Of a stretch of 64,000 bases of DNA, positions 1-64,000 are shown piece after piece. Both the position numbers and the translations under genes were made by a program. The notes under the pieces are model-generated. The model ran no database searches and was not told the origin of the DNA. It saw nothing but the letters and a program-made list of their open reading frames with translations. Numbering within the stretch: the first letter of the stretch is position 1; every line of letters starts with the position of its first letter. Source of the DNA: Neisseria zoodegmatis (GTDB taxonomy: Bacteria > Pseudomonadota > Gammaproteobacteria > Burkholderiales > Neisseriaceae); assembly GCF_900187305.1 (NCBI RefSeq), contig NZ_LT906434.1, positions 2,356,001 through 2,420,000 on the forward strand, written 5' to 3'.

Positions 1-702
1 CGCAATCGCTCCGGCAAACACCGCCGCCGCCAAACCCGCCGTCTTGCCCTGCCCCTGCGGCAAAGGAAAAGGTGCGGGCGTATGCGGCAAAAACTTTCTG
101 CCGCGCGCGTATTGCCACAAACCGAAAGCCATACCCACCGCCGCCGCACCGAAGCCGTAGTGGAAGCCGATGTTGTTTTGCAGCAGGCCGGTAATCAGCG
201 GGCCTAAAAAACCGCCGATATTGATCGAAATATAAAAAATCGAGAATCCGGCATCACGCAGCGGGCGCAGTTCTTCACTTTCATAGAGAGAACCGACCAT
301 CGAACTGGCCGACGCTTTCACACCGCCGCTGCCCAATGCAATCATCACCAAGCCGCACAGCAAACCGGCAAAGCCCGGAATCACCGCCAAAGCGATATGG
401 CCGCCCATCACCAAAATGCCCGAATAAAACAGCGTTCTTTCCGCGCCCCACAAGCGGTCGGCCAGCCAGCCACCCAAAATCGTCGACAGATACACGCTGC
501 CGCCATACGCGCCGACAATGCCGCCGGCCACCGATTTATCCATACCCAAGCCGCCTTGAGTGGTTTGGTAATACAGATAAATCAGCAGGATGCCCTGCAT
601 TCCGTAAAACGAAAACCGCTCCCACAGTTCGATATGGAACAAGGTCGAAAGCTGCCACGGGTGGCCGAAGAATTTTTTATCTGCTGCAACCTGTTTTTTC
701 AT
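1..702 (-). CDS. POT/PTR2-family proton-coupled peptide transporter (C-terminus outside window)
   Basis: The first 234 codons are visible on the minus strand; the gene runs off the left edge. The start ATG at 702 follows a good ribosome site (GAGAGGAG). The N-terminal segment contains the POT signature ELWERFSFYGMQG (ExxERFxYYG type) directly before the first membrane helix, followed by several hydrophobic segments and an MFS-type GGxxADR-like loop (GGWLADRLWG). The family imports di- and tripeptides across the inner membrane with protons. It is preceded upstream by a DUS hairpin and a small repeat element, so it is probably transcribed alone. Substrate range cannot be read from this fragment. 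Confidence 0.88.
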   Translation of the reverse strand, partial: MKKQVAADKKFFGHPWQLSTLFHIELWERFSFYGMQGILLIYLYYQTTQGGLGMDKSVAGGIVGAYGGSVYLSTILGGWLADRLWGAERTLFYSGILVMGGHIALAVIPGFAGLLCGLVMIALGSGGVKASASSMVGSLYESEELRPLRDAGFSIFYISINIGGFLGPLITGLLQNNIGFHYGFGAAAVGMAFGLWQYARGRKFLPHTPAPFPLPQGQGKTAGLAAAVFAGAIA

Positions 703-904
703 GATTTTCTCCTCTCAAAACCATCATGCACGGCATATTCTTGGCAGAAACCGTTGGATACGGATATTTTTCTTTTTATATCATGCCCCCGTTTTAACAC
801 TTTCACCCACGGCCTGCAATACACAGCAGGCTGCGAACCGCCGTGCAGCAGCCCCAACCGTTTGCTTTTTAAATGTCCGCTTCAACGTGTGGATATATTT
901 AAAG

Positions 905-934
905 AGGCCGTCTGAAAATATTTTCAGACGGCCT
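905..934 (-). terminator. DUS inverted-repeat terminator
   Basis: Two head-to-head copies of AGGCCGTCTGAA separated by six bases form a perfect 30-bp palindrome with an A/T-rich centre. It lies downstream of the lipoprotein gene ending at 1140, but a 147-bp repeat element sits between the two, so that transcript must read through the element before reaching the hairpin. Confidence 0.7.
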
Positions 935-1081
935 GAGACCTTTGCAAAACCCTCAGATGCGGATTCAGTTCAAGGCGTAGCAGCACAGCGAGTGCAGACA
1001 TATCATATGTTAGATAGACAAACGAGCGAGCAGCGCGCAACGCAGAAATGCGCCGCAGATGGGGGGTTTTGCAAAGGTCTC
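935..1081. mobile_element. 147-bp MITE-like element, copy 1, with terminal inverted repeats
   Basis: The ends are inverted repeats: GAGACCTTTGCAAAACCC on the left and its complement GGGTTTTGCAAAGGTCTC on the right. The sequence GGCCT is repeated directly on both sides (930-934 and 1082-1086), as a 5-bp target duplication would be, and the left copy is the end of a DUS. There is no coding capacity. A related copy in opposite orientation lies at 12848-13124, also abutting a DUS hairpin and flanked by GGCCT. From memory the ends resemble IS5-group elements of Neisseria such as IS1106; that identification is not verified. Confidence 0.75.
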
Positions 1082-1139
1082 GGCCTTTCAGCTTAAATCT
1101 AACCCAAAGAGCTATTTATTTTCCGCAACACCAAACACA

Positions 1140-1823
1140 TCACCGTATTACCTTCAAGCCGCCACTTGCTTTAATGCCGAGCAAGGCCGCCGGATATACC
1201 GTTACCGCGCCCACTGCATCGGCAGCCACCGCCGCCGGTGTCAGCAACACTTTGCCGATGGTGCGCGCCACACCGCCGCGCGGGCGGCGCTCCAGCTTGA
1301 ACAACTCCACCGGCACTGCTTCCTCGAAGCGGTAATCCACGGCAACCTGCTTCGGGCTGCGGTAAAGATAACCTTGCACCACAAAACAACGCTCATACTC
1401 GCCCCCTTTGCGCTGATAAAACTCCAGCGCTTCCAGCTTGTCTTTCGCCGCTGCATCCGCCGGATACCGAAGGCAAAAATCGCTGCTGAATTCGTTGTCG
1501 TCCAAACCTCGCACCATCACGCGCAGGGCGGAAATTTCTTTGCCGTCGCTGTCAAACGTGTGAAAACGCGCAGGCAGGCCGGCGTTAAGCACCGCACGCA
1601 AATCTTCAGCTTTCGTGCCGGGAACCACATACCAGTATTGCTCGCCCATCATCGCCAAATCGCCCGGACTCAACTGCCCGCGCGCCGTCTCGTTCGCCAC
1701 GCCGAAAGCATGAATGCGGTCCGTGCCTACCGCCTGCTGAACCGCCTTGCTGTCATCGCCCCACAGCATGGCCGTGCAACCCGACAACCACAACGCCAAC
1801 CCTATTAACAACACTCGTTTCAT
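1140..1823 (-). CDS. Predicted lipoprotein of unknown function
   Basis: The product has 227 residues. The start ATG at 1823 is chosen because it follows a GAGTAGAGA ribosome site and opens directly on a lipoprotein signal MKRVLLIGLALWLSGC with lipobox LSGC; an earlier in-frame start would add eight residues before it. The mature part is soluble-looking, with two cysteines and a C-terminal Ala/Gly-rich hydrophobic stretch (about residues 190-215) that could insert in or lie on a membrane. I do not recognise a characterised family. It is a single-gene unit between trmJ and the peptide transporter, all on the minus strand. Confidence 0.75.
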   Translation of the reverse strand: MKRVLLIGLALWLSGCTAMLWGDDSKAVQQAVGTDRIHAFGVANETARGQLSPGDLAMMGEQYWYVVPGTKAEDLRAVLNAGLPARFHTFDSDGKEISALRVMVRGLDDNEFSSDFCLRYPADAAAKDKLEALEFYQRKGGEYERCFVVQGYLYRSPKQVAVDYRFEEAVPVELFKLERRPRGGVARTIGKVLLTPAAVAADAVGAVTVYPAALLGIKASGGLKVIR

Positions 1824-1938
1824 ATCTCTACTCCGATTGCAAAACATTTTGTAAACAGTGCTTCCCTACCGCCTTGCCCATGCACATCAGCAGCACAGCA
1901 AAGGCACGGATAAACCTACCTAATAATAAACATTGATA

Positions 1939-1973
1939 TTGAGGCCGTCTGAACACTTTTCAGACGGCCTCAA
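1939..1973 (-). terminator. DUS inverted-repeat terminator of trmJ
   Basis: An inverted DUS pair extended to TTGAGGCC...GGCCTCAA begins four bases after the trmJ stop codon, with a short ACTT-type loop. It is a strong hairpin in the usual Neisseria terminator position. Confidence 0.75.
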
Positions 1974-1976
1974 CGA

Positions 1977-2786
1977 TTAATCTTTCAAATTGCGTTTCAC
2001 GGTATTCAAAAAGCCGCGCAGGATATCGATGTCTTCGGTTTGCGTATCCGCCCGCATAAACAGATTCTGCATACGGCGCATCAGACGTTCGCTGTTGCGG
2101 CGGTTGAAAAAGCCGATGTCGTTCATCACGCTTTCCATATGGCCGACCATGCCGGCAATCTGTTCGTGGGTGGCCGGTCGGGTTTCCTGCTCTAAATGCG
2201 TCATCGGCATGTCGGTTTGGCTGAACAGCTCGTAACACACCACCTGCACGGCTTGCGCGAGGTTGAGCGAGAAATAGTCGGGGTTGCCGTTGATGGTCAT
2301 CAGGCGGTTGCAGTTTTGTACTTCTTCGATGCTCAGGCCGAAGGTTTCATTGCCGAACACCAGCGCAACCTGTCGGCCGTCTGAAGCGGCTTGCAGCAAT
2401 TCGGGCACGAGCTGGCGCGGTGTTTGCAGCGGCGCGGTCAGCTCGCGTTTGCGGCTGGTTAAGGCGCAGCTCAGGGTGGTGTGTGCCAACGCTTCGTCGA
2501 GCGTGGCCGCGATACGGGCGTTTTCCAACACGTCCGCCGCACCGGATGCCAGCACGAAGCTCTCTTCGGGCAGTTTGAAATCCTGCGGCTTGGCGGCATC
2601 GAACAGCGGCGGGTTTTCGGTCATCGGCGTGGCAATCAGCTGCGGCGCAACCAAAGTCAAACGGTGCAGCCCCATGGTTTTCATGGCACGGGCGGCGGAA
2701 CCGATATTGGCGGGGTGGCTGGTGCGGGCGAGCACGATATGGATATTGTCGAGATAAGCGGGAACGGCGGGCTTGGGATTCATCAT
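1977..2786 (-). CDS. trmJ: TrmJ-type tRNA (cytidine/uridine-2'-O-)-methyltransferase
   Basis: The 269-residue protein is a SPOUT-fold (SpoU/TrmH) methyltransferase. Characteristic motifs are visible: NIHIVLARTSHPANIGSAAR near residue 14 with the motif 1 Asn/Arg, ALVFGNETFGLS (about 137-149) in motif 2, and SLNLAQAVQVVCYEL (about 171-186) in motif 3 that forms the AdoMet knot. TrmJ methylates the ribose of position 32 in the anticodon loop of several tRNAs. The C-terminal helical extension after residue 190 is typical of TrmJ. Two adjacent ATGs (2786, 2783) are possible starts. The gene is divergent from suhB. Confidence 0.88.
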   Translation of the reverse strand: MMNPKPAVPAYLDNIHIVLARTSHPANIGSAARAMKTMGLHRLTLVAPQLIATPMTENPPLFDAAKPQDFKLPEESFVLASGAADVLENARIAATLDEALAHTTLSCALTSRKRELTAPLQTPRQLVPELLQAASDGRQVALVFGNETFGLSIEEVQNCNRLMTINGNPDYFSLNLAQAVQVVCYELFSQTDMPMTHLEQETRPATHEQIAGMVGHMESVMNDIGFFNRRNSERLMRRMQNLFMRADTQTEDIDILRGFLNTVKRNLKD

Positions 2787-2829
2787 GTTTTATTTTCGGA
2801 ACAGGGGTATAATGTGCGCCTGAATATTT

Positions 2830-2855
2830 TTCAGACGGCCTCAAGGCCGTCTGAA
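2830..2855. repeat. Inverted DUS pair in the trmJ-suhB divergent region
   Basis: Here the two DUS copies face tail to tail (TTCAGACGGCCT, two bases, AGGCCGTCTGAA), the opposite order to the usual terminator pairs. It lies between two divergent start codons, so it is in a promoter or leader region and is unlikely to be a transcript end. Confidence 0.8.
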
Positions 2856-2934
2856 TGCTCTTTAACAACATTGGAAACAGCGTAAACGCAGCGTTTTACG
2901 TTTTGCCTTATTGTACCCGATTAGAAAGAATGCC

Positions 2935-3723
2935 ATGAACCCGATTTTAAACACCGCCCTCAAAGCCGCGCGCAAAGCAGGCGATATGATGATCCGCGCG
3001 TCGCGCAATCTCGATGCCGTTAAAACCGACAGCAAAGCGTTTAACGATTTTGTTTCCGATGTTGACCGCACCGCCGAAGCCATTTTGGTCGACGCGCTCA
3101 AAGAAGCCTATCCCCATCACAAAATCACCGCCGAAGAAGGCGGATCGCAAGGCAAATCCACTGCCGAATACGAGTGGATTATCGACCCGCTCGACGGCAC
3201 CACCAACTACCTGCACGGCCATCCCCAATATGCCATCTCTATGGCTCTGCTGCACAAAGGCGTGTTGCAGGAAGCATTGGTATACGCGCCCGAACGCAAC
3301 GATTTATACATGGCTTCGCGCGGCAAAGGCGCATTGCTGAACGACCGCCGCATCCGCGTTTCTTCCCGCATCGAACTCAACCGCTGCTTAATCGGCACCG
3401 GCTTTCCGGTTGTCGACCAAAGCATGATGGACACCTATCTCGCCATTCTGAAAGACTTCTTAGCCAAAACCGCCGGCGGCCGCCGCGAAGGCTCCGCCGC
3501 GCTCGACCTGTGCGCCGTAGCCTGCGGACGCTTGGACGGCTTTTTCGAGTTCAACCTCAAACCGTGGGACATCGCCGCCGGTGCGTTGTTGGTACAGGAA
3601 GCAGGCGGCATCGTAACCGACATGCAGGGCAACGAAAGCTGGCTGGAAAGCGGCGACATCGTGGCCGGCAACCCGAAAGTGTTGGGCCAAATGCTGCAAA
3701 TCATCGCGCCGCATGTGAAATAA
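2935..3723 (+). CDS. suhB: Inositol-1-monophosphatase family protein SuhB
   Basis: The 262-residue protein matches the Mg-dependent FIG/inositol monophosphatase family. Motif 1 is WIIDPLDGTTNYLHG (residues 81-95, metal ligands D84 and D87), preceded by AEEGG with the metal-binding Glu at 67, and motif 2 is WDIAAGALLVQEAGG near the C-terminus. The start at 2935 is chosen over an ATG 24 bases upstream because the family begins at this point (MNPILNTALKAARKAG) and AGAAAGAA precedes it. SuhB hydrolyses inositol phosphates in vitro and in enterobacteria also acts as a Nus-type factor for rRNA transcription; which role matters here is unknown. A DUS hairpin follows the stop codon. Confidence 0.9.
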   Translation: MNPILNTALKAARKAGDMMIRASRNLDAVKTDSKAFNDFVSDVDRTAEAILVDALKEAYPHHKITAEEGGSQGKSTAEYEWIIDPLDGTTNYLHGHPQYAISMALLHKGVLQEALVYAPERNDLYMASRGKGALLNDRRIRVSSRIELNRCLIGTGFPVVDQSMMDTYLAILKDFLAKTAGGRREGSAALDLCAVACGRLDGFFEFNLKPWDIAAGALLVQEAGGIVTDMQGNESWLESGDIVAGNPKVLGQMLQIIAPHVK

Positions 3724-3737
3724 GGCAGCCCCGGATA

Positions 3738-3773
3738 TCAGGCCGTCTGAAAATATTGGTTCAGACGGCCTGA
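3738..3773 (+). terminator. DUS inverted-repeat terminator of suhB
   Basis: A head-to-head DUS pair with an 8-base loop lies 14 bases after the suhB stop codon; the arms extend to TCAGG...CCTGA. Confidence 0.75.
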
Positions 3774-3857
3774 AACATTCGGCAAGCAAAGCCCGCCAAA
3801 AACCGATAAACTAATGAATATCAAACACATAAAACAAACCATCCGAAGCCGACTGCC

Positions 3858-4697
3858 ATGAACCTCGTCCAACGCCTCGACCAAATCCTGCCGCAAACCC
3901 AATGCAGAGAATGCGGCTACCAAGGCTGCCTGCCCTATGCGGAAGCATTGGCCGACGGTTCAGCCAACATCAACCTGTGCGCACCCGGCGGCGAAACCGT
4001 GATGCTCGACATTTCCGCCCTGCTTGGCAAACCGCCCGCCGCACCGGCCAAAATCCAAGAAAAAGCACTCGCTTGGATAGACGAATCCGTGTGCATAGGC
4101 TGCACCGCCTGCATCCGCGCCTGCCCCGTCGACGCCATCATGGGCGCATCCAAACGCATGCACACCGTCATCAGCAGCGAATGCACCGGCTGCGGCCTCT
4201 GCGTCGCCCCCTGCCCCGTCGACTGCATCTACATGCAGCCCGTCGAAGCCGACCATCTGCCCCAAGCCCGTTTCCTGAGCAGCCACAGCGAAGCCCGCTT
4301 TGCCGCCGCCGAACACGCCCGCGAGCGTTACCATTGGCACGAAACCCGCAAAACACGCGACCAAGAAGAAAAACGCGCCTATCTCGCCGAACGTGAAGCC
4401 GCCGTCAAAAAAGCGCAGCAGCAAACCCAAGCCCCCGCCGCGGCCAAACCCTCCATCAACCCCGCCGACCTGATCGCCCAAGCCATGGCACGCGCCCAAG
4501 CACAACAAGCCCAGCGCGTCGTCCCCGCCAACCGCGAAGCCTACCAAGCCCAACAGCTTGCCGAAGCCCAAGAGCGCGCCACCTACCGCCGCGCACAAAG
4601 AGACCTACAATACGGCACCGAAGAAGAAAAAGCCGCCGCGTTGGCCTACTTGCGCAAATACAAAGCAGAACAAGAAGCAAAAGCCCAGAAAACCTAA
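3858..4697 (+). CDS. rsxB: RnfB/RsxB-like iron-sulfur electron transfer protein
   Basis: The 279-residue protein contains an N-terminal Fe-S domain (Cys 16, 19, 24 and 41, [15 protein letters not shown]) followed by two ferredoxin-type 4Fe-4S motifs, [12 protein letters not shown] (residues 79-90) and [12 protein letters not shown] (109-120). This is the RnfB/RsxB arrangement. Two departures stand out: there is no N-terminal membrane anchor, and residues 150-279 form a long Ala/Gln/Glu/Lys-rich, probably helical tail rather than extra ferredoxin domains. No other rnf/rsx genes are adjacent, so it may act as a soluble electron carrier rather than in a complete Rnf complex; that is inference. 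Confidence 0.82.
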
Positions 4698-5009
4698 TGG
4701 TGCCGTTTGGCTAATTATTTCCGCACGCCGCAACTAAGCTTTTCAGACGGCCAAAAGCGTTTCCAACGCCAAAACTGCTAAGCCTTAAAATCTCTTGCAG
4801 TAAACACTCCATTTATATGGCAGACATTCACTACATAACTTGAAAAACAAACAGGCCGTCTGAAAAACATTTTCAGACGGCCTGTTGCCTTAAGGCCTTG
4901 CCAAATGCACCCGCTTTCAACATGCCGCTCTTGCTGCAACGGCAAGCCATAAAAAATCCTCGACCTCCAAAGAGATCAGGGATTTCTCTATTTATTTCAT
5001 CAATACAGC
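4698..5009. other. Intergenic region between convergent rsxB and slyD
   Basis: It contains one lone partial DUS near 4739 and one complete DUS hairpin (4851-4885). I see no open reading frame with convincing features and no RNA gene. Confidence 0.6.
4851..4885. terminator. DUS hairpin between convergent rsxB and slyD
   Basis: ACAGGCCGTCTGAAAA is mirrored by TTTTCAGACGGCCTGT across a short loop. It lies between two converging genes and could end transcripts from both sides. Confidence 0.7.
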
Positions 5010-5489
5010 TTAGTGATGATGGCCGTGTTCGCCATGCACATGGCCGTGTTCGATTTCTTCCTGTTCCGCATCGCGCACGCTTTCAACCGTGGCTTTGAAA
5101 CGGATTTTCATGCCGGCCAACGGGTGGTTGCCATCCACCACAGCTTTACCGTCGGCAACATCGGTTACACGGTAAACCCACACATCACCGGTTTCAGGAT
5201 CGTCGGCTTCAAACATCATGCCCACTTCCACGTCAACCGGGAAAACGCTCACATCTTCAATGCGCACCAGCTCCGGATCTTGTTCGCCGAAAGCATCATC
5301 GGGAGAAAGAACGACATCCACGACATCGCCCACTTCTTTACCGTGCAACGCTTCTTCAACCAAAGGGAAAATACCGTCGTAACCGCCGTGCAGATAAACA
5401 ATCGGCTGTTCGGTTTTATCAAGAAGTTGGTCGTTCGCATCAAACATTTCATAATGAAGCGAAACAACAGAATTTTTTTGGATGGCCAT
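5010..5489 (-). CDS. slyD: SlyD-like FKBP-type peptidyl-prolyl isomerase
   Basis: The 159-residue cytoplasmic protein begins with the FKBP/SlyD pattern VVSLHYEMFDANDQLLD, has the PLVEEALHGKEVGD segment, and an insert-in-flap region between about residues 70 and 130. The C-terminus is His-rich (HGHVHGEHGHHH), the metal-binding tail that in SlyD homologues binds nickel and zinc. Members of the family speed prolyl isomerisation, act as chaperones and store Ni. The long AT-rich region upstream probably contains its promoter, shared in space with that of the Ala-rich lipoprotein gene. Confidence 0.9.
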   Translation of the reverse strand: MAIQKNSVVSLHYEMFDANDQLLDKTEQPIVYLHGGYDGIFPLVEEALHGKEVGDVVDVVLSPDDAFGEQDPELVRIEDVSVFPVDVEVGMMFEADDPETGDVWVYRVTDVADGKAVVDGNHPLAGMKIRFKATVESVRDAEQEEIEHGHVHGEHGHHH

Positions 5490-5959
5490 GCCGTGAAGTC
5501 CTTGTAGTTTTAAAAATGTGAATGGATTTTAACACAGTAACGCCCATTCCGATTCAGCACAAGTAGGCTATTTTAAATAAAAAATCAATCAAACAACGCT
5601 TTTTATTCCATATACATGTTGCTTTTTTACTACTCAACAATAAAAATAGCAAAAAAATGCGTAATATCCCTGTAAATAATTTTTATTGTTATAAAACGGA
5701 TTAAAATTTTGAAATTTCAATGCAAAATTAAATTTTCTTACACAAATCAAGCAAAAAATTGCAACTGCGATTGAACTAATACGCACACTCAGATGACTAA
5801 GCATCCATATTCTTGCCGAACATTATAGCCGGTTACATTGCATTGGCTTTGAGGGTCGGGCATAATTGGCAAAATTCAGCAATGAATTTCTAAATCAAAA
5901 ATGGGCTTAAACCCATATTGAATGATTATTTTTTTAAGTCGATTTAAAAGGTATTTAAA
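5490..5959. other. AT-rich divergent intergenic region
   Basis: About 470 bases separate slyD and the Ala-rich lipoprotein gene, which are divergent. The sequence is markedly richer in A/T than its neighbours, lacks any DUS and has no credible reading frame. It contains a good sigma-70-type promoter for the rightward gene (5838-5866). Confidence 0.6.
5838..5866 (+). promoter_or_regulatory. Sigma-70-type promoter for the Ala-rich lipoprotein
   Basis: TTGCAT (5838-5843) and CATAAT (5861-5866) are spaced by exactly 17 bases. The predicted transcript start near 5873 would give an A/T-rich leader of roughly 87 bases before the ATG at 5960. Confidence 0.55.
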
Positions 5960-6265
5960 ATGAAAAAATCTCTGTTTGCCGCTGCTTTGATGTCTTTGTT
6001 CCTGGCTGCTTGCGGTGGTGCTAACGACAAAGCCCAAGACGCTGCTGCCAAAGCTTCTGAAGCTGTATCTGAAGCTGCAACTGCTGCTACCGAAGCTGCC
6101 TCTGAAGCCAAAGAAGCTGCTGTTGAAGCTGCTTCTGATGCTAAAGAAGCCGTTGCCGAAGGCGCTAAAGATGCTTCTCAAGCTGTTGCCGAAGCTGCTT
6201 CTGCTGCTCAAGCTGCTGACACTGCTTCTGCCGCTGCCTCAGCTGCTGATTCTGCTGCCAAATAA
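5960..6265 (+). CDS. Small Ala/Glu-rich coiled-coil lipoprotein
   Basis: The 101-residue product starts with a lipoprotein signal (MKKSLFAAALMSLFLAAC, lipobox LAAC, Cys18). Nearly all of the mature chain is built from Ala, Glu, Lys, Ser and Asp in short periodic units such as EAASEAKEAAVEAASDAKEA, predicting one long amphipathic helix. In layout it recalls Lpp-type or Ala-rich helical outer-membrane lipoproteins, but I do not recognise a named family and there is no C-terminal Lys-Arg pair as in Lpp, only a terminal Lys. Codons such as GCT and GAA are used heavily, unlike its GC-ending neighbours, as in highly expressed genes. It has its own promoter and a strong terminator. Confidence 0.85.
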   Translation: MKKSLFAAALMSLFLAACGGANDKAQDAAAKASEAVSEAATAATEAASEAKEAAVEAASDAKEAVAEGAKDASQAVAEAASAAQAADTASAAASAADSAAK

Positions 6266-6286
6266 TTCTATTTGCAGAATAGATAA

Positions 6287-6320
6287 CCAAAAGCAGGATA
6301 CATCCGTATCCTGCTTTTGG
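6287..6320 (+). terminator. Non-DUS rho-independent terminator
   Basis: CCAAAAGCAGGATAC pairs perfectly with GTATCCTGCTTTTGG (15 bp) around a 4-base loop, 21 bases after the Ala-rich lipoprotein stop codon, followed by CATTTTACT. It is one of the few terminators in the window not built from DUS. Confidence 0.8.
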
Positions 6321-6464
6321 CATTTTACTGTCTGTATTTACTGTTTTCCTTATCACGTCTCGTTGCTTTTTCTCAAAAACCAAATCGCTTCAGCTTCTTT
6401 ACTATCCTTACGATTCCTTTTAGCATAAACGTCTGACACTTTTTCAGACGGCCTCTTCCCCATC

Positions 6465-7838
6465 ATGACACCCCAAGCCATCAAACAAGCTCTTCTTTCC
6501 GTACTTTCTCCAGCCGAAATCGTGGAAGACGGCACGGCATTGCTCACCGATCAACGCCGCCGCTATACCGGCTCTGCCGATATTATCGTCCAGCCAGCCA
6601 GCGTCGCTTCGGTTCAGGCCGTGATGCGCTTTTGCTTCGAACACCGTATTCTCGTCACGCCACAAGGCGGGAATACGGGCTTGTGCGGTGCGGCTGTGTC
6701 TGACGGGGGCGTATTGCTGAATCTTTCCAAACTCAACCGCATCCGCCATATCGAGTTGGCCGACAATGCGATCACGGTAGATGCCGGTGCGGTTTTGCAG
6801 CATGTTCAAGAAGCGGCGGCGGCGGCGGGCAGATTGTTCCCCCTGAGCTTGGCCAGTGAAGGTTCTTGCCAGATCGGCGGCAACATCGCCTGCAATGCGG
6901 GCGGACTGAACGTTTTGCGCTACGGCACGATGCGCGATTTAGTATTGGGCTTGGAAGTGGTATTGCCCAACGGCGAGTTGGTATCGCATCTGTACCCTTT
7001 GCACAAAAACACCACCGGCTACGATTTGCGCCATTTGTTTATCGGCAGCGAAGGCACTTTGGGCATCATCACCGGCGCCACGCTCAAGCTGTTTGCGCAA
7101 GCTGAAACCGTCGAAACCGCTTGGGTGGGCGTGGAATCGATTGAACAGGCTGTGGCATTACTAACCGCCGTTCAAGGCAGATTTGCCGAACGCCTGTGCA
7201 GTTTTGAGTTGGTTAGCGGCTATGCTTTGAACTTATCTTCCGAGTTCAGCCGCCTCGGCAAGCCGGTTGAAGCTCCGTGGCATGTTTTGCTGGAACTCAC
7301 CGATTCCGTCCGCCACGACGGTTTGATTGATTTACTGGCAGAATTTCTGATGGAACAAGGCTTTGAAAACGCCGTGATTGCCCATTCGGAAAGCGAGCGC
7401 AACGAACTGTGGACGCTGCGTGAAAACATTTCCGCCTCCCAGCGCAACTTGGGCGCGAGCATCAAGCACGATATTGCGGTGCCGATTGCGCACGTTGCCG
7501 ATTTCGTATCGCGCTGCGGTCAAGCACTTCAGACGGCCTTTGCCGATATTCAAATTGTGGTGTTCGGGCATTTGGGCGACGGCAGCCTGCATTACAACAC
7601 CTTCCTGCCGCAAGTGTTGAGCAATGAAGTGTACGAATACGAAGATGCCGTAAACACCATCGTGTACGAAAACGTGCTGGCTTGCCACGGCACGATTGCG
7701 GCGGAGCACGGCATCGGACAAGTTAAAAACCATTGGCTGCCGAGCGTGCGCAGCAGCGCCGAAATCGCCCTGATGCGCGCCATCAAAGCCGAACTCGACC
7801 CTCACGGCATCATGAACCCCGGCAAGCTGCTGCCTTAG
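6465..7838 (+). CDS. FAD-binding 2-hydroxyacid dehydrogenase, GlcD/D2HGDH-like
   Basis: The 457-residue protein has a PCMH-type FAD-binding domain in its first half (VQPASVASVQAVMRFC, VTPQGGNTGLCGAA around 65-80, and GSCQIGGNIACNAGG around 137-151) and the matching C-terminal oxidase domain, with the metal/substrate motif GHLGDGSLHYN and the terminal EHGIGQVKNHWLP and DPHGIMNPGKLLP. This architecture covers glycolate oxidase GlcD, D-lactate dehydrogenase and D-2-hydroxyglutarate dehydrogenase. No glcE or glcF lies nearby, which favours a stand-alone dehydrogenase acting on a D-2-hydroxyacid, but the substrate cannot be assigned from sequence. A DUS lies 11 bases before the gene and another inside it. 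Confidence 0.85.
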   Translation: MTPQAIKQALLSVLSPAEIVEDGTALLTDQRRRYTGSADIIVQPASVASVQAVMRFCFEHRILVTPQGGNTGLCGAAVSDGGVLLNLSKLNRIRHIELADNAITVDAGAVLQHVQEAAAAAGRLFPLSLASEGSCQIGGNIACNAGGLNVLRYGTMRDLVLGLEVVLPNGELVSHLYPLHKNTTGYDLRHLFIGSEGTLGIITGATLKLFAQAETVETAWVGVESIEQAVALLTAVQGRFAERLCSFELVSGYALNLSSEFSRLGKPVEAPWHVLLELTDSVRHDGLIDLLAEFLMEQGFENAVIAHSESERNELWTLRENISASQRNLGASIKHDIAVPIAHVADFVSRCGQALQTAFADIQIVVFGHLGDGSLHYNTFLPQVLSNEVYEYEDAVNTIVYENVLACHGTIAAEHGIGQVKNHWLPSVRSSAEIALMRAIKAELDPHGIMNPGKLLP

Positions 7839-7958
7839 TTTCGCCCAAACCCTAACCAAACACTGATCCGCAACGATTGAAACCGACACGGCGGCTTACC
7901 TATCCTTCGCAAGAGGCCGTCTGAAAAACCGCATTCCGCCAACTTAAAGACTTTCACC

Positions 7959-8588
7959 ATGCTGACCGCCCGACATTGCGACCTATTCAACCTGCCCTTT
8001 TTCCAATTCGCCCAGCTTAAAAAGTATCAGCCCGAAACCATTCCGCAGATTAAAGCCGACTACAAAGCGGCATGGCAGGATTGGCAGCACACGATACTTA
8101 GCGTGGTCGAGCAACTCGGCGAACCGTTTGCCCCGCCGCACATCGAACGCTGGTGCAACGGCTGGCAGGTGCGCGCCCACTTTTTCGCCTATTTCAAATA
8201 CGCCGCGTATCAAGACTCCGCTGCGATACTGTCGGTACTGCTCAACCGCCGCCGCTTGAGCGTGAGCCTTGATTGGCATTGCTACAAAGCCGGTTCTTCG
8301 TCCATCCGCCTCAGCGATTACAACCGCTGGCTCGCTACCCTTGATATCCAAACCTTTGCCGATTTCGACCTGTGGCACGGCTCCGAAAGCGAATATGCCG
8401 ACTACGCCACCGTTGCCCAACGTGCTGCACAAGGGCAATTGCAACTGGAATCGCCCGACGATTTTTTCTGTATCGGGCGGCACATCAAGCGCGACCATTT
8501 GGACGGCATCGACAGCGTGCAATGGATTACCCGGCAAATACGCGCATTGCAGCCGCTCTATGAAGCGTGTTTCGATAGGGCAGTTTAA
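7959..8588 (+). CDS. HI_0552-like conserved protein
   Basis: The 209-residue protein is soluble-looking, rich in Trp, Tyr and His, with no signal peptide. Its opening (RHCDLFNLPFFQFAQLKK) and the motif SLDWHCYKAGSS resemble, from memory, the HI_0552 family of uncharacterised proteins, some of which are mislabelled as glucose-6-phosphate dehydrogenase family in databases. There is no sign of an NADP-binding motif, so I do not adopt that label. A DUS lies between it and the flavoenzyme gene upstream. Function unknown. Confidence 0.7.
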   Translation: MLTARHCDLFNLPFFQFAQLKKYQPETIPQIKADYKAAWQDWQHTILSVVEQLGEPFAPPHIERWCNGWQVRAHFFAYFKYAAYQDSAAILSVLLNRRRLSVSLDWHCYKAGSSSIRLSDYNRWLATLDIQTFADFDLWHGSESEYADYATVAQRAAQGQLQLESPDDFFCIGRHIKRDHLDGIDSVQWITRQIRALQPLYEACFDRAV

Positions 8589-8614
8589 AGTCCGAGTAAG
8601 GTACGGCAAATAAA

Positions 8615-8756
8615 TATGGCACATAAACTTATTTTTTGCCATGTTTTCGTCATGCTCGGGCTTGACCCGAGCACCTCGTAAACTTAATGGAACTCAAGAT
8701 ACTCGGGGCAAGCCCGAGTATGACGGGTGTGCTGATTTTTAAGCTTATTTACCATA
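8615..8756. repeat. ~142-bp palindromic element (Correia-like layout), copy 1
   Basis: The ends are imperfect inverted repeats (TATGGCACATAAACTTA and the complement of TATGGTAAATAAGCTTA). The core 8648-8725 is a long hairpin whose arms read CGTCATGCTCGGGCTTGACC and its near complement. From the outer end to CGTCATG is exactly 33 bases on the left, the same spacing as in the second copy (12913-13053). The element lies between the HI_0552-like gene and the terminator of lrgB. Confidence 0.65.
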
Positions 8757-8794
8757 TTGAGGCCGTCTGAGAATCCATTTTCAGACGGCCTCAA
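8757..8794. terminator. DUS hairpin between the HI_0552-like gene and lrgB
   Basis: TTGAGGCCGTCTGA pairs with TCAGACGGCCTCAA around a loop of about ten bases. One arm has G in place of the last A of the DUS. It directly abuts the palindromic element at 8615-8756. Confidence 0.7.
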
Positions 8795-8826
8795 TATTCC
8801 TTACCACAAGCTATATACCATAATGC

Positions 8827-9516
8827 TTAAACCAATATCGGTATCAAGATCGGCACCAACGCAGCTGTCAGCACGCCGTTGAAAATCAACCCCAAGCTGG
8901 CATAAGCGGCCAACTTGCGGCTGCGCTCCAACGATGCGGCGATGCCCATTGCGTGTGAAGCGGCTCCCATCGACATCCCTTGCGAAGTCGGCATGCGTAT
9001 GGTGCTGGCGCTCATCAGCTTGAAACCGATCATCTGCCCCATCATGCCCGCCAGAATCACCGTGGCGGCGGTAATGGCCGGAATGCCGCCGATGGTGCGG
9101 GTAATCTCAATCGCAATCGGGTTGGTGACGGACTTAGCAGCCAGCGACAACACCACTTCGTGCCCTGCCCCCATCCATTTCGCGATATATACGCCGGTAA
9201 CGATACCCGTTACGCTGCCCGCGGCTTGCGACACCACAATCGGCAACCATTGGCTGCTGATTTTCTTCCAGTTGATATAAAGCGGCACCGCCAGCGACAC
9301 CACCGCCGGTTTCAGCCAAAAATCAATAAACTCGGCGGCATCGTGATAGGTGGCGTAATCGATATCGAACGTTTTCAGATAAGTAATCACCACAATCGTG
9401 CTCAACACCACCGGATTGCACAAAAAACTGCCGGTTCGCGCACGCAGCACGTTGGCAATCCAATACACCGTAACCGTGATAAAGAGCATTAAAACGGGAT
9501 GCGACAACATTTCCAT
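8827..9516 (-). CDS. lrgB: LrgB/CidB family membrane protein
   Basis: The 229-residue protein is an integral membrane protein with six to eight hydrophobic segments. The family pattern is clear: NPVVLSTIVVI near the N-terminus, SLAAKSVTNPIAIEI around residue 125 and GMSMGAASHAMGIA around 180. The start ATG at 9516 is chosen because GGAGG lies eight bases upstream; a TTG six bases earlier is also in frame. Its ATG shares one base with the lrgA stop (TAATG), implying translational coupling. LrgAB/CidAB proteins modulate murein hydrolase export and overflow metabolite transport (pyruvate in Gram-positives); the role in Neisseria is not established. Confidence 0.88.
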   Translation of the reverse strand: MEMLSHPVLMLFITVTVYWIANVLRARTGSFLCNPVVLSTIVVITYLKTFDIDYATYHDAAEFIDFWLKPAVVSLAVPLYINWKKISSQWLPIVVSQAAGSVTGIVTGVYIAKWMGAGHEVVLSLAAKSVTNPIAIEITRTIGGIPAITAATVILAGMMGQMIGFKLMSASTIRMPTSQGMSMGAASHAMGIAASLERSRKLAAYASLGLIFNGVLTAALVPILIPILV

Positions 9517-9854
9517 TACCAAAACCTCCGCATCAGTTCGTGCACTTTGCCGGTAACGAACATCACCAAAAAGGTGCTGACCACGGTGGCGGTAACGATG
9601 GAGAGCAAATCGCGGCCGACGAGATCAAGATAACTCATCACCGCCACGCAAGGCGGCACGAGAAACAGCGAAAGGTTGCCCATCAGCACATCAACTATCT
9701 GCTGCAACCAAGATGTTTTCACCCAGCCGATATGCAGCGCGCCAAACAACAAACCCATGCCGATAATGCTGCCGGGCAGCTTGATACCGCTGAAATAAAT
9801 AATGGCTTCGCCTAAAGCCAAAAAGCCGAAAATAATGCTCAACGCTCTGATCAT
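9516..9854 (-). CDS. lrgA: CidA/LrgA family holin-like protein
   Basis: The 112-residue protein has four hydrophobic helices and the conserved LPGSIIGMGLLF segment (around residues 26-37) and NLSLFLVPPCVAVM (around 60-73) of the CidA/LrgA family. It is the first gene of a two-gene operon with lrgB and sits downstream of a 259-base gap holding two single DUS copies. The pair is thought to behave like a holin and antiholin or to form a small-molecule exporter. Confidence 0.87.
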   Translation of the reverse strand: MIRALSIIFGFLALGEAIIYFSGIKLPGSIIGMGLLFGALHIGWVKTSWLQQIVDVLMGNLSLFLVPPCVAVMSYLDLVGRDLLSIVTATVVSTFLVMFVTGKVHELMRRFW

Positions 9855-10113
9855 GGTATGTGTGTTCTCCTGAAAATCCCCGGTATGGTTCTAGGCTACG
9901 CGGCTTGAAGCATGAGGCCGTCTGAAACCGATTGTACAAACGCAAACGAAAAGCCCCGCCCGTTTGTTAAGTTGTTAATCTGTGTAAATCATAACCCTAC
10001 GCAGGCCGTCTGAAAAGGCAAAAGAGCCGAAAATGCAAAAGAAAAACGGAATCTGACTAAGATTCCGTATTCATCAAAACAATCATTGCGCGCTTGCGGT
10101 TTAACATGCGCTT

Positions 10114-10326
10114 TTATTTGTAGGGGTTTTCCACCCCGTCTATCAAACGGTGCAGATATTCACGCAACTGCGCTTCGCCGCACCCCATCAGCAGCGCATC
10201 TTCAAACGCATCTTGTGCCGTTTGAAAAAGCTCGGTCATGTTTTCCGTCATTACCTTGATTTTTTCGGTACACGAAACGATTTCGCCGTCGTCGCTATAC
10301 CATTTCGGCATTTCGGGCATACTCAT
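10114..10326 (-). CDS. Small conserved-looking acidic protein, function unknown
   Basis: The 70-residue product has no signal peptide or membrane segment. It is acidic with two short helical stretches, and contains two cysteines (Cys19 and Cys49). The ribosome site GGTGAG lies just after the stop of the upstream NlpC/P60 gene, with 11 bases between the coding regions, so the two are almost certainly co-transcribed. I do not recognise a family. The clean start context and the operon spacing are the reasons for accepting this short frame. Confidence 0.65.
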   Translation of the reverse strand: MSMPEMPKWYSDDGEIVSCTEKIKVMTENMTELFQTAQDAFEDALLMGCGEAQLREYLHRLIDGVENPYK

Positions 10327-10337
10327 GGCGGCTCACC

Positions 10338-10922
10338 TCAATTCAAAAAGCGTGAAGGATCGTTTTTCTTTACCCTGCGGCCGAAGGCATATTTCGAGTT
10401 CCAATATTTATTGCTCAAGCTGGTGATTTCAATGCGCTTACCCGAACGCGGCGCATGGATAAAGCGGTTGTTGCCGATATACAGCCCCACATGCGAAATA
10501 CGCCCGCCGCCCATGGTTCGGAAAAACACCATATCACCCGGCTGGAGATTGGAGCGGCTCACATGCTCACCCATTCTCGCCTGTTCCGCCGAAGTGCGCG
10601 GCAGGCTGATCTGCATACTGCGTTTGAAAATATGCTGCATAAAACCGCTGCAATCAAAACCGGTGCTGGCCGAAGTGCCGCCGTAGCGGTAAGCCACCCC
10701 CAGCAAACCCATGGCACTGCCGATTAAATCGTCGGCATCGCGGCGGGTAATGGGTACGCTTTTTTCATCGTTCACCACTTCAACCGCTTTATACTGCGAA
10801 TTTTGCTGACCTTGCAGACGCAGCAGGCTCTCAATTTCATCGGCTTGCGCCACACCCATGCCCGACAGCATCAGGCAAACGGTGGCAAAAACTGCGCTAC
10901 ACCATTGTTTCCATTGGTTCAT
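10338..10922 (-). CDS. NlpC/P60 (C40) cell-wall endopeptidase
   Basis: The 194-residue protein begins with a signal peptide ending near VAQA (residues 23-26). The NlpC/P60 domain covers about 65-185 with the expected catalytic set: Cys91 in FDCSGF, His144 in ISHVGLYIG and His156 in RFIHAPR. Such enzymes cleave gamma-D-Glu-DAP or related bonds in peptidoglycan peptides in the periplasm. It lacks the Cys of a lipoprotein signal, so it is likely soluble. It is the first gene of a two-gene unit. Confidence 0.9.
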   Translation of the reverse strand: MNQWKQWCSAVFATVCLMLSGMGVAQADEIESLLRLQGQQNSQYKAVEVVNDEKSVPITRRDADDLIGSAMGLLGVAYRYGGTSASTGFDCSGFMQHIFKRSMQISLPRTSAEQARMGEHVSRSNLQPGDMVFFRTMGGGRISHVGLYIGNNRFIHAPRSGKRIEITSLSNKYWNSKYAFGRRVKKNDPSRFLN

Positions 10923-10994
10923 TTATTCATTATTCCGTAAATTTCTTTTCAGACGGCCTGAGGCATCTTTATATGTTATTCTGTGTATAGCAGT

Positions 10995-11023
10995 TTGACG
11001 ATCAACTTCTGCATCGTCATACT
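10995..11023 (+). promoter_or_regulatory. Candidate sigma-70 promoter for ubiB
   Basis: TTGACG (10995-11000) and CATACT (11018-11023) are 17 bases apart, 88 bases before the ubiB start codon. The -10 box is a 4-of-6 match, so this is a candidate only. Confidence 0.4.
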
Positions 11024-11111
11024 CGCTGTCGAAGCATAACGGAATGTACATCAATTTTTCGTGAAAATAACTATAGATTCTGAAATCAGCCGCTAAGATA
11101 CAGCAAAAGCC

Positions 11112-12761
11112 ATGATGATTCCAACTTTACTTGCCATGCGCGATTTCTCCCGTATGCGCGAGATTATCGCCATTCTGACCAAATACGGTTTGGGCGAATT
11201 TGTTCAGCGCATCAAACTCTCTTCACAAAGCAGCCACGAAGGCGAATCCGCGCCCGAAAGCCGCTACATGAGCACGCCGCGCCGGTTTCGCATGGCGTTT
11301 GAAGAGTTGGGGCCGACTTTCGTCAAACTCGGCCAAGTGCTGTCGACCCGCGTAGACATTTTCAGCGCCGAATGGATTGAAGAATTCGAGCGGCTGCAAA
11401 GCAATGTCGCACCGATTCCCACCGCCGATATCCGCACGCTGATCGAATCGCACTTGGGGCAGCCTGCCGAACAGGTATTCCGGCACATCGACCCCCAACC
11501 CATCGGCAGCGCATCGATTGCGCAAGTCCACCGTGCCGAGCTGACCAACGGCGAAACCGTAGCTGTTAAAATCAAACGCCCCGACATCGAGCCGACCATA
11601 CAGGCCGATTTGCGCATTCTAACCCATCTGGCCAATCTAATCGAATCCGAAATCCCCGAAACCCGCCGCTACCAGCCCGTGCAGATGGTGCAGTATTTCG
11701 CCCGCAGCCTCGATAAAGAAACCGATTTATCCATCGAACTGCGCTATATGCAGCGGTTTGAAACCACCTTTCAAAACCACCCGTTTATCCATATTCCCAA
11801 AGTTTATCAAGAATATTCCAACCGCCACATTCTCGTGCAGGAATACGTTTCCGACACCTTGCTGAAAGACATGCCGTCTGAAACGCTTGATGCCGCCACC
11901 CGCCGCACACTCGCCGGCCGCATTACCGACACCCTCTTCATCATGATACTCAAGCAGGGTTTCTTTCATGCCGACCCGCACCCGGGCAATATTTTCCTCA
12001 ACGGCGACGGCCGCATCACCCTGATTGATTTCGGCTTGGTCGGCCATCTCAGCTGCACCCGCCGCCGCGAAATCATCGACCTCATCAACGCCCTCACCCA
12101 CCGCGACCAATTCACCATGCAGTATGTGTTGAGCAACTGGGCGCAAGGCGAGCTGCCCGATGAAAACCTGCTCGGCGCCGACGTTTTGGAAATGCTGCTC
12201 AACTACGAGCACACCCCCATACGCGATTTACGCATCAGCCAAGTGATCAACGACATCACCCAAATCATGCGCCGCCACGGGCTGACCCTGCCCGGCGACT
12301 TGGTGATGCTGTTCAAAACCCTGATTACCCTCGAAGGAGTAGTCAAACGGCTCGACGGCAGCACCGAACTGCTGGAACAGGCCAAGCCGATTGTGGCGGA
12401 AGTGTTCGGCGAACGCGCGTCGCCCGAACACATACTGCGTAAAAGCAAAATGCACGCCCAAACCATCGTGCAGGCGCTCGACGAATTGCCGCAAAACCTC
12501 TTCCGCCTCAGCCGCCGCCTGCAAAAAGGCCAAGTGGGGCTAAATATCGACTTCAAGCATTTCGACCAACTCAGCCACCAAATCGACCGCGCCACCAACC
12601 GCCTGACCATGGGCATTGTTACTGCCGCGCTGATTATCGGCTCGTCTATCGTGATGAGCATCGAAACCGGCCCCAAATTCATCGGCTTTATCGGCTATCT
12701 GCTGGCCTTTGCCAACAGCGTGTGGATTATTTGGTCGATTTGGCGGTCGGGCAAGCATTAA
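11112..12761 (+). CDS. ubiB: UbiB, ABC1-type atypical kinase/ATPase for ubiquinone synthesis
   Basis: The 549-residue protein carries the hallmarks of the ABC1/ADCK/UbiB family: the KxGQ motif in FVKLGQVLSTR (about 72-82), the Ala-rich loop PIGSASIAQVHRAEL, the ATP-site Lys in AVKIKRP, and the catalytic and metal motifs HADPHPGNIFL and LIDFGLVG (about 280-310). Two hydrophobic helices at the C-terminus (about 498-545) anchor it to the inner membrane. UbiB supports aerobic coenzyme Q biosynthesis, probably by ATP-driven extraction of lipid intermediates. It is a single gene, convergent with pepN. Confidence 0.93.
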   Translation: MMIPTLLAMRDFSRMREIIAILTKYGLGEFVQRIKLSSQSSHEGESAPESRYMSTPRRFRMAFEELGPTFVKLGQVLSTRVDIFSAEWIEEFERLQSNVAPIPTADIRTLIESHLGQPAEQVFRHIDPQPIGSASIAQVHRAELTNGETVAVKIKRPDIEPTIQADLRILTHLANLIESEIPETRRYQPVQMVQYFARSLDKETDLSIELRYMQRFETTFQNHPFIHIPKVYQEYSNRHILVQEYVSDTLLKDMPSETLDAATRRTLAGRITDTLFIMILKQGFFHADPHPGNIFLNGDGRITLIDFGLVGHLSCTRRREIIDLINALTHRDQFTMQYVLSNWAQGELPDENLLGADVLEMLLNYEHTPIRDLRISQVINDITQIMRRHGLTLPGDLVMLFKTLITLEGVVKRLDGSTELLEQAKPIVAEVFGERASPEHILRKSKMHAQTIVQALDELPQNLFRLSRRLQKGQVGLNIDFKHFDQLSHQIDRATNRLTMGIVTAALIIGSSIVMSIETGPKFIGFIGYLLAFANSVWIIWSIWRSGKH

Positions 12762-12815
12762 AGTTTGTTTATCGGTGCATATATAAACCGTTCTCTTTAA
12801 ATATAAACAGCAATG

Positions 12816-12847
12816 AGGCCGTCTGAAAAACTGTTTTCAGACGGCCT
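12816..12847. terminator. DUS hairpin between convergent ubiB and pepN
   Basis: An inverted DUS pair with an eight-base loop lies 54 bases after the ubiB stop. A mobile element begins at the very next base, separating this hairpin from pepN. Confidence 0.75.
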
Positions 12848-13124
12848 GAGACCTTTGCCCCCATCTGCGACTCATTTCTGCGTTGTGCGCTGCCCGCTCG
12901 TTTGCCTGTCTATATAGTCAATCCACTTAAATTTCATAACAAAACCGTCATGCTCGGGCTTGACCCGAGTATCTTCCAAACTTGCTGAAACTCAAGATAC
13001 TCGGGTCAAGCCCGAGTATGACGAATGTACTATTTTTAAGTTGAGCCGCTATATGATATGTCTGCACCCGCTGTGCTGCTGCGCCTTGAACTGCATCCAC
13101 ATCTGAGGGTTTTGCAAAGGTCTC
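12848..13124. mobile_element. MITE-like element, copy 2, interrupted by a nested element
   Basis: The ends are GAGACCTTTGC and its complement GCAAAGGTCTC, with GGCCT directly repeated on both sides (12843-12847, 13125-13129). Compared with the copy at 935-1081 it is inverted, and a second element (12913-13053) has been inserted in its middle. Without that insert it would be close to the length of copy 1. It lies between the DUS terminator and the stop codon of pepN. Confidence 0.72.
12913..13053. repeat. ~141-bp palindromic element (Correia-like layout), copy 2, nested
   Basis: Ends are TATAGTCAATCCACTTAA and the complement of TATAGCGGCTCAACTTAA. The core (12946-13023) is a near-perfect hairpin starting CGTCATGCTCGGGCTTGACC. 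The TATAG ends recall Correia repeats of Neisseria, but the interior does not match what I remember of them. The distance from TATAG to CGTCATG is 33 bases, as in the copy at 8615-8756. Confidence 0.65.
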
Positions 13125-13150
13125 GGCCTGATCGCTTTTCTTGTTATGGG

Positions 13151-15781
13151 TTACGCCAGAATCTTGCCGACGATTTCCGATACGTCTTTCGACAAGCCGC
13201 TCTGCTGTTGAATCTGCTGCAACTGCGCTTTCATCAGCTCTCTGCGTGTCGGCTCCAGCTTGTTGCAGATATTGAATGCCTGCACCAAACGCGATGCCAC
13301 TTGCGGGTTGAAGCGGTCGATTTCCATCACTTTGGCGGCGATAAAGGCATAACCGGAACCGTCTTGGGCGTGGAAATGCGGCACGTTGCGAGTGAACGCA
13401 CCCAACAGTGCGCGGGCTTTGTTGGGGTTTTCCAAGCTGAATTTCGGGTGGGCTAAGGCCGTCTGAATCTGCTCCGGCGTGTCGTTGCGGTGGCTCGATG
13501 CGATCAGCGCAAAGTATTTGTCCATCACCAGCGCGTCTTCGCTGAATTTTTCGGCGAAGGCGGCCAACAGTTGGTTGCGTGTGTCGTGCGGGTTGTGGTT
13601 GACGGCAGACAAAATCCCCCATTCGTGGGTCATGTTTTTGACCATGGCAGCATAGCGTTCGGCCACCACGCGGATATGGTCGGGATCGGCACGCAGCACA
13701 AAGGCGCGGCAAATGTTGCGCAGGCTGCGCCATCCGGCCAGCTCGGGGCTGTATTCGTAGCGCACGGCTTCGTCTGCCGCCTGCTCTTTGGCGGCAGACT
13801 GTTCGTTTAAGGCCATAAAATGCTGCTTGAACTGAACGGCCAACTTGTCGAGCAAGGCTTCGCGGGCGCGGTGGACGAGCAGCGGGTCGATATTCTCGCC
13901 GTCGGCCCACAGTTCGGTTTCGGGCGGCACTTGCAACAGCATGGCTTTGAAACCTGCACTGATGTCGGCATCCAACACATATTCAAACGCTTTCAGCAGC
14001 GTGGCGTGTTGCGGCAGCGGCCGGCCTTCGCGCAATGCGGCTTCATTGGCGGCAATGGCGCGGCGGTACAGGGTTTGCCCTGCTTCCCAGCGGGCGAAGG
14101 GATCGGTATCGGCGGAAAGCAATACGCTCAATTCTTCGTCGCTGTAATCGTAGTTCAAATGCACGGGGGCGGAAAAGCCGCGCAACAGCGAAGGTACGAC
14201 GGGCACGCCGACGCCGTGCAACACAAACTCTTGCTCGGCTTGCGTTACCGCCAACACCGCTTCGGTTTGCGCGGTATCGCTTTCAGGCCGTCTGAATGCA
14301 ACAGGGCGGCCGGTTTGGGCATCAAACAAAGCGATTTTCAGCGGCATCATCATCGGTTGTTTGTCGGCCATGTCGGGCGTGGGCGGCACGGTTTGCTTAA
14401 CGTTCAACACATAATCGCCGTTGTCTTTCAGACGGCCTGTTACGTCCAGCACGGGCGTGCCGGCTTGGCTGTACCACAAGGCGAACCGGCTGAAATCGAA
14501 ACCGTTGGCATCGGCCATGGCGGCGCGGAAATCGTCGCAGGTTACGGCTTGGCCGTCATGGCGTTCAAAATAAAGTTTCATGCCTTTTTGGAAGCCCGCT
14601 TCGCCCAAGAACGTATGGTACATGCGTACTACTTCGGCACCTTTTTCATACACGGTCATGGTGTAGAAATTGTTCATCTCTTCATAAAAGGCGGGGCGGA
14701 CGGGATGGGCGGTCGGCCCTGCGTCTTCGGGAAACTGGTGCTGGCGCAGCATGGCCACGTTGTCGATGCGGCAGGTGCCGTGGTCGATACGGTCGGCGGA
14801 AAACTCTTGGTCGCGGAATACCGTCAGCCCTTCTTTGAGCGACAGTTGGAACCAGTCGCGGCAGGTTACGCGGTTGCCCGTCCAGTTGTGGAAATATTCG
14901 TGGGCAATCACGCTTTCGATACCGGCAAAATCGGCATCGGTGGCGGTGCGGCTGTCGGCCAGCACATATTTGGTGTTGAAAATGTTCAGCCCCTTGTTTT
15001 CCATCGCACCCATGTTGAAGTCGCCGACGGCCACAACCATGTAGATATCGAGGTCGTATTCGAGGCCGAAGCGGGTTTCGTCCCACTTCATCGCATGTTT
15101 GAGCGACTGCACGGCAAAATCGACTTTGCCCGCATCTTCGGCGCGGGTGTAAAACTCAATCGCCACTTCGCGCCCGCTTGCGGTGGTAAACGTGTCGCGC
15201 GTAAGGCTCAAATCGCCCGCCACCAAGGCAAACAGATAGCTTGGCTTGGCAAACGGGTCTGCCCATTTCACCCAATGGCGGCCGTCTGAAAGCGTGCCGC
15301 CGTCCACTTTATTGCCGTTGGACAACATCACGGGATAACGCGCCGCATCGGCAGTGATGGTTACGGTAAACACCGACATCACGTCGGGGCGGTCGGGGTA
15401 AAACGTGATTTTACGAAAACCTTCCGGCTCGCATTGGGTAAACAGATTGCCGCCGGAAGCATACAGCCCCATCAGCGATTTGTTTTCAGACGGCCTAATC
15501 AGCGTTTCCACCGACAACGTAAAAGGCTCCGACGGCACTTGCGCCAACACCAGCTTTTCATCCGCCAGCGTGTAATCTTCAACCTCCGTACCATTGATGT
15601 TGACCGACAGCAATTCCGCCGAACCGTCCAACACCAGCGGCGCACCGGGCTGCTGCGGTTGGATATGCAAATCCGCCCGCACCACCATGTACCGGTCGTG
15701 AATATCAAAATAGAGGTCGGTATTGGCCACAGAATAAGCAGGCGCTTGATAATCTTTCAGATAATGTACGGTTTGAGTCAT
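13151..15781 (-). CDS. pepN: Aminopeptidase N (M1 family zinc metallopeptidase)
   Basis: The 876-residue protein matches bacterial PepN in length and motifs. The exopeptidase motif GAMEN (in [12 protein letters not shown]) precedes the zinc site [17 protein letters not shown] with zinc ligands His294 and His298 and catalytic Glu295; the third ligand Glu follows in [11 protein letters not shown]. The start at 15781 is taken because [11 protein letters not shown] is where PepN proteins begin and AAGAGAA precedes it; the open frame continues 47 codons upstream without support. The enzyme removes N-terminal residues from peptides in the cytoplasm. At least five DUS copies lie inside the gene. Confidence 0.95.
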
Positions 15782-15941
15782 AAAATTCTCTTTTGTCGAA
15801 AAGCTGACGGAATGAAAAATAAGTGGGAAATTATATAGCGAAGCAGGCTCGTGATGGTACCCGCCGCCCAAACGGGGCTGATAAAAACAGCATGCAGTTG
15901 TTCCATATTTCATCAGTTTCATTCATTAACTAAATGAAACG

Positions 15942-15985
15942 CAAGCCAAAGGCCGTCTGAAATATTTCAGACGGCCTTTGGCTTG
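15942..15985 (-). terminator. Extended DUS hairpin, terminator of the surface lipoprotein
   Basis: A perfect 44-base palindrome: CAAGCCAAAGGCCGTCTGAA, a short A/T centre and the mirrored arm. It lies 36 bases past the stop codon of the TbpB-barrel lipoprotein gene. Confidence 0.75.
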
Positions 15986-16020
15986 TCTTGATAGGAAAGG
16001 AATGTATTAGCAATCAAATA

Positions 16021-16779
16021 TTAGCGCTGACCGGCGATACCGATTTCGCCTTTCTTTTGCATAACCTTACCGGCAACTTCTTCTGCATTGTTACCGAAGA
16101 AGTGCAGATTATAATCGCCACGACCCAGTTTTTCAGACATAGTTTCGCCGCGAACACCGTGGGCGCGAACTTGAGTGCCGTCTAAAGCATTCGTGATTGC
16201 AGTGTGAACAATACCGGCTTCTTTCAGCTCGATAGCACCGGTTTCGTTCAAGCCGGTTACAGTACCGCTACCTACTCGTTTTTCAAAGTCAACATTGTAA
16301 GTCAAACTACCTGTTTCATTGCGACCGAATGCCGCACCTTTATAAGTATATTTACCTTCGGTTGGCAGCTTTTGGGTTGCTTCACCGTTAATCAACGCCA
16401 CTTCCATCGGCATGTCGATAGTGTCGGCTACTTTACCGCCTTCACCGGCAATAGGAAACAAGTCAAACTTACCGGCAACGACAGAATATGCTTGGCGATA
16501 AGCGCGAACATTATTGTTGCCGTCTTTCCAATTAACGACTTCACCCTTTTTCATGTCGGCCACTTTGTGGGTAGTTTCGCCCAACTTAATGGTGTACTCA
16601 TTTACCTTGAAAACGGTTTTACCGGCTGAGCCTGCATTGGCCACCTGCTCAATTTTAGCCGGTTGAATAGCTGCATTAGGCGTTGCAGCTGCAGAAGGGC
16701 CGTCACTACCGCCGCTACCGCAAGCAGCCAAACCCAAAGCGATAAAAGTAGCCAATCCGATTTTTTTGTGAATAGACAT
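16021..16779 (-). CDS. Slam-type surface lipoprotein with TbpB/fHbp-like beta-barrel
   Basis: The 252-residue protein has a lipoprotein signal (lipobox LAAC, Cys20) followed by a low-complexity Gly/Ser/Ala linker. The C-terminal half has the features of the 8-stranded barrel shared by TbpB, HpuA, fHbp and related Slam-exported lipoproteins: TGSLTYNVDFEKRVGSGTV and, close to the end, LHFFGNNAEEVAGKVM. Start 16779 is preferred over an ATG 15 bases upstream because GAGGA lies eight bases before it. Such proteins are carried to the cell surface by Slam and often bind host iron proteins or complement regulators. The ligand here is unknown and no slam or tonB-receptor gene is adjacent. Confidence 0.8.
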   Translation of the reverse strand: MSIHKKIGLATFIALGLAACGSGGSDGPSAAATPNAAIQPAKIEQVANAGSAGKTVFKVNEYTIKLGETTHKVADMKKGEVVNWKDGNNNVRAYRQAYSVVAGKFDLFPIAGEGGKVADTIDMPMEVALINGEATQKLPTEGKYTYKGAAFGRNETGSLTYNVDFEKRVGSGTVTGLNETGAIELKEAGIVHTAITNALDGTQVRAHGVRGETMSEKLGRGDYNLHFFGNNAEEVAGKVMQKKGEIGIAGQR

Positions 16780-16814
16780 TTCCGTAATCCTCATGTTTGT
16801 TTTAATAAAATTGA

Positions 16815-16833
16815 ACGTGATTCACTGTCACGT
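16815..16833 (-). promoter_or_regulatory. Operator-like palindrome near the lipoprotein transcription start
   Basis: ACGTGA and TCACGT form a perfect 6-bp inverted repeat separated by seven bases, positioned seven bases downstream of the candidate -10 box, where it would overlap or adjoin the transcript start. No regulator can be assigned. Confidence 0.3.
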
Positions 16834-16839
16834 GTGCAT

Positions 16840-16867
16840 ATTATCAATTCACAACATATCTTTACAA
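16840..16867 (-). promoter_or_regulatory. Candidate promoter of the TbpB-barrel lipoprotein
   Basis: On the minus strand TTGTAA (16867-16862) and GATAAT (16845-16840) are 16 bases apart. The -10 box is a 5-of-6 match. Confidence 0.4.
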
Positions 16868-17168
16868 GACACAAACAGGTAAAAATGCAAAATAATTACG
16901 ATATTTACATTTCAATATTTGGAAATATTACAATTAATTATTAAATTATTTATTTGTATTATTTAATTTGGTTAAATTTATTTACAATTTACTGTTTTTA
17001 ATAAATTTAAATTTTTTAAAGTATTTTTCAAAAAATTCTAAACAGCAAACAACAGTCTTGTCACTTAATCGCAACATTAATAATTTCTTAGATTATTATA
17101 TTTTTAATTGCAAATATTTATTTACATTTCTTTTCCATTTCATTGTGAAAACCCCCTGCTCATTTAAC

Positions 17169-17203
17169 AAAAAAAACGGAAAAGCAAAAGCTGCTTTTCC
17201 GTT
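17169..17203 (-). terminator. Classical rho-independent terminator of the dispersin-like gene
   Basis: On the minus strand a 12-bp perfect stem (AACGGAAAAGCA with its complement, five-base loop) is followed by a run of eight T residues, about 110 bases after the stop codon at 17312. It is not built from DUS, unlike most terminators nearby. Confidence 0.78.
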
Positions 17204-17311
17204 GTTTCTGTTTCGTTTCGGTATTGTTTCATCTGACAAAAGGGTCGTACTTCCGAATCTTTCGTCAAGATACACCTACAAAATTCAATCTAAGTCGGCA
17301 AACATCTCAAA

Positions 17312-18499
17312 CTATCTGCCAGCTTCATGTGTTTTACGGATCACGGTAGCCAAAGGTTTGGCGGCACGTCTGCGGATGGTATTGATATCGAGTTTACCGC
17401 TGTTTTCACCCCAAATAGCCAACGCCGCGCCTAAGATCTTATCGGTGTTTGCAATCTTATTAGCACGGTTTTCGCCGTCCCATACGCCTAAATCCCAGCG
17501 TTTTTCAATATCGGCTCGGGCAAAATCTACATCGTGCTTGAAGTTTTTACGGTCGCTTGGCACCAGATACAGATAATAAGAATTGTAGTTCAACACCGAA
17601 AAGCCTTTGTCCATCAGATCAGGCATACTCATGCGGATTTCGCGGCGTCTTTGTGCCGTATCGCGGTTATCGGGATCGCCGTCGTAACTCCAATAAGTAA
17701 TTTGAATATTGCGGTTCAGGTTATCTACCGTCCCTTTGATCAAACCGTCGTTCCACATGCGGGTGGTCAATTTTCTTGCGGCCAAATGGTCGGCCAACAT
17801 GTTGGCATAGCGGATAAATTCATGGTTGCTTTCGGAGCTGTATCCGAATTCATCACCGCCGATATGGAAATGCTTGCTGTTTTTACCGAAGGCATCGGCC
17901 ACTTCATTGATCAGCGTTTTGACGAATTCAACGCTTTTGGGATTGTTGACATTGATTTCGTCCGAATCTTGAGGAGATTTCAAAGCGTTCACATAAGCCT
18001 TGCCGTGTTTAAGCTCAAGCAGCGTGAAAATACCGGTCATGTGGTTGGGGCTGCCGACTTCGGGAATCACTTCCACTTTCCTTTCCGCCGCATAGCGCAC
18101 GATATCGTTTACCTGTTCGAAACTCAAAAACGGCTTGCCGTTTTTAGGGTTGATATAGATGCCGTCTTTACCGCGGATGGCATCTTTCGCCCTTTGTCCC
18201 AAAAGGTGGCTTTCTAACGCATAGTTTTCATGGTCGGAAAAGTGCAGGTGCAGAAAAGTGCCGCCGGATTTCGCCAAATCATCGATAAAATCTTTGATGG
18301 TGCGCACGGGGTAAAACCTTCTGGCGGTATCCAGCATCAAACCGCCCTGCTTATATTTGCCGTGGCTGTGCATGCCTGCCGCGAGAGACTCTTGCCGCCC
18401 CGTGGGTGCTAAAGAACATAATACTGAGAAAGCGCCGAACAACAGATATAAAGAAGATTGTTTCAGGATTTTGGATAAAGCGTGAAATTTATGATTCAT
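17312..18499 (-). CDS. dspB: Dispersin B homologue: GH20 beta-hexosaminidase
   Basis: The 395-residue protein aligns end to end, from memory, with dispersin B (DspB) of Aggregatibacter: LHLHFSDHENYALESHLL, GKDGIYINP, HFHIGGDEFGYS and YWSYDGD are nearly identical. With a constant offset of 33 residues, all active-site positions I recall are kept: Arg60, Asp216-Glu217 (catalytic pair), Trp249, Trp270, Asp275, Tyr311, Trp363 and Glu365. Dispersin B cleaves poly-beta-1,6-GlcNAc (PNAG) and disperses biofilm. A hydrophobic N-terminal segment (about 15-42) indicates export through a signal peptide; there is a Cys28 but no good lipobox. The gene has its own classical terminator, AT-rich flanks and no DUS, as expected for acquired DNA. 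Confidence 0.92.
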   Translation of the reverse strand: MNHKFHALSKILKQSSLYLLFGAFSVLCSLAPTGRQESLAAGMHSHGKYKQGGLMLDTARRFYPVRTIKDFIDDLAKSGGTFLHLHFSDHENYALESHLLGQRAKDAIRGKDGIYINPKNGKPFLSFEQVNDIVRYAAERKVEVIPEVGSPNHMTGIFTLLELKHGKAYVNALKSPQDSDEINVNNPKSVEFVKTLINEVADAFGKNSKHFHIGGDEFGYSSESNHEFIRYANMLADHLAARKLTTRMWNDGLIKGTVDNLNRNIQITYWSYDGDPDNRDTAQRRREIRMSMPDLMDKGFSVLNYNSYYLYLVPSDRKNFKHDVDFARADIEKRWDLGVWDGENRANKIANTDKILGAALAIWGENSGKLDINTIRRRAAKPLATVIRKTHEAGR

Positions 18500-18807
18500 A
18501 AATATTTGAAATGTATGAGTTATTTGGGTTTAAATTGTTATTCTAGCCTAATTTTCAACCATTTTTATAATAATTCTCCGGCAAGACGTTCAAAACGGCT
18601 CTTATTTTTCCTTCTTTTACGTCATCTGCACGCTCATTTTTCAAAGTTCGAGCACATCCGAAAAATATAAAAAATCATTTTAAAATATGAAGTTGAAACG
18701 GTTTTCTAGCTTAAAAAATCCGAATCATTTATAATTGCATCATTTTCACCCTCTAAAAAATCAAACAGGCCGTCTGAAAAAGACGGCCTTCAGCAGGAGT
18801 ATCCGCC
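18500..18807. other. AT-rich divergent region between dspB-like gene and sspA
   Basis: About 308 bases with no reading frame. A TATAAT box at 18730-18735 is a likely -10 for sspA, although no good -35 is spaced from it. A DUS-derived hairpin lies in the sspA leader (18767-18789). I see no clear promoter for the dispersin-like gene. Confidence 0.5.
18767..18789 (+). promoter_or_regulatory. DUS-derived hairpin in the sspA leader
   Basis: AGGCCGTCT, five bases, AGACGGCCT. The second DUS copy has lost its TTC end, so the arms are nine base pairs. It ends six bases before the AGGAG ribosome site of sspA and lies downstream of the TATAAT box, so it would be part of the leader RNA rather than a gene end. 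Confidence 0.45.
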
Positions 18808-19413
18808 ATGATGACACTTTACTCGGGCATCACTTGCCCGTTTAGCCAGCGTTGCCGTTTTGTTTTGTTTGAAAAAGGCATGGATTTTGAAATCAAAGAC
18901 GTTGACGTGTTCAACAAGCCCGAAGATTTGGCCATTATGAACCCCTACAACCAAGTGCCGGTATTGGTTGAGCGCGATTTGATTCTGCATGAGTCCAACA
19001 TCATCAATGAATATATCGACGAGCGTTTTCCCCATCCGCAACTGATGCCGGGCGACCCCGTTATGCGCGGTCGCGGCCGTTTGGTATTGTTCCGCATGGA
19101 AAAAGAGCTGTTCAGCCATGTACAAACGTTGGAAAACCCCGAAGCCAGCAGCAAAGAGCAGGCTAAAGCGCGTGAAGCGATTTCTCAAGGCTTGACCATG
19201 CTTGCTCCCGCATTTTCCAAAACCAAATACATCATGGGCGACGATTTCTCAATGATTGACGTGGCTTTGTCGCCGCTGTTGTGGCGCTTGGATCATTACG
19301 ACATCAAACTGGGCAAATCGGCCGCACCGATTTTGAAATACGCCGAACGTATTTTCCAACGCGATGCTTTCATCGAAGCCTTAACCCCCGCAGAAAAAGC
19401 CATGCGCCGCTAA
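18808..19413 (+). CDS. sspA: Stringent starvation protein A (GST-fold RNA polymerase-binding protein)
   Basis: The 201-residue protein has the thioredoxin-like N-terminal half (MMTLYSGITCPFSQRCRFVL, then NQVPVLVERDLILHESNIINEYIDERFPHP) and an all-helical C-terminal half of the glutathione S-transferase fold. SspA homologues bind RNA polymerase and modulate stress and virulence genes rather than acting on glutathione. AGGAG lies seven bases before the ATG. sspB follows after 43 bases with a DUS in between; the two form the typical sspAB unit. Confidence 0.93.
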   Translation: MMTLYSGITCPFSQRCRFVLFEKGMDFEIKDVDVFNKPEDLAIMNPYNQVPVLVERDLILHESNIINEYIDERFPHPQLMPGDPVMRGRGRLVLFRMEKELFSHVQTLENPEASSKEQAKAREAISQGLTMLAPAFSKTKYIMGDDFSMIDVALSPLLWRLDHYDIKLGKSAAPILKYAERIFQRDAFIEALTPAEKAMRR

Positions 19414-19456
19414 ACAAAGGCCGTCTGAAACGCCCAACCGACAAAGGAAAATCCTG

Positions 19457-19909
19457 ATGAGTGCCAGCACCAAACCCTATCTGCTCAGAGCGCTGTACGA
19501 ATGGTGCCTCGACAACAACCAAACCCCGCATATCGTGGCATGGGTCAACGAGCACACCCGCGTGCCTATGCAATATGTGCGCGACAACGAAATCGTGCTC
19601 AATATCGGCACTACCGCCAGCCATAATCTGACGATAGACAACGATTGGGTGCATTTCTCCGCCCGCTTTGCCGGCGTGGCGCACGAAATTTGGATTCCCG
19701 TCGGCCACATCATCAGCATTTTCTCCCGCGAAAGCGGCGAAGGCATGGGCTTCGAGGTGGATCCTTATCAGACGGAAAGCGAGAAAAACGGCCAAGACCC
19801 GCTGCATCTGCTCGAAAAAGATATCGAACGCAGCCGTGCCGAATCTTCCGACAACCACACGCCCGACGACGGCAACAAGCCGAAAAAAGGTTTGAAGCTG
19901 GTGAAATAA
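19457..19909 (+). CDS. sspB: SspB, ClpXP specificity-enhancing adaptor
   Basis: The 150-residue protein has a compact SspB domain (about 1-110; STKPYLLRALYEWCLDNNQTPHIVA) followed by an acidic, flexible linker and the short C-terminal ClpX-binding module GLKLVK. SspB delivers ssrA-tagged and some other substrates to ClpXP. AAAGGA precedes the start. It is the second gene after sspA and ends at a strong bidirectional DUS hairpin. Confidence 0.93.
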   Translation: MSASTKPYLLRALYEWCLDNNQTPHIVAWVNEHTRVPMQYVRDNEIVLNIGTTASHNLTIDNDWVHFSARFAGVAHEIWIPVGHIISIFSRESGEGMGFEVDPYQTESEKNGQDPLHLLEKDIERSRAESSDNHTPDDGNKPKKGLKLVK

Positions 19910-19944
19910 AACCTGTCGTTCCCAAAGCGTTTGCTATCGTTTAT

Positions 19945-19995
19945 CAAACCATGAAGGCCGTCTGAAAAATCATTTCAGACGGCCTTCATGGTTTG
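19945..19995. terminator. Long DUS hairpin between convergent sspB and the amidotransferase gene
   Basis: The DUS pair is extended by nine more pairs (CAAACCATGA and its complement) to a 51-base palindrome. The A-rich side faces one way and the T-rich side the other, so it can act on both strands. Confidence 0.8.
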
Positions 19996-20032
19996 CAACA
20001 CATATCTCTAACCGCTATCGGCAGTTTTCAAA

Positions 20033-20875
20033 CTACACACTCACACCGGCCGCACGCGCAATCGCCAAGCCTTCTTCCACGCCCATATACACCGGCGGCT
20101 CCGGCCTGTTGCGGCGCACAATATCGCCGTCGCAAAACATTACCAACTCATTCACCGCCAGCTGCGACCACGCCTCATTGCCGGTCAGCGGCAGCGTCGC
20201 AATCACCACCACTTTATCGTTGGGCGTCGTTACCGCGGCGAAATCCACTTTCACATCATCGTCCAGCAAATGCGCTTCGCCAAACGGCGCTTTACGCACA
20301 ATGTAATGCAAGAGCGTACTGGCGTGCGCAAACAAACAGTCACCGTTGGACATCATAAAGTTAAACAAACCATAGCTGCGGATTTCTGCCGTCAATTCAG
20401 CCACCGCATTAAATAAAGTATCGGCATCCGGCTTGCGTGTAAAACGGCAGCGCAACTGCTCCAAAATAGCGCAAAACGCCCGCTCCGAATCCGTATTGCC
20501 CACCGCCTGATAAAACTCACCTGCCGGCGGAAAATAATTTTTCAGATGGCCGTTATGCGCAAACAGCCAATACTCGCCCCACATCTCCCGCATAAACGGA
20601 TGGGTGTTCGCCAACGAAGTCTGCCCCTGCGTGGCTTTACGGATGTGTGCAATCACATTTTCCGACTTAATCTGATAAGCACGGATCAAATCCGCCACCG
20701 GCGAATGCGCGCTCGGTTTGTCGTCGTGAAACAGGCGCACACCCTTCCCCTCGAAAAAGCCGATGCCGAAACCGTCAGCATGATGGTCGGTCAGCCCGCC
20801 GCGGCGGCGGAAACCTTCAAACGAAAAAACAATATCGGTGGGCGTGTTGCAATTCATGCCGAGAAGCTGGCACAT
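20033..20875 (-). CDS. Class II glutamine amidotransferase (YafJ-like)
   Basis: The 280-residue protein starts MCQLLGMNCNTPTD; once Met is removed, Cys2 is the N-terminal nucleophile of class II amidotransferases. Further family features are the GLTDHHADGFGIGF region (about 26-40), RKATQGQTSLANTHPF (about 86-101) and WLFAHNGHLKNY. The start at 20875 is required by this chemistry and has AGGA upstream. YafJ-type proteins are stand-alone glutaminase domains, possibly involved in removing damaged or unwanted amide metabolites; the physiological acceptor is unknown. Confidence 0.87.
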   Translation of the reverse strand: MCQLLGMNCNTPTDIVFSFEGFRRRGGLTDHHADGFGIGFFEGKGVRLFHDDKPSAHSPVADLIRAYQIKSENVIAHIRKATQGQTSLANTHPFMREMWGEYWLFAHNGHLKNYFPPAGEFYQAVGNTDSERAFCAILEQLRCRFTRKPDADTLFNAVAELTAEIRSYGLFNFMMSNGDCLFAHASTLLHYIVRKAPFGEAHLLDDDVKVDFAAVTTPNDKVVVIATLPLTGNEAWSQLAVNELVMFCDGDIVRRNRPEPPVYMGVEEGLAIARAAGVSV

Positions 20876-21047
20876 AAGTATCCTGCCTTTGGTGTTCGAA
20901 TGATGTTTAAAGATGCCGTATTGTGCGTGAAAACCGCCGTTTTTAAAAGCCCGCCGATGTACGCCATCCACCGCCTGCGCAGCAGCCCCGCTCCGCTTTC
21001 GGGTCTCTCAGATTTTATTCAGACGGCCTCTGATATATCCTTTATAA

Positions 21048-22289
<1,242 letters not shown>

Positions 22290-22426
22290 AACATAACAAG
22301 GCCGTCTGAAATCCCTTAAAACAACGATTGCAATGTGATTTGGTTTCGATTTTTCTAGTCGGAGAGGCCGTCTGAAACGGCAGACTTTCTCTCCGCCGCA
22401 TTATCTGACTACAAAGGAGAAAGAAA

Positions 22427-23101
22427 ATGGCAAAAACGACACCGGCCAAAGCAACATCGGCAAAACCCACCAAACCCGTCAAACCGGTTAAGCCCGCCAA
22501 ACCCAAACCCCAAACCGGCAGCACCGCACGCCCCCGCGTCAGCCCTAAAAAACCGGCTTGGGCGGATATGGTTGAGCACTATAAAACCATTCCCAGCCAC
22601 GAGTTTTATCCGCTCATTTCCAAACGCTGGGCGGAATTGGCAGAGCGCGAACCGACCGTTTGGGAAAACACCTGCGCAGCACGCATGTCTTACGCGCTGA
22701 ACCACAGCGGCATCCGCCTGCCCGCCAACCGTGCCGGCGCATTTATCGGCGACAAAGACAAAAAGAACCACTGGTTCAGAGTGCGCGAACTCGGCGAATT
22801 TCTCAAAAAACAATTCGGCAAAGGCACCGTCGAATACCGCCCGCCGCGCTTGAAATCGGATGACGACGCCGACTTCGATTCGGCCGCGTTCCAAGAAAGA
22901 ATTGCCGCCGTCAAACAAAACGTGTTGGCAAAAATCAAAGGCAAAACCGGCATCGTGATGTTTGAAGTCGAAGGCTGGGGCAACGCCCGCGGCCACGAAA
23001 GCGACGACGACAGCGAATATTATTTCTGGTTCGCCAGACTGTCACCCAATCCCAACCGCCCGATACAGACCGTTAAAGTGATTTTTTGGGAACTGACATA
23101 G
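22427..23101 (+). CDS. tae4: Tae4-like type VI secretion peptidoglycan amidase effector
   Basis: Residues 45-224 match Tae4 (DL-endopeptidase that cleaves gamma-D-Glu-mDAP in peptidoglycan stems). NTCAARMSYALNHSG (81-95) holds the nucleophile Cys83, and GIVMFEVEGWGNARGH (175-190) holds catalytic His190, both in the order seen in Salmonella and Enterobacter Tae4. Two features are unusual: residues 1-42 are a Lys/Pro/Ala-rich extension with repeated KP units, and after His190 the usual TLWNG-type segment is replaced by an acidic ESDDDSEYYFW. There is no signal peptide, as expected of an injected effector. GGAGAAAG lies before the ATG. The immunity gene overlaps its stop codon. Confidence 0.85.
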   Translation: MAKTTPAKATSAKPTKPVKPVKPAKPKPQTGSTARPRVSPKKPAWADMVEHYKTIPSHEFYPLISKRWAELAEREPTVWENTCAARMSYALNHSGIRLPANRAGAFIGDKDKKNHWFRVRELGEFLKKQFGKGTVEYRPPRLKSDDDADFDSAAFQERIAAVKQNVLAKIKGKTGIVMFEVEGWGNARGHESDDDSEYYFWFARLSPNPNRPIQTVKVIFWELT

Positions 23102-23487
23102 TGTCGGTCAAAAGCATCACATTGATTGCCGCCTCCGCCCTGCTGCTTCCGGCAGCCGTTTCTGCCCGCGGCACGGGCGGAGTGCCGCATCTCGATTTCC
23201 GAGATTTCGCCCTGCAAGAATGCTTGAATAGCAACTATGAAAAAGCAGGCCTCTACCAACGTCGCAGCCTGCAAGACTATTCCCGCCCGAAACCGCGTTA
23301 TTCGCCTTCAGACTGGCTGAAACTGATTGATTTTGTGGAAAACAAAACCGGCGATTTCCATCGGGAGCGCATCAGCATACACAGCGAAGAATCGGGCGAC
23401 ACCGAGATGAACACGATTTTCGCCCGCTGTATGGCGTTTTACCATTCCAAAGAATTGGCAGGTTTTTTGAAAAAGAACAGATATTGA
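23101..23487 (+). CDS. tai4: Tai4-like periplasmic immunity protein
   Basis: The 128-residue product begins with a GTG whose first base is the last base of the tae4 stop codon (TAGTG), so it is translationally coupled to the effector. A clear signal peptide (SVKSITLIAASALLLPAAVSA) sends it to the periplasm, where Tae4 acts. The mature domain is helical with two conserved-looking Cys (in LQECLNS and FARCMAF), in keeping with the Tai4 family of dimeric inhibitors that plug the Tae4 active site. Assignment rests on size, export signal, gene order and these residues. Confidence 0.8.
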   Translation: MSVKSITLIAASALLLPAAVSARGTGGVPHLDFRDFALQECLNSNYEKAGLYQRRSLQDYSRPKPRYSPSDWLKLIDFVENKTGDFHRERISIHSEESGDTEMNTIFARCMAFYHSKELAGFLKKNRY

Positions 23488-23531
23488 GCAATGAGGCCGT
23501 CTGAAAACATTTTCAGACGGCCTCATTGCTC
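23486..23531. terminator. DUS hairpin between convergent tai4 and the nuclease immunity gene
   Basis: GAGCAATG plus DUS pairs with DUS plus CATTGCTC in a 46-base palindrome that begins inside the tai4 stop codon and ends one base before the stop codon of the opposite gene. It fills the entire gap and must serve both transcripts. Confidence 0.8.
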
Positions 23532-23532
23532 T

Positions 23533-24777
23533 TTAAAATTCAGACGGCACCTCTACCGGGCCTCCGTCATCGCGTTTAACCAAACGCCAAACGGCATCAT
23601 CTTTAGTTCGATGACGTTCTCCATTGGGCAAGACCCAAATATGCTCGCCTTCCATCGGAAAAATTTCTCCTTTTTCAAAATGTTGTTCAATCCCTTCAGA
23701 AAGGTTATCCGGCACCCACATACCGCTGAAAGGCACTTCATACGGTTTCTGGCGGTACACCGGCATCAACTCGGCTTTATCCCCTTCAGGGTTGAAAATA
23801 CCCTGTTCGAAATTAGCGTTATCCCAACGGCGCAGCCAATAATAACCCTGCGAGGCCGAATAACGGGTTTTGCCGTTGCCGTAAGCGGAATGCATCGCAT
23901 CTTTCAGCTTTTCCACCCGAGCCGGACGCAGCAGGTTGTTGACCACCAAATAGGGAACCGGCAAGGGCTTGTTGCGGTCGCCGGTTGACGGGAAACTCCC
24001 CGCTTTGAATATCATCGTGTCGTTACAGGTTTGCAGGGTAATGTCGGGATAGTGGTTTAACACATTGTCCACTTCCTGCTTGTTCAGACGGCCTTGTAAT
24101 TTTTTACCGACAAAGGTGTACCAGTTGATAGATTTCAGGCCAGTCTCCCAGTTGGTATCATTTGGTGAAAAGTCAGGTGTTACGCCCCAATAACGTTTGG
24201 TAGTACTGTGTTCGTAAAACTGGTATTCGTAACCGCCATAAGGCAATGAAAGCGTCAATCCGGCATAACCGTGAAATATGGAAAACTGTTTACAAAGATA
24301 TGTTATCCACTCTTCAAACTCCTGTTTACCTTGAGATGTTTGCAAAAGGGAAACCGGCAAATTAATTTGAATATAGGATGGTTCTGCATTCAGTTCTATA
24401 TCGGGTCTTGCAGTCAGTGTCCTTATTGCATAGTCAGACGAATAGTCGCCCCACTCATCACTACTTAAATAACCGAATAAAGCCTCCCCTTGCTCAGCTG
24501 CTGCAATCATTTTCTGTTGTTTTTTGACAAAGGCCGTCTGATTCAGTTTAGCGAAGCGACGCATCCCTTTCCAAAAATGGGATTTCAAATAGGGATGGTA
24601 ATGCATATAGAAGCGGTCAAACACTTCCAAAACCTTGCGCTGCCCTGCCACCGAGCCACCGTCGTGAAAGTAAATCAGAATAACCAACCCCAGTTGTGCC
24701 AATATCTTGTGCTCTTCATCGTGCAGAAGAATATCGCGGTATTCCTGCTCCAAGGCTTCGTATTGTTTTGATAGCAT
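23533..24777 (-). CDS. DUF3396-type T6SS immunity protein (TsiV-like)
   Basis: The 414-residue protein has no signal peptide, so it acts in the cytoplasm. The region around 25-320 matches the DUF3396 / type VI immunity family (LGLVILIYFHDGGSVAGQR, GYAGLTLSLPYGGYEYQFYE, GLKSINWYTFVGKK). Residues 330-414 form a second, probably SH3-like, domain (ending in GEHIWVLPNGERHR). It starts three bases after the stop of the VRR-NUC effector gene, with AGGAAA before the ATG. DUF3396 proteins are the known inhibitors of VRR-NUC effectors (TseV/TsiV pairs of Salmonella), so the partner assignment is well supported. Two DUS copies lie in the gene. Confidence 0.82.
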   Translation of the reverse strand: MLSKQYEALEQEYRDILLHDEEHKILAQLGLVILIYFHDGGSVAGQRKVLEVFDRFYMHYHPYLKSHFWKGMRRFAKLNQTAFVKKQQKMIAAAEQGEALFGYLSSDEWGDYSSDYAIRTLTARPDIELNAEPSYIQINLPVSLLQTSQGKQEFEEWITYLCKQFSIFHGYAGLTLSLPYGGYEYQFYEHSTTKRYWGVTPDFSPNDTNWETGLKSINWYTFVGKKLQGRLNKQEVDNVLNHYPDITLQTCNDTMIFKAGSFPSTGDRNKPLPVPYLVVNNLLRPARVEKLKDAMHSAYGNGKTRYSASQGYYWLRRWDNANFEQGIFNPEGDKAELMPVYRQKPYEVPFSGMWVPDNLSEGIEQHFEKGEIFPMEGEHIWVLPNGERHRTKDDAVWRLVKRDDGGPVEVPSEF

Positions 24778-24780
24778 GTT

Positions 24781-26235
24781 TTATTTCCTATGTCGGTTAT
24801 CAAATTCTCGAACTTTTTCTTCCCAACCCTCCAAATGGCTGGTATCCGAATTTTCACCGCATTCTTGCCACGGCAGGTAACGGATAATTTCATATTCATT
24901 GCGTTTATATGTTTGACCTTTCGGTTTCCTCTCAACAAGGTAGTGATACTCATAACAATTGCTGCGCTCTTCAAAACGTTCATCCGCCGCCCATACCTTT
25001 GCTGACACACCTAATGCAGGGGCAAATCTAGCAAGCCTCAATAAAAACGTTCCGGCGCCCAGTAGTGCGGCGGGGGCGAAATAAGCCGCTGCTGCAACAA
25101 CCGCGACTGTCAGCACAACGATTGTGATGATTTCTTCTTTGTTGTCTTTAACAAACTTCAACGCCAAAGCCAGCGTATCGTCACCGGACATTACCACCTC
25201 TGCCTCCTGAATATAAGGCAGATGGTCACGCGGGATATCTTCATATTGTTCCAGATAGTCGGCAGCTTGCTGCAACTCGGCATCACTATATTCGACAACC
25301 TGACCATTTTCGCCTACCCAGCGTATGCCGTCTGAAGTACGTTCGAAATTGCCGAAACTGTCAAACCAAGGCGAATTGCGGCTCAACATTTCTACGGTTT
25401 CCGGACGGTAAGCCGCTTCCAAATCTTGCTTGTTAACCAATTCGCCGGACAGGATGTTGACAGGTTTGCCCGATGGAGGCGTTAGCCACGGTTCAAGACG
25501 AATTTTAGGCAACAGTTCTTCTTGTTTAAAACCAAACGCAGGCACCAAATCGGGCGAAAATTCATAAATATGCCGTTTGTTGTCTTTATTATTATCTTGC
25601 CAAATTTTTAATACGGCAAAGCGTTCGTGAGTGGCTATTTTTTTATAGGTTTTTTCCTGCTCATCATCCAAATAGTCTTTTCCATACTTCATTTCCACCA
25701 ACCGTTTGAGATTGTGACCATAGCTTTCTCCTGTAGGCGGATATACGGCATTACGTCCCGGCCAACGGATTTTATGATCTTTGACGATAATCAAATCAGG
25801 CCGCTTGACAGTAGCAGCAGCCATAATGGCCGGTGAACCCTTCCAACGTGTATGTCTGCGGTTTTTTCCTTCGGTAGTCGGATCGGTTAAGCCGATTTTT
25901 TCACCGATTTTTTCGATATAGTGTTCATTTTCCTGCTGCTCTTTTTTCCCTGCCTGCCTGTTTCTAGTCAAATGAGGCACAGGCGTTCCTTCTCCTTGGG
26001 GAACGCTGAAACTGACTTCAGGTTTGTAAGGCCAATAGTAGCCGGTCATTTTTTCCGTTAAGTTGACGACATGATCAAAGCCGTTTTGCTTTTTATCCTG
26101 CGTTTTCTTCCCCATCCGAAGTTTGGGTTTGTAGTATCTGAGAACGTAATCCCATACCAAATAAAGATAACCTAAATCAGACAATTCAATATCGGCATAT
26201 TTTCTATCAACTTCCAGTCGTGTAATCATCGTCAT
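24781..26235 (-). CDS. VRR-NUC nuclease effector of type VI secretion (TseV-like)
   Basis: The 484-residue protein carries a PD-(D/E)xK nuclease of the VRR-NUC type: KRPDLIIVKD (metal-binding Asp147), LVEMKYGKD (Glu181 and Lys183) and the downstream helix with DEQEKTYKK (Gln193, Tyr197). The preceding 140 residues lack a known marker domain. After residue 330 it has an acidic segment and one strongly hydrophobic stretch, IITIVVLTVAVVAAAAYF (about 362-380), then a basic Cys-containing tail. Such enzymes cut DNA of competing bacteria. The start follows the vgrG stop by five bases, so translation is coupled, and the cognate immunity gene follows by three bases. Confidence 0.82.
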   Translation of the reverse strand: MTMITRLEVDRKYADIELSDLGYLYLVWDYVLRYYKPKLRMGKKTQDKKQNGFDHVVNLTEKMTGYYWPYKPEVSFSVPQGEGTPVPHLTRNRQAGKKEQQENEHYIEKIGEKIGLTDPTTEGKNRRHTRWKGSPAIMAAATVKRPDLIIVKDHKIRWPGRNAVYPPTGESYGHNLKRLVEMKYGKDYLDDEQEKTYKKIATHERFAVLKIWQDNNKDNKRHIYEFSPDLVPAFGFKQEELLPKIRLEPWLTPPSGKPVNILSGELVNKQDLEAAYRPETVEMLSRNSPWFDSFGNFERTSDGIRWVGENGQVVEYSDAELQQAADYLEQYEDIPRDHLPYIQEAEVVMSGDDTLALALKFVKDNKEEIITIVVLTVAVVAAAAYFAPAALLGAGTFLLRLARFAPALGVSAKVWAADERFEERSNCYEYHYLVERKPKGQTYKRNEYEIIRYLPWQECGENSDTSHLEGWEEKVREFDNRHRK

Positions 26236-26240
26236 GGTAT

Positions 26241-28775
26241 TTACTCGTCGTCGTAAATTTCAAAATGCAGATTAATTGTGCCTCCGCCTGCAATATGTAA
26301 AAGATGCGGTGCTTTCTTGGGCTTATCTTCCCGAATAAATTCTACTTTTTGAGGAGAGGAAGTCGTAACCAACAAGGTTTCTCCTTTGTGGTTAGTTATC
26401 CCTTCTACTTGACTACCGTCCTCTAAAGTCAAAGTGTATGGGCGGTTAACCAATACATTTTGCGTTTTTTTATCCCTCAAAATATAACGTCCAGAATATA
26501 AAGGCTCGAATTTTGGCAAATTATTTGCTATAGCATGAGGATTGATGACCTGAAACCCTGCACACTTCACCCACACCATCTTCGGACAGCCCAGCTCAAT
26601 GTTGCCATCCTTAATCTTGATATACGCCCCACCGCTGGTGAGCAGGATTTCGTCTTTGGCGGCCACGGTTACTTTACCGGCGCTGCTGGTAATGGTGGCG
26701 TCTTTGAGGGCGTTGATCTGCATCTCGTCGTTCTGTGCCTGTATCTCCACCTTGCCCTGATTGGCCTGTAACTTCGCCCCGTTGCTCTGGGCAAACAGGT
26801 TGACGCTTCCGACCGCATGGGCGGTGAATTTGCTGCCGGCGCTGATGTCGGTGTCGCCGCCGCTGATGTGGTGGATGTGTTGGCCGGCGGTATGCAATTG
26901 GCTTTGCGGGGTGGCGCTGGCGATGCCGTCGGGGGCGGATTGGATGATGCCGGCGCGTTGCAGCTGTTTGAGGCTGTCGTTCAGACGGCCTGCCTGTTCT
27001 TCGGCTTCGGTGGCTTCGTTTTGGGCGGTGTGGGCGGCTTTATTGAGGCTTTTGGCTAGGGAGATTGCCTGTTCGAGCTGGGCGATGGCTGCATCCATAT
27101 CCAACACCTGCCCCGCCGCCTGATTTTGGGCATCGGCACTGATGAACAAGCCTTTGCCCGCCCTTACCGCCCCCCAACTGTCGGTACGCAGCTCGAAGCC
27201 TTCGCCGTTGTCGCCGCGTTTCTGTCTTTGGCCGTCGACGATATGGCCGAGGTTGAGTTGGGTTTTGCCGTATTCGGTCGCCAATTTGATGTGTTCCTGC
27301 CCCTGTTTGTCTTCCATGCGCAGCTTATTATTCGCCCAAGTACGGATAACGTTGCGGGTGTTCCAGTCGGCAGGCACGTGGTCGGGGTGGGAACTGTCGT
27401 GCATCACGCCGCTGATGTAGGGCCTGTCGGGATTGCCCTGTACAAACGACAGCATTACTTCGGTGCCTTCGTGCAGCGGGAAGTGTTGGCCGTAGTCGGG
27501 GCCGGCATAGGGCTTGGCTAAGCGGATGGGACGGCTTTCTCCGCCCGGACTCCATTCATCAAGGTCGAACGGCAGTTTGACGCGGTAACGGCCCATATTG
27601 TCGATATAGGCGTAGGTGTAGTTGCCGGGGCTGGTGACTCTGGCGGGAAGGCTGCCTTGGATCTTCGGCAACGGGGTGATGCGTTCGGGGCGGAAGATGC
27701 TGTCGGCGGGAATGGCGGTGAAAGTATGGCTGTATGCTTGGTCGCGGCTGCCGCTGTGGGTGAGCGATACCGCCAACCAGCCGTTGGGTGCTTCGCTGAA
27801 AGCCGGGGCCGTCTGAAACACCAGACCGGGGCGAAGCGCGGTGATGTTGCCGCTGCCGGAAGCGACGATACGGCGGCTGTGGTCGAGCTGTTGCAGTAAG
27901 GCCGTCTGAAGTTGGGCTTCTTCGGGTGTTTTTTGATGCAAACCCCAATGGCTGTCGCTGCCGAGTAAGACGCTGCTGTCGGTTTCCGTACCCTTCGCCG
28001 TTACTGCGGACGATAAGTCGGTATCGGCATCGCGGTAGTTGTAGTCGCCGACGCGGATGGATTCGAGAATGGGATTGTGCTTCACCTGTAAGGCAAACAC
28101 CGCTTCCTCGCCAACGCTCTCCAACCCGCCGTGGGGGCGGTAGGGATAGGGGGAAGTGTGGCTGCGAAAATAATGGGCGGCATCGTCACCGAATACCGCC
28201 ACATCGCCATATTGGGCATTCTGCTCGAAGGCATACCAAATCCCTTCTTCTTCGCACAGCCGGTTGAGAAAGGCAAAGTCGGATTCCTGATACTGGGTCA
28301 CATACTCGCGTACACCGTATTCGCGTGAGGTATTGAAACGGAAATCGACGCCGGAGAAGCCGTGGTGTTTCAACAGCGACGAAATAATGTCGGGCACGTT
28401 TTGGTTTTGAAACAGACGCGAAGTGCGGTGGTGCTTCAATGCGGCGATGCGGGGTTCCAATACCATGCGGTAACGGGTCTCGTCCGCCGATACCGACAGC
28501 TTCTCGCACGAAGTGATGATGCCGCTCCATTCCTTCAGCGCTTGGGGGGCGATCATTCCTTCGATCAGTCCCAATGCATCGCTACTCACCGGCGTTACCG
28601 TAAACTTGGCCGCTTGGTTGATGTAGGACGACAGCGGTAAGTCTGAATCAACAGAAGTAAGTTCGATGTCGAGACGGTAGGCTGTGTTTAAGGCTTCGGT
28701 GGCGGTGAAGGAGACGACGGAGAGGGACGGACTGAAGCGGGAGAAGCTGAGGCGGTAGGATTGGGTTTGGGTCAT
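26241..28775 (-). CDS. vgrG: VgrG (TssI) spike protein with C-terminal extension
   Basis: The 844-residue protein is a full VgrG: gp27-like N-terminal region (about 1-370), gp5 OB-fold (about 385-480, PYAGPDYGQHFPLHEGTEVML), and the trimeric needle with DUF2345 region up to about 730. The last 100 residues (after GCPKMVWVKC) form a small beta domain, YILRDKKTQNVLVNRPYTL...DGSQVEGITNHKGET, that resembles the transthyretin-like adaptor domains which dock effectors on VgrG. It heads a three-gene unit vgrG - nuclease - immunity. VgrG is the puncturing tip of the T6SS; no sheath, baseplate or membrane-complex genes are in this window. Confidence 0.93.
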   Translation of the reverse strand: MTQTQSYRLSFSRFSPSLSVVSFTATEALNTAYRLDIELTSVDSDLPLSSYINQAAKFTVTPVSSDALGLIEGMIAPQALKEWSGIITSCEKLSVSADETRYRMVLEPRIAALKHHRTSRLFQNQNVPDIISSLLKHHGFSGVDFRFNTSREYGVREYVTQYQESDFAFLNRLCEEEGIWYAFEQNAQYGDVAVFGDDAAHYFRSHTSPYPYRPHGGLESVGEEAVFALQVKHNPILESIRVGDYNYRDADTDLSSAVTAKGTETDSSVLLGSDSHWGLHQKTPEEAQLQTALLQQLDHSRRIVASGSGNITALRPGLVFQTAPAFSEAPNGWLAVSLTHSGSRDQAYSHTFTAIPADSIFRPERITPLPKIQGSLPARVTSPGNYTYAYIDNMGRYRVKLPFDLDEWSPGGESRPIRLAKPYAGPDYGQHFPLHEGTEVMLSFVQGNPDRPYISGVMHDSSHPDHVPADWNTRNVIRTWANNKLRMEDKQGQEHIKLATEYGKTQLNLGHIVDGQRQKRGDNGEGFELRTDSWGAVRAGKGLFISADAQNQAAGQVLDMDAAIAQLEQAISLAKSLNKAAHTAQNEATEAEEQAGRLNDSLKQLQRAGIIQSAPDGIASATPQSQLHTAGQHIHHISGGDTDISAGSKFTAHAVGSVNLFAQSNGAKLQANQGKVEIQAQNDEMQINALKDATITSSAGKVTVAAKDEILLTSGGAYIKIKDGNIELGCPKMVWVKCAGFQVINPHAIANNLPKFEPLYSGRYILRDKKTQNVLVNRPYTLTLEDGSQVEGITNHKGETLLVTTSSPQKVEFIREDKPKKAPHLLHIAGGGTINLHFEIYDDE

Positions 28776-28873
28776 CGCGGGCGTTCCAGAGCGTATGTCA
28801 AAGTATCGGAATTCAAGATATATGCTCTACAATATAGCAGAATGGACATCTTTGCCCAATATGGGTATGACAA

Positions 28874-28901
28874 AAGGCCGTCTGAAATTTCAGACGGCCT
28901 T
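28874..28901 (-). terminator. DUS hairpin, terminator of the terC gene
   Basis: AAGGCCGTCTGAAA directly joined to its mirror image TTTCAGACGGCCTT gives a 28-base perfect palindrome with no spare loop bases, 39 bases past the terC stop. Confidence 0.7.
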
Positions 28902-28939
28902 GAGCATAAGTTGATGTATCAAGGAAACTAAATCTAAGA

Positions 28940-30499
28940 TTAACCCTCTTCCGGCAGCTTGGTAATCTTTACGCGTTCGATGCGTTGGCCTTCTTTCTCA
29001 ATCACTTCGAAACGCCAGCCGTGGAAGTCGGCAAAATCGCCGACGTCGGGAATGCTTTGCAACTCTTCCATGATTAAGCCGGCAACGGTGTGGAAGTCGG
29101 CGTCTTCTTCTTGCGGCGGCAAGTTGAGCTGCGGCGCCAATTCGACGTATTCCAGCGAGCCGTCCACCGTCAGGCTTTCGTCTGCGTGTGCTTGCAGGGT
29201 CGGCTCTTCTTCGCGCTCGAATTCTTCGGGGAACTCGCCGGCGATGGTTTCGAGCAGGTCTTTCATGGTAACCATGCCCAATACGGCGCCGAACTCGTCT
29301 ACAACGAGTGCGTAATCGGCGCTGTTTTTGCGGAACAGTTCGATGGCGGCCAGTGCGGTTGTGCTGTCGGGCAGAATCAGCGGTTGTTTTAAGGCCGTCT
29401 GAATATTGATAGTGCCTTCGTCAAGCAGTTGGGCGAGCAGGTCTTTTTTGTTGATATAGCCCAGCGGCTCGTCCACGCCTGCTTTGCCGACCACCAGCAA
29501 ACGGCTGTACGGGGTGCTTTGCAGCTGGGCGTGCTGCTCTTCTTTGCTTTGCGAAATATCCAAGCGTTCGATGTCGCGGCGGGGAATCATCACGCCGAGA
29601 ATCGGGCGTTCGGCCAGTGTGAGCACGCTGCGGATCATGGATTTTTCGTTTTCTTCAAAGTGGGAAACGTCTTCGGCTTTGTTGCCGGACTGCGCCAAAA
29701 CGGTTTCGCGGATGCCCATCATGCCCAGCACGTTATCGGCGGTGCGTTTGCGCCACGAGCTGCTGATGTAGTCGTTTTTGCGGGCGTTGCGCTGTGAAAC
29801 TTGGTTGAACACTTCGATAAGGATGGAAAAGCCGATCGCGGCATACAGATAGCCTTTGGGAATCTGGAAGTGGAAGGCTTCGGCAATCAGGCTGAAACCG
29901 ATCATCAATAGGAAGCCCAAACACAGCATCACAACGGTCGGATGTTTGGCCACAAAATCGGTGAGCGGTTTGCTGGCCATAATCATGATGGTCATGGCAA
30001 CGACAACGGCGGCCATCGCTACGACAATGTGGTCGACCATGGCGACGGCGGTAATCACGGCATCGATGGAGAACACGGCGTCCAACACCAGAATTTGCAG
30101 CACAACGCCCCAAAACGGCGAATGTTTTTTATGGGTGTCGGCAATGGCAAACTGGTTGTGGCCTTCAATCCGCTCGTGCAGTTCGGTGGTGGCTTTATAC
30201 AGCAGGAACAAACCGCCGATGAGCATAATCAGGTCTTTGCCCGACACGCTCATATCGTTTATTTCAAACAGCGGTTTGGTCAGCGTGATGATGTGCGCCA
30301 TAAAACCGAGCATGACCAAGCGCATCAATACGGCCAGCACCAAGCCGGTGATGCGGGCTTTATCACGCAGGGCGGGTTTGACTTTATTGGCCAAAATCGC
30401 CACGAAAACGAGGTTGTCGATGCCGAGCACGACTTCGAGAACCAGCAGCGTTGCAAAGCCCAACCAGGTGTTCGGTTCGGCTAACCAACTGAAATCCAT
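28940..30499 (-). CDS. TerC-family membrane protein with CBS pair and CorC/HlyC domain
   Basis: The 519-residue protein combines an N-terminal TerC domain with about seven membrane helices (residues 1-235; LEVVLGIDNLVFVAILANKV, VLDAVFSIDAVITAVAMVDH with membrane Asp residues), a pair of CBS domains (about 295-420; VMIPRRDIERLD, YALVVDEFGAVLGMVTMKDL) and a C-terminal CorC/HlyC domain (about 435-519). It is the YoaE/YegH-type architecture. TerC proteins are linked to metal handling (manganese export and tellurite resistance) during protein secretion; the CBS pair probably senses a nucleotide. No neighbouring gene narrows the function. Confidence 0.88.
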   Translation of the reverse strand: MDFSWLAEPNTWLGFATLLVLEVVLGIDNLVFVAILANKVKPALRDKARITGLVLAVLMRLVMLGFMAHIITLTKPLFEINDMSVSGKDLIMLIGGLFLLYKATTELHERIEGHNQFAIADTHKKHSPFWGVVLQILVLDAVFSIDAVITAVAMVDHIVVAMAAVVVAMTIMIMASKPLTDFVAKHPTVVMLCLGFLLMIGFSLIAEAFHFQIPKGYLYAAIGFSILIEVFNQVSQRNARKNDYISSSWRKRTADNVLGMMGIRETVLAQSGNKAEDVSHFEENEKSMIRSVLTLAERPILGVMIPRRDIERLDISQSKEEQHAQLQSTPYSRLLVVGKAGVDEPLGYINKKDLLAQLLDEGTINIQTALKQPLILPDSTTALAAIELFRKNSADYALVVDEFGAVLGMVTMKDLLETIAGEFPEEFEREEEPTLQAHADESLTVDGSLEYVELAPQLNLPPQEEDADFHTVAGLIMEELQSIPDVGDFADFHGWRFEVIEKEGQRIERVKITKLPEEG

Positions 30500-30680
30500 A
30501 ATGTTTATTGTCCTTTTTTAATCATAACAAAAGGCAACCCGACAAAAGTCAGGCTGCCTGAATGGGGCGCATACACGAAGGGCGTGGGGTCGTACTGCTC
30601 TGCTCCGCGTCTTTCATAATGGTGTGTATGCCTCAAGTTAAATGGAATCAGCAGTTTATCATTTTCATGTGGATAAGGCA

Positions 30681-30716
30681 AAGCAGGCCGTCTGAAAGGT
30701 TTCAGACGGCCTGCTT
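30681..30716 (-). terminator. DUS hairpin, terminator of queA
   Basis: AAGCAGGCCGTCTGAAA and its mirrored arm around a 2-base GG centre, 32 bases beyond the queA stop codon. Confidence 0.75.
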
Positions 30717-30748
30717 GAATGGAGAAATCGGCAGCGTTGCGCCACAAT

Positions 30749-31801
30749 TTAATCTTGAGTTTCGTGCCGCGATGAATATGCGCGCCCGAGTATCATGGCA
30801 TCGCCGTAGCTGAAAAAGCGGTATTGCTGCCCGACGGCATGGCGGTAAATGTTGCGGATGTGTTCTGTGCCTGAAAACGCGCTGACGAGCATCAGCAGGG
30901 TTGATTTGGGCAGGTGGAAGTTGGTAATCAGGCGGTCTGCCACATGGAAACGGTAGCCCGGTGTGATAAAAATATCGGTGTCGCCGGTGCCCGCTTTCAG
31001 ACGGCCTGTTTCCCTTGCGGCGGACTCAAGTGCGCGCATGGAGGTCGTGCCCACTGCCCATACTTTGTTACCGCGCTGTTGTGCGGCCTCAATCGCGGCC
31101 ACGGTTTCAGACGGCACTTCAAACCATTCGCTGTGCATGGTGTGTTCGGCAATGTTTTCTACCCGCACGGGCTGGAACGTACCCGCGCCCACATGCAACG
31201 TCACTTCCGCAGTATGCACGCCTTTGGTGCGGATGGCTTCAAGCAGGCCGTCGGTAAAGTGCAAACCGGCGGTCGGCGCGGCAACCGCACCTTGATGTTT
31301 GGCGTAAACCGTTTGATAGCGTGCGTCGTCGTCATCATCGGCAGCACGTTCGATGTAAGGCGGCAACGGCAGTTTGCCGACGTGTTCGAGAATTTCATAC
31401 ACGCTGCGGCTGTCTTCAAAACGCAAGCGGAACAACTCGCCCGCACGCTCTTCCATCACGGCGCGGATGTTGCCTTCAAAAATCAATTCCGTACCGGGTT
31501 TGGGCGATTTGGACGACCGCACATGCGCCAAAGCGGTGTGTGCATCAAGCACGCGCTCGATCAAGGCTTCGATTTTTCCGCCGCTGGCTTTGGTGCCGAA
31601 CAGCCGCGCTTTCATCACTTTGGTATTGTTGAACACCAGCACGTCGCCCGCTTCGAGATAATCGGGCAAGGCAGAAAATACGGTGTCGGCAACAGGCGCA
31701 TCAGGCAAAGCAACCAAAAGGCGGCTGGCACCGCGTTCGGCCGGAGGATGTTGGGCGATCAGAGCTTCCGGAAGCTCGAAATCAAAATCGGAAATATGCA
31801 T
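30749..31801 (-). CDS. queA: S-adenosylmethionine:tRNA ribosyltransferase-isomerase
   Basis: The 350-residue protein begins [19 protein letters not shown], the typical QueA opening, and contains [14 protein letters not shown] (about 172-185), [16 protein letters not shown] (about 199-214), [15 protein letters not shown] and the terminal [10 protein letters not shown] and ALGRAYSS-type region ([10 protein letters not shown]). QueA transfers and rearranges the ribosyl group of AdoMet onto preQ1 in the wobble position of tRNAs, giving epoxyqueuosine. tgt, usually adjacent in other bacteria, is not in the window. Confidence 0.95.
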
Positions 31802-31941
31802 AAAGTGTGGGATACAGTCTGAAAAGGCTTGAAAATAAGGGCGCTATTATATAGTGCGGGTCATAAAGTACGCAAAATGCCGTTTCGACTTCGAGAAACA
31901 GGTTCTCCCGCCGAAACGGCATGCGTGATGAACAGATGCTG

Positions 31942-34092
31942 TTACGCCAGCACGACAGCGTTTTCCTCGGGCATACCGGAAACGGCAGCAGCCGTATGAA
32001 TGGCGGAATAAGCTTCCGGAGCATGTTCCGGCCAAGATTCGCTGCACTCGGTCAAACCGATGCCGCCTAAATCCAGCGTTTTGCCGTTATCAAGCAACTC
32101 ATCTGCCGGTGTTGCCTTGTGTGCAGGCTCGGCTGATTTCTTTTCTGCCGTGGACAAAGCCGCAGGATGCACGCGGATGTTTTCGGCAGCCGTGTTACTG
32201 AAAGTAGTTTGCCCGATATCAGGCAGTGCAGCTCTTCCGGCTGAAGGCATGTTGTCGGCATCTTGGTGGTTGTTGTCCAAGTCTTCGGGAACCATACCGG
32301 CAGAAGGCATTTTGGCGGAATAACTCGTTTTGGCTTTCTCCGCCTGTGCTTTCAGTTTGTGCGCCGTGAGAATATCCTGCACCGTGATGCCGTTGTTGCC
32401 CAAAATACCGACGGCTTTGTTGTGTTGGTTGCTGTGGATTTTGGTACCGGTATTTTCGATTTTCAGCCAGTCGCCGTTTTCAAAGGCTTTTTCACCGTCT
32501 GTCTCGAATTTATTGCCCGCCACATTCAGCTGAAGTTTATGACGGCCAACGCCTTTGGTGCGAACAACCGGTCTGTCTATCAAGCCGCCTAAATTAAACG
32601 TATTTTGGTTTAAGGTAAGCCAGCGGGCATTGCTTTCTACCGAGATGCCTTCGGTGGCGGCATCGGATTGTTTCACGTTGAGTTTGTTTGCTTCAATCCT
32701 GATACTGCCGTGCGCCTGCCCGTTGGTATTCTGCTCTTCAATCATAATCGGCGCGCTGAGAGTTCGGGTCACGTCCATCGTATTATTGACGATGCGGATA
32801 TTTCCCGACCCCGGCCCTCTTTCGATATACGGCGTTTCGGGATTGTCGGGATTACCGAACACGCTGATGAGGCTGTCGGACGAATTGCCTTTAATGGTAT
32901 TGTTGGAAATGCTTAAAGAATAAGTGACATCTTTTTCATTGTTGCGCATCTCAATCCCGCGCGTAATGCCTTGATAGTCGGTTAACCCTTCAATGGTGTT
33001 GTTGGTAATCACAAAAACACCGGGCTTAGGATTGATAAACTGCTGCCAAACTTGAGCTTTGTTTTCCAGTTTGATACCGCGGAAGCCGGCATAGTCGCTG
33101 GCAGGATGCGGTACACCCGAGTTGTCGTCTCTCAGTAAACGGAACGACTTATCTTGTGTAATCTTGTTGTTGTGCACGGTTACCCGATCCATGCTGAACT
33201 GGCGGTTTTCCACCGCAATACCAAACATCCGGTCGCCGTTGAGTACATTATCTTTGATGGTAATATTGTTGCCGTCGTGCGAATCAATGCCTTTGCGGTA
33301 ATTGTGGTCGGTTTTGTTGTTGGCGATGGTTACGCCGTTGTTGTAGCTGCCCGCCACCAATGCAATGCCGTAACCCGTGCCGCCGTCATCTTTGTGGCCG
33401 TTCCACGCTAAGGTATTGCCTTCCGCCTTAAAACCTTTTTGATAAGAAACTAAGATACCTGCAACTCGGTTGTGGTGCAGGTAGCTGTCGATAACCTTAT
33501 TGTTGTCGCCGGTCGGAAGCTGATTTGCGGAAATTTTGCCATTGATCAGCGAATACTTGGCTCCGGATGAAATCGCGTCGATAGAAGTAAACAAAACGCC
33601 CGCCCGGTTTGCGCCGGACACTTCTACTTTGCTGATAAGAGTTTGGTCGGAATCATTCACTACAATACCGTTTACCTTACCGAAATAGCTTTGCCCGAAA
33701 CGGTAAAAGTCGCTTGGCTTGGTGTGTTTGTACTCTATGGAAAGGTCGCTGATAAATTTGCCGTTTTGCTTGTTGATCCAAATACCGGCTTTTTCGGGAA
33801 CAGTGCTGTTGCTGTCGGGATTGTGCACACCTGTTTGCGTGTGCGTGAACAGAATTTTGGTTTTACCCATCCCGTCTCCGAAAATACCGGTGACGTTTTT
33901 GGTATCGGCGTTGATTTCAATGACTTTACTGATTGTGACGGTACCGTTTAGATAAAGAGCAGCCTTTTCTTTATGCGCAGCGGCAAGTGCTTCTTTAACG
34001 GCATCATCGTAAGTATTTTTATTGTTTTTAAAGTCTCTAATGTCTATATATTTTCCATGAGTGGCGTGTGTGCGAACTACATAATTTGACAT
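31942..34092 (-). CDS. Parallel beta-helix (pectate-lyase-3-like) protein, possible C5-epimerase or lyase
   Basis: The 716-residue protein begins with a pectate-lyase-3-like segment (IDIRDFKNNKNTYDDAVKEAL, then LYLNGTVTIS and IFGDGMGKTKILF), followed by many beta-helix coils with Asn ladders (VTIANNKTDHNYRKGIDSHDG, ITIKDNVLNGDR) up to about residue 580, and an Ala-rich, low-complexity tail. GIDSHDGNNITIKDN (268-282) resembles the active-site segment of alginate C5-epimerases (GFDPHE...LTIRD), giving candidate residues Tyr265, Asp270 and His272. There is no signal peptide, as in type-I-secreted AlgE enzymes, but no RTX repeats are visible. AAGGAGGT gives it a near-perfect ribosome site. DUS-free and AT-rich upstream. 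Substrate unknown; a tailspike-type depolymerase is an alternative. Confidence 0.75.
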   Translation of the reverse strand: MSNYVVRTHATHGKYIDIRDFKNNKNTYDDAVKEALAAAHKEKAALYLNGTVTISKVIEINADTKNVTGIFGDGMGKTKILFTHTQTGVHNPDSNSTVPEKAGIWINKQNGKFISDLSIEYKHTKPSDFYRFGQSYFGKVNGIVVNDSDQTLISKVEVSGANRAGVLFTSIDAISSGAKYSLINGKISANQLPTGDNNKVIDSYLHHNRVAGILVSYQKGFKAEGNTLAWNGHKDDGGTGYGIALVAGSYNNGVTIANNKTDHNYRKGIDSHDGNNITIKDNVLNGDRMFGIAVENRQFSMDRVTVHNNKITQDKSFRLLRDDNSGVPHPASDYAGFRGIKLENKAQVWQQFINPKPGVFVITNNTIEGLTDYQGITRGIEMRNNEKDVTYSLSISNNTIKGNSSDSLISVFGNPDNPETPYIERGPGSGNIRIVNNTMDVTRTLSAPIMIEEQNTNGQAHGSIRIEANKLNVKQSDAATEGISVESNARWLTLNQNTFNLGGLIDRPVVRTKGVGRHKLQLNVAGNKFETDGEKAFENGDWLKIENTGTKIHSNQHNKAVGILGNNGITVQDILTAHKLKAQAEKAKTSYSAKMPSAGMVPEDLDNNHQDADNMPSAGRAALPDIGQTTFSNTAAENIRVHPAALSTAEKKSAEPAHKATPADELLDNGKTLDLGGIGLTECSESWPEHAPEAYSAIHTAAAVSGMPEENAVVLA

Positions 34093-34533
34093 TTATTTCT
34101 TACCTCCTTGTGTAAATCCTTAATTCCCAAAAGATAATGGGAGCGCGAGTATAAAGGATTTTTTTCACACAATCAGGAGCAGATCGTTTCAATCTATTTT
34201 TTTACCCTTTTATCATTATTCAAATTTAATTAATTTTTTAAATGTTATTTAAAGTTAAATTAAATTAATGACAAAAATATTTATTTTGTCAACAATTTTA
34301 AGAAATAAAATAATCTGGCTGATATATCATGAAAAATGAAAGAAAAAAATTAATGAAAAACAAAAAAAGTTAAATTAAGTTAAAATTTAAAAACAGACGC
34401 ATAAATCTTATTTGAAAATATTATTTATTTCATAGAGCCAATATACAAACTCATTTATTATTTATCGATACGAATCATAGATGCAGACGTTGAAATGTCA
34501 TAAAAAAGCATATGCAAACCAGAAAAAACAAAC
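34093..34533. other. Very AT-rich divergent intergenic region
   Basis: About 440 bases separate the beta-helix gene and alkB. The stretch 34190-34440 is extremely rich in A/T with short A and T tracts. No DUS, reading frame or RNA gene is evident. Many chance -10-like boxes make promoter calls unreliable. Confidence 0.55.
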
Positions 34534-35160
34534 ATGACATTAAACTTATTTCCCAATCATAATCAGCCCGATGCCAATCTGCTTCCTTACGACGGAATTG
34601 TTAACAATTACGGCATCATCATTCCTCCGCCCGAGGCTGACGGCTATTTCGACGTGCTGATGAAAGAGATAAATTGGCAGCATGACGAGGTATTGATATA
34701 CGGCAAGCGGATCATCACTGCCCGCCAAACCGCTTGGTACGGCGACAAGCCGTTTGCCTACACTTATTCGGGCGTTACCCGACGCGCTTTGCCGTGGCAT
34801 CCGGCCTTATTGGCGATTAAAGAAACGGTAGAACAGTACATCCGCCCGTACAGCCCTGCCGTTTTCAACACATGCTTGCTCAATCTTTATTCAGACGGCC
34901 GTGAGGGTATGGCTTGGCACAGCGACGATGAGCGCGAACTGGGTAAGCAGGCGGTTATTGCGTCAGTCAGCTTTGGTGCAACCCGAAAATTTGCGTTCAA
35001 ACACAAGCACACGCAGGAAAAACGGGAAATGATGCTGCAACACGGGCAGTTGATTGTGATGCACGGTAGCACCCAAACTTATTGGCGGCACGCCGTAATG
35101 AAGAGCGCGGCTGTTCACGAGCCGAGAATCAGCCTTACTTTTAGAACAATTCTGGATTGA
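34534..35160 (+). CDS. alkB: AlkB-like 2-oxoglutarate/Fe(II) dioxygenase
   Basis: The 208-residue protein matches the ALKBH2/3-type branch of AlkB: PRxTAWYG-like ITARQTAWYGDKPFAYTYSG, NTCLLNLYSDGREGMAWHSDDE with iron ligands His129 and Asp131, third ligand His186 in TYWRHAVMKS, and 2-oxoglutarate-binding Arg198 and Arg204 in EPRISLTFR. Such enzymes reverse methyl lesions (1-meA, 3-meC) in DNA or RNA by oxidation. It is a single gene with a DUS inside and a DUS hairpin after it. Confidence 0.9.
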   Translation: MTLNLFPNHNQPDANLLPYDGIVNNYGIIIPPPEADGYFDVLMKEINWQHDEVLIYGKRIITARQTAWYGDKPFAYTYSGVTRRALPWHPALLAIKETVEQYIRPYSPAVFNTCLLNLYSDGREGMAWHSDDERELGKQAVIASVSFGATRKFAFKHKHTQEKREMMLQHGQLIVMHGSTQTYWRHAVMKSAAVHEPRISLTFRTILD

Positions 35161-35180
35161 TGCCTATCGCACATATACTT

Positions 35181-35212
35181 GAGGCCGTCTGAAAATGTTT
35201 TCAGACGGCCTC
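35181..35212. terminator. DUS hairpin between convergent alkB and fbpC
   Basis: GAGGCCGTCTGAAAA and its mirror around a 2-base centre lie 20 bases after the alkB stop and 28 bases after the fbpC stop. Confidence 0.78.
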
Positions 35213-35240
35213 CTTATTTAAACCGATATCCTCAAAACGC

Positions 35241-36278
35241 TCACGCCCCAAACGCAATCAAATGTTCCAAATCCATGCGGATACCGATGCGGCTGCCGAC
35301 GGGATGGTCGTGGTGGGCGGGCACTTGGGCGGCAACGGTTTCGCCGCTGTCGAGCTTGAGCGTGTAGATGAAATAGCTGCCTTTGAAATCCTTATCCAGC
35401 ACTTCGGCGGTAATCGGGCTGCGGTCGTCGTGCACGATATCGTCGGGGCGGATAAGCACGTCCACTTCGCTGCAACATTGGCAGGCAAACGGCACGGTGC
35501 CGCAAAACTCGCCGACGGCCAGTTGTACGCAAGCCGGGCTTTTAACCTTGCCGCGCAGCATTACGCCGGTGCCGATAAAGCGGGCGGTGTAAGTGTCGGC
35601 AGGCTCATGGTAGAGCTTGTAGGGCGTATCCCACTGTTTCAGACGGCCTTCGTGCATGATGCCGATTTTGTCGGCCATCGCAAACGCTTCCTGCTGGTCG
35701 TGCGTGACCAAAATCGCGCTGGTATTTTCGCGTTTCAGCAGTTGGCGCACTTCTTTCGACAGGCGTGCGCGCAAGTCGGCATCGAGGTTGGAAAACGGCT
35801 CGTCGAGCAAAATCAGCTCGGGCTTGGGTGCAAGGGCGCGCGCAAGGGCCACGCGCTGTTGTTGGCCGCCTGAAAGCTGGTGCGGATAACGGCTGCCGTA
35901 GTCGGGCAAGCCGATTAATTCGAGCAGCTCGTTGATCCGTGCATGGCGTTCGGCGGCAGGCTGTTTGCTGATACCGAACGCGATATTCTGGGCGACGGTC
36001 AGATGCGGAAACAGCGCGTAATCCTGAAACACCATACCGATGCGGCGCAGGTGCGGCGGCATGGATGTGAGGCCGTCTGAAAGCGTGGTGCCGCTCAACA
36101 CGATCTTGCCGCTTTCGGGCTGTTCAAACCCTGCAATCGAACGCAGCGCGGTGGTTTTACCGCAGCCCGAATGCCCGAGCAGGCAGGCGATTTCGCCTTG
36201 TTCCAATGCAAAACCGAAATCCTGCAACACGGGTTTGCCGTCGAACGAAAGATTAATTTGGGAAACTTCTAAAATCAT
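35241..36278 (-). CDS. fbpC: Ferric iron ABC transporter, ATP-binding subunit
   Basis: The 345-residue ATPase has Walker [10 protein letters not shown], signature [15 protein letters not shown], Walker B ELILLDEP and the switch His in LVTHDQQEA, followed by a C-terminal TOBE-type domain (after about 240). Start 36278 overlaps the fbpB stop by four bases (ATGA), so a longer upstream in-frame extension is rejected. It powers uptake of ferric ions delivered by FbpA. Substrate assignment follows from the neighbours, since the family also includes sulfate and polyamine importers. Confidence 0.9.
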
Positions 36279-37888
36279 GTGTTTTGCTCCGTGCGCGAAA
36301 ACAGGATAACGGGCAGCAGGCCGGTTAAAACGATAAGCAGAGCGGGCAGCGCGGCATTGGCAAACTGCCCTTCGATGGTGAAAGCGTACACCCGCACGGC
36401 GAGCGTATCCCAATCATAAGGGCGCGTCATCAGCGTAATCGGCATTTCTTTCATCACGTCCACAAACGCCATCAGCACCGCCGTGCCGATTGCACCTTTC
36501 AGCAACGGCAGATACACGCGCCGCAACACGCCGCCGCCGGTGCAGCCGAGCGAACGCGCCGCTTCGGCCTGCGACGGGCTGATGCGCTCCAGCCCCGCTT
36601 CCACCGCCGCGTAACCGACGGCAAGAAAGCGGATGAGATACGCCGCCAACATCACTGCCAACGTGCCTTTCAAAATGCCGGTAGTGCCTTCGGGCAGATT
36701 CAGGTGTTCAATCAAAATATTGTCGAACCACGCCACCGGCACGAACACCCCCACCGCCAACACCGTGCCCGGAATGCCGTAACCCAGCGTAGCAATACGC
36801 GCGGCAACGGCGGCGAAACGGCTTTTATCCACCCGTTTCGACAAGGCCAACAGCAACGCCACCGCCGCCACCAGCACGGCCGCGGCAAAGCTGGCCGCAA
36901 ACGAATGCCACGCGTGCAGCCACAGCGAAGTGTTGAAACCGTCGTTCCAAGTATCGTGCGCCCATACGATCAGTTGCACCAGCGGAATAACAAACGCAAA
37001 CAGCAGAATCAGGCCGCAATAAGCCGTCGCCGCCCACTTGAGGCCGTCTGAAAGCGGCTTGCGGCGGTGCTGCTGCGCCTTGCCGGATTGGTTGAAACGG
37101 CGGTTGCCGCGGCTGAGCTGTTCCAAAGCCAGCAACACAAACACCAGCGTAATCAGCAAAGCGGCGAGCTGCTTGGCCGTTTCCAGCGAATAAAAATCAA
37201 ACCACGCCTGATAAATCGCCGTGGTAAACGTGTCGTAGCCGAACACCGATACCGTGCCGAAATCGGCCAGCACTTCCATCAAAGCCAAAATCACGCCGCC
37301 TCCGATCCACGGCCGCGCCATCGGCAGCGCCAGCTTGAAAAACGCCCGCCGCGGCGACAAACCCAACGACGCGCCCGCCTCCAATGCCCGCTGCCCCATG
37401 CTGCCGAAAGCATTTCGCGCCAACAGGTAAACATACGGATAAAACGTCAGGCTCATCACCACCGCCAAACCGAAACCGTTACGCACATCGGGCAAAAACT
37501 GCTCGATGCCGTAGCGTTCGCGTATCAGCGTATTCAGCGGGCCGGTGTAGTCAAACAAACCGAGCTGGGTAAACGCGAGCACATAAGCCGGCACCGCCAG
37601 CGGCAGCATCAGCGCCCAAAAGAAAAAACGCCGCAGCGGAAAATCATACATCGCGGTAAGCCACGCGCAGGAAGTGCCCAGCACCGCCACGCCCGCGCCC
37701 ACGGCCAACACCAAAAACAGCGTGTTTTTCAACAATTGGGGCAATTGGTATTCCAGCAGAAACGACCAGATTTCCGCATCGAACTCACCCAATGCCGCCA
37801 CAATCACCGTCAGCGGAATCAGAATCAGCACAATACAGGCGGTCAGCCACAAACGCGGCAATAAGAGTTTGGATACAGGCAGCTTCAT
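36275..37888 (-). CDS. fbpB: Ferric iron ABC transporter, permease subunit
   Basis: The 537-residue inner-membrane protein is a fused two-domain permease with about twelve helices. Each half holds an EAA-type loop: EAGASLGLSPRRAFFKLALP (about 192-211) and EAARSLGCTGGGVLRRVYLP (about 459-478), the contact points for FbpC. This double layout is typical of FbpB. It forms an overlapping pair with fbpC and is divergent from fbpA, with the probable iron-regulated promoters in the gap. Confidence 0.9.
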   Translation of the reverse strand: MKLPVSKLLLPRLWLTACIVLILIPLTVIVAALGEFDAEIWSFLLEYQLPQLLKNTLFLVLAVGAGVAVLGTSCAWLTAMYDFPLRRFFFWALMLPLAVPAYVLAFTQLGLFDYTGPLNTLIRERYGIEQFLPDVRNGFGLAVVMSLTFYPYVYLLARNAFGSMGQRALEAGASLGLSPRRAFFKLALPMARPWIGGGVILALMEVLADFGTVSVFGYDTFTTAIYQAWFDFYSLETAKQLAALLITLVFVLLALEQLSRGNRRFNQSGKAQQHRRKPLSDGLKWAATAYCGLILLFAFVIPLVQLIVWAHDTWNDGFNTSLWLHAWHSFAASFAAAVLVAAVALLLALSKRVDKSRFAAVAARIATLGYGIPGTVLAVGVFVPVAWFDNILIEHLNLPEGTTGILKGTLAVMLAAYLIRFLAVGYAAVEAGLERISPSQAEAARSLGCTGGGVLRRVYLPLLKGAIGTAVLMAFVDVMKEMPITLMTRPYDWDTLAVRVYAFTIEGQFANAALPALLIVLTGLLPVILFSRTEQNT

Positions 37889-37992
37889 AAGTTTTTTCAG
37901 ACGGCCTCATCAAAATGGAAAAAGAAAAACGATATAAAAAACGGTATTATCAGTTGAGCATCCGCATAATGCAAACCCGATAACATCGTTTT

Positions 37993-38014
37993 TATTATAA
38001 ATGATAATTTATAT
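37993..38014. promoter_or_regulatory. Fur-box-like palindrome in the fbpA-fbpB divergent region
   Basis: ATAAATGATAATTTAT is a perfect inverted repeat (ATAAAT and ATTTAT around GATA) and contains the ATGATAAT core of Fur boxes; aligned to the 19-base consensus I count about 12 matches. It lies between the divergent iron-transport genes, in an AT-rich stretch, as expected for a shared Fur operator. Confidence 0.5.
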
Positions 38015-38166
38015 TGTTCTTAATACGATACTTCATTACAATACACAAATGAATGGCAATTGTTGTTCCCAGTGAAACATTTACCTCTAAAACCGTTTCC
38101 ATTTGCGAATAACAACCTGCCTCCACATCAAACTTAAACTCAAGGTCATTGAAGAGGATCAGAAAC

Positions 38167-39159
38167 ATGATGAAAAAAGCACTTGCCGTTTCCGTAGCCA
38201 TGCTGGCGGCCGCTCCCGTATTTGCCGAAGAACTGGTGGTTTACTCGTCTCGCGCCGACAACCTGCTGCGCCCCGTTGCCGAAGCCTACCAAAAGAAAAC
38301 CGGCGTTACCATCAAACTGGTTAACGACAAAGCCGGCCCCCTGATGGAAAAACTCAAAGCCGAAGGCAGCAACAGCCCTGCCGACGTATTCATCACCGTT
38401 GACGGCGGCAACCTGTGGCAGGCCACCCAAATGGGCTTGCTGCGCCCCATCAACTCCGCAACCTTGAAAACCAACATCCCCGCCAACCTGCGCGACCCGA
38501 AAAACCAATGGTTCGGCCTCTCCGTACGCGCCCGCACCATTTTCTACAACACACAAAAAGTTAAGCCCGCAGAGCTTTCCACTTACGCCAACTTGGCCGA
38601 CCCCAAATGGAAAGGCCGCCTGTGCTTGCGTACTTCCAACAACGTATACAACCAATCTTTAGTCGGCACCATGATTGCCAACCTAGGCCAAGCCAAAACC
38701 GCCCAAATCGTTAAAGGCTGGGTCAACAACTTGGCAACCGAGCCTTTCGCCAACGACACCGCCATGCTTGAAGCCATCGGCGCAGGCCGCTGCGACGTGG
38801 GCATCGCCAACACCTACTACTACGGCCGCCTGATGGACAAACAGCCCAACCTGCCCGTAGGCGTATTCTTCGCCGACCAACAAGGCAAAGGCACGCACGT
38901 TAACGTATCCGGCGCCGGAGTGACCAAACACACCAAAAAAGCCGCCCAAGCCCAAAAATTCATCGAATGGCTGAGCGGCAGCGAAGCACAAAACCTGTTT
39001 GCCGACCTCAACCACGAATACCCCGCCAACCCGAAAATCAATCCTGATCCGAAAGTGGCCAAATGGGGCAAATTCAAACAAGACGTAATCAACGTATCCG
39101 TAGCCGGCAGCAACCAGAAAAAAGCCGTGATGCTGATGAAACAAGCCGGTTATAAATAA
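38167..39159 (+). CDS. fbpA: Ferric iron-binding periplasmic protein FbpA
   Basis: The 330-residue protein has a signal peptide ending at VFA (about 18-20) and the class 2 periplasmic-binding fold: [39 protein letters not shown], and the ligand Tyr cluster NTYYYGRL, where the second and third Tyr correspond to the iron-binding pair of FbpA. It is only distantly similar to meningococcal FbpA and closer to the general Fe(3+)-binding FutA/IdiA-type proteins. AGAGGA lies eight bases before the ATG at 38167; a second ATG follows directly. It is transcribed alone, away from fbpBC, and ends at a DUS hairpin. Confidence 0.88.
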
Positions 39160-39181
39160 ACAATAATCGGTAATCGCAAAA

Positions 39182-39211
39182 AGGCCGTCTGAAAATGTTT
39201 TCAGACGGCCT
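39182..39211 (+). terminator. DUS hairpin, terminator of fbpA
   Basis: A head-to-head DUS pair (AGGCCGTCTGAAAA, two bases, mirrored arm) 22 bases after the fbpA stop codon. Confidence 0.75.
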
Positions 39212-39338
39212 CTGCCTTTCTATCCAAGCAAATTCCGGCAAGCCGGCAAACCGTAGAACTTTTACCCGCCTCCGCACTCTTTAATCTATCTACATGATTC
39301 ATATCAAACAAATATTGATTCACATAATGGAGACAATG

Positions 39339-41072
39339 ATGAGTACAAAACAATGGTTAGGTATCAACGGCGCCGAAAGCCGCAACGCCGATAACAACAC
39401 ATTCGACACAAGCGACGGGCTGCTTAAACTTACCGGCCAAGTTGCCGAACAGACCGACAGAATCGAAATCCATATCTACTATTCCGACACGACCAAAAAC
39501 AACCAAATCATCGAACGGCACTTACAAAAAAGCTTCATCCCCATCAATCAAGACGGCACGTTTATAGCAGAGATGAGCATTCCGCCATCCTTTAGCGGCG
39601 ATATCCTGGCCGAATTAAAAGCCTTCGGCAGACAAGGCAACGTTACCACCACCCAAATGAACGGCCATTTAGACGGCAACGAACAGAAAATCGACATTGT
39701 TTCCGACAGCGGCGTCATCAAAGACAACGAATACGCGTGGCACAGCTATTCCAACAATCTGGAAATCAAAGGCAAAGTGGAGGCCGGCAGCCAATCGGTT
39801 CTCATCAGCGACGGCTATGAAAAACCAAACCACAACATGAAACACATCACCCATTTAATCGACGAAGAAGGCAATTTTTCCTACAAACTCGACAACCTCT
39901 CGCACGGCAACCACGTTATCAGCGTCGCCTCGATTGATGCCGACGGCAATTTCACCTCGAATCTGTTTCACATCAGCGTCGGCCGCAAACCCGGCGGCGT
40001 GATCATGATTGACGGCGATGAAAATGTTTGGACCACCAAAGGCAAAGAAATCAGCGGTTCGCTGTTCGACAACCTGCACCCCGATTCCCGCGCCGCCTCG
40101 CCGCAAGTCATCTCTTTTTCCGTCGACGGCCAATACGTCCGAGCCGGCGAATCAATCGATATCGACGACGTAGGCACTATTAAAATCGAAAACAACCGCT
40201 ACACGTTTACCCCGCTTGCCGACTTTACCGGACGCGTTCCCGACATCACCTACCACTCCTCCACCCACCTGATACCCGGTATCCGCAGCACTTTCCCCCG
40301 CAAACCCGATTACGATGATTCCGTGTTGTCGATCCGCGTCAACGACACCGCCGGCAATCCCTACGAATACCACTTGGGAGCAGGCGACAACGCCCTCGGC
40401 AAAAACGCCGAGCTGCAAGGCAATATGGGTAAAGACGTTTTAATCGGCGATATGCGCAACAGCGCCGAATTGGACATCAACGGCGAAAAAATCACCTACA
40501 CCGTCAAAGCAACGCACGACACCCTCGAAGGCAACAACGGCAACGATATTTTGTTCGGCGACAACATCAGCACCGCAGAACTGGATTTCAAAGCCGAAGA
40601 CGGCAGCGATGCCTTCCATGCCTTGCAAGCCTACGTCGGCGAACACCTCGGCAGCACAAGCAACCCTGCCGTGCGCCACTTCATCGAAGAAAACTGGGCG
40701 CAACTGCTTGACCGCAGCAACAACGGCGGCAACGACACCCTGCGCGGCGAAGCGGGCAACGACATCTTAATCGGCGGTGCCGGCGATGACTATTTATTCG
40801 GTGGCACAGGCAAAGACAGCTATGTGTTCGTAACCAACAGCGACAGCGGCCACGATACCATCGTCAACTTCGATTTCGACCAAGACAAATTGGTGTTCAC
40901 CGAGCTGCTGGATTTTGACCAACACTTCCTAGAATGGGATCAGCAAAAGCATGTTTTATCTTTCCGCGGCGAGGAAGACGGCCATACTTATCAGAATTCA
41001 ATAACCTTCAAAGGCATCAAATCTGATATGACTTTAGACGATATTTTGAAAGTTCAGGAAATATTGGGCTGA
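39339..41072 (+). CDS. RTX-type Ca-binding protein, probable type I secretion substrate
   Basis: The 577-residue protein has no signal peptide. The N-terminal two thirds are beta-rich with probable Ig-like domains. Calcium-binding RTX nonapeptides occur in two places: TLEGNNGNDILFGDN and GNDTLRGEAGNDILIGGAGD followed by YLFGGTGKDSYVF. After them comes the usual post-RTX segment (HDTIVNFDFDQDKLVF) and a C-terminal region ending LDDILKVQEILG, typical of type I export signals. The second of two adjacent ATGs is chosen because GGAG is six bases upstream of it. No HlyB/HlyD/TolC-like genes are nearby. DUS-free. It could be an adhesin, an enzyme or a matrix protein. Confidence 0.75.
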   Translation: MSTKQWLGINGAESRNADNNTFDTSDGLLKLTGQVAEQTDRIEIHIYYSDTTKNNQIIERHLQKSFIPINQDGTFIAEMSIPPSFSGDILAELKAFGRQGNVTTTQMNGHLDGNEQKIDIVSDSGVIKDNEYAWHSYSNNLEIKGKVEAGSQSVLISDGYEKPNHNMKHITHLIDEEGNFSYKLDNLSHGNHVISVASIDADGNFTSNLFHISVGRKPGGVIMIDGDENVWTTKGKEISGSLFDNLHPDSRAASPQVISFSVDGQYVRAGESIDIDDVGTIKIENNRYTFTPLADFTGRVPDITYHSSTHLIPGIRSTFPRKPDYDDSVLSIRVNDTAGNPYEYHLGAGDNALGKNAELQGNMGKDVLIGDMRNSAELDINGEKITYTVKATHDTLEGNNGNDILFGDNISTAELDFKAEDGSDAFHALQAYVGEHLGSTSNPAVRHFIEENWAQLLDRSNNGGNDTLRGEAGNDILIGGAGDDYLFGGTGKDSYVFVTNSDSGHDTIVNFDFDQDKLVFTELLDFDQHFLEWDQQKHVLSFRGEEDGHTYQNSITFKGIKSDMTLDDILKVQEILG

Positions 41073-41112
41073 TCAACATCGGCATTACCGCTTTACAATG
41101 CCTATGATGGAA

Positions 41113-41148
41113 ATAAGGCCGTCTGAAAATATTTTCAGACGGCCTTAT
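41113..41148. terminator. DUS hairpin between convergent RTX and acyltransferase genes
   Basis: ATAAGGCCGTCTGAAAAT and its exact mirror form a 36-base palindrome midway between two stop codons. Confidence 0.78.
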
Positions 41149-41167
41149 AGTCTCTTGTTGCTAAGCC

Positions 41168-41914
41168 TTAGCCCAATTCGCGCTGCTTCTCACTCAACAA
41201 TTGATGAATATGGCGGGCAATTTCCTGCCTGTCCGCACCCGACGGCACGGGGTCGAGGAAATAAAGTTCTGCCGTACCGCCCGGCTGCGAAGCGATCATG
41301 CGAATGGATTCCACCAAACTGATGTCGCCGTAGTACGCCATGGCCGGGTTTGGGCTGCTGCCGTCCGGATTGGGATAGCGGCACAACACCGGAATAAACG
41401 GCACGCCCGCTTCATTGGCCGCCTGAAAAAAGCTGGTTTTAAACGGCAGAATTTCGTGGCCTTCACTGCTCGTGCCTTCGGGAAACAGAGTAACCGTATC
41501 GCCGTTTTTCAACGCCTCGGTAACATGGCGGATTTTCCGGCTGTTGCCTTCGGTGCCTTTGTTGCGCGTTACATAAACGGTTTGCGCCTGTGTAGCGAGA
41601 TAACCCACCACCGGCCATTTCGCCACATCGTCTTTGGCCACAAAACGGCCGGGAAACGCGGCATTAATCGCCATAATGTCCAGCCATGAAATGTGGTTGC
41701 AGATCATCATCTGCCCCTGCCCTTCTTTCGGCAGGTTGCCGTAGGTTTTGAGCTTCAGCCCGCAAGAGGCGAGCACGCGCAGCGACCACAATTGAATGGC
41801 GCGCAGTTTGCGTTGCTTGCTGTAAAAAGGAAACAGGAAAAACATTTCCAGCATGCCGTAAAGCAAACAGCCGGCTATGCAGAACAGTCGGAAAGCAGTG
41901 CGTAAGGTTTTCAT
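41168..41914 (-). CDS. plsC: Lysophospholipid acyltransferase, PlsC/OlsA-like
   Basis: The 248-residue protein has an N-terminal membrane helix (about 8-30) and the acyltransferase motifs NHISWLD (NHx4D) near residue 75, VTRNKGTEGNS, FPEGTSSEG near 145 and VPFIPVLCRYP. Start 41914 is chosen as the first ATG; the seven-codon extension relies on TTG. The family acylates 1-acyl-glycerol-3-phosphate or, as OlsA, lyso-ornithine lipid. The gene directly upstream on the same strand encodes an OlsB-like N-acyltransferase, so OlsA is a real possibility. The two genes are separated by 118 bases containing a DUS pair. Confidence 0.85.
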   Translation of the reverse strand: MKTLRTAFRLFCIAGCLLYGMLEMFFLFPFYSKQRKLRAIQLWSLRVLASCGLKLKTYGNLPKEGQGQMMICNHISWLDIMAINAAFPGRFVAKDDVAKWPVVGYLATQAQTVYVTRNKGTEGNSRKIRHVTEALKNGDTVTLFPEGTSSEGHEILPFKTSFFQAANEAGVPFIPVLCRYPNPDGSSPNPAMAYYGDISLVESIRMIASQPGGTAELYFLDPVPSGADRQEIARHIHQLLSEKQRELG

Positions 41915-41943
41915 ATTATTGAAGTGTGTGTGCAATACATCAG

Positions 41944-42022
41944 CAGGCCGTCTGAATAAGTTTTAGCGAAGCCTGCATCGTTCGCTTTAGCGAATCCCTC
42001 CAGCGGGTTTTCAGACGGCCTG
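41944..42022 (-). repeat. Widely spaced inverted DUS pair between olsB-like and plsC-like genes
   Basis: CAGGCCGTCTGAA and TTCAGACGGCCTG are separated by 53 bases that contain a further small inverted repeat around TTTAGCGAA. It could end or weaken transcription after the olsB-like gene. Confidence 0.55.
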
Positions 42023-42032
42023 ATGATTTATT

Positions 42033-42785
42033 TTAAAGTCGCGGGGCAAAACGTTGGAGATAGCGGTCGTTTAAGCGGTTGATGTCCATCAGAATCAACA
42101 CGTCGGCGCAGTTGAATGCTTCATCGACGCACGGCTCGCCGCAAAACCAGGCACCGGCGTTCAAATAGCCTTTAATCAACGACGGGCAAGGAGGATTTTC
42201 AACGGGATTCAGTTCGTCCCATTTGAGGGGATTGAGCGGACGCACGCACCATTGTGCAGGCGCCAAATGCTTTTCTTTTAAAGCGTGATACAGGCCGGCC
42301 GCTTCGTGGCCGCCGTCGACGGTGCTGATGCTGCCGCAGCCGATCATAAAACGCAGGTTTTCATCGCGCATGAACTTCACCAAACCCGACCACAAAAGCA
42401 TAATCAAGCCGCCGTTGCGGTAATCGGGATGGATACACGCTCTGCCCAGCTCAACGGTTTGCGGCAGAATGTCTTTCAAGGGAGAGAGGTCGAATTCGTG
42501 TTCGCTGTACCACGAGCCGACGGCTTGGGCGCCCTCTTCGGTAATCAGACGGTAACAGCCGATCACTTCGCCGGTGGCATCGTCAAAAGCTAACAAGTGG
42601 TGGCAATGTTGGTCGTATTCATCCACATCCAAACCGTCGCTGCTTTGGATGTCGGCGCCTAATTCTTCGGCAAATACTTGATAACGCAAGCGTTGTGCGG
42701 CTTCGATTTCTTGTTGGTTTTCCGCCAGTCGCACAGTCAGGCCGATTTTCGGGCCTGTGGTGTTGAAACGGCTTTTATGGGGCAT
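42033..42785 (-). CDS. olsB: OlsB-like GNAT-fold N-acyltransferase
   Basis: The 250-residue protein belongs to the OlsB / hemolysin-like acyltransferase family: RLRYQVFAEELGADIQS (about 32-49), DQHCHHLLAFD, VIGCYRLIT, ELGRACIHPDYRNGG (about 112-126) and LIKGYLNAGAWFCGEPC (about 203-219). OlsB uses 3-hydroxyacyl-ACP to acylate ornithine, giving lyso-ornithine lipid, which OlsA then completes. Some family members act on other amines, so the substrate is inferred. It lies upstream of the plsC-like gene on the same strand. Confidence 0.78.
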   Translation of the reverse strand: MPHKSRFNTTGPKIGLTVRLAENQQEIEAAQRLRYQVFAEELGADIQSSDGLDVDEYDQHCHHLLAFDDATGEVIGCYRLITEEGAQAVGSWYSEHEFDLSPLKDILPQTVELGRACIHPDYRNGGLIMLLWSGLVKFMRDENLRFMIGCGSISTVDGGHEAAGLYHALKEKHLAPAQWCVRPLNPLKWDELNPVENPPCPSLIKGYLNAGAWFCGEPCVDEAFNCADVLILMDINRLNDRYLQRFAPRL

Positions 42786-43243
42786 ATAAGCTCTCGTCGT
42801 CAGTAAGTAAGCCCGTTAGTATAACAGAGTGCTTTTGCATTTTTCCATACATAATACTGACAGTTACCGTTACTGAGGCCGTCTGAAAACACCTTTTTCA
42901 GACGGCATCCACCACCTCGCCGGCGCCAACTTTGCCCTACCTTACTCAACCGACACAGCCGCAACAATCAACCGGCCAAACCGCTCACAACCCTTTATAT
43001 ACAGAAAAAATCTGCTCATAATAACGGTTTTGCACCACCGCTGCACACCCGATGATTCCGCCGTGCTTTACCTATCGTTTTACACACCCAAACGGCTCGG
43101 CAGCCTTCGATCAGGCAGCGGAAAACGGCTTCGGTTCACTTTCTTTACCGGCGCGGATTTGTTGTTTTTCCGTCCACATTGTCCTGCTCACCGAGGCCGT
43201 CTGAAACCGATTACCGCACATTACCAGACTAGGCTGTCTTCTC
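42786..43243. other. Intergenic region between divergent olsB-like gene and clcA
   Basis: About 460 bases. It holds an imperfect DUS hairpin (42876-42908, one copy ending GGCAT), and a single DUS at about 43193. No convincing reading frame, tRNA or other RNA gene is visible. Confidence 0.55.
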
Positions 43244-44635
43244 ATGAAAACTTTTCTTACCACTCGCTACCGGATACTCAAGAAAAAAATCATCCACAAA
43301 CTCAATCAAACCCAAAGGCTGTCGCGCAAAACGCTAGCTTTCGGCTTTCTGCTCGCCGGCGCGGCGCTGGTGGCGCTGGTATCGCTGGCGTTTGCCAAAA
43401 TGGCAGACTGGGCGCTCGAAGAAAACGCGCGACTGGTCGGCGAATATCCGTGGTTTGCGTGGGTGGCGCTGCCGCTCGGCCTGCCTTTGATTGTTTGGCT
43501 GACGCGCCGTTTCGCGCCTTACACCGCAGGCAGCGGCATTCCGCAGGTGTTGGCCTCGCTGTCGCTGCCTTACGGCGCACAAAAAACCCGGCTGATTTCG
43601 CTGTGGCAAACCATGTTGAAAATCCCGCTTACCTTTCTCGGTATGCTCGCGGGCGCGTCTATCGGGCGTGAAGGGCCGTCGGTGCAAGTCGGTGCCGCCG
43701 TAATGTCGGCTTGGGGCGCATGGTGCAAAAAACACAATATCGCCTTCAAAGGCATGCAGGAAAACGATTTGATTGCCGCCGGCGCGGCAGGCGGTTTGGC
43801 CGCTGCTTTTAATGCTCCGCTGGCCGGTGTGGTGTTTGCCATCGAGGAATTGGGGCGCGGCATACTGTTGCGCTGGGAACGGCAGATTTTCATCGGCGTC
43901 TTGGCGGCCGGTTTCATTCAGGTGGCCATTCAGGGCAACAACCCCTATTTCTCAGGCTTTCACGGCACCGAGTTGGACGACATGCTGATTTGGGTCTTGC
44001 TGAGCGCACTGGTGTGCGGCGTGGCCGGCGGCCTGTTTGCCCGCATGCTGTATAAAGGTGCGGCGGCCTTTTCGCCCGAAAAATACCGCGGCTGGATACG
44101 CCGCCATCCCATTATGTTGGCCGGCGTTATCGGCGTACTGCTGGCCGCGCTCGGCACGATTTATCAAGGGCAGACATTCGGCACCGGCTATCACGAAGCT
44201 TCCGATGCCTTACGGCGCATGTATGACGCCCCCTTCGGCGTGGCCGCAGCCAAATGGCTTGCCACCGTGCTGTCTTACTGGGCGGGCATCCCCGGCGGCA
44301 TTTTCACACCCTCGCTCACCGTCGGCGCGATGATCGGCCAACACATCGCCCAATTTGCCGACCTGCAAACCGGCGTCAACGTTTTGGTATTAATCTGCAT
44401 GACCGCCTTTTTAGCCGCCGCCACGCAATCCCCGCTCACCTCCAGCGTTGTCGTGATGGAAATGACGGGCGGACAGAATCTGTTGTTTTGGCTGTTGATT
44501 GGTGCTATTTTTGCATCTCAAGTGTCGCGCCAGTTTTCACCCAAGCCGTTTTACCATGCGGCAGGCGCACGTTTCCGGCAGCGTGTTCAGGAAGAATATG
44601 CCGCCAAACAGGTCGATATTAAGGAGAACCGATAA
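43244..44635 (+). CDS. clcA: ClC-type chloride/proton antiporter or channel
   Basis: The 463-residue inner-membrane protein carries the three chloride-selectivity motifs: AGSGIPQV (about 89-96), GREGPSVQVG (about 141-150, with the gating Glu) and GIPGGIFTPSL (about 344-354), plus the C-terminal Tyr region. It has some ten or more membrane helices and no CBS domains. Bacterial ClC proteins exchange chloride for protons and help in acid resistance. Its stop codon adjoins the argJ start (TAAATG), so the two are co-transcribed. Confidence 0.88.
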   Translation: MKTFLTTRYRILKKKIIHKLNQTQRLSRKTLAFGFLLAGAALVALVSLAFAKMADWALEENARLVGEYPWFAWVALPLGLPLIVWLTRRFAPYTAGSGIPQVLASLSLPYGAQKTRLISLWQTMLKIPLTFLGMLAGASIGREGPSVQVGAAVMSAWGAWCKKHNIAFKGMQENDLIAAGAAGGLAAAFNAPLAGVVFAIEELGRGILLRWERQIFIGVLAAGFIQVAIQGNNPYFSGFHGTELDDMLIWVLLSALVCGVAGGLFARMLYKGAAAFSPEKYRGWIRRHPIMLAGVIGVLLAALGTIYQGQTFGTGYHEASDALRRMYDAPFGVAAAKWLATVLSYWAGIPGGIFTPSLTVGAMIGQHIAQFADLQTGVNVLVLICMTAFLAAATQSPLTSSVVVMEMTGGQNLLFWLLIGAIFASQVSRQFSPKPFYHAAGARFRQRVQEEYAAKQVDIKENR

Positions 44636-45856
44636 ATGGCAGTGAATCTAAAAGAAAAATACGCAGCAGAATTACTTACCGTAGACGGCGCGCAGGTTTT
44701 TATCGGGCAGGCAGGCGTGAAGAAGGCCGCCCATGACGATTTAACGCTGATCGTGTTAAACACCGACAATACCGTCGGCGCGGTATTCACGCAAAACCGC
44801 TTCTGCGCCGCCCCCGTGCACATTGCCAAAGAACATCTGTCCAACGAAAACGGTATCCGCGCTTTGGTTATCAACACCGGCAATGCCAACGCCGGCACAG
44901 GTCTCAAAGGCCGTGAAGATGCCGTAACCGTTTGCCGTGCCGTCGCCAAACAAATAGGCTGCGAACCGGAGCAGGTGCTGCCCTTCTCCACCGGCGTGAT
45001 TCTCGAGCCGCTGCCCACCGCCAAAATCGTCTCCGCACTGCCCAACGTAAAACCCGCACATTGGAACGATGCCGCGCGCGCCATCATGACCACCGACACC
45101 GTGCCGAAATCCGCCAGTCGTGAAGGCAGAATCGGCAACAACCACACCGTGCGCGCCACCGGCATTGCCAAAGGTGCGGGCATGATTTGCCCCAACATGG
45201 CCACCATGCTCGGCTTTATCGTGTGCGACGCCAACGTATCCCAGCCCGTGCTGCAAATGCTCACACAAGAAATCGCCGACCTCTCGTTCAACGCCATCAC
45301 CGTTGACGGCGACACCAGCACCAACGACAGCTTCGTCATCGTAGCCACCGGTAAATGCGGCCAAAACGAAATCGACAATATCGCCGACCCGCGTTACGAC
45401 CAACTGAAAGAGCTGCTCGGCAGCCTTGCACTCGAATTGGCGCAAGCCATTGTGCGCGACGGCGAAGGCGCCACCAAATTTATTACCATTCATGTGGAAA
45501 ACGCCGCCAGCCGCGAAGAAGCGCGCAAAGTTGCCTATTCCATCGCGCATTCTCCTTTGGTAAAAACCGCGTTTTTCGCCTCCGACCCCAATCTCGGCCG
45601 CCTGCTTGCCGCCATCGGCTATTCCGGTTTGGAAAACTTCGATACCGACAAAGTACGCTTGTGGTTAGGTTCCGCTTTGGTTGCGGAACACGGCGGCAGA
45701 GCCGAGAGCTACACCGAAGAAGCCGGGCAGATGATCATGAACCAAGACGAAATTACCGTGCGCGTCGATCTGCAACGCGGCGGCGAACAGGCCACGGTTT
45801 ATACCTGCGACTTATCGCATGATTATGTGTCGATTAATGCCGACTACCGCAGCTAA
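44636..45856 (+). CDS. argJ: Bifunctional ornithine acetyltransferase / N-acetylglutamate synthase
   Basis: The 406-residue protein shows ArgJ features: INTGNANAGTG (79-89), IAKGAGMICPNMATMLGFI with autocleavage between Ala189 and the nucleophile Thr190, VDGDTSTNDSF and the terminal NxxYRS (INADYRS). The proenzyme splits itself into alpha and beta chains and recycles the acetyl group from acetylornithine to glutamate in arginine synthesis. AAGGAGA lies within the end of clcA, ten bases before the ATG. Confidence 0.95.
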   Translation: MAVNLKEKYAAELLTVDGAQVFIGQAGVKKAAHDDLTLIVLNTDNTVGAVFTQNRFCAAPVHIAKEHLSNENGIRALVINTGNANAGTGLKGREDAVTVCRAVAKQIGCEPEQVLPFSTGVILEPLPTAKIVSALPNVKPAHWNDAARAIMTTDTVPKSASREGRIGNNHTVRATGIAKGAGMICPNMATMLGFIVCDANVSQPVLQMLTQEIADLSFNAITVDGDTSTNDSFVIVATGKCGQNEIDNIADPRYDQLKELLGSLALELAQAIVRDGEGATKFITIHVENAASREEARKVAYSIAHSPLVKTAFFASDPNLGRLLAAIGYSGLENFDTDKVRLWLGSALVAEHGGRAESYTEEAGQMIMNQDEITVRVDLQRGGEQATVYTCDLSHDYVSINADYRS

Positions 45857-45872
45857 TTAAACACAAATGTTT

Positions 45873-45924
45873 TGAAATAACATGAGGCCGTCTGAAAAAA
45901 TTCAGACGGCCTCATGTTATTTCA
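45873..45924. terminator. Long DUS hairpin between convergent argJ and fnr
   Basis: A 24-bp perfect stem (TGAAATAACATGA plus DUS, mirrored) with a 4-base loop, the longest hairpin in the window, midway between two stop codons. Confidence 0.82.
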
Positions 45925-45938
45925 TGACTTCGTAAACA

Positions 45939-46673
45939 TCACAACGCATGTGCGCAACCCGACACCATTTGTTTCAAGGCATCAGGCTGGAGGATGCGGA
46001 TATGCTTGTGCTCCACCAAAATCAAACCTTCCTGATGGAACTTCGACAAGGTTCGGCTTACCGTTTCCAGCTTCAACCCCAAATAGCTGCCAATCTCCTC
46101 GCGCGACATACGCAAAATAAAATCGTTGGCCGCAAAGCCGCGGGAATACAGGCGGTTGGACAAATTCAACAAAAAAGCCGCCAAGCGTTCTTCGGCGCGC
46201 ATATTGCCCAACAACAGCATCACGCCCTGATCGCGCACGATTTCACGGCTCATCATGCGGAAGAAATGGGTTTGCAGGCTGGGGATTTTCTGCCCCAACT
46301 CTTCCATATGAGCAAAAGGCAGTTCGCACACTTCGCTGTCTTCCAAAGCAACCGCATCACAACTGTGCGTATGGGAGCAGATACCGTCCATACCGATCAG
46401 CTCGCCCGACATAAAAAAGCCGGTAACCTGATCACGCCCGTCTTGGCTGGCGATGGTCGTTTTAAAAAAACCCGTGCGGATGGCAAAAAGAGAGCTGAAA
46501 GCATCGCCCGCGCGAAACAGGCATTCGCCTTTTTTCAATTTGCGGCTTTGACGGATCACGGCATCAAGTTGGGCAAACTCGGCCGGCATCAGACCTACGG
46601 GGAGACACAACTCACGCAGAGAGCATGTCGAACACAATGTTTTCATCTGGTTTGGTACAGTATGTGCTGGCAT
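45939..46673 (-). CDS. fnr: FNR-type oxygen-sensing transcription regulator
   Basis: The 244-residue protein contains the [4Fe-4S] ligands of FNR: Cys14, Cys17 and Cys23 in CSTCSLRELC and Cys116 in SEVCELPF. The cyclic-nucleotide-type sensor domain is followed by a dimer helix (MRAEERLAAFLLNL) and a helix-turn-helix EEIGSYLGLKLETVSRTLSKF (about 192-212), whose E--SR residues recognise TTGAT sites. It is close to meningococcal FNR as I remember it, including the start position. FNR activates denitrification, anaerobic heme synthesis and other oxygen-limited genes. It is divergent from hemN, with an FNR site between. Confidence 0.95.
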   Translation of the reverse strand: MPAHTVPNQMKTLCSTCSLRELCLPVGLMPAEFAQLDAVIRQSRKLKKGECLFRAGDAFSSLFAIRTGFFKTTIASQDGRDQVTGFFMSGELIGMDGICSHTHSCDAVALEDSEVCELPFAHMEELGQKIPSLQTHFFRMMSREIVRDQGVMLLLGNMRAEERLAAFLLNLSNRLYSRGFAANDFILRMSREEIGSYLGLKLETVSRTLSKFHQEGLILVEHKHIRILQPDALKQMVSGCAHAL

Positions 46674-46729
46674 ACCCGGTTAACCTTTATTCATAAGCAG
46701 CGTGTGATATTACCCCGACTAATCAAATA

Positions 46730-46743
46730 TTGACTCGCATCAA
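46730..46743. promoter_or_regulatory. FNR binding site upstream of hemN
   Basis: TTGACTCGCATCAA differs from the consensus TTGAT-N4-ATCAA at one base. The -10-like TATTCT (46766-46771) puts the predicted transcript start of hemN at about 46778, so the site is centred at -41.5, the standard class II activator position. It may also let FNR control its own divergent gene. Confidence 0.75.
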
Positions 46744-46880
46744 GGCACGTTGTCGATAACTTGCTTATTCTAGCAAAATACCCTTATTTTGCCTATGGAT
46801 CAAAAATAACGGCTAAAGCTTCACTTAACCGCGCCTACACCGTACAACAAACAGGCTTTAAACAACACACGAAACCACAC

Positions 46881-48290
46881 ATGAATACCATCAATATCGC
46901 CATTGCCAACCAATCGCCCGAATTCGACCGTAACCTGATCGCATCGCTGCCTTCCAGCGGCCCGCGTTATACTTCCTACCCCACCGCCGACCGCTTTCAC
47001 AGCGGCTTTGATGCGCAAGAATACATTCATTCGCTGGATATGCGCCAAGCGGGCAGCCCAAACCAACCGCTGTCGCTGTATATCCATATTCCCTTCTGCA
47101 ACACCATCTGCTATTACTGCGGCTGCAACAAAATCATCACCAAAGACACATCCCGCGCCGATGCCTATATCGAATATCTGGAAAAAGAACTCAACCTGCT
47201 GGCACCGCACTTAAACGGCCGCCATCCGCTGATACAGCTGCACTTCGGCGGCGGCACGCCCACTTTTTTGAATGACGGACAACTTGAGCGCGTTTTCGGC
47301 ATGATCCGCCGCCATTTCGACTTACTGCCCGACGGTGAATACTCGATTGAAATCGACCCCCGCAAAGTCAGCCGCGAGACCGTGCTGCATTTGGGCAGGC
47401 TCGGCTTCAACCGCATGAGCGTCGGCATTCAGGATTTCGACCCCGAAGTACAAAAAGCCGTCAACCGCATTCAAACCGTCGAAGAAACCAGAGAAGTGAT
47501 CGAAGCCGCCCGCGAAGCCGGATTCAAATCGGTGAGCGTGGATTTGATTTACGGCCTGCCGCATCAAACGCCCGAAAGCATCAAGCCCACCATCGACACC
47601 GTGCTCTCGCTCAATCCCGACCGTTTGGCGCTTTACCACTATGCCCACCTGCCCCACATTTTCAAACCGCAGCGGCGCATCGATACCGCCGCCGTACCCG
47701 ACAGCGAAGCAAAACTCGATATCCTGCAATATGCGGTGCAAACGCTGACGGCGCGCGGCTATGTATTTATCGGCATGGATCATTTTGCCAAGCCCGAAGA
47801 CGAATTGTGCATCGCCCTGAAAGAAGGCCGTCTGCAACGCAACTTCCAAGGCTATTCGACTTATGCCGACTGCGACCTCATCGCCATCGGCGTTTCTTCC
47901 ATCGGCAAAATCGGCAATGCCTACGTTCAAAACGAACGCGACATCGAAGCCTATTACGCCGCCATCAACGCAGGCCGCCTGCCGGTGATGCGCGGCTACC
48001 GTCTCAACAGCGACGACTTATTGCGCCGCGACATCATTCAAGATTTGATGTGCCGCTTTGCGCTCGAATTTGAAACCTACGAACGCGCGTTCGGTATTTC
48101 GTTTGCAGATTATTTCCGCGAAGAATGGGCTGATTTGCAGCATTTGGCCGAACTCGGTTTGTTGCAGCTGCGCGCCGACGGGCTGACGGTTACGCCGAAA
48201 GGCCGGTTTCTCATCCGCAACATCGCCATGGTGTTTGACTACCATCTGCGGCATAAAGAAACAACGGCACAATACTCGAAAACGGTTTAA
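46881..48290 (+). CDS. hemN: Oxygen-independent coproporphyrinogen III dehydrogenase
   Basis: The 469-residue radical-SAM enzyme has the motif FCNTICYYCGCN (CxxxCxxC with the extra Cys of HemN), the LHFGGGTPTFL glycine motif, IEIDPRKV and the MSVGIQDFDPEVQKAVNR segment; the C-terminal HemN domain follows (about 360-469). Start 46881 is the ATG at which HemN proteins normally begin (NxxFDRNLI); an upstream in-frame extension would cross the promoter. It decarboxylates coproporphyrinogen III to protoporphyrinogen IX without oxygen, consistent with control by FNR. Confidence 0.95.
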   Translation: MNTINIAIANQSPEFDRNLIASLPSSGPRYTSYPTADRFHSGFDAQEYIHSLDMRQAGSPNQPLSLYIHIPFCNTICYYCGCNKIITKDTSRADAYIEYLEKELNLLAPHLNGRHPLIQLHFGGGTPTFLNDGQLERVFGMIRRHFDLLPDGEYSIEIDPRKVSRETVLHLGRLGFNRMSVGIQDFDPEVQKAVNRIQTVEETREVIEAAREAGFKSVSVDLIYGLPHQTPESIKPTIDTVLSLNPDRLALYHYAHLPHIFKPQRRIDTAAVPDSEAKLDILQYAVQTLTARGYVFIGMDHFAKPEDELCIALKEGRLQRNFQGYSTYADCDLIAIGVSSIGKIGNAYVQNERDIEAYYAAINAGRLPVMRGYRLNSDDLLRRDIIQDLMCRFALEFETYERAFGISFADYFREEWADLQHLAELGLLQLRADGLTVTPKGRFLIRNIAMVFDYHLRHKETTAQYSKTV

Positions 48291-48591
48291 GCGCATCCAC
48301 CTGTTGAGGCCGTCTGAAAAGCCACAGGCCGGGCATAATCGGCAAAGGTTCCCTCGATCCGTATTCAAAGCCAATCCCCCTGCGCAAGCTGTTTTCTGTT
48401 TGGCCGATATTTAAACGAACCTGCTTGGCGGGTTTCAGCGGAGCCTGCCTGCTCGCTTTCAGACGGCCTCAAACTTTTGAGGCCGTCTGAATTGTGCAAG
48501 GCTTCCGGTGCCGTCTGAAAACGCGGAAAACAGCGATTGATTGAAAAGACGGTGTTTTTCGAGCAGAATGTTTCTTTTTTCCGCATGATTT
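48291..48591. other. Intergenic region rich in DUS copies
   Basis: Within 301 bases there are four DUS or DUS-like copies: one near 48307, an inverted pair (48459-48491, tail to tail around AAACTTTT) and a GTGCCGTCTGAA variant near 48510. The last 40 bases lead to the DUF1289 gene. No reading frame is supported. Confidence 0.6.
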
Positions 48592-48837
48592 ATGGAACAA
48601 CTCGAGTTCTTCGCCATCCCCAGCCCCTGCATCGGCGTTTGTGAAGCCAACAGCAAAGGCTATTGCAAAGGCTGCCTGCGCAGTCGGGAAGAGCGGCTGT
48701 ATTGGCAGAAGATGACCGACACGCAAAAGCACCAAGTCATGCGCTTGATTGCCATGCGCCGCAGCAAATTGCAAAAGGCAGCGGGAGACAAGCATACGGA
48801 AGTTGAATTACCCGACCAGATGGGCTTTGATTTTTAA
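48592..48837 (+). CDS. DUF1289 family small Cys-rich protein
   Basis: The 81-residue protein has the DUF1289 signature: SPCIGVCEANSKGYCKGCLRS with Cys13, Cys17, Cys25 and Cys28, followed by REERLYWQKM. The four cysteines probably bind zinc or an Fe-S cluster. The function of the family is unknown. It is a single gene followed by a DUS hairpin. Confidence 0.88.
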   Translation: MEQLEFFAIPSPCIGVCEANSKGYCKGCLRSREERLYWQKMTDTQKHQVMRLIAMRRSKLQKAAGDKHTEVELPDQMGFDF

Positions 48838-48925
48838 GGCTTTCTCATCACAAAGCCATCTCGGTTTGGCGAAACATAACCGTTGATGCCCAATCCTAAT
48901 CTATCGAACCCGGCTCCCAATACTA

Positions 48926-48956
48926 AAGGCCGTCTGAAAACTTTTCAGACGGCCTT
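48926..48956. terminator. DUS hairpin between convergent DUF1289 gene and OmpA-type lipoprotein
   Basis: AAGGCCGTCTGAAAA, one base, and the mirrored arm, between two converging genes. Confidence 0.75.
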
Positions 48957-48999
48957 CTTCATCGTTATCGAATCAGTCAAACGAAATATGTAATCTCAA

Positions 49000-49848
49000 T
49001 TAATTCCGTTCTGCGGCAATCGAACCATCCACCTCGATTTCCACGCGGCGGTTGGCTTGCAGGCAGCTGATGAGTGCTTCGCGGTTGCTGTTTTCCGCAC
49101 ATTGCTTCACCGGCTCGGTTTCGCCTGCGCCGGAAGCATGCACCACTTTGGCGGTCACGCCGTTTTTAATCAGATATTGGCGCACAGTTTCGGCGCGGCG
49201 GGCGGATAAAGCCAGATTGTAATCGTCGGCACCCAAGTAATCGGTGTGCCCTACTACGCGCACGCTGCGCAACTGGGCTTTTTTCAGCTTCTTCACCAGT
49301 TTGTCCAACTCGGCACGGCCTTCAGGCTGCATATTGTCCAAATCGCTTTTGTCGAAAGCAAACAGCGCATCCGTCGATACGGTGTAGCGGGTGGAGGACG
49401 TTTTTTTGCCTACACCGCCGGCCTGATACGGGCAGACGGCGTTTTCAGGGTCAACCGCTTTCCAATGGAAGCTGCGGGCGTATTTGTGTTTATCGTAAAG
49501 GATTTTGAACTGGCAGGTCGTTATCCCGTCGGTGCCTTGGCCGGGTGTGTGGAAGTGAAACACATAATCCCACTCGCGCACGCCGAACATGCCTTCGTTG
49601 AAATGCGGCCGACCCAACAGCTTGTAAAACTGGTCTTTGGTCATGCCGGGGTTGATTTGCGCCAGCTCGTCGGCAGTCGGGAACGTACCTTTGTTGTGCT
49701 TAAACGACGGAGAAACTTTTTCCACCGCGGGGAAAACGGGGTTGTCGGTTGTGCCGTCTTTGCTCACGCGGCTTTTGGTTGCGCATGCGGATAATGCGGC
49801 AGCCATCATCAGGCACGCGCCTGCTTGAAACATTGTTTTTACTTTCAT
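49000..49848 (-). CDS. TpgA-like lipoprotein: SmpA/OmlA plus OmpA C-terminal domain
   Basis: The 282-residue protein has a lipoprotein signal (lipobox LSAC, Cys22). Residues about 60-135 resemble the BamE/SmpA-OmlA fold (INPGMTKDQFYKLLGRPHF, REWDYVFHF), and 154-275 form an OmpA-type peptidoglycan-binding domain (VRVVGHTDYLGADDYNLALSARRAETVRQYL, LQANRRVEIEV). This is the domain plan I recall for TpgA, the partner of the trimeric adhesin AtaA in Acinetobacter, and the gene directly follows a giant trimeric adhesin on the same strand, 58 bases away. It probably helps anchor or assemble the adhesin at the cell wall. The DUS hairpin in the gap may lower its expression relative to the adhesin. Confidence 0.85.
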   Translation of the reverse strand: MKVKTMFQAGACLMMAAALSACATKSRVSKDGTTDNPVFPAVEKVSPSFKHNKGTFPTADELAQINPGMTKDQFYKLLGRPHFNEGMFGVREWDYVFHFHTPGQGTDGITTCQFKILYDKHKYARSFHWKAVDPENAVCPYQAGGVGKKTSSTRYTVSTDALFAFDKSDLDNMQPEGRAELDKLVKKLKKAQLRSVRVVGHTDYLGADDYNLALSARRAETVRQYLIKNGVTAKVVHASGAGETEPVKQCAENSNREALISCLQANRRVEIEVDGSIAAERN

Positions 49849-49864
49849 GTCGATTTCCTTGTTG

Positions 49865-49900
49865 TTTCAGACGGCCTCTTGTTATCGAGGCCGTCTGAAA
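49865..49900 (-). terminator. Inverted DUS pair between adhesin and TpgA-like gene
   Basis: TTTCAGACGGCCTC and GAGGCCGTCTGAAA (14-bp stem, 8-base loop) lie seven bases after the adhesin stop codon and 17 bases before the next start. It may act as a partial terminator within the operon. Confidence 0.55.
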
Positions 49901-49906
49901 ACCTGA

Positions 49907-52900
49907 TTACCACTGATAGCCTACACCTGCGGTTGCACCGTAGTGACCGCGCGAATTGCCGGTGGCCGTGCCTTTGATGACCCAGTTGCCGTTGTCGGAA
50001 ATGCTAGAGAAACCTACGGCATAGCCGCTCTCGCCTTTATAGGTGCCGCCTGCAACCGCCATCATGCTCTTGCCGGGCAGATAGGCTTGAGGCAGACCGG
50101 CCACTGCCATGGCGGCAGCCGTACCGGCATTCGATTGCGCTTCAACGTCTTCAATGCGTTGGTTGAGGTAGTTGCCTACGTTCACCACTTGATTGCCGAC
50201 TTGGTTGATGGCTTCGTTGGTGTGATGCAGCTGGCTGCCGTTGATGGCATCGGTGGAAGTGGGCGATACCACACCGGCGGCAACATTCTGAATCTGGCGG
50301 GTTTGGCCTTCGGTGCCGACGCTTACCACGCCGACAACGTCTTTCACGCCGGCCACATTGGCGTCATTCGCACCTGCGTAGGTGTAGTGGCCGCCTGAAG
50401 CCGTGGTGTGGATGGCCGTTGCAGAAGCGTGGTCGCCCAGATACACGGAGTTGACCAAAGTAGCCTTGATGTTGCTGCCCAATGCGTAGGCGTTGTCGGC
50501 CGACACGGTATTGTTGTTACCTACCGAGTAGGCGCTGTTGCCGGTTACCACGGTCGGGTCGCCGATTGCGCCGGAGTTTTTACCGCGGACCACGTTGCCG
50601 GTACCGATGGCAATGGTGTTTTCTGCCAAAGCCTGCGAACCCGTACCCATGGCAACGGCGCGTAAACCGGTGGCCATTGTGCGTTGCTCGTAGCTTACGG
50701 AGCCGTCGGCACCTTTCACTTCAACCAGCTCGGCACCTGCGGTTTTGGCTTCGGTTTTGTAGGTATTACCCATTGCCAGCGCACCGTCGCCGCGTGCAGA
50801 TGATTGGTAACCGATTGCGGTTGAATAAGCACCTGAAGCGCTGGAGTCTTGTTGGTTGCTGCCTTGGGCTACCGGTTTCACTTCACCGTCGTTGGTGTGG
50901 AAGAACTTGATACCTTGTTCGTTCATTTTACCTACCGCCTGAATCACGTCGTTGGTCACATAAGTGTTTTGGCCTGACACGTTGTACGTTACCAGCGTGT
51001 ATTGGTTGCCGCCTTTATCGGTAGAAACCGCTACTTTTTGGTTGGTCTCAACAGTTGTCGTTTGCGTACCGTCGGGGTTGGTCACCACAGTAGTTACCGT
51101 GCCTGCGGGCGCGGTGTTGCCGGTGCTGTCTGTTGCGGCGGGTGCGTCTTTCATGTTGATCGACGTATTGTTGCCGCCCAATACTTGGTAAGCCTGATAC
51201 AGCTGGCTGCCGTTGACCGCTTCTTTGCTGGTGGCGGAAATTTCGCCGTCAGCTACGTTGGTCAGTTTTTTGCCTGCGGCATCCAAACCGCCTACGGTCA
51301 GGCTCGGGCCGTTGGCAATGCTGATGCCGTTGCCGTCAACCGTGGTATTGCCGCCTACGGCTACGCTGTCCACCTTCAGATCTTTGGCGGTGGAAACTTT
51401 GTAGGTCGTGCTGCCGTCGGGATTGGCGGCGTTCTCTACCACAATATTGTCGCCTTGCACCACGGCCACTTTGCTGACGGTAACTGCGCGGTTAACCGCT
51501 TTAATCGCATCGTTCAGATTGTTTGCACCCGTGCCGCCGATATTGGTCATGCTGATGCCGCCGTCGGTGGTAACGCTCGCATCACCGCCGAACAGATTGG
51601 CTACGGATGCCGCAGTATGGTGCAGTTGGCTGCCGTTCACAGCATCGGTGCTGTCGGCGGTGATGCTGCCTTTGCCGACATTGGCCACTTTTTTACCGTT
51701 GGCATTGATGCCTTGAGCAGTCAGGTAAGTATTGCCGCCAACGCTTACGCCTTTGCTGTCGAGCACGACTTCGTTGGCGCCTTTGCCTGAAATAACGCTG
51801 TTGAAGTTCACGTCGTCGGCAGTAGTCAGGGTGTAGGTGGTGCTGCCGTCGGTGTTGGCTTCTTCTTTCACGGTCAGGTTGCCTTGTGCGGCCACTTTAT
51901 TGCTGGAAGCGGCTTTTACTGCATCAAGCTGGGCTTTGTTGACGGCATCGGTAGCCTGCTCGCCCGCTTTCACGCCGGTGATGCGCTTGCCGCCGGCATC
52001 AATGCCTGCGTAAGTAATGTTCACTTCTCCTGCTTTGAGGCCGTCTGAAGTCAGGGCTACGTTGCCGCCCACAGACACACCGGCGTTGTTCACAACGGTT
52101 TTGCCGGTCGTAACGCTGCCGTTTTCGCCCAAGTTCACTTTTTCAGCCAATTGGATAGCCAAGCTGTTGTCTTCGGTGCTGCCGGTTACGCCGATGTTGT
52201 TGTCGGTTAATGCTCCGGTGGCGCCGCCTTTTACTTTCAGCTCGGAATCAAGGTTGCGGATCACTCGCACATTTTGGTTGTCGCCGACAAAAGTCAAAGG
52301 CTTGCCGATTTCGGCATTGAGCAACTCCAGCGCGTCGCCGACGTTATTCACGGTTTCGCGGCCGCCGTTGTTGCGGACAATGTTGTACACAGGGTCTTTG
52401 ATGCTGCCGTCGGCACTCACTTCCGCGCCGCCGCCCAAGGCTTTTACGGCGTTTTTCAGCTGGCCGATGTTCGCCGCATCGTTGTTTTTCTTACCGTCTG
52501 CGATGTTGCCGATAATGGTCGGCACGGCAGTTTGCGGGTCGAGCGGGTTCAGAGACGAAATCGTGATGTCTTTTTCGGTGTATCTCGTGTCGTCCTTCAC
52601 TTTGACAAAGTATTCTTTGCCTTGATCATCCACTTGGCGTGCCAGTATTTCTCCTTTTGAATTCACATAAGAGAACGGCGAGTTGGCCTGTACCAATGAT
52701 TGATGGGTAATGGTTTGGTTGTCCAACGCGCGCTGCAGCTGAGAAACGTTAACCGCATCTCCGGCTTCAGAGCCATCTTTCACATTGGTGATTTTCTCGC
52801 CGCCGGCATCCAAGCCTTGCGCTTTCAGACGGCCTTTGAATACAGGCGCATCTGCGAGCAGGATTTGGATATTGCCGGTGCTGTCGGCCACGGTGCGGAC

Positions 52901-55900
52901 ATTGGTGTCGGAAGCCGCTGCGGCATTGTCCAACCCGCCTTTAATCGTAGTGCGCTCGCCCAAGCGGCGGTTGAAGTTGCCGCTGTTGCCGGCGAAGTCC
53001 AAACCGCGGTTTAGGGCGGCGGTGTTGTCGGCAACCTTTTTATCCACGGCGAAGAGCTGGTCGCCCGTTACTGCTTCTTGGCTGCCTTCGGCCACAGAGC
53101 CGTTCGCCAAGCCGGTAATCACATTGCCGCCGTTGTTCAAGCCGGCAGAAGTGAGGCTGACTTTTTTGTCGCTGGCCGGGTTGCTGACTTGGAGGCCGTC
53201 TGAAGTCAGCGCCACATTGTCGGCAACGGCCACGCCGTTCTCGTCCACTTTGGTTGCGCCGGTTTGTACGGCTTCCACTTTCAGGGTTTTGGCCAAGTCG
53301 AAGCTTACGCGGTCTTCTGCGTCTGCTTTGGCAACGAGGATGTTGCCGTCGGTGTTGCGCAGGTCAACGGTTTCGCCGGGCTGTACGTTGCTGCTGTTTT
53401 TGCCTTGGGCGGTGAGGTTCCAACCGGTGTTGGCGGTGTTTTTCACAGCTGCGATGGCGTCGCTGATGGTGCTTTCGCCCGTGCCGCCGATATCACCGTT
53501 GGCATAGCTGCCGGTGGCCGGGTTGTAAACGGTATTGCCGCCGACCAGAGTTTCCACGCCTTTACCTTGGGCATACAGTTGGCCGCCGTTGACGGCTTCT
53601 TTGCTGCCTTCAGCCACATTGCCGGATTCGATACCGGTGATCTTGCCGCCGTCGTTCACGGTTACTTTGCCGAATTTCGGGCTTTCGGCCAGCTCGATGG
53701 TCATCGTGCCGTTTTCTACTTTGGTGCGGATGTTGTGATCGCCTGCTTGGGCGTCGTCAGCCAACGAGCCTTTAATCGCCAGCGTTTCATCCAGCTTGCG
53801 CTCAACCGTGCCGGTGTTGCCCGCAAAGCGGATAGGCTTGCGGATTTCGGTGCCGATATGGTCGATTGCGCCTTGGATGGTGTTGACTGCGGGATAAGTG
53901 CTGCCGTCGGTGCGCGGTACGGTAAAGGCCGGTGCGCCGAAATTGCCGCTTGCCGCGTCGAAAGCCATACCCAAAGCCGAAGCCAGAGGGGTCAGCTGCG
54001 ATACGTTAACGGCATCGTTGCTATTTTTACCTGCGGCGATATTGATGATGGCGTTTCCACCGTTGTTGAGGCCGTCTGAATTCAACACAACAGGGGCTTT
54101 GCCGTTTTTCGCATTGCCGATGGTGAGGCCGTCTGAAGTCAAGGCAGCGGTTTCGCCGACTTTCACACCGGCATTGTTCACCACGGTGTCTCCGGTGGTG
54201 ACGCTGTTTGCGGTCACTTCATCAGCCAAGTCGAAGGTAACTTTGTCGCTGTCGGCCGCTTTGCTGATGACGATGTTTTTATCGGCGCTTACCAAATCAA
54301 CGGTTTCTCCGGCACCTACGTTGCTGCTGTTGTTGCCTTCGGCCGTCAGGTTCCAACCCGCACCGGCGGTATTGCGTACCGATTCGATGGCTTCGTGGAT
54401 GTTGCTCTTGCCTGTGCCGCCGATGTTGGTATTGGCATAAGTACCGTCTGCGGGGTTGTAAACGGTCGAGCCGCCCAACACTTTCTCAATGCCTTTGCCT
54501 TGGGCATGCAGCTGGCCGCCGTTAACGGCGTCTTTGCTGTCGGCTGCCACTTCACCGGCCGCGACATTACGGATAACGGTATCGGCGGCATCCAAGCCGT
54601 TTTTGGTTACGCTCGGGCCGTCTTTGACAGTAAGGCCGTCTGAAGACAACACGCTATCGCCTGCGGTAACGCTTTGGATAGTCAGGTTTTCAGCCAGATT
54701 GAAGGTTACGTCATGGCTGTCGGCTGTTTTGCTGATCACGATGTTTTTATCGGTGTTTTTCAAATCAACCGATTGCTCGGGCGCAACTTTGCTCAGGCCG
54801 ATGCCGTTGGCAGTCAAGCCCCAGCCGGCGTTCATTCTGGTTTCCACCGCATCGAGCTGCGATTTGTTCACCGCATCGGTTGCCGCTTCGCCATTGGCCA
54901 CGCCGGTAATGCGGGCATTGCGGGCATCGAAGCCGTTGGCCGTGACTTTGCCTGCGAAGGTCGGCGCATCGGCAAACTGGATTTCGACTTTGCCGTCGGT
55001 TACAACGGTGCGGACATTGGCGGCAGATGAAGTGCCGTCAACCAAACCGCCTTCGATTGCCAGTTTGGAACCCAGCGTTTGATCCGAGCCGCCATTCACG
55101 ACTTTGCTTGATCCGTTGTTGGTATTGCCGCTGATGGTAATCGGGTCTTTCAACACATCGTTCAGATGGCCTAATGCCTCGCTGACGGTATTAACGGTGC
55201 CTGCGGTTGTGCCGTTGGCACGGGTGATGGTGTAAACGGGTTTGACCGTCTCGCCTTGCTCATTGAGGCTGCCGCCCAAAGCAGTCAACACGTCTTTCAA
55301 CTGCGCCGTATTAACGGCGTCGGTATCTTGAATACCTTTCGCTACATTGGTTACGCGGGTGGCGACGGTGGTTTGCAGGTTGGTCGGGCTTAATGCGCTC
55401 ACAACGATATCGTTGCCGTCATAGCGGGTTGTGCCGTCTTCCGCTTTCACGAAATAAGGTTGGCCTTGCGGATCCACCTTACGGATCAACTTGTCTCCGG
55501 CCGCATTGATATAGGCGAAAGGCGAATCGGCTTCTACCAAAGACTGGTTTTCAACGGTGATGTCTTTCATGGCTTGTTTCAGCTGATCGACGTTAACCGC
55601 ATCGGTTCCCAGCGCACCTTGCGCCACGCCGGTAATCTGCTGGCCGCCCGCATCCAAACCTTGTGCTTTAACCTTGCCTTTAAACACCGGATTGTCGGCC
55701 AATTTGATCGTAATCGCGCCGTTGCCGTCGTTTTCAGTTACCAGATTGTCGGCCGATGCCGCGCCTGCATAATTGCCCGCTTTGATGCTGAGGGTAGAAC
55801 CCAACTTGCGGGTGCTGTCCGCACCTTTATCAGCGGCGAAAGTCAACGGCTTTTCAATTTCTTGATTGAGGCTGTTGAGTGCGTCCTGAACCGTATGTAC

Positions 55901-58900
55901 GGCAGGTTTAGCCGTACCTTCTGTGGTTCTCAGGGTGTAGCTCGGCTGGGTATAGCTGTCGGTAGCCGCATCATAAGTGCCGCCCAAAGCCGCCATATTG
56001 CCTTTAGCGATGTTGTCGCTGTCTTTCAATTGCGACATATTCACCGCATCATCATCGGCTTGGCCTGCCGCCACTTTGGTAATCTTCTTACCTGCGGCAT
56101 CTACTCCGGCTTTGGTCACGCTCGGGCCGCCTTCGATGGTGAGGCCGTCTGAATTCAATCGGCTGCTGCCGGTTCTCAAAGAAGTCAGGGAAACATCCGG
56201 ATTCAACTCAACTTGAAGACCGTTTGTATTGGCAGTAGTTGTGATGTTGGCATCGCCGCTAATGGTGAAGCTCTCGTCCAATTTCTTCACAGATGAAGAG
56301 CCGCCTTTACCGTCGGCCAGTTTCAAACCTTTGCTGTCCACGGCATCTTTGGCCGCCGCGCCTTTGCGGATGTCTTCTTTGGCGGTATCGGTCAGATCAA
56401 CGGTGTACAGAGTAATGTCGTCGGCACCTTTATTGCCGGCAACAACAGACACACTGCCCGCACCTTGTACCGTGGTTTTTTCGGCATGAACGGTATAAGT
56501 GGTGTGGTTGCCTTGAACGCTGTTGGTTACACGGGTGTTGTTGCCTTCAACAACAGAAGAAGTTTTCTCTGCATCGTTAATGGCTTTGGCCACATCGGCT
56601 GCCGTCGCGAATACGTCGCCGGTTTGCTCGGCGCTAACCGTGCCGTCGGCAACCGTGAAGCCGGTTTTGTTTACGGAGAATTTAACGGTAGATGAATTTT
56701 CAGCCGTGGTTTCCACAACCGCAGTCGTGCCTTCGCCGTTAGCAAAGTCCACCACATCGTTGTGCTTAACCAGATCTTTTTGTTGGGTATTGTTGCGCAG
56801 ATTCCAGCCACCGTCGGCAACTTTGTCCAACTGGCGTTTGGTTACCGCATCACTGTCACTTTGGCCGTCGGCAATATTGCGGATGACATTGCCGCCGTTG
56901 TCGAGGCCGTCTGAAGACAGGCGCACAGCGTTGCTGCCGGCAGGCGCAGCCGGAGTAATGGTAATGCCGTCATCCGCTACTTTGGTTTTGCCGGTTGTGA
57001 TGCTGCCGTCGGTGCCCAAATCCAATGTTTTGGCAAGCTCGATAGAAATCGTACCGTTATCGGCGGTTGTGCTGATGTTGGTATCGGCACCTTTCACAGC
57101 AACGGTCTCCCCCAATTCGCGCTTGAACTCAGTACCTTTATCGCCTTGGAAATTCAAGCCTTCGGCAATCTTGGCGGCATTGCTCTCAATAGCTGTCGTA
57201 TTCTGCTCAATTTTCTCGGCGTTTTCAGCAGCCTTAGTAGCAGCTTCTTCGGATTTGGCTTTATTGGCTGCAATCTGAAGGGTATTGGTTTGAATCGAGG
57301 CTGCATTGTCGGCAGACTTGGCTTTATTGGCTTCGATCTGATTTTTCACTTCATCTGCCAACTTGAAGGTTACGCTGCCATTCGCGGCTTCGGTAACGAT
57401 TTCACCATCTTTGCCGTTGAACTGAATGCGTTCGCTTAATGCGCTAGTGCCTTGAGTACCATTATTACCACCATATTGGAAGTTCAAATTGGTACCGTCA
57501 GTTTTTGCCAATACAGACGTATCTACCGATAAATCATATACATTGGCACCGCCTTCTTCAGTTTTCACAATCTTAACGGTGTTGTTTGCAGATTTAACTT
57601 GGGTGCGTCCTCCATCAACATATGCCTTGTTTGCCGCATGGTCGTCAGCAGTAGGGGTAGCAACACCTACAATCACTTTATTACCTGAATTGATACCGGC
57701 ATTGTCGATACGGACACCATCAACAGCAACGCTGTTGAACACTACATCATCTTTGGTAGCTACGCTTACTTTGCCACCTGTTTGTGTCAACTTGATGTTT
57801 TTACCCGCATCAAGGGTAAGCTTTTGACCATTTTGCAATTTTTCAGGTGTTACAGTAGCAGCCTCACCTTCTGAAGCTGACGTCTCCACTTGAATGCCTG
57901 CTGCTTTCAATTGAGCTACGTTAACAGCATCGGTATCTTGAGTACCGGCTGCCACTCCGGTAATTTGGCGGGTGACACCTCCTGCCGTATCACCTACTGA
58001 TACCGCAGCACGGCTTGATGTCCACGTAGTATTATTTTTATCTGCCACAACTCCCAATACGTCAACACCTGCAACATTAGCGTTCACTTCGGTTTTACTC
58101 AGATAACCAATAGCTACACCACCAGCAAGATTGGCATTGGCCTGACGACCTAAAGCAACCGCCTGTTCTGCAGAAGCCACAGATGAAGTACCTACCGCAA
58201 CAGCATCGCCGGCAGAAGCATTGGCAGAATTACCTACCGCTAATGCACTTTGGCCGCCTGAAGCACGGCTTGCGGCACCCAAAGCAAGGCTGCGGTAAGC
58301 AGATGCCTGCGCATCATAGCCAAACGCACCCGCTCCTCCTTCGGTCGCACGTGAATAAGCACCAACGGCAGCGGCAGAATCAACGGTAGCATGCGAACCG
58401 TCACCGATTGCCACCGTTGATTTGCCTTTGGCATGTGAATCCTGTCCACCTGCAAAAGAATTTTGGCCTGATGCTTCAGATGCTTGACCTATGGCTGTTG
58501 CATTCAAACCGTTTGCGGTACTCGAAGCCCCTACTGCAACCGAACCACCCCCCGCTGCCGCCACTTGAGCCTGATGACCGATAACAACAGCATTGGCAGC
58601 AGCAACAACAGCATCTTTACCCACTGCAACAGTATTAGCTGCCTGTGCACGCGTACCATGCCCCAAAGCTAAAGACGACAAGCCCGTAGCTTGGGTTCCT
58701 ATGGATCCCACCGCCACAGCATAATGAGCGGTAGCTTGGGTATTGGATGCCGTATTCTGTGAAGAACCGATAGCGATGGAAGAGGTTCCACTGGCTTTAG
58801 CAGCATAACCTTGCGCTATCGAATAATTTCCACTTGCTTCCGAGCTGGCACCGATAGAGGTTGAAATCAAACCGAGTGCTTTCGATCGGGCCCCGACGCT

Positions 58901-60889
58901 TACCGCGGAACTCTTATATGCTACCGCTCTATCACCAATAGCAACCGTATTACTTGCATCGACTTTATCTTTGGCAGCAATCCCGTCTATGGGCGACAAT
59001 GCAGTCGGAGAGTTTGCGTAAGTACCTATAACTACATTGAAATTACCTTTCGACTTTGAGGAAGCATCCGTGCCCAAGGCAGTATTATTGTTGGGAGCAT
59101 CTGCTTCTCGCAATGCACCATCCCCAATAGCAATATTGCGCCCTTCCTCTGCCACATTAACCACACCTTTACCCGCACGGCGACCGATAGAAATATCCCA
59201 ATCAGCAGTAGCTTTAGCTTCTTGCCCAATAGCAATGGCTTGGTTATCTAAGGCTTCGGCACGGTCGCCCAAGGCAACGGAAGATCCTCCGTTGGATTTA
59301 CTTTGATTACCGATAGCTACGGTAGCGTCCGAAAGTGTTTGTGCGTTTGTACCGATAGCAACAGTGTGGAGGGTGCGTACCGCTCCGGCGACGTGGTTGC
59401 TCGCCTGCTTGCCGATAGCGATATTGCCTTCACCGAGAGTGTTTTGACCTGCCTGATAGCCCATTGCTACGTTGAATGTGCCGTTTACGCCTTTACCTGC
59501 ATCCCAACCGACAGCTACATGGCCTTCATTACTGATTGCGTTGCGACCTGCTTCCGTACCGATAAACACGGTATTGTTGCCTACCGCACCGGTTACGGTA
59601 GCTTCATTGTTGCCCGCATTCGTACCAATAGAAACACCACCCGCTCCGCGTGCAGAAGCTTTATTACCTACAGCCACGCCGTTGTCTTTAAGGGTATTGC
59701 TGTTGTTACCCACGGCCACAGTACTGCCGCCCGCCGCCCTGCTGGTCGCGCCCACGGCCAAACCTGCCGTGCCTACGGCTTCCGCACCTTTACCTACGGC
59801 AATCGTGCCTGTAGAAGTGATGGCGCGCGCACCCGTACCCACAGCAATCGCATCTTCAGCCGTAGCACTTGCATCTACGCCCGCAGCAATGGCCTTGGCG
59901 GCAGTTGCGCCGTTATTGTTGTAGTTGCCTTTGGTGTGCGGGTCGGCAACGCCTGCTGTGCTTACGCTGTAAAAATGGGTTTTTTCGCCTTGCAGCGCGG
60001 TTACGCTTCTATCCACTTGAGTGAGCTTGTCGGCCACCGCATAAAGCTGGCTGCCGTTGATACCGTCCGTACTGGTAGCACTTACCACGCCCGGGGCTAC
60101 GTTACGGAGCTGGCGTTCAAAACCTGCCGTACCAAACGAAACTTGGTCTCCGGCTTTCAAATTGGTTCCGCCGTTGAAACTGAATGTGATACCGTTAATT
60201 TCAACATTACGTGGCGCAGCGGCATTGCCTTCCGTGGTGGATCCTGCACCGATTGCCACGGCATTCTCTTTATCGGCATGGGAACCCACACCCAAGGCAA
60301 GGGAAACATCACCTTGTGCATAGGCACGCGGACCAAATGCCGTTGCCAATTTGCCTGCACGCGTAGATACCCCTACGGCCACTCCACCATCTTCAGATGT
60401 CGTTCTCGGATATCGATTTCTACTCTCTACCAAAGGATTTCCTGTAAGCTGCTGATATTTATCTCTTAAATCTTGAGGCATAACGGTTAAGTCATCACCA
60501 CCGATGGCTATCGAAGATTTGCCTTTTGCATCAGTATCCGCACCTAATGCAACAGACTGCGCCCCAAGAGCTTTGGCATTTGAGCCAATCGCTATCGACT
60601 GATGGTAGTTAGCAGAAGTATTTACACCACAGGTCAAATTGTTATTTGTCTCATTTCCTGTATTGGTTTCTGCATTACATGTTATCGGCGCAGCATTTAC
60701 CACCCCGCTCAACCCGAATGCCATACCCAGCATAAACGGTATGGTGCGCAACGTAGAGATTAAATATCCCGGCCTTTCTGCTTTTGCTTGTGAGCCGCTT
60801 ACCGGCTTCCCCTTCGCCTTCTCAATTTCCGAAACGGCAACCCACGCACCTAATGCGTCATTCCAAATACTGCGATAGCTTTTATTCAT
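49907..60889 (-). CDS. Giant YadA-like trimeric autotransporter adhesin
   Basis: The 3660-residue protein starts with an ESPR signal extension (MNKSYRSIWNDALGAWVAVSE), cleaved near VVNAAP (about 67). Residues about 75-975 are YadA-type head repeats (AIGxxAxAxxxxSVAxG). The stalk (about 975-3310) is built of recurring modules: GINGSQLY/AVNxSQL necks, GWNLTAQG-type Trp-ring units, LTSDGL and ALGG...LNxxI repeats, and one long coiled coil (IEANKAKSADNAASIQT). A second short head (about 3330-3520) precedes the C-terminal YadA membrane anchor (last ~95 residues, ending GVGYQW). AAAGGA supports the second of two adjacent ATGs. Such proteins bind host matrix, cells or each other. Eight DUS copies lie in the stalk; the head has none. 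Confidence 0.93.
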   Translation of the reverse strand: MNKSYRSIWNDALGAWVAVSEIEKAKGKPVSGSQAKAERPGYLISTLRTIPFMLGMAFGLSGVVNAAPITCNAETNTGNETNNNLTCGVNTSANYHQSIAIGSNAKALGAQSVALGADTDAKGKSSIAIGGDDLTVMPQDLRDKYQQLTGNPLVESRNRYPRTTSEDGGVAVGVSTRAGKLATAFGPRAYAQGDVSLALGVGSHADKENAVAIGAGSTTEGNAAAPRNVEINGITFSFNGGTNLKAGDQVSFGTAGFERQLRNVAPGVVSATSTDGINGSQLYAVADKLTQVDRSVTALQGEKTHFYSVSTAGVADPHTKGNYNNNGATAAKAIAAGVDASATAEDAIAVGTGARAITSTGTIAVGKGAEAVGTAGLAVGATSRAAGGSTVAVGNNSNTLKDNGVAVGNKASARGAGGVSIGTNAGNNEATVTGAVGNNTVFIGTEAGRNAISNEGHVAVGWDAGKGVNGTFNVAMGYQAGQNTLGEGNIAIGKQASNHVAGAVRTLHTVAIGTNAQTLSDATVAIGNQSKSNGGSSVALGDRAEALDNQAIAIGQEAKATADWDISIGRRAGKGVVNVAEEGRNIAIGDGALREADAPNNNTALGTDASSKSKGNFNVVIGTYANSPTALSPIDGIAAKDKVDASNTVAIGDRAVAYKSSAVSVGARSKALGLISTSIGASSEASGNYSIAQGYAAKASGTSSIAIGSSQNTASNTQATAHYAVAVGSIGTQATGLSSLALGHGTRAQAANTVAVGKDAVVAAANAVVIGHQAQVAAAGGGSVAVGASSTANGLNATAIGQASEASGQNSFAGGQDSHAKGKSTVAIGDGSHATVDSAAAVGAYSRATEGGAGAFGYDAQASAYRSLALGAASRASGGQSALAVGNSANASAGDAVAVGTSSVASAEQAVALGRQANANLAGGVAIGYLSKTEVNANVAGVDVLGVVADKNNTTWTSSRAAVSVGDTAGGVTRQITGVAAGTQDTDAVNVAQLKAAGIQVETSASEGEAATVTPEKLQNGQKLTLDAGKNIKLTQTGGKVSVATKDDVVFNSVAVDGVRIDNAGINSGNKVIVGVATPTADDHAANKAYVDGGRTQVKSANNTVKIVKTEEGGANVYDLSVDTSVLAKTDGTNLNFQYGGNNGTQGTSALSERIQFNGKDGEIVTEAANGSVTFKLADEVKNQIEANKAKSADNAASIQTNTLQIAANKAKSEEAATKAAENAEKIEQNTTAIESNAAKIAEGLNFQGDKGTEFKRELGETVAVKGADTNISTTADNGTISIELAKTLDLGTDGSITTGKTKVADDGITITPAAPAGSNAVRLSSDGLDNGGNVIRNIADGQSDSDAVTKRQLDKVADGGWNLRNNTQQKDLVKHNDVVDFANGEGTTAVVETTAENSSTVKFSVNKTGFTVADGTVSAEQTGDVFATAADVAKAINDAEKTSSVVEGNNTRVTNSVQGNHTTYTVHAEKTTVQGAGSVSVVAGNKGADDITLYTVDLTDTAKEDIRKGAAAKDAVDSKGLKLADGKGGSSSVKKLDESFTISGDANITTTANTNGLQVELNPDVSLTSLRTGSSRLNSDGLTIEGGPSVTKAGVDAAGKKITKVAAGQADDDAVNMSQLKDSDNIAKGNMAALGGTYDAATDSYTQPSYTLRTTEGTAKPAVHTVQDALNSLNQEIEKPLTFAADKGADSTRKLGSTLSIKAGNYAGAASADNLVTENDGNGAITIKLADNPVFKGKVKAQGLDAGGQQITGVAQGALGTDAVNVDQLKQAMKDITVENQSLVEADSPFAYINAAGDKLIRKVDPQGQPYFVKAEDGTTRYDGNDIVVSALSPTNLQTTVATRVTNVAKGIQDTDAVNTAQLKDVLTALGGSLNEQGETVKPVYTITRANGTTAGTVNTVSEALGHLNDVLKDPITISGNTNNGSSKVVNGGSDQTLGSKLAIEGGLVDGTSSAANVRTVVTDGKVEIQFADAPTFAGKVTANGFDARNARITGVANGEAATDAVNKSQLDAVETRMNAGWGLTANGIGLSKVAPEQSVDLKNTDKNIVISKTADSHDVTFNLAENLTIQSVTAGDSVLSSDGLTVKDGPSVTKNGLDAADTVIRNVAAGEVAADSKDAVNGGQLHAQGKGIEKVLGGSTVYNPADGTYANTNIGGTGKSNIHEAIESVRNTAGAGWNLTAEGNNSSNVGAGETVDLVSADKNIVISKAADSDKVTFDLADEVTANSVTTGDTVVNNAGVKVGETAALTSDGLTIGNAKNGKAPVVLNSDGLNNGGNAIINIAAGKNSNDAVNVSQLTPLASALGMAFDAASGNFGAPAFTVPRTDGSTYPAVNTIQGAIDHIGTEIRKPIRFAGNTGTVERKLDETLAIKGSLADDAQAGDHNIRTKVENGTMTIELAESPKFGKVTVNDGGKITGIESGNVAEGSKEAVNGGQLYAQGKGVETLVGGNTVYNPATGSYANGDIGGTGESTISDAIAAVKNTANTGWNLTAQGKNSSNVQPGETVDLRNTDGNILVAKADAEDRVSFDLAKTLKVEAVQTGATKVDENGVAVADNVALTSDGLQVSNPASDKKVSLTSAGLNNGGNVITGLANGSVAEGSQEAVTGDQLFAVDKKVADNTAALNRGLDFAGNSGNFNRRLGERTTIKGGLDNAAAASDTNVRTVADSTGNIQILLADAPVFKGRLKAQGLDAGGEKITNVKDGSEAGDAVNVSQLQRALDNQTITHQSLVQANSPFSYVNSKGEILARQVDDQGKEYFVKVKDDTRYTEKDITISSLNPLDPQTAVPTIIGNIADGKKNNDAANIGQLKNAVKALGGGAEVSADGSIKDPVYNIVRNNGGRETVNNVGDALELLNAEIGKPLTFVGDNQNVRVIRNLDSELKVKGGATGALTDNNIGVTGSTEDNSLAIQLAEKVNLGENGSVTTGKTVVNNAGVSVGGNVALTSDGLKAGEVNITYAGIDAGGKRITGVKAGEQATDAVNKAQLDAVKAASSNKVAAQGNLTVKEEANTDGSTTYTLTTADDVNFNSVISGKGANEVVLDSKGVSVGGNTYLTAQGINANGKKVANVGKGSITADSTDAVNGSQLHHTAASVANLFGGDASVTTDGGISMTNIGGTGANNLNDAIKAVNRAVTVSKVAVVQGDNIVVENAANPDGSTTYKVSTAKDLKVDSVAVGGNTTVDGNGISIANGPSLTVGGLDAAGKKLTNVADGEISATSKEAVNGSQLYQAYQVLGGNNTSINMKDAPAATDSTGNTAPAGTVTTVVTNPDGTQTTTVETNQKVAVSTDKGGNQYTLVTYNVSGQNTYVTNDVIQAVGKMNEQGIKFFHTNDGEVKPVAQGSNQQDSSASGAYSTAIGYQSSARGDGALAMGNTYKTEAKTAGAELVEVKGADGSVSYEQRTMATGLRAVAMGTGSQALAENTIAIGTGNVVRGKNSGAIGDPTVVTGNSAYSVGNNNTVSADNAYALGSNIKATLVNSVYLGDHASATAIHTTASGGHYTYAGANDANVAGVKDVVGVVSVGTEGQTRQIQNVAAGVVSPTSTDAINGSQLHHTNEAINQVGNQVVNVGNYLNQRIEDVEAQSNAGTAAAMAVAGLPQAYLPGKSMMAVAGGTYKGESGYAVGFSSISDNGNWVIKGTATGNSRGHYGATAGVGYQW

Positions 60890-60957
60890 CATTTTTCCTT
60901 TAGGTTATGCTGCCTGACCGACTTCCGACTGCAGCGCTGACATTTTCCCGAGAATCA

Positions 60958-60978
60958 AAGTGACATTTCTTGTCACTT
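60958..60978. promoter_or_regulatory. Operator-like palindrome upstream of the adhesin gene
   Basis: AAGTGACA and TGTCACTT form a perfect 8-bp inverted repeat with a 5-base spacer, 69 bases before the adhesin start. It could bind a dimeric regulator or form a leader hairpin. Confidence 0.4.
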
Positions 60979-61310
60979 ATCATCAAAATATGAATATTCA
61001 ATCCATACCTAAATTTATAGTCGTATAGATTATAAAAATTCTGTTTACTATATGAAACAGCTTCTTATCTGAATATCATTGGCAAAAAATAATACTTCTC
61101 AACACTAATTAATTTAAACACACATTAATCATGCAATTTCCGTGCCAATTAAAACGATTTAAATAGTTATTTTTGGAACTATTTTTTAAATTAATAGCCC
61201 TTTCAAATCCAATACAAACATCTAAAGAAACAGCCACATAACCATTCCCCCAATACTCATAAACTTTTCCAAACGTGGATTCCGCCCCACCCCAAAGCCC
61301 CATCCACAGC

Positions 61311-61346
61311 ACAGGCCGTCTGAAAACACTTTTTCAGACGGCCTGT
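61311..61346. terminator. DUS hairpin upstream of thiE
   Basis: ACAGGCCGTCTGAAAA and its mirror around a 4-base centre. No gene ends here, as both neighbours start away from it; it may be a relic or insulate the divergent promoters. Confidence 0.5.
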
Positions 61347-61444
61347 TGATATGGGATAATCGGTTTGTTTTCCGTTAATGAGGCTTAACGCTGTTTTCAG
61401 ACGGCCTCTTTCCACCTGTTTACACTCATTCTCAAGGATCATTC

Positions 61445-62101
61445 ATGGTTGATATCCGCCGGGCTTTGAATCTTTATCTGGTTGCCGGCACGCAAGACTG
61501 CAATCATCTCAGCAATACGCCCGAACGCAATTTGCTGGGCGTACTCGAGCAAGCTTTGCAGCACGGCATCACTTGTTATCAGTTGCGTGAAAAAGGTGCC
61601 GGTTCACTGCAAGACAAGCAGCGCATCCTTCAGCTTGCCGAAGAATGCCGCGATTTGTGTCGGCAATATGAAGTGCCGTTTTTTATTGACGACGATATTC
61701 AGATGGCCTTAGCAGTCGGGGCAGACGGCGTTCATTTAGGGCAATCCGACATGCCCGTAGCCGAAGCGGCTGCCCTGTGCGAAGGCAGGCTGTTGATCGG
61801 GTTGTCGCACAACACTTTGGCGGAAATCGAAGCCAGCCGACACAATGCCGCTTTAGACTACTGCGCCATCGGCCCTATTTTTCCGACGCAATCAAAAGAA
61901 AAACCCAACCCTACCGTGGGCATCGAGCGCATCCGCCAAATCCGCGCTCTGGACTTCGACCGGCCTTTGGTGGCCATCGGCGGCATTACGGCTGGCACGG
62001 CTGCGGAAGTGCGTGCGGCGGGAGCGGACGGCATTGCGGTTATCTCCGCCATCACACGTGCGGGCAATGTGGGGCAGGCAGTCAAAGACTTGCTGGCTTA
62101 A
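61445..62101 (+). CDS. thiE: Thiamine phosphate synthase
   Basis: The 218-residue TIM-barrel enzyme has the ThiE motifs CYQLREKGAGS (about 44-54), FFIDDDIQMALAVGADGVHLGQSD (about 79-102), GPIFPTQSKEKPNPTVG (about 142-158) and AIGGITAG. It joins the thiazole and pyrimidine halves to make thiamine phosphate. AAGGATC precedes the ATG. No other thi genes are adjacent. Confidence 0.93.
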   Translation: MVDIRRALNLYLVAGTQDCNHLSNTPERNLLGVLEQALQHGITCYQLREKGAGSLQDKQRILQLAEECRDLCRQYEVPFFIDDDIQMALAVGADGVHLGQSDMPVAEAAALCEGRLLIGLSHNTLAEIEASRHNAALDYCAIGPIFPTQSKEKPNPTVGIERIRQIRALDFDRPLVAIGGITAGTAAEVRAAGADGIAVISAITRAGNVGQAVKDLLA

Positions 62102-62181
62102 CTTATCTATCTCTTTTTTCAGACGGCCTCTCATCCCCGATGCTATATAATGCCGTCTGAAAAACTTTTTTTAGCGACATC

Positions 62182-62856
62182 ATGCACATTGATTTTGATC
62201 ACGCTGTTTTGGCCATTGATACCAGCACATCGTTTTTATCGCTGGCTTTGCGCACAAACGGCCGCACTTTTACCCGCCATATAGAAGCCGGCAACAAGCA
62301 GTCCGAGCTGATTTTGCCGCTGATCGGTGAATTGTTCGCGGAAGCAGGCATCACGGCGGCCGACTTGGCAGCCATCGTTTACGCGCAAGGCCCGGGCGCG
62401 TTTACCGGCCTGCGCATCGGCACCGGCGTGGCTCAAGGCTTGGCCGCACCCTTCGATACGCCGCTTATCGGCGTTCCCTGTTTGGATGCCGTGGCTTTCC
62501 AAATCAGCGCACCTTGCGTGCTGGCCGCTACGGATGCCCGTATGGGTGAAGTGTTTTATGCGTGGTTCGACACCGCAAACGCCCGTCGCTTGAGCGATTA
62601 TCAGGTCGGCAAAGCGGCTGAAATTACCGTTCCGGAAAATGCCGCTCCGCAAGGCATCGGTAACGCGTTTTCGCTGGAAGATAAGCCGCCCTTCAACGGC
62701 TCGCCCGACATGCCGACAGCCGAAACTTATCTGAACTTGGCCGCAAGCGGGCGCTATCCCGCCACCGATGCCGCACGCGCCGAACTGCTATATGTGCGCG
62801 ACAAAATCGCCTTAACCGCCAAAGAGCAGGCCGAACGCAAAGGCGGCAAAGTATGA
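62182..62856 (+). CDS. tsaB: TsaB, subunit of the tRNA t6A-modifying complex
   Basis: The 224-residue protein has the ASKHA-type opening VLAIDTSTSFLSLAL, the Ser/Glu motif NKQSELILPLI and GPGAFTGLRIGTGVAQGLA (about 71-89), the conserved TsaB dimer surface. With TsaD and TsaE it installs threonylcarbamoyl-adenosine at position 37 of ANN-reading tRNAs. Its end overlaps the rimI start by four bases (ATGA). The only AT-type DUS (ATGCCGTCTGAA) of the window lies just upstream, near 62151. Confidence 0.92.
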   Translation: MHIDFDHAVLAIDTSTSFLSLALRTNGRTFTRHIEAGNKQSELILPLIGELFAEAGITAADLAAIVYAQGPGAFTGLRIGTGVAQGLAAPFDTPLIGVPCLDAVAFQISAPCVLAATDARMGEVFYAWFDTANARRLSDYQVGKAAEITVPENAAPQGIGNAFSLEDKPPFNGSPDMPTAETYLNLAASGRYPATDAARAELLYVRDKIALTAKEQAERKGGKV

Positions 62857-63293
62857 TCCGCGATGCCGTTGCCGAAGATTGCGGCGCACTGGCCGAGCTA
62901 GACAAGCAATGCAACCCCGCGCCATGGTCGGCACAACAATTTCAGACGGCCTTAAACAGCCGTTTCGATACGGTAAAGGTATTGGAACACCGAGCCGCCA
63001 CCGCCGGTTTTGCCGTTTGGCAGACAATATGCGGCAAATCCGAGCTGCACCTGATCGGCGTAGATCCCGCCGCGCGCCGCAACGGGCTGGCTTCGCAATT
63101 GATGAACGCTTGGTTTCAGACGGCCTCGTCCGAACCGGTAGAACGATGGTTTTTAGAAGTGCGCGCGTCCAACCATGCCGCCCGCGCTTTGTATGAAAAA
63201 TACGGCTTTCGTGAATACGGCCGCCGCAAAGATTACTACCCGCTGCCAAACGGCGGGCGTGAAGACGCTGTTTTGATGGAGAAAAAATGTTAA
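62853..63293 (+). CDS. rimI: RimI, ribosomal protein S18 N-terminal acetyltransferase
   Basis: The 146-residue GNAT protein contains the acetyl-CoA site GVDPAARRNGLASQLM (about 67-82) and the C-terminal EVRASNHAARALYEKYGF with EYGRRKDYY, typical of RimI. It acetylates the N-terminal Ala of S18. It overlaps tsaB by four bases and the next gene by seven. Two DUS copies lie within it. Confidence 0.9.
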   Translation: MIRDAVAEDCGALAELDKQCNPAPWSAQQFQTALNSRFDTVKVLEHRAATAGFAVWQTICGKSELHLIGVDPAARRNGLASQLMNAWFQTASSEPVERWFLEVRASNHAARALYEKYGFREYGRRKDYYPLPNGGREDAVLMEKKC

Positions 63294-64000
63294 GCAGCCG
63301 TTATCTGCATTTGCACGAAGCATTAGGCTTGGGGCCTATGTGGCTGAAACAGAGCGCCAAAGTGCTGCCTGCTCAGGCCGCCACTGCTGCGCCCTCTTCG
63401 CCTGCGCCAGCCGCTGCACCTGCCGACAAGCCCGTTGCAACGCGTGCTTCTGCCGATGCCCGCTTAAGCGCAATGGCCGCCGTCAACACAGCCCGTTCCG
63501 TTTCAGACGGCATCGAAGCTTCTGCCCAAAGGCCGTCTGAAAAAAGCCTGCCGACGCCTGCCGACGCCGAGCCGTCAACACAGCCCGCTCCCACCGTTGC
63601 CCCCGTTATCACCGCCGACATCCAACCCGCGCGCGTGATGGTGGTCAGCATCTGCCCCGCCCTCGAAGACAGCGCGGCCGGGCAGTTGTTTAGCGGCGAT
63701 GCAGGCGTTCTGCTCGACAATATGCTCGCCGCCATCAACCTCAAACCCACCGACGCCCACAAAACCGCTTGGGTAAAAACCGCTGCCGTTTTCACGCCCA
63801 CGCCCTCCGCCGAACAAATAGCCGACGCCCTGCCGCAACTTCAAGCCGAGCTTGCCGCCGCGCAAGCCCAATCGGTGCTGTTTTTGGGGCAAATTTTCGA
63901 GCAGCCCCACCATGCCGACATCATCCGCGGATTATGCGGAAACACCCCGCATTTCATCATCCCGCATCCCGCCCGCCTGTTGCGTCAACCGCAGCTCAAA
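63287..64000 (+). CDS. Uracil-DNA glycosylase-like protein (C-terminus outside window)
   Basis: The first 238 codons are visible and remain open to the right edge. After an N-terminal region with LGLGPMWL and a variable Pro/Ala-rich linker (about 28-105), a domain with the plan of family 4 UDGs begins: VMVVSICPALEDSAAGQLFSG, then DAGVLLDNMLAAINL and later HPARLLRQP in the place of motif 2. The first motif, GExPGxxEDxxG in active enzymes, is altered to SICPALEDSAAG, so activity is doubtful. It overlaps rimI by seven bases and belongs to the tsaB-rimI operon. Confidence 0.8.
   Translation, partial: MLSSRYLHLHEALGLGPMWLKQSAKVLPAQAATAAPSSPAPAAAPADKPVATRASADARLSAMAAVNTARSVSDGIEASAQRPSEKSLPTPADAEPSTQPAPTVAPVITADIQPARVMVVSICPALEDSAAGQLFSGDAGVLLDNMLAAINLKPTDAHKTAWVKTAAVFTPTPSAEQIADALPQLQAELAAAQAQSVLFLGQIFEQPHHADIIRGLCGNTPHFIIPHPARLLRQPQLK

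Follow-up and report, generated by a model that had tools for sequence, protein, structure and literature searches.

A dispersin B homologue of Neisseria zoodegmatis that probably acts on the cell's own PNAG matrix

A gene at 17312..18499 (minus strand) of the window, by which we mean the whole 64,000-nucleotide stretch of N. zoodegmatis DNA analysed here (NZ_LT906434.1, positions 2,356,001 to 2,420,000), probably encodes an exported GH20 enzyme of the dispersin B (DspB) clade that remodels the PNAG matrix of the cell that makes it. The open reading frame, its Pfam match and a match to solved structures identify the product as a single-domain GH20 dispersin of 395 aa. PNAG (poly-beta-1,6-GlcNAc) is the adhesive sugar polymer that keeps many biofilms in one piece, and the most likely target is the cell's own, since the genome has an intact pgaABC locus and, among 46 Neisseria genomes, dspB was found in none that lacks pgaB and pgaC. 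The dispersin would thus serve the pga system from an unlinked site, as a factor for remodelling the matrix and for release.

The gene and its product

Pfam recognizes one GH20 domain in the product (PF00728; 124 bits against a cut-off of 22.3, E 1.2e-35), which is also the sole match of a GH20 search of the genome; an NCBIfam search with the 395-aa product matched no family. The top solved structure is DspB (1YHT; 453 bits, E 9.5e-135). Three Firmicute dispersins, DispTs3, DispTs2 and DispLp (8qak, 8qb6 and 8qce), for which PNAG activity has been reported (Males 2025, PMC11883664), rank next, with only 129, 116 and 93 bits. The window protein is nearer to DspB than to solved GH20 chains that are not dispersins, which score at most 59.4 bits among the best 60 of 66 matches. 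Its residues 49-391 align to DspB 16-358 with zero gaps, so that the offset of 33 is constant throughout, and 198 of the 343 core residues (58%) are identical in the DspB of Aggregatibacter actinomycetemcomitans, for which P0026 was used. The domain, the score to DspB and the ungapped alignment bear out the initial annotation of a dispersin B homologue in a Neisseria genome. The two proteins share a single GH20 domain, an N-terminal signal (putative in the window protein), the catalytic pair, Arg27, Glu332 and three pocket tryptophans (DspB numbering), and both occur in genomes with pgaB; they differ in 42% of core positions by the count above, in a glycine (Gly149) for Asp116, and in the replacement of D245 and E248.

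Dispersin homologues in Neisseria are already in print. DspB homologues with the same conserved residues have been described in 14 Neisseria species, and the N. zoodegmatis and N. dumasiana entries of Table 1 of that paper have 395 aa each, the length of the window protein, which may be that N. zoodegmatis entry (Kaplan 2024, PMC11357414).

Codons 1-40 (18380..18499, minus strand) contain a likely export signal of Sec type, a basic start followed by a hydrophobic stretch, which was judged by eye and from the N-termini of relatives. The annotated enzyme was called secreted, and the putative signal agrees with this. No lipobox is found by pattern, either here or in the near-identical P0001. A coarse lipobox pattern fits the N-terminal region of 16 of 120 dispersin homologues (P0007, P0009, P0010 and P0036 among them), and some of these may therefore be lipoproteins.

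On the 3' side and on the same strand, dspB is followed by a hairpin, a lipoprotein of the factor H binding type and the gene of an M1 aminopeptidase, named pepN. On the upstream side the divergent genes are that of a GST-fold protein, which takes the name sspA from its neighbour, and sspB. The hairpin, with its T-run, resembles an intrinsic terminator, as described initially (17175..17203, minus strand; a weaker plus-strand reading overlaps it), and terminator-like sites number 7 in 15900-18900 against 3.4 +/- 2.0 in shuffles. A weak promoter-like site upstream (18664..18691, minus strand) is at chance level (7 in the region, 7.2 expected). The lipoprotein (16021-16794) carries the C-terminal domain of factor H binding protein, which is over the Pfam cut-off and below the NCBIfam cut-off; of the other dspB loci retrieved, only that of N. 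zalophi has a relative alongside.

Active-site residues

The nine pocket residues named in the initial annotation are all retained in the alignment, which runs ungapped over 343 residues: R60, D216, E217, W249, W270, D275, Y311, W363 and E365 correspond to DspB R27, D183, E184, W216, W237, D242, Y278, W330 and E332. Its statement that the whole catalytic pocket is kept goes too far, as the active-site residue Asp116 of DspB is replaced by Gly149 (18053..18055, minus strand; alignment and codon). The catalytic pair Asp216-Glu217 (DspB D183-E184; 17849..17854, minus strand; alignment and codons) is retained in 120/120 homologues. The residue set of Kaplan 2024 (Arg27, Asp183, Glu184, Glu332, Trp216, Trp237 and Trp330) is present in full (7/7). 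Section 3.7 of Males 2025 (PMC11883664) gives six residues as conserved only in dispersins (His53, Asp116, Trp216, Asp218, Trp330 and Gly331), a list drawn from few enzymes of one alignment and not a definition; five have equivalents in the window protein, and Asp116 is the one absent. Ten of 11 further dispersin-conserved residues from the same source are retained, Ala102 being replaced by Arg135. Of three residues in the anionic groove, D147 is kept (D180), and D245 and E248 are replaced by N278 and T281; in DspB itself, the changes D245N and E248A had no effect on biofilm dispersal beyond error (Breslawec 2020, PMC7949127).

Position 116 is variable among the 120 homologues (Asp 66, Gly 43, Glu 9, Ser 2), so Asp116 does not define the DspB clade. 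Glycine is found there in 8 of the 21 other Neisseria copies, spread over more than one branch, and the dispersin of Otariodibacter oris (Pasteurellaceae) has Asp116 though it is nested with the Gly-bearing copy of N. zalophi. The persistence of glycine in more than one branch suggests a working variant.

From these residues, a functional PNAG hydrolase is expected. The predicted protein would leave the cytoplasm through its putative Sec-type signal, would then pass the outer membrane and, as a beta-1,6-N-acetylglucosaminidase, would cut PNAG by the substrate-assisted GH20 mechanism (Males 2025, section 3.5), in which Glu217 would serve as the general acid/base and Asp216 would hold the acetamido nucleophile. 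Cells would then be freed from the matrix. This last step is suggested by dspB mutants of other species: that of A. actinomycetemcomitans shows no dispersal, and that of A. pleuropneumoniae aggregates and makes more biofilm (Kaplan 2024, PMC11357414).

Association with PNAG synthesis

The genome encodes intact pgaA (588005-590407), pgaB (590658-592538) and pgaC (592669-593895), which score 547.6, 661.8 and 577.8 bits, all over curated cut-offs. A search for pgaABCD had been proposed with the initial annotation; its first three genes are there, while the 103-aa ORF that follows pgaC, in the place of pgaD, matched no NCBIfam family at E 0.001. The locus is not adjacent to dspB: the distance is about 766 kb if the single contig is circular. 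In three other genomes (G016, G043 and G044) about 15 kb separates dspB from pga. PgaB also has a glycoside hydrolase domain (GH153) that cuts PNAG, and its gene is found in the same genomes as dspB; unlike the dispersin, it is encoded in the pga operon, is fused to a deacetylase and belongs to a family other than GH20 (Males 2025, PMC11883664).

Across 46 Neisseria genomes, PgaB and PgaC are over cut-off in an identical set of 22 and PgaA in 20. The two genomes that make up the difference (G013 and G032) have a partial PgaA match (175 and 151 bits) on a separate contig, which suggests a split or divergent outer-membrane part of the system. All 18 genomes with dspB lie within the 22, leaving 4/22 pga-positive genomes without it, and dspB is found in 0/24 of the genomes negative for pgaB and pgaC (Fisher p 2.6e-9, a value that ignores kinship). 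An rpoB tree from a quick search, with 43/46 genomes (G034 and G035 had no match, and G023 a broken gene), gives eight independent pairs that differ in dspB. In five to six of these pga differs in the same way, in none the opposite way, and in two to three not at all (sign test median p 0.06, range 0.03-0.06). After correction for kinship, the link between dspB and pga in Neisseria is borderline.

A similar distribution is seen in the Pasteurellaceae, where dspB is present in 19/140 genomes and PgaB over cut-off in 29/140, both being found in 18 (Fisher p 2.8e-14), a count that includes G090, in which both genes are broken. Eleven of the 29 genomes with PgaB have no dspB. The sole dspB-bearing exception is O. 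oris, which has no PgaB over cut-off and a best PgaC match of 87 bits against a cut-off of 422. In other Neisseriaceae, PgaB occurs in 2/37 genomes and dspB in 0/37, so that the homologue which Kaplan 2024 lists for Kingella oralis was not encountered among these genomes. Of the open-licence PMC papers that literature searches listed, none connects dspB with pga across Neisseria; Males 2025 states that it examined whether dispersins and PNAG operons are correlated, and reports on four species (PMC11883664).

These distributions allow a broader proposal, which we put forward tentatively: dspB may be an unlinked accessory gene of pga in both Neisseria and Pasteurellaceae, kept or lost with it, and an escaped copy, that of O. 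oris, may serve as a tool against the biofilms of other species. The notion that the Asp116-to-Gly change marks a working active-site variant belongs to this proposal and is held with the same reserve. Natural Gly116 dispersins also offer enzyme studies of biofilm removal something new to work with.

Discussion of PNAG in Neisseria has centred on the human pathogens, in which no pga locus is known. With PgaB and PgaC in 22 of 46 genomes, 18 of them with a dispersin, the formation and release of PNAG biofilms can be tested in this genus by gene removal. In gonococcal biofilm the effect of DspB was described as negligible, on data not shown in that paper (PMC4772129).

Alternative functions

Three other functions can be considered for the protein. 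Many GH20 enzymes are generic beta-hexosaminidases, and dispersins too cleave aryl GlcNAc substrates (Males 2025, PMC11883664), so the product could be a scavenger of GlcNAc, taken from host glycans or pieces of chitin. Such a role is very unlikely given the link with pga, the ungapped alignment to DspB and the gulf between 453 bits to that enzyme and the best of the non-dispersin GH20 chains (among the best 60 of 66 matches). A weakened or altered enzyme, in which Gly149 makes a slow hydrolase or shifts substrate preference, is also quite unlikely. Asp116 is among the six residues listed by Males 2025 for dispersins only and lies at hydrogen-bond distance from a catalytic residue (PMC11883664), and activity may therefore differ in its absence; against this stand the recurrence of glycine in 43/120 homologues and on more than one Neisseria branch, and the invariance of the catalytic pair.

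The enzyme could also be released mainly against the PNAG biofilms of other mouth bacteria rather than the cell's own, an option named by Males 2025 (PMC11883664). The case for competition comes from O. oris, whose dispersin is 83% identical to that of N. zalophi and whose genome has neither PgaB nor PgaC over cut-off, which makes a foreign target likely there. For Neisseria we consider competition rather unlikely: a weapon does not require an owner that makes the polymer, though a producer could profit from one, and yet dspB is absent from all 24 Neisseria genomes that lack pgaB and pgaC. The initial annotation had left the choice between the strain's own biofilm and those of competitors, and of these two the genomes favour the first and disfavour the second, activity being predicted in either case. 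Remodelling of the cell's own PNAG remains the preferred function.

Origin of the gene

The initial annotation read the AT-rich flanks, the lack of DUS and the terminator as all pointing to transfer, and gave Aggregatibacter and Actinobacillus as the genera from which DspB is known. The flanks are indeed rich in A and T (their GC is 0.31 on the upstream side and 0.25 on the downstream side, that of the window 0.52), the GC3 of dspB is 0.556 against a median of 0.66 for the 36 long ORFs of the window, and the gene lies in a 2.8-kb gap without the DUS core. Its GC of 0.474 is the third lowest of these ORFs and within their range. That the gene is free of DUS is correct as an observation and uninformative for transfer: 0 copies of the 10-base core are found where 1.8 are expected from 96 cores in 64 kb (P(0) = 0.17), and the gap is the third of six longer than 2 kb, the two longer ones measuring 3.8 and 4.4 kb. 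DUS absence was rejected as a sign of transfer on these grounds.

The location of the gene and its phylogeny also speak against recent arrival. It lies between pepN and sspA in the window genome (with the lipoprotein also between them) and in G011 and G012 (N. dentiae); it is beside sspA and a lipoprotein in N. zalophi (G045) and near pepN in G021. Its residence in this lineage would go back far enough for relatives to have the gene at the same site. Elsewhere in Neisseria it is found beside what we take to be genes for superoxide dismutase (four genomes) and ilvB (four), and near a presumed lysS (two). In a tree of 71 rows (22 copies from Neisseria, 18 of 19 from Pasteurellaceae, and 31 of the 120 homologues listed), the window protein groups with P0001-P0005 (support 100/99; P0003 is N. 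dumasiana), and then with N. dentiae and G021 (100/94). The 11-row group that holds it consists of Neisseria copies and homologue hits, any named hit being Neisseria, with no row named as Pasteurellaceae. The GH20 tree proposed with the annotation accordingly places the protein in a Neisseria clade; it contains no chitobiase, and its outgroup does not form one side of a branch. With the shared site and the placement of the gene in a Neisseria clade, a recent source in Aggregatibacter or Actinobacillus is not supported, and the recent acquisition of the gene by this strain from one of the Pasteurellaceae through horizontal transfer, a matter of origin and not of function, is very improbable.

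Deep forks between Neisseria and Pasteurellaceae lack resolution in the 71-row tree, and long branches are present. A second tree of 25 rows dropped G032 and two of the four second Neisseria copies described below, and kept 6/19 Pasteurellaceae. The dspB tree rejects three constrained groupings: G000 (the window genome) with G002 and G028, taken from the rpoB tree and chosen after the first dspB tree (AU p 0.016); the same three with G045, a constraint that also forces O. oris from G045 (p 4e-47); and all Neisseria copies, second copies included, against Pasteurellaceae copies (p 0.0002). The conflict between the rpoB and dspB trees indicates that dspB moved or was differentially kept within Neisseria. 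Kaplan 2024 calls the dspB tree congruent with the species tree (PMC11357414); the present trees differ from that statement in the conflict for the window lineage and in the position of O. oris within the N. zalophi group.

One cross-family move is clear from the sequences, from Neisseria to the Pasteurellaceae. The O. oris dispersin (G186, P0015; L149 9751-10950) groups with that of N. zalophi at 100/100 in both trees, and its identity to two Pasteurellaceae copies compared is 60-61%, against the 83% given above. Its gene lies between a LysR-type gene, which adjoins metE, and uvrC. N. zalophi and O. oris both come from sea lions. No paper on dspB transfer was found in the open-licence PMC literature. 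A near source on a plasmid or phage was rejected: tblastn gave matches in 280 plasmid and 28 phage records, none of them reaching 60% identity, and among the matches listed (eight each) identity was 24-30%. Three Staphylococcus phages (OP913464.1, OP913463.1 and OL436245.1) encode stretches that resemble dispersins (27-28% identical), within genes whose annotation is tail fibre.

Long second copies and other features of the window

Four of the 46 Neisseria genomes (G006, at L035 424-2838; G026; G030; G041) have a second dispersin copy of 726-804 aa, with a long N-terminal part of low complexity and an extra C-terminal part. Lysine replaces the substrate-binding Arg27 in 4/4 of these copies. 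In DspB, R27K lowers efficiency about 2400-fold (cited in section 3.5 of Males 2025, PMC11883664), and the long copies may therefore bind PNAG rather than cut it. Searches with the ends of a long copy gave little further. Pfam returned nothing except a sub-threshold match inside the GH20 part, and NCBIfam only weak matches, far below cut-off and in the low-complexity part. Tail and head searches, which admitted proteins of 0.55-1.75 times the query length, a range in which large adhesins could not appear, found three and four proteins, all with GH20, the two named ones being Neisseria. We had presumed that the ends were type I secretion parts; with no support from the family, head or tail searches, that reading is not established.

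Two further loci of the window may be mentioned. At 23533-28775, a VgrG (26241-28775) precedes a VRR-NUC protein (24781-26235) and an immunity protein of TsiV type (23533-24777), and from these families the locus is predicted to be a T6SS set of nuclease effector and immunity protein; the VRR-NUC and TsiV-type ORFs are the two lowest in GC of the long ORFs of the window. At 49907-60892 lies a trimeric autotransporter adhesin of 3661 aa with an extended signal peptide, YadA stalk and head repeats, and a YadA anchor.
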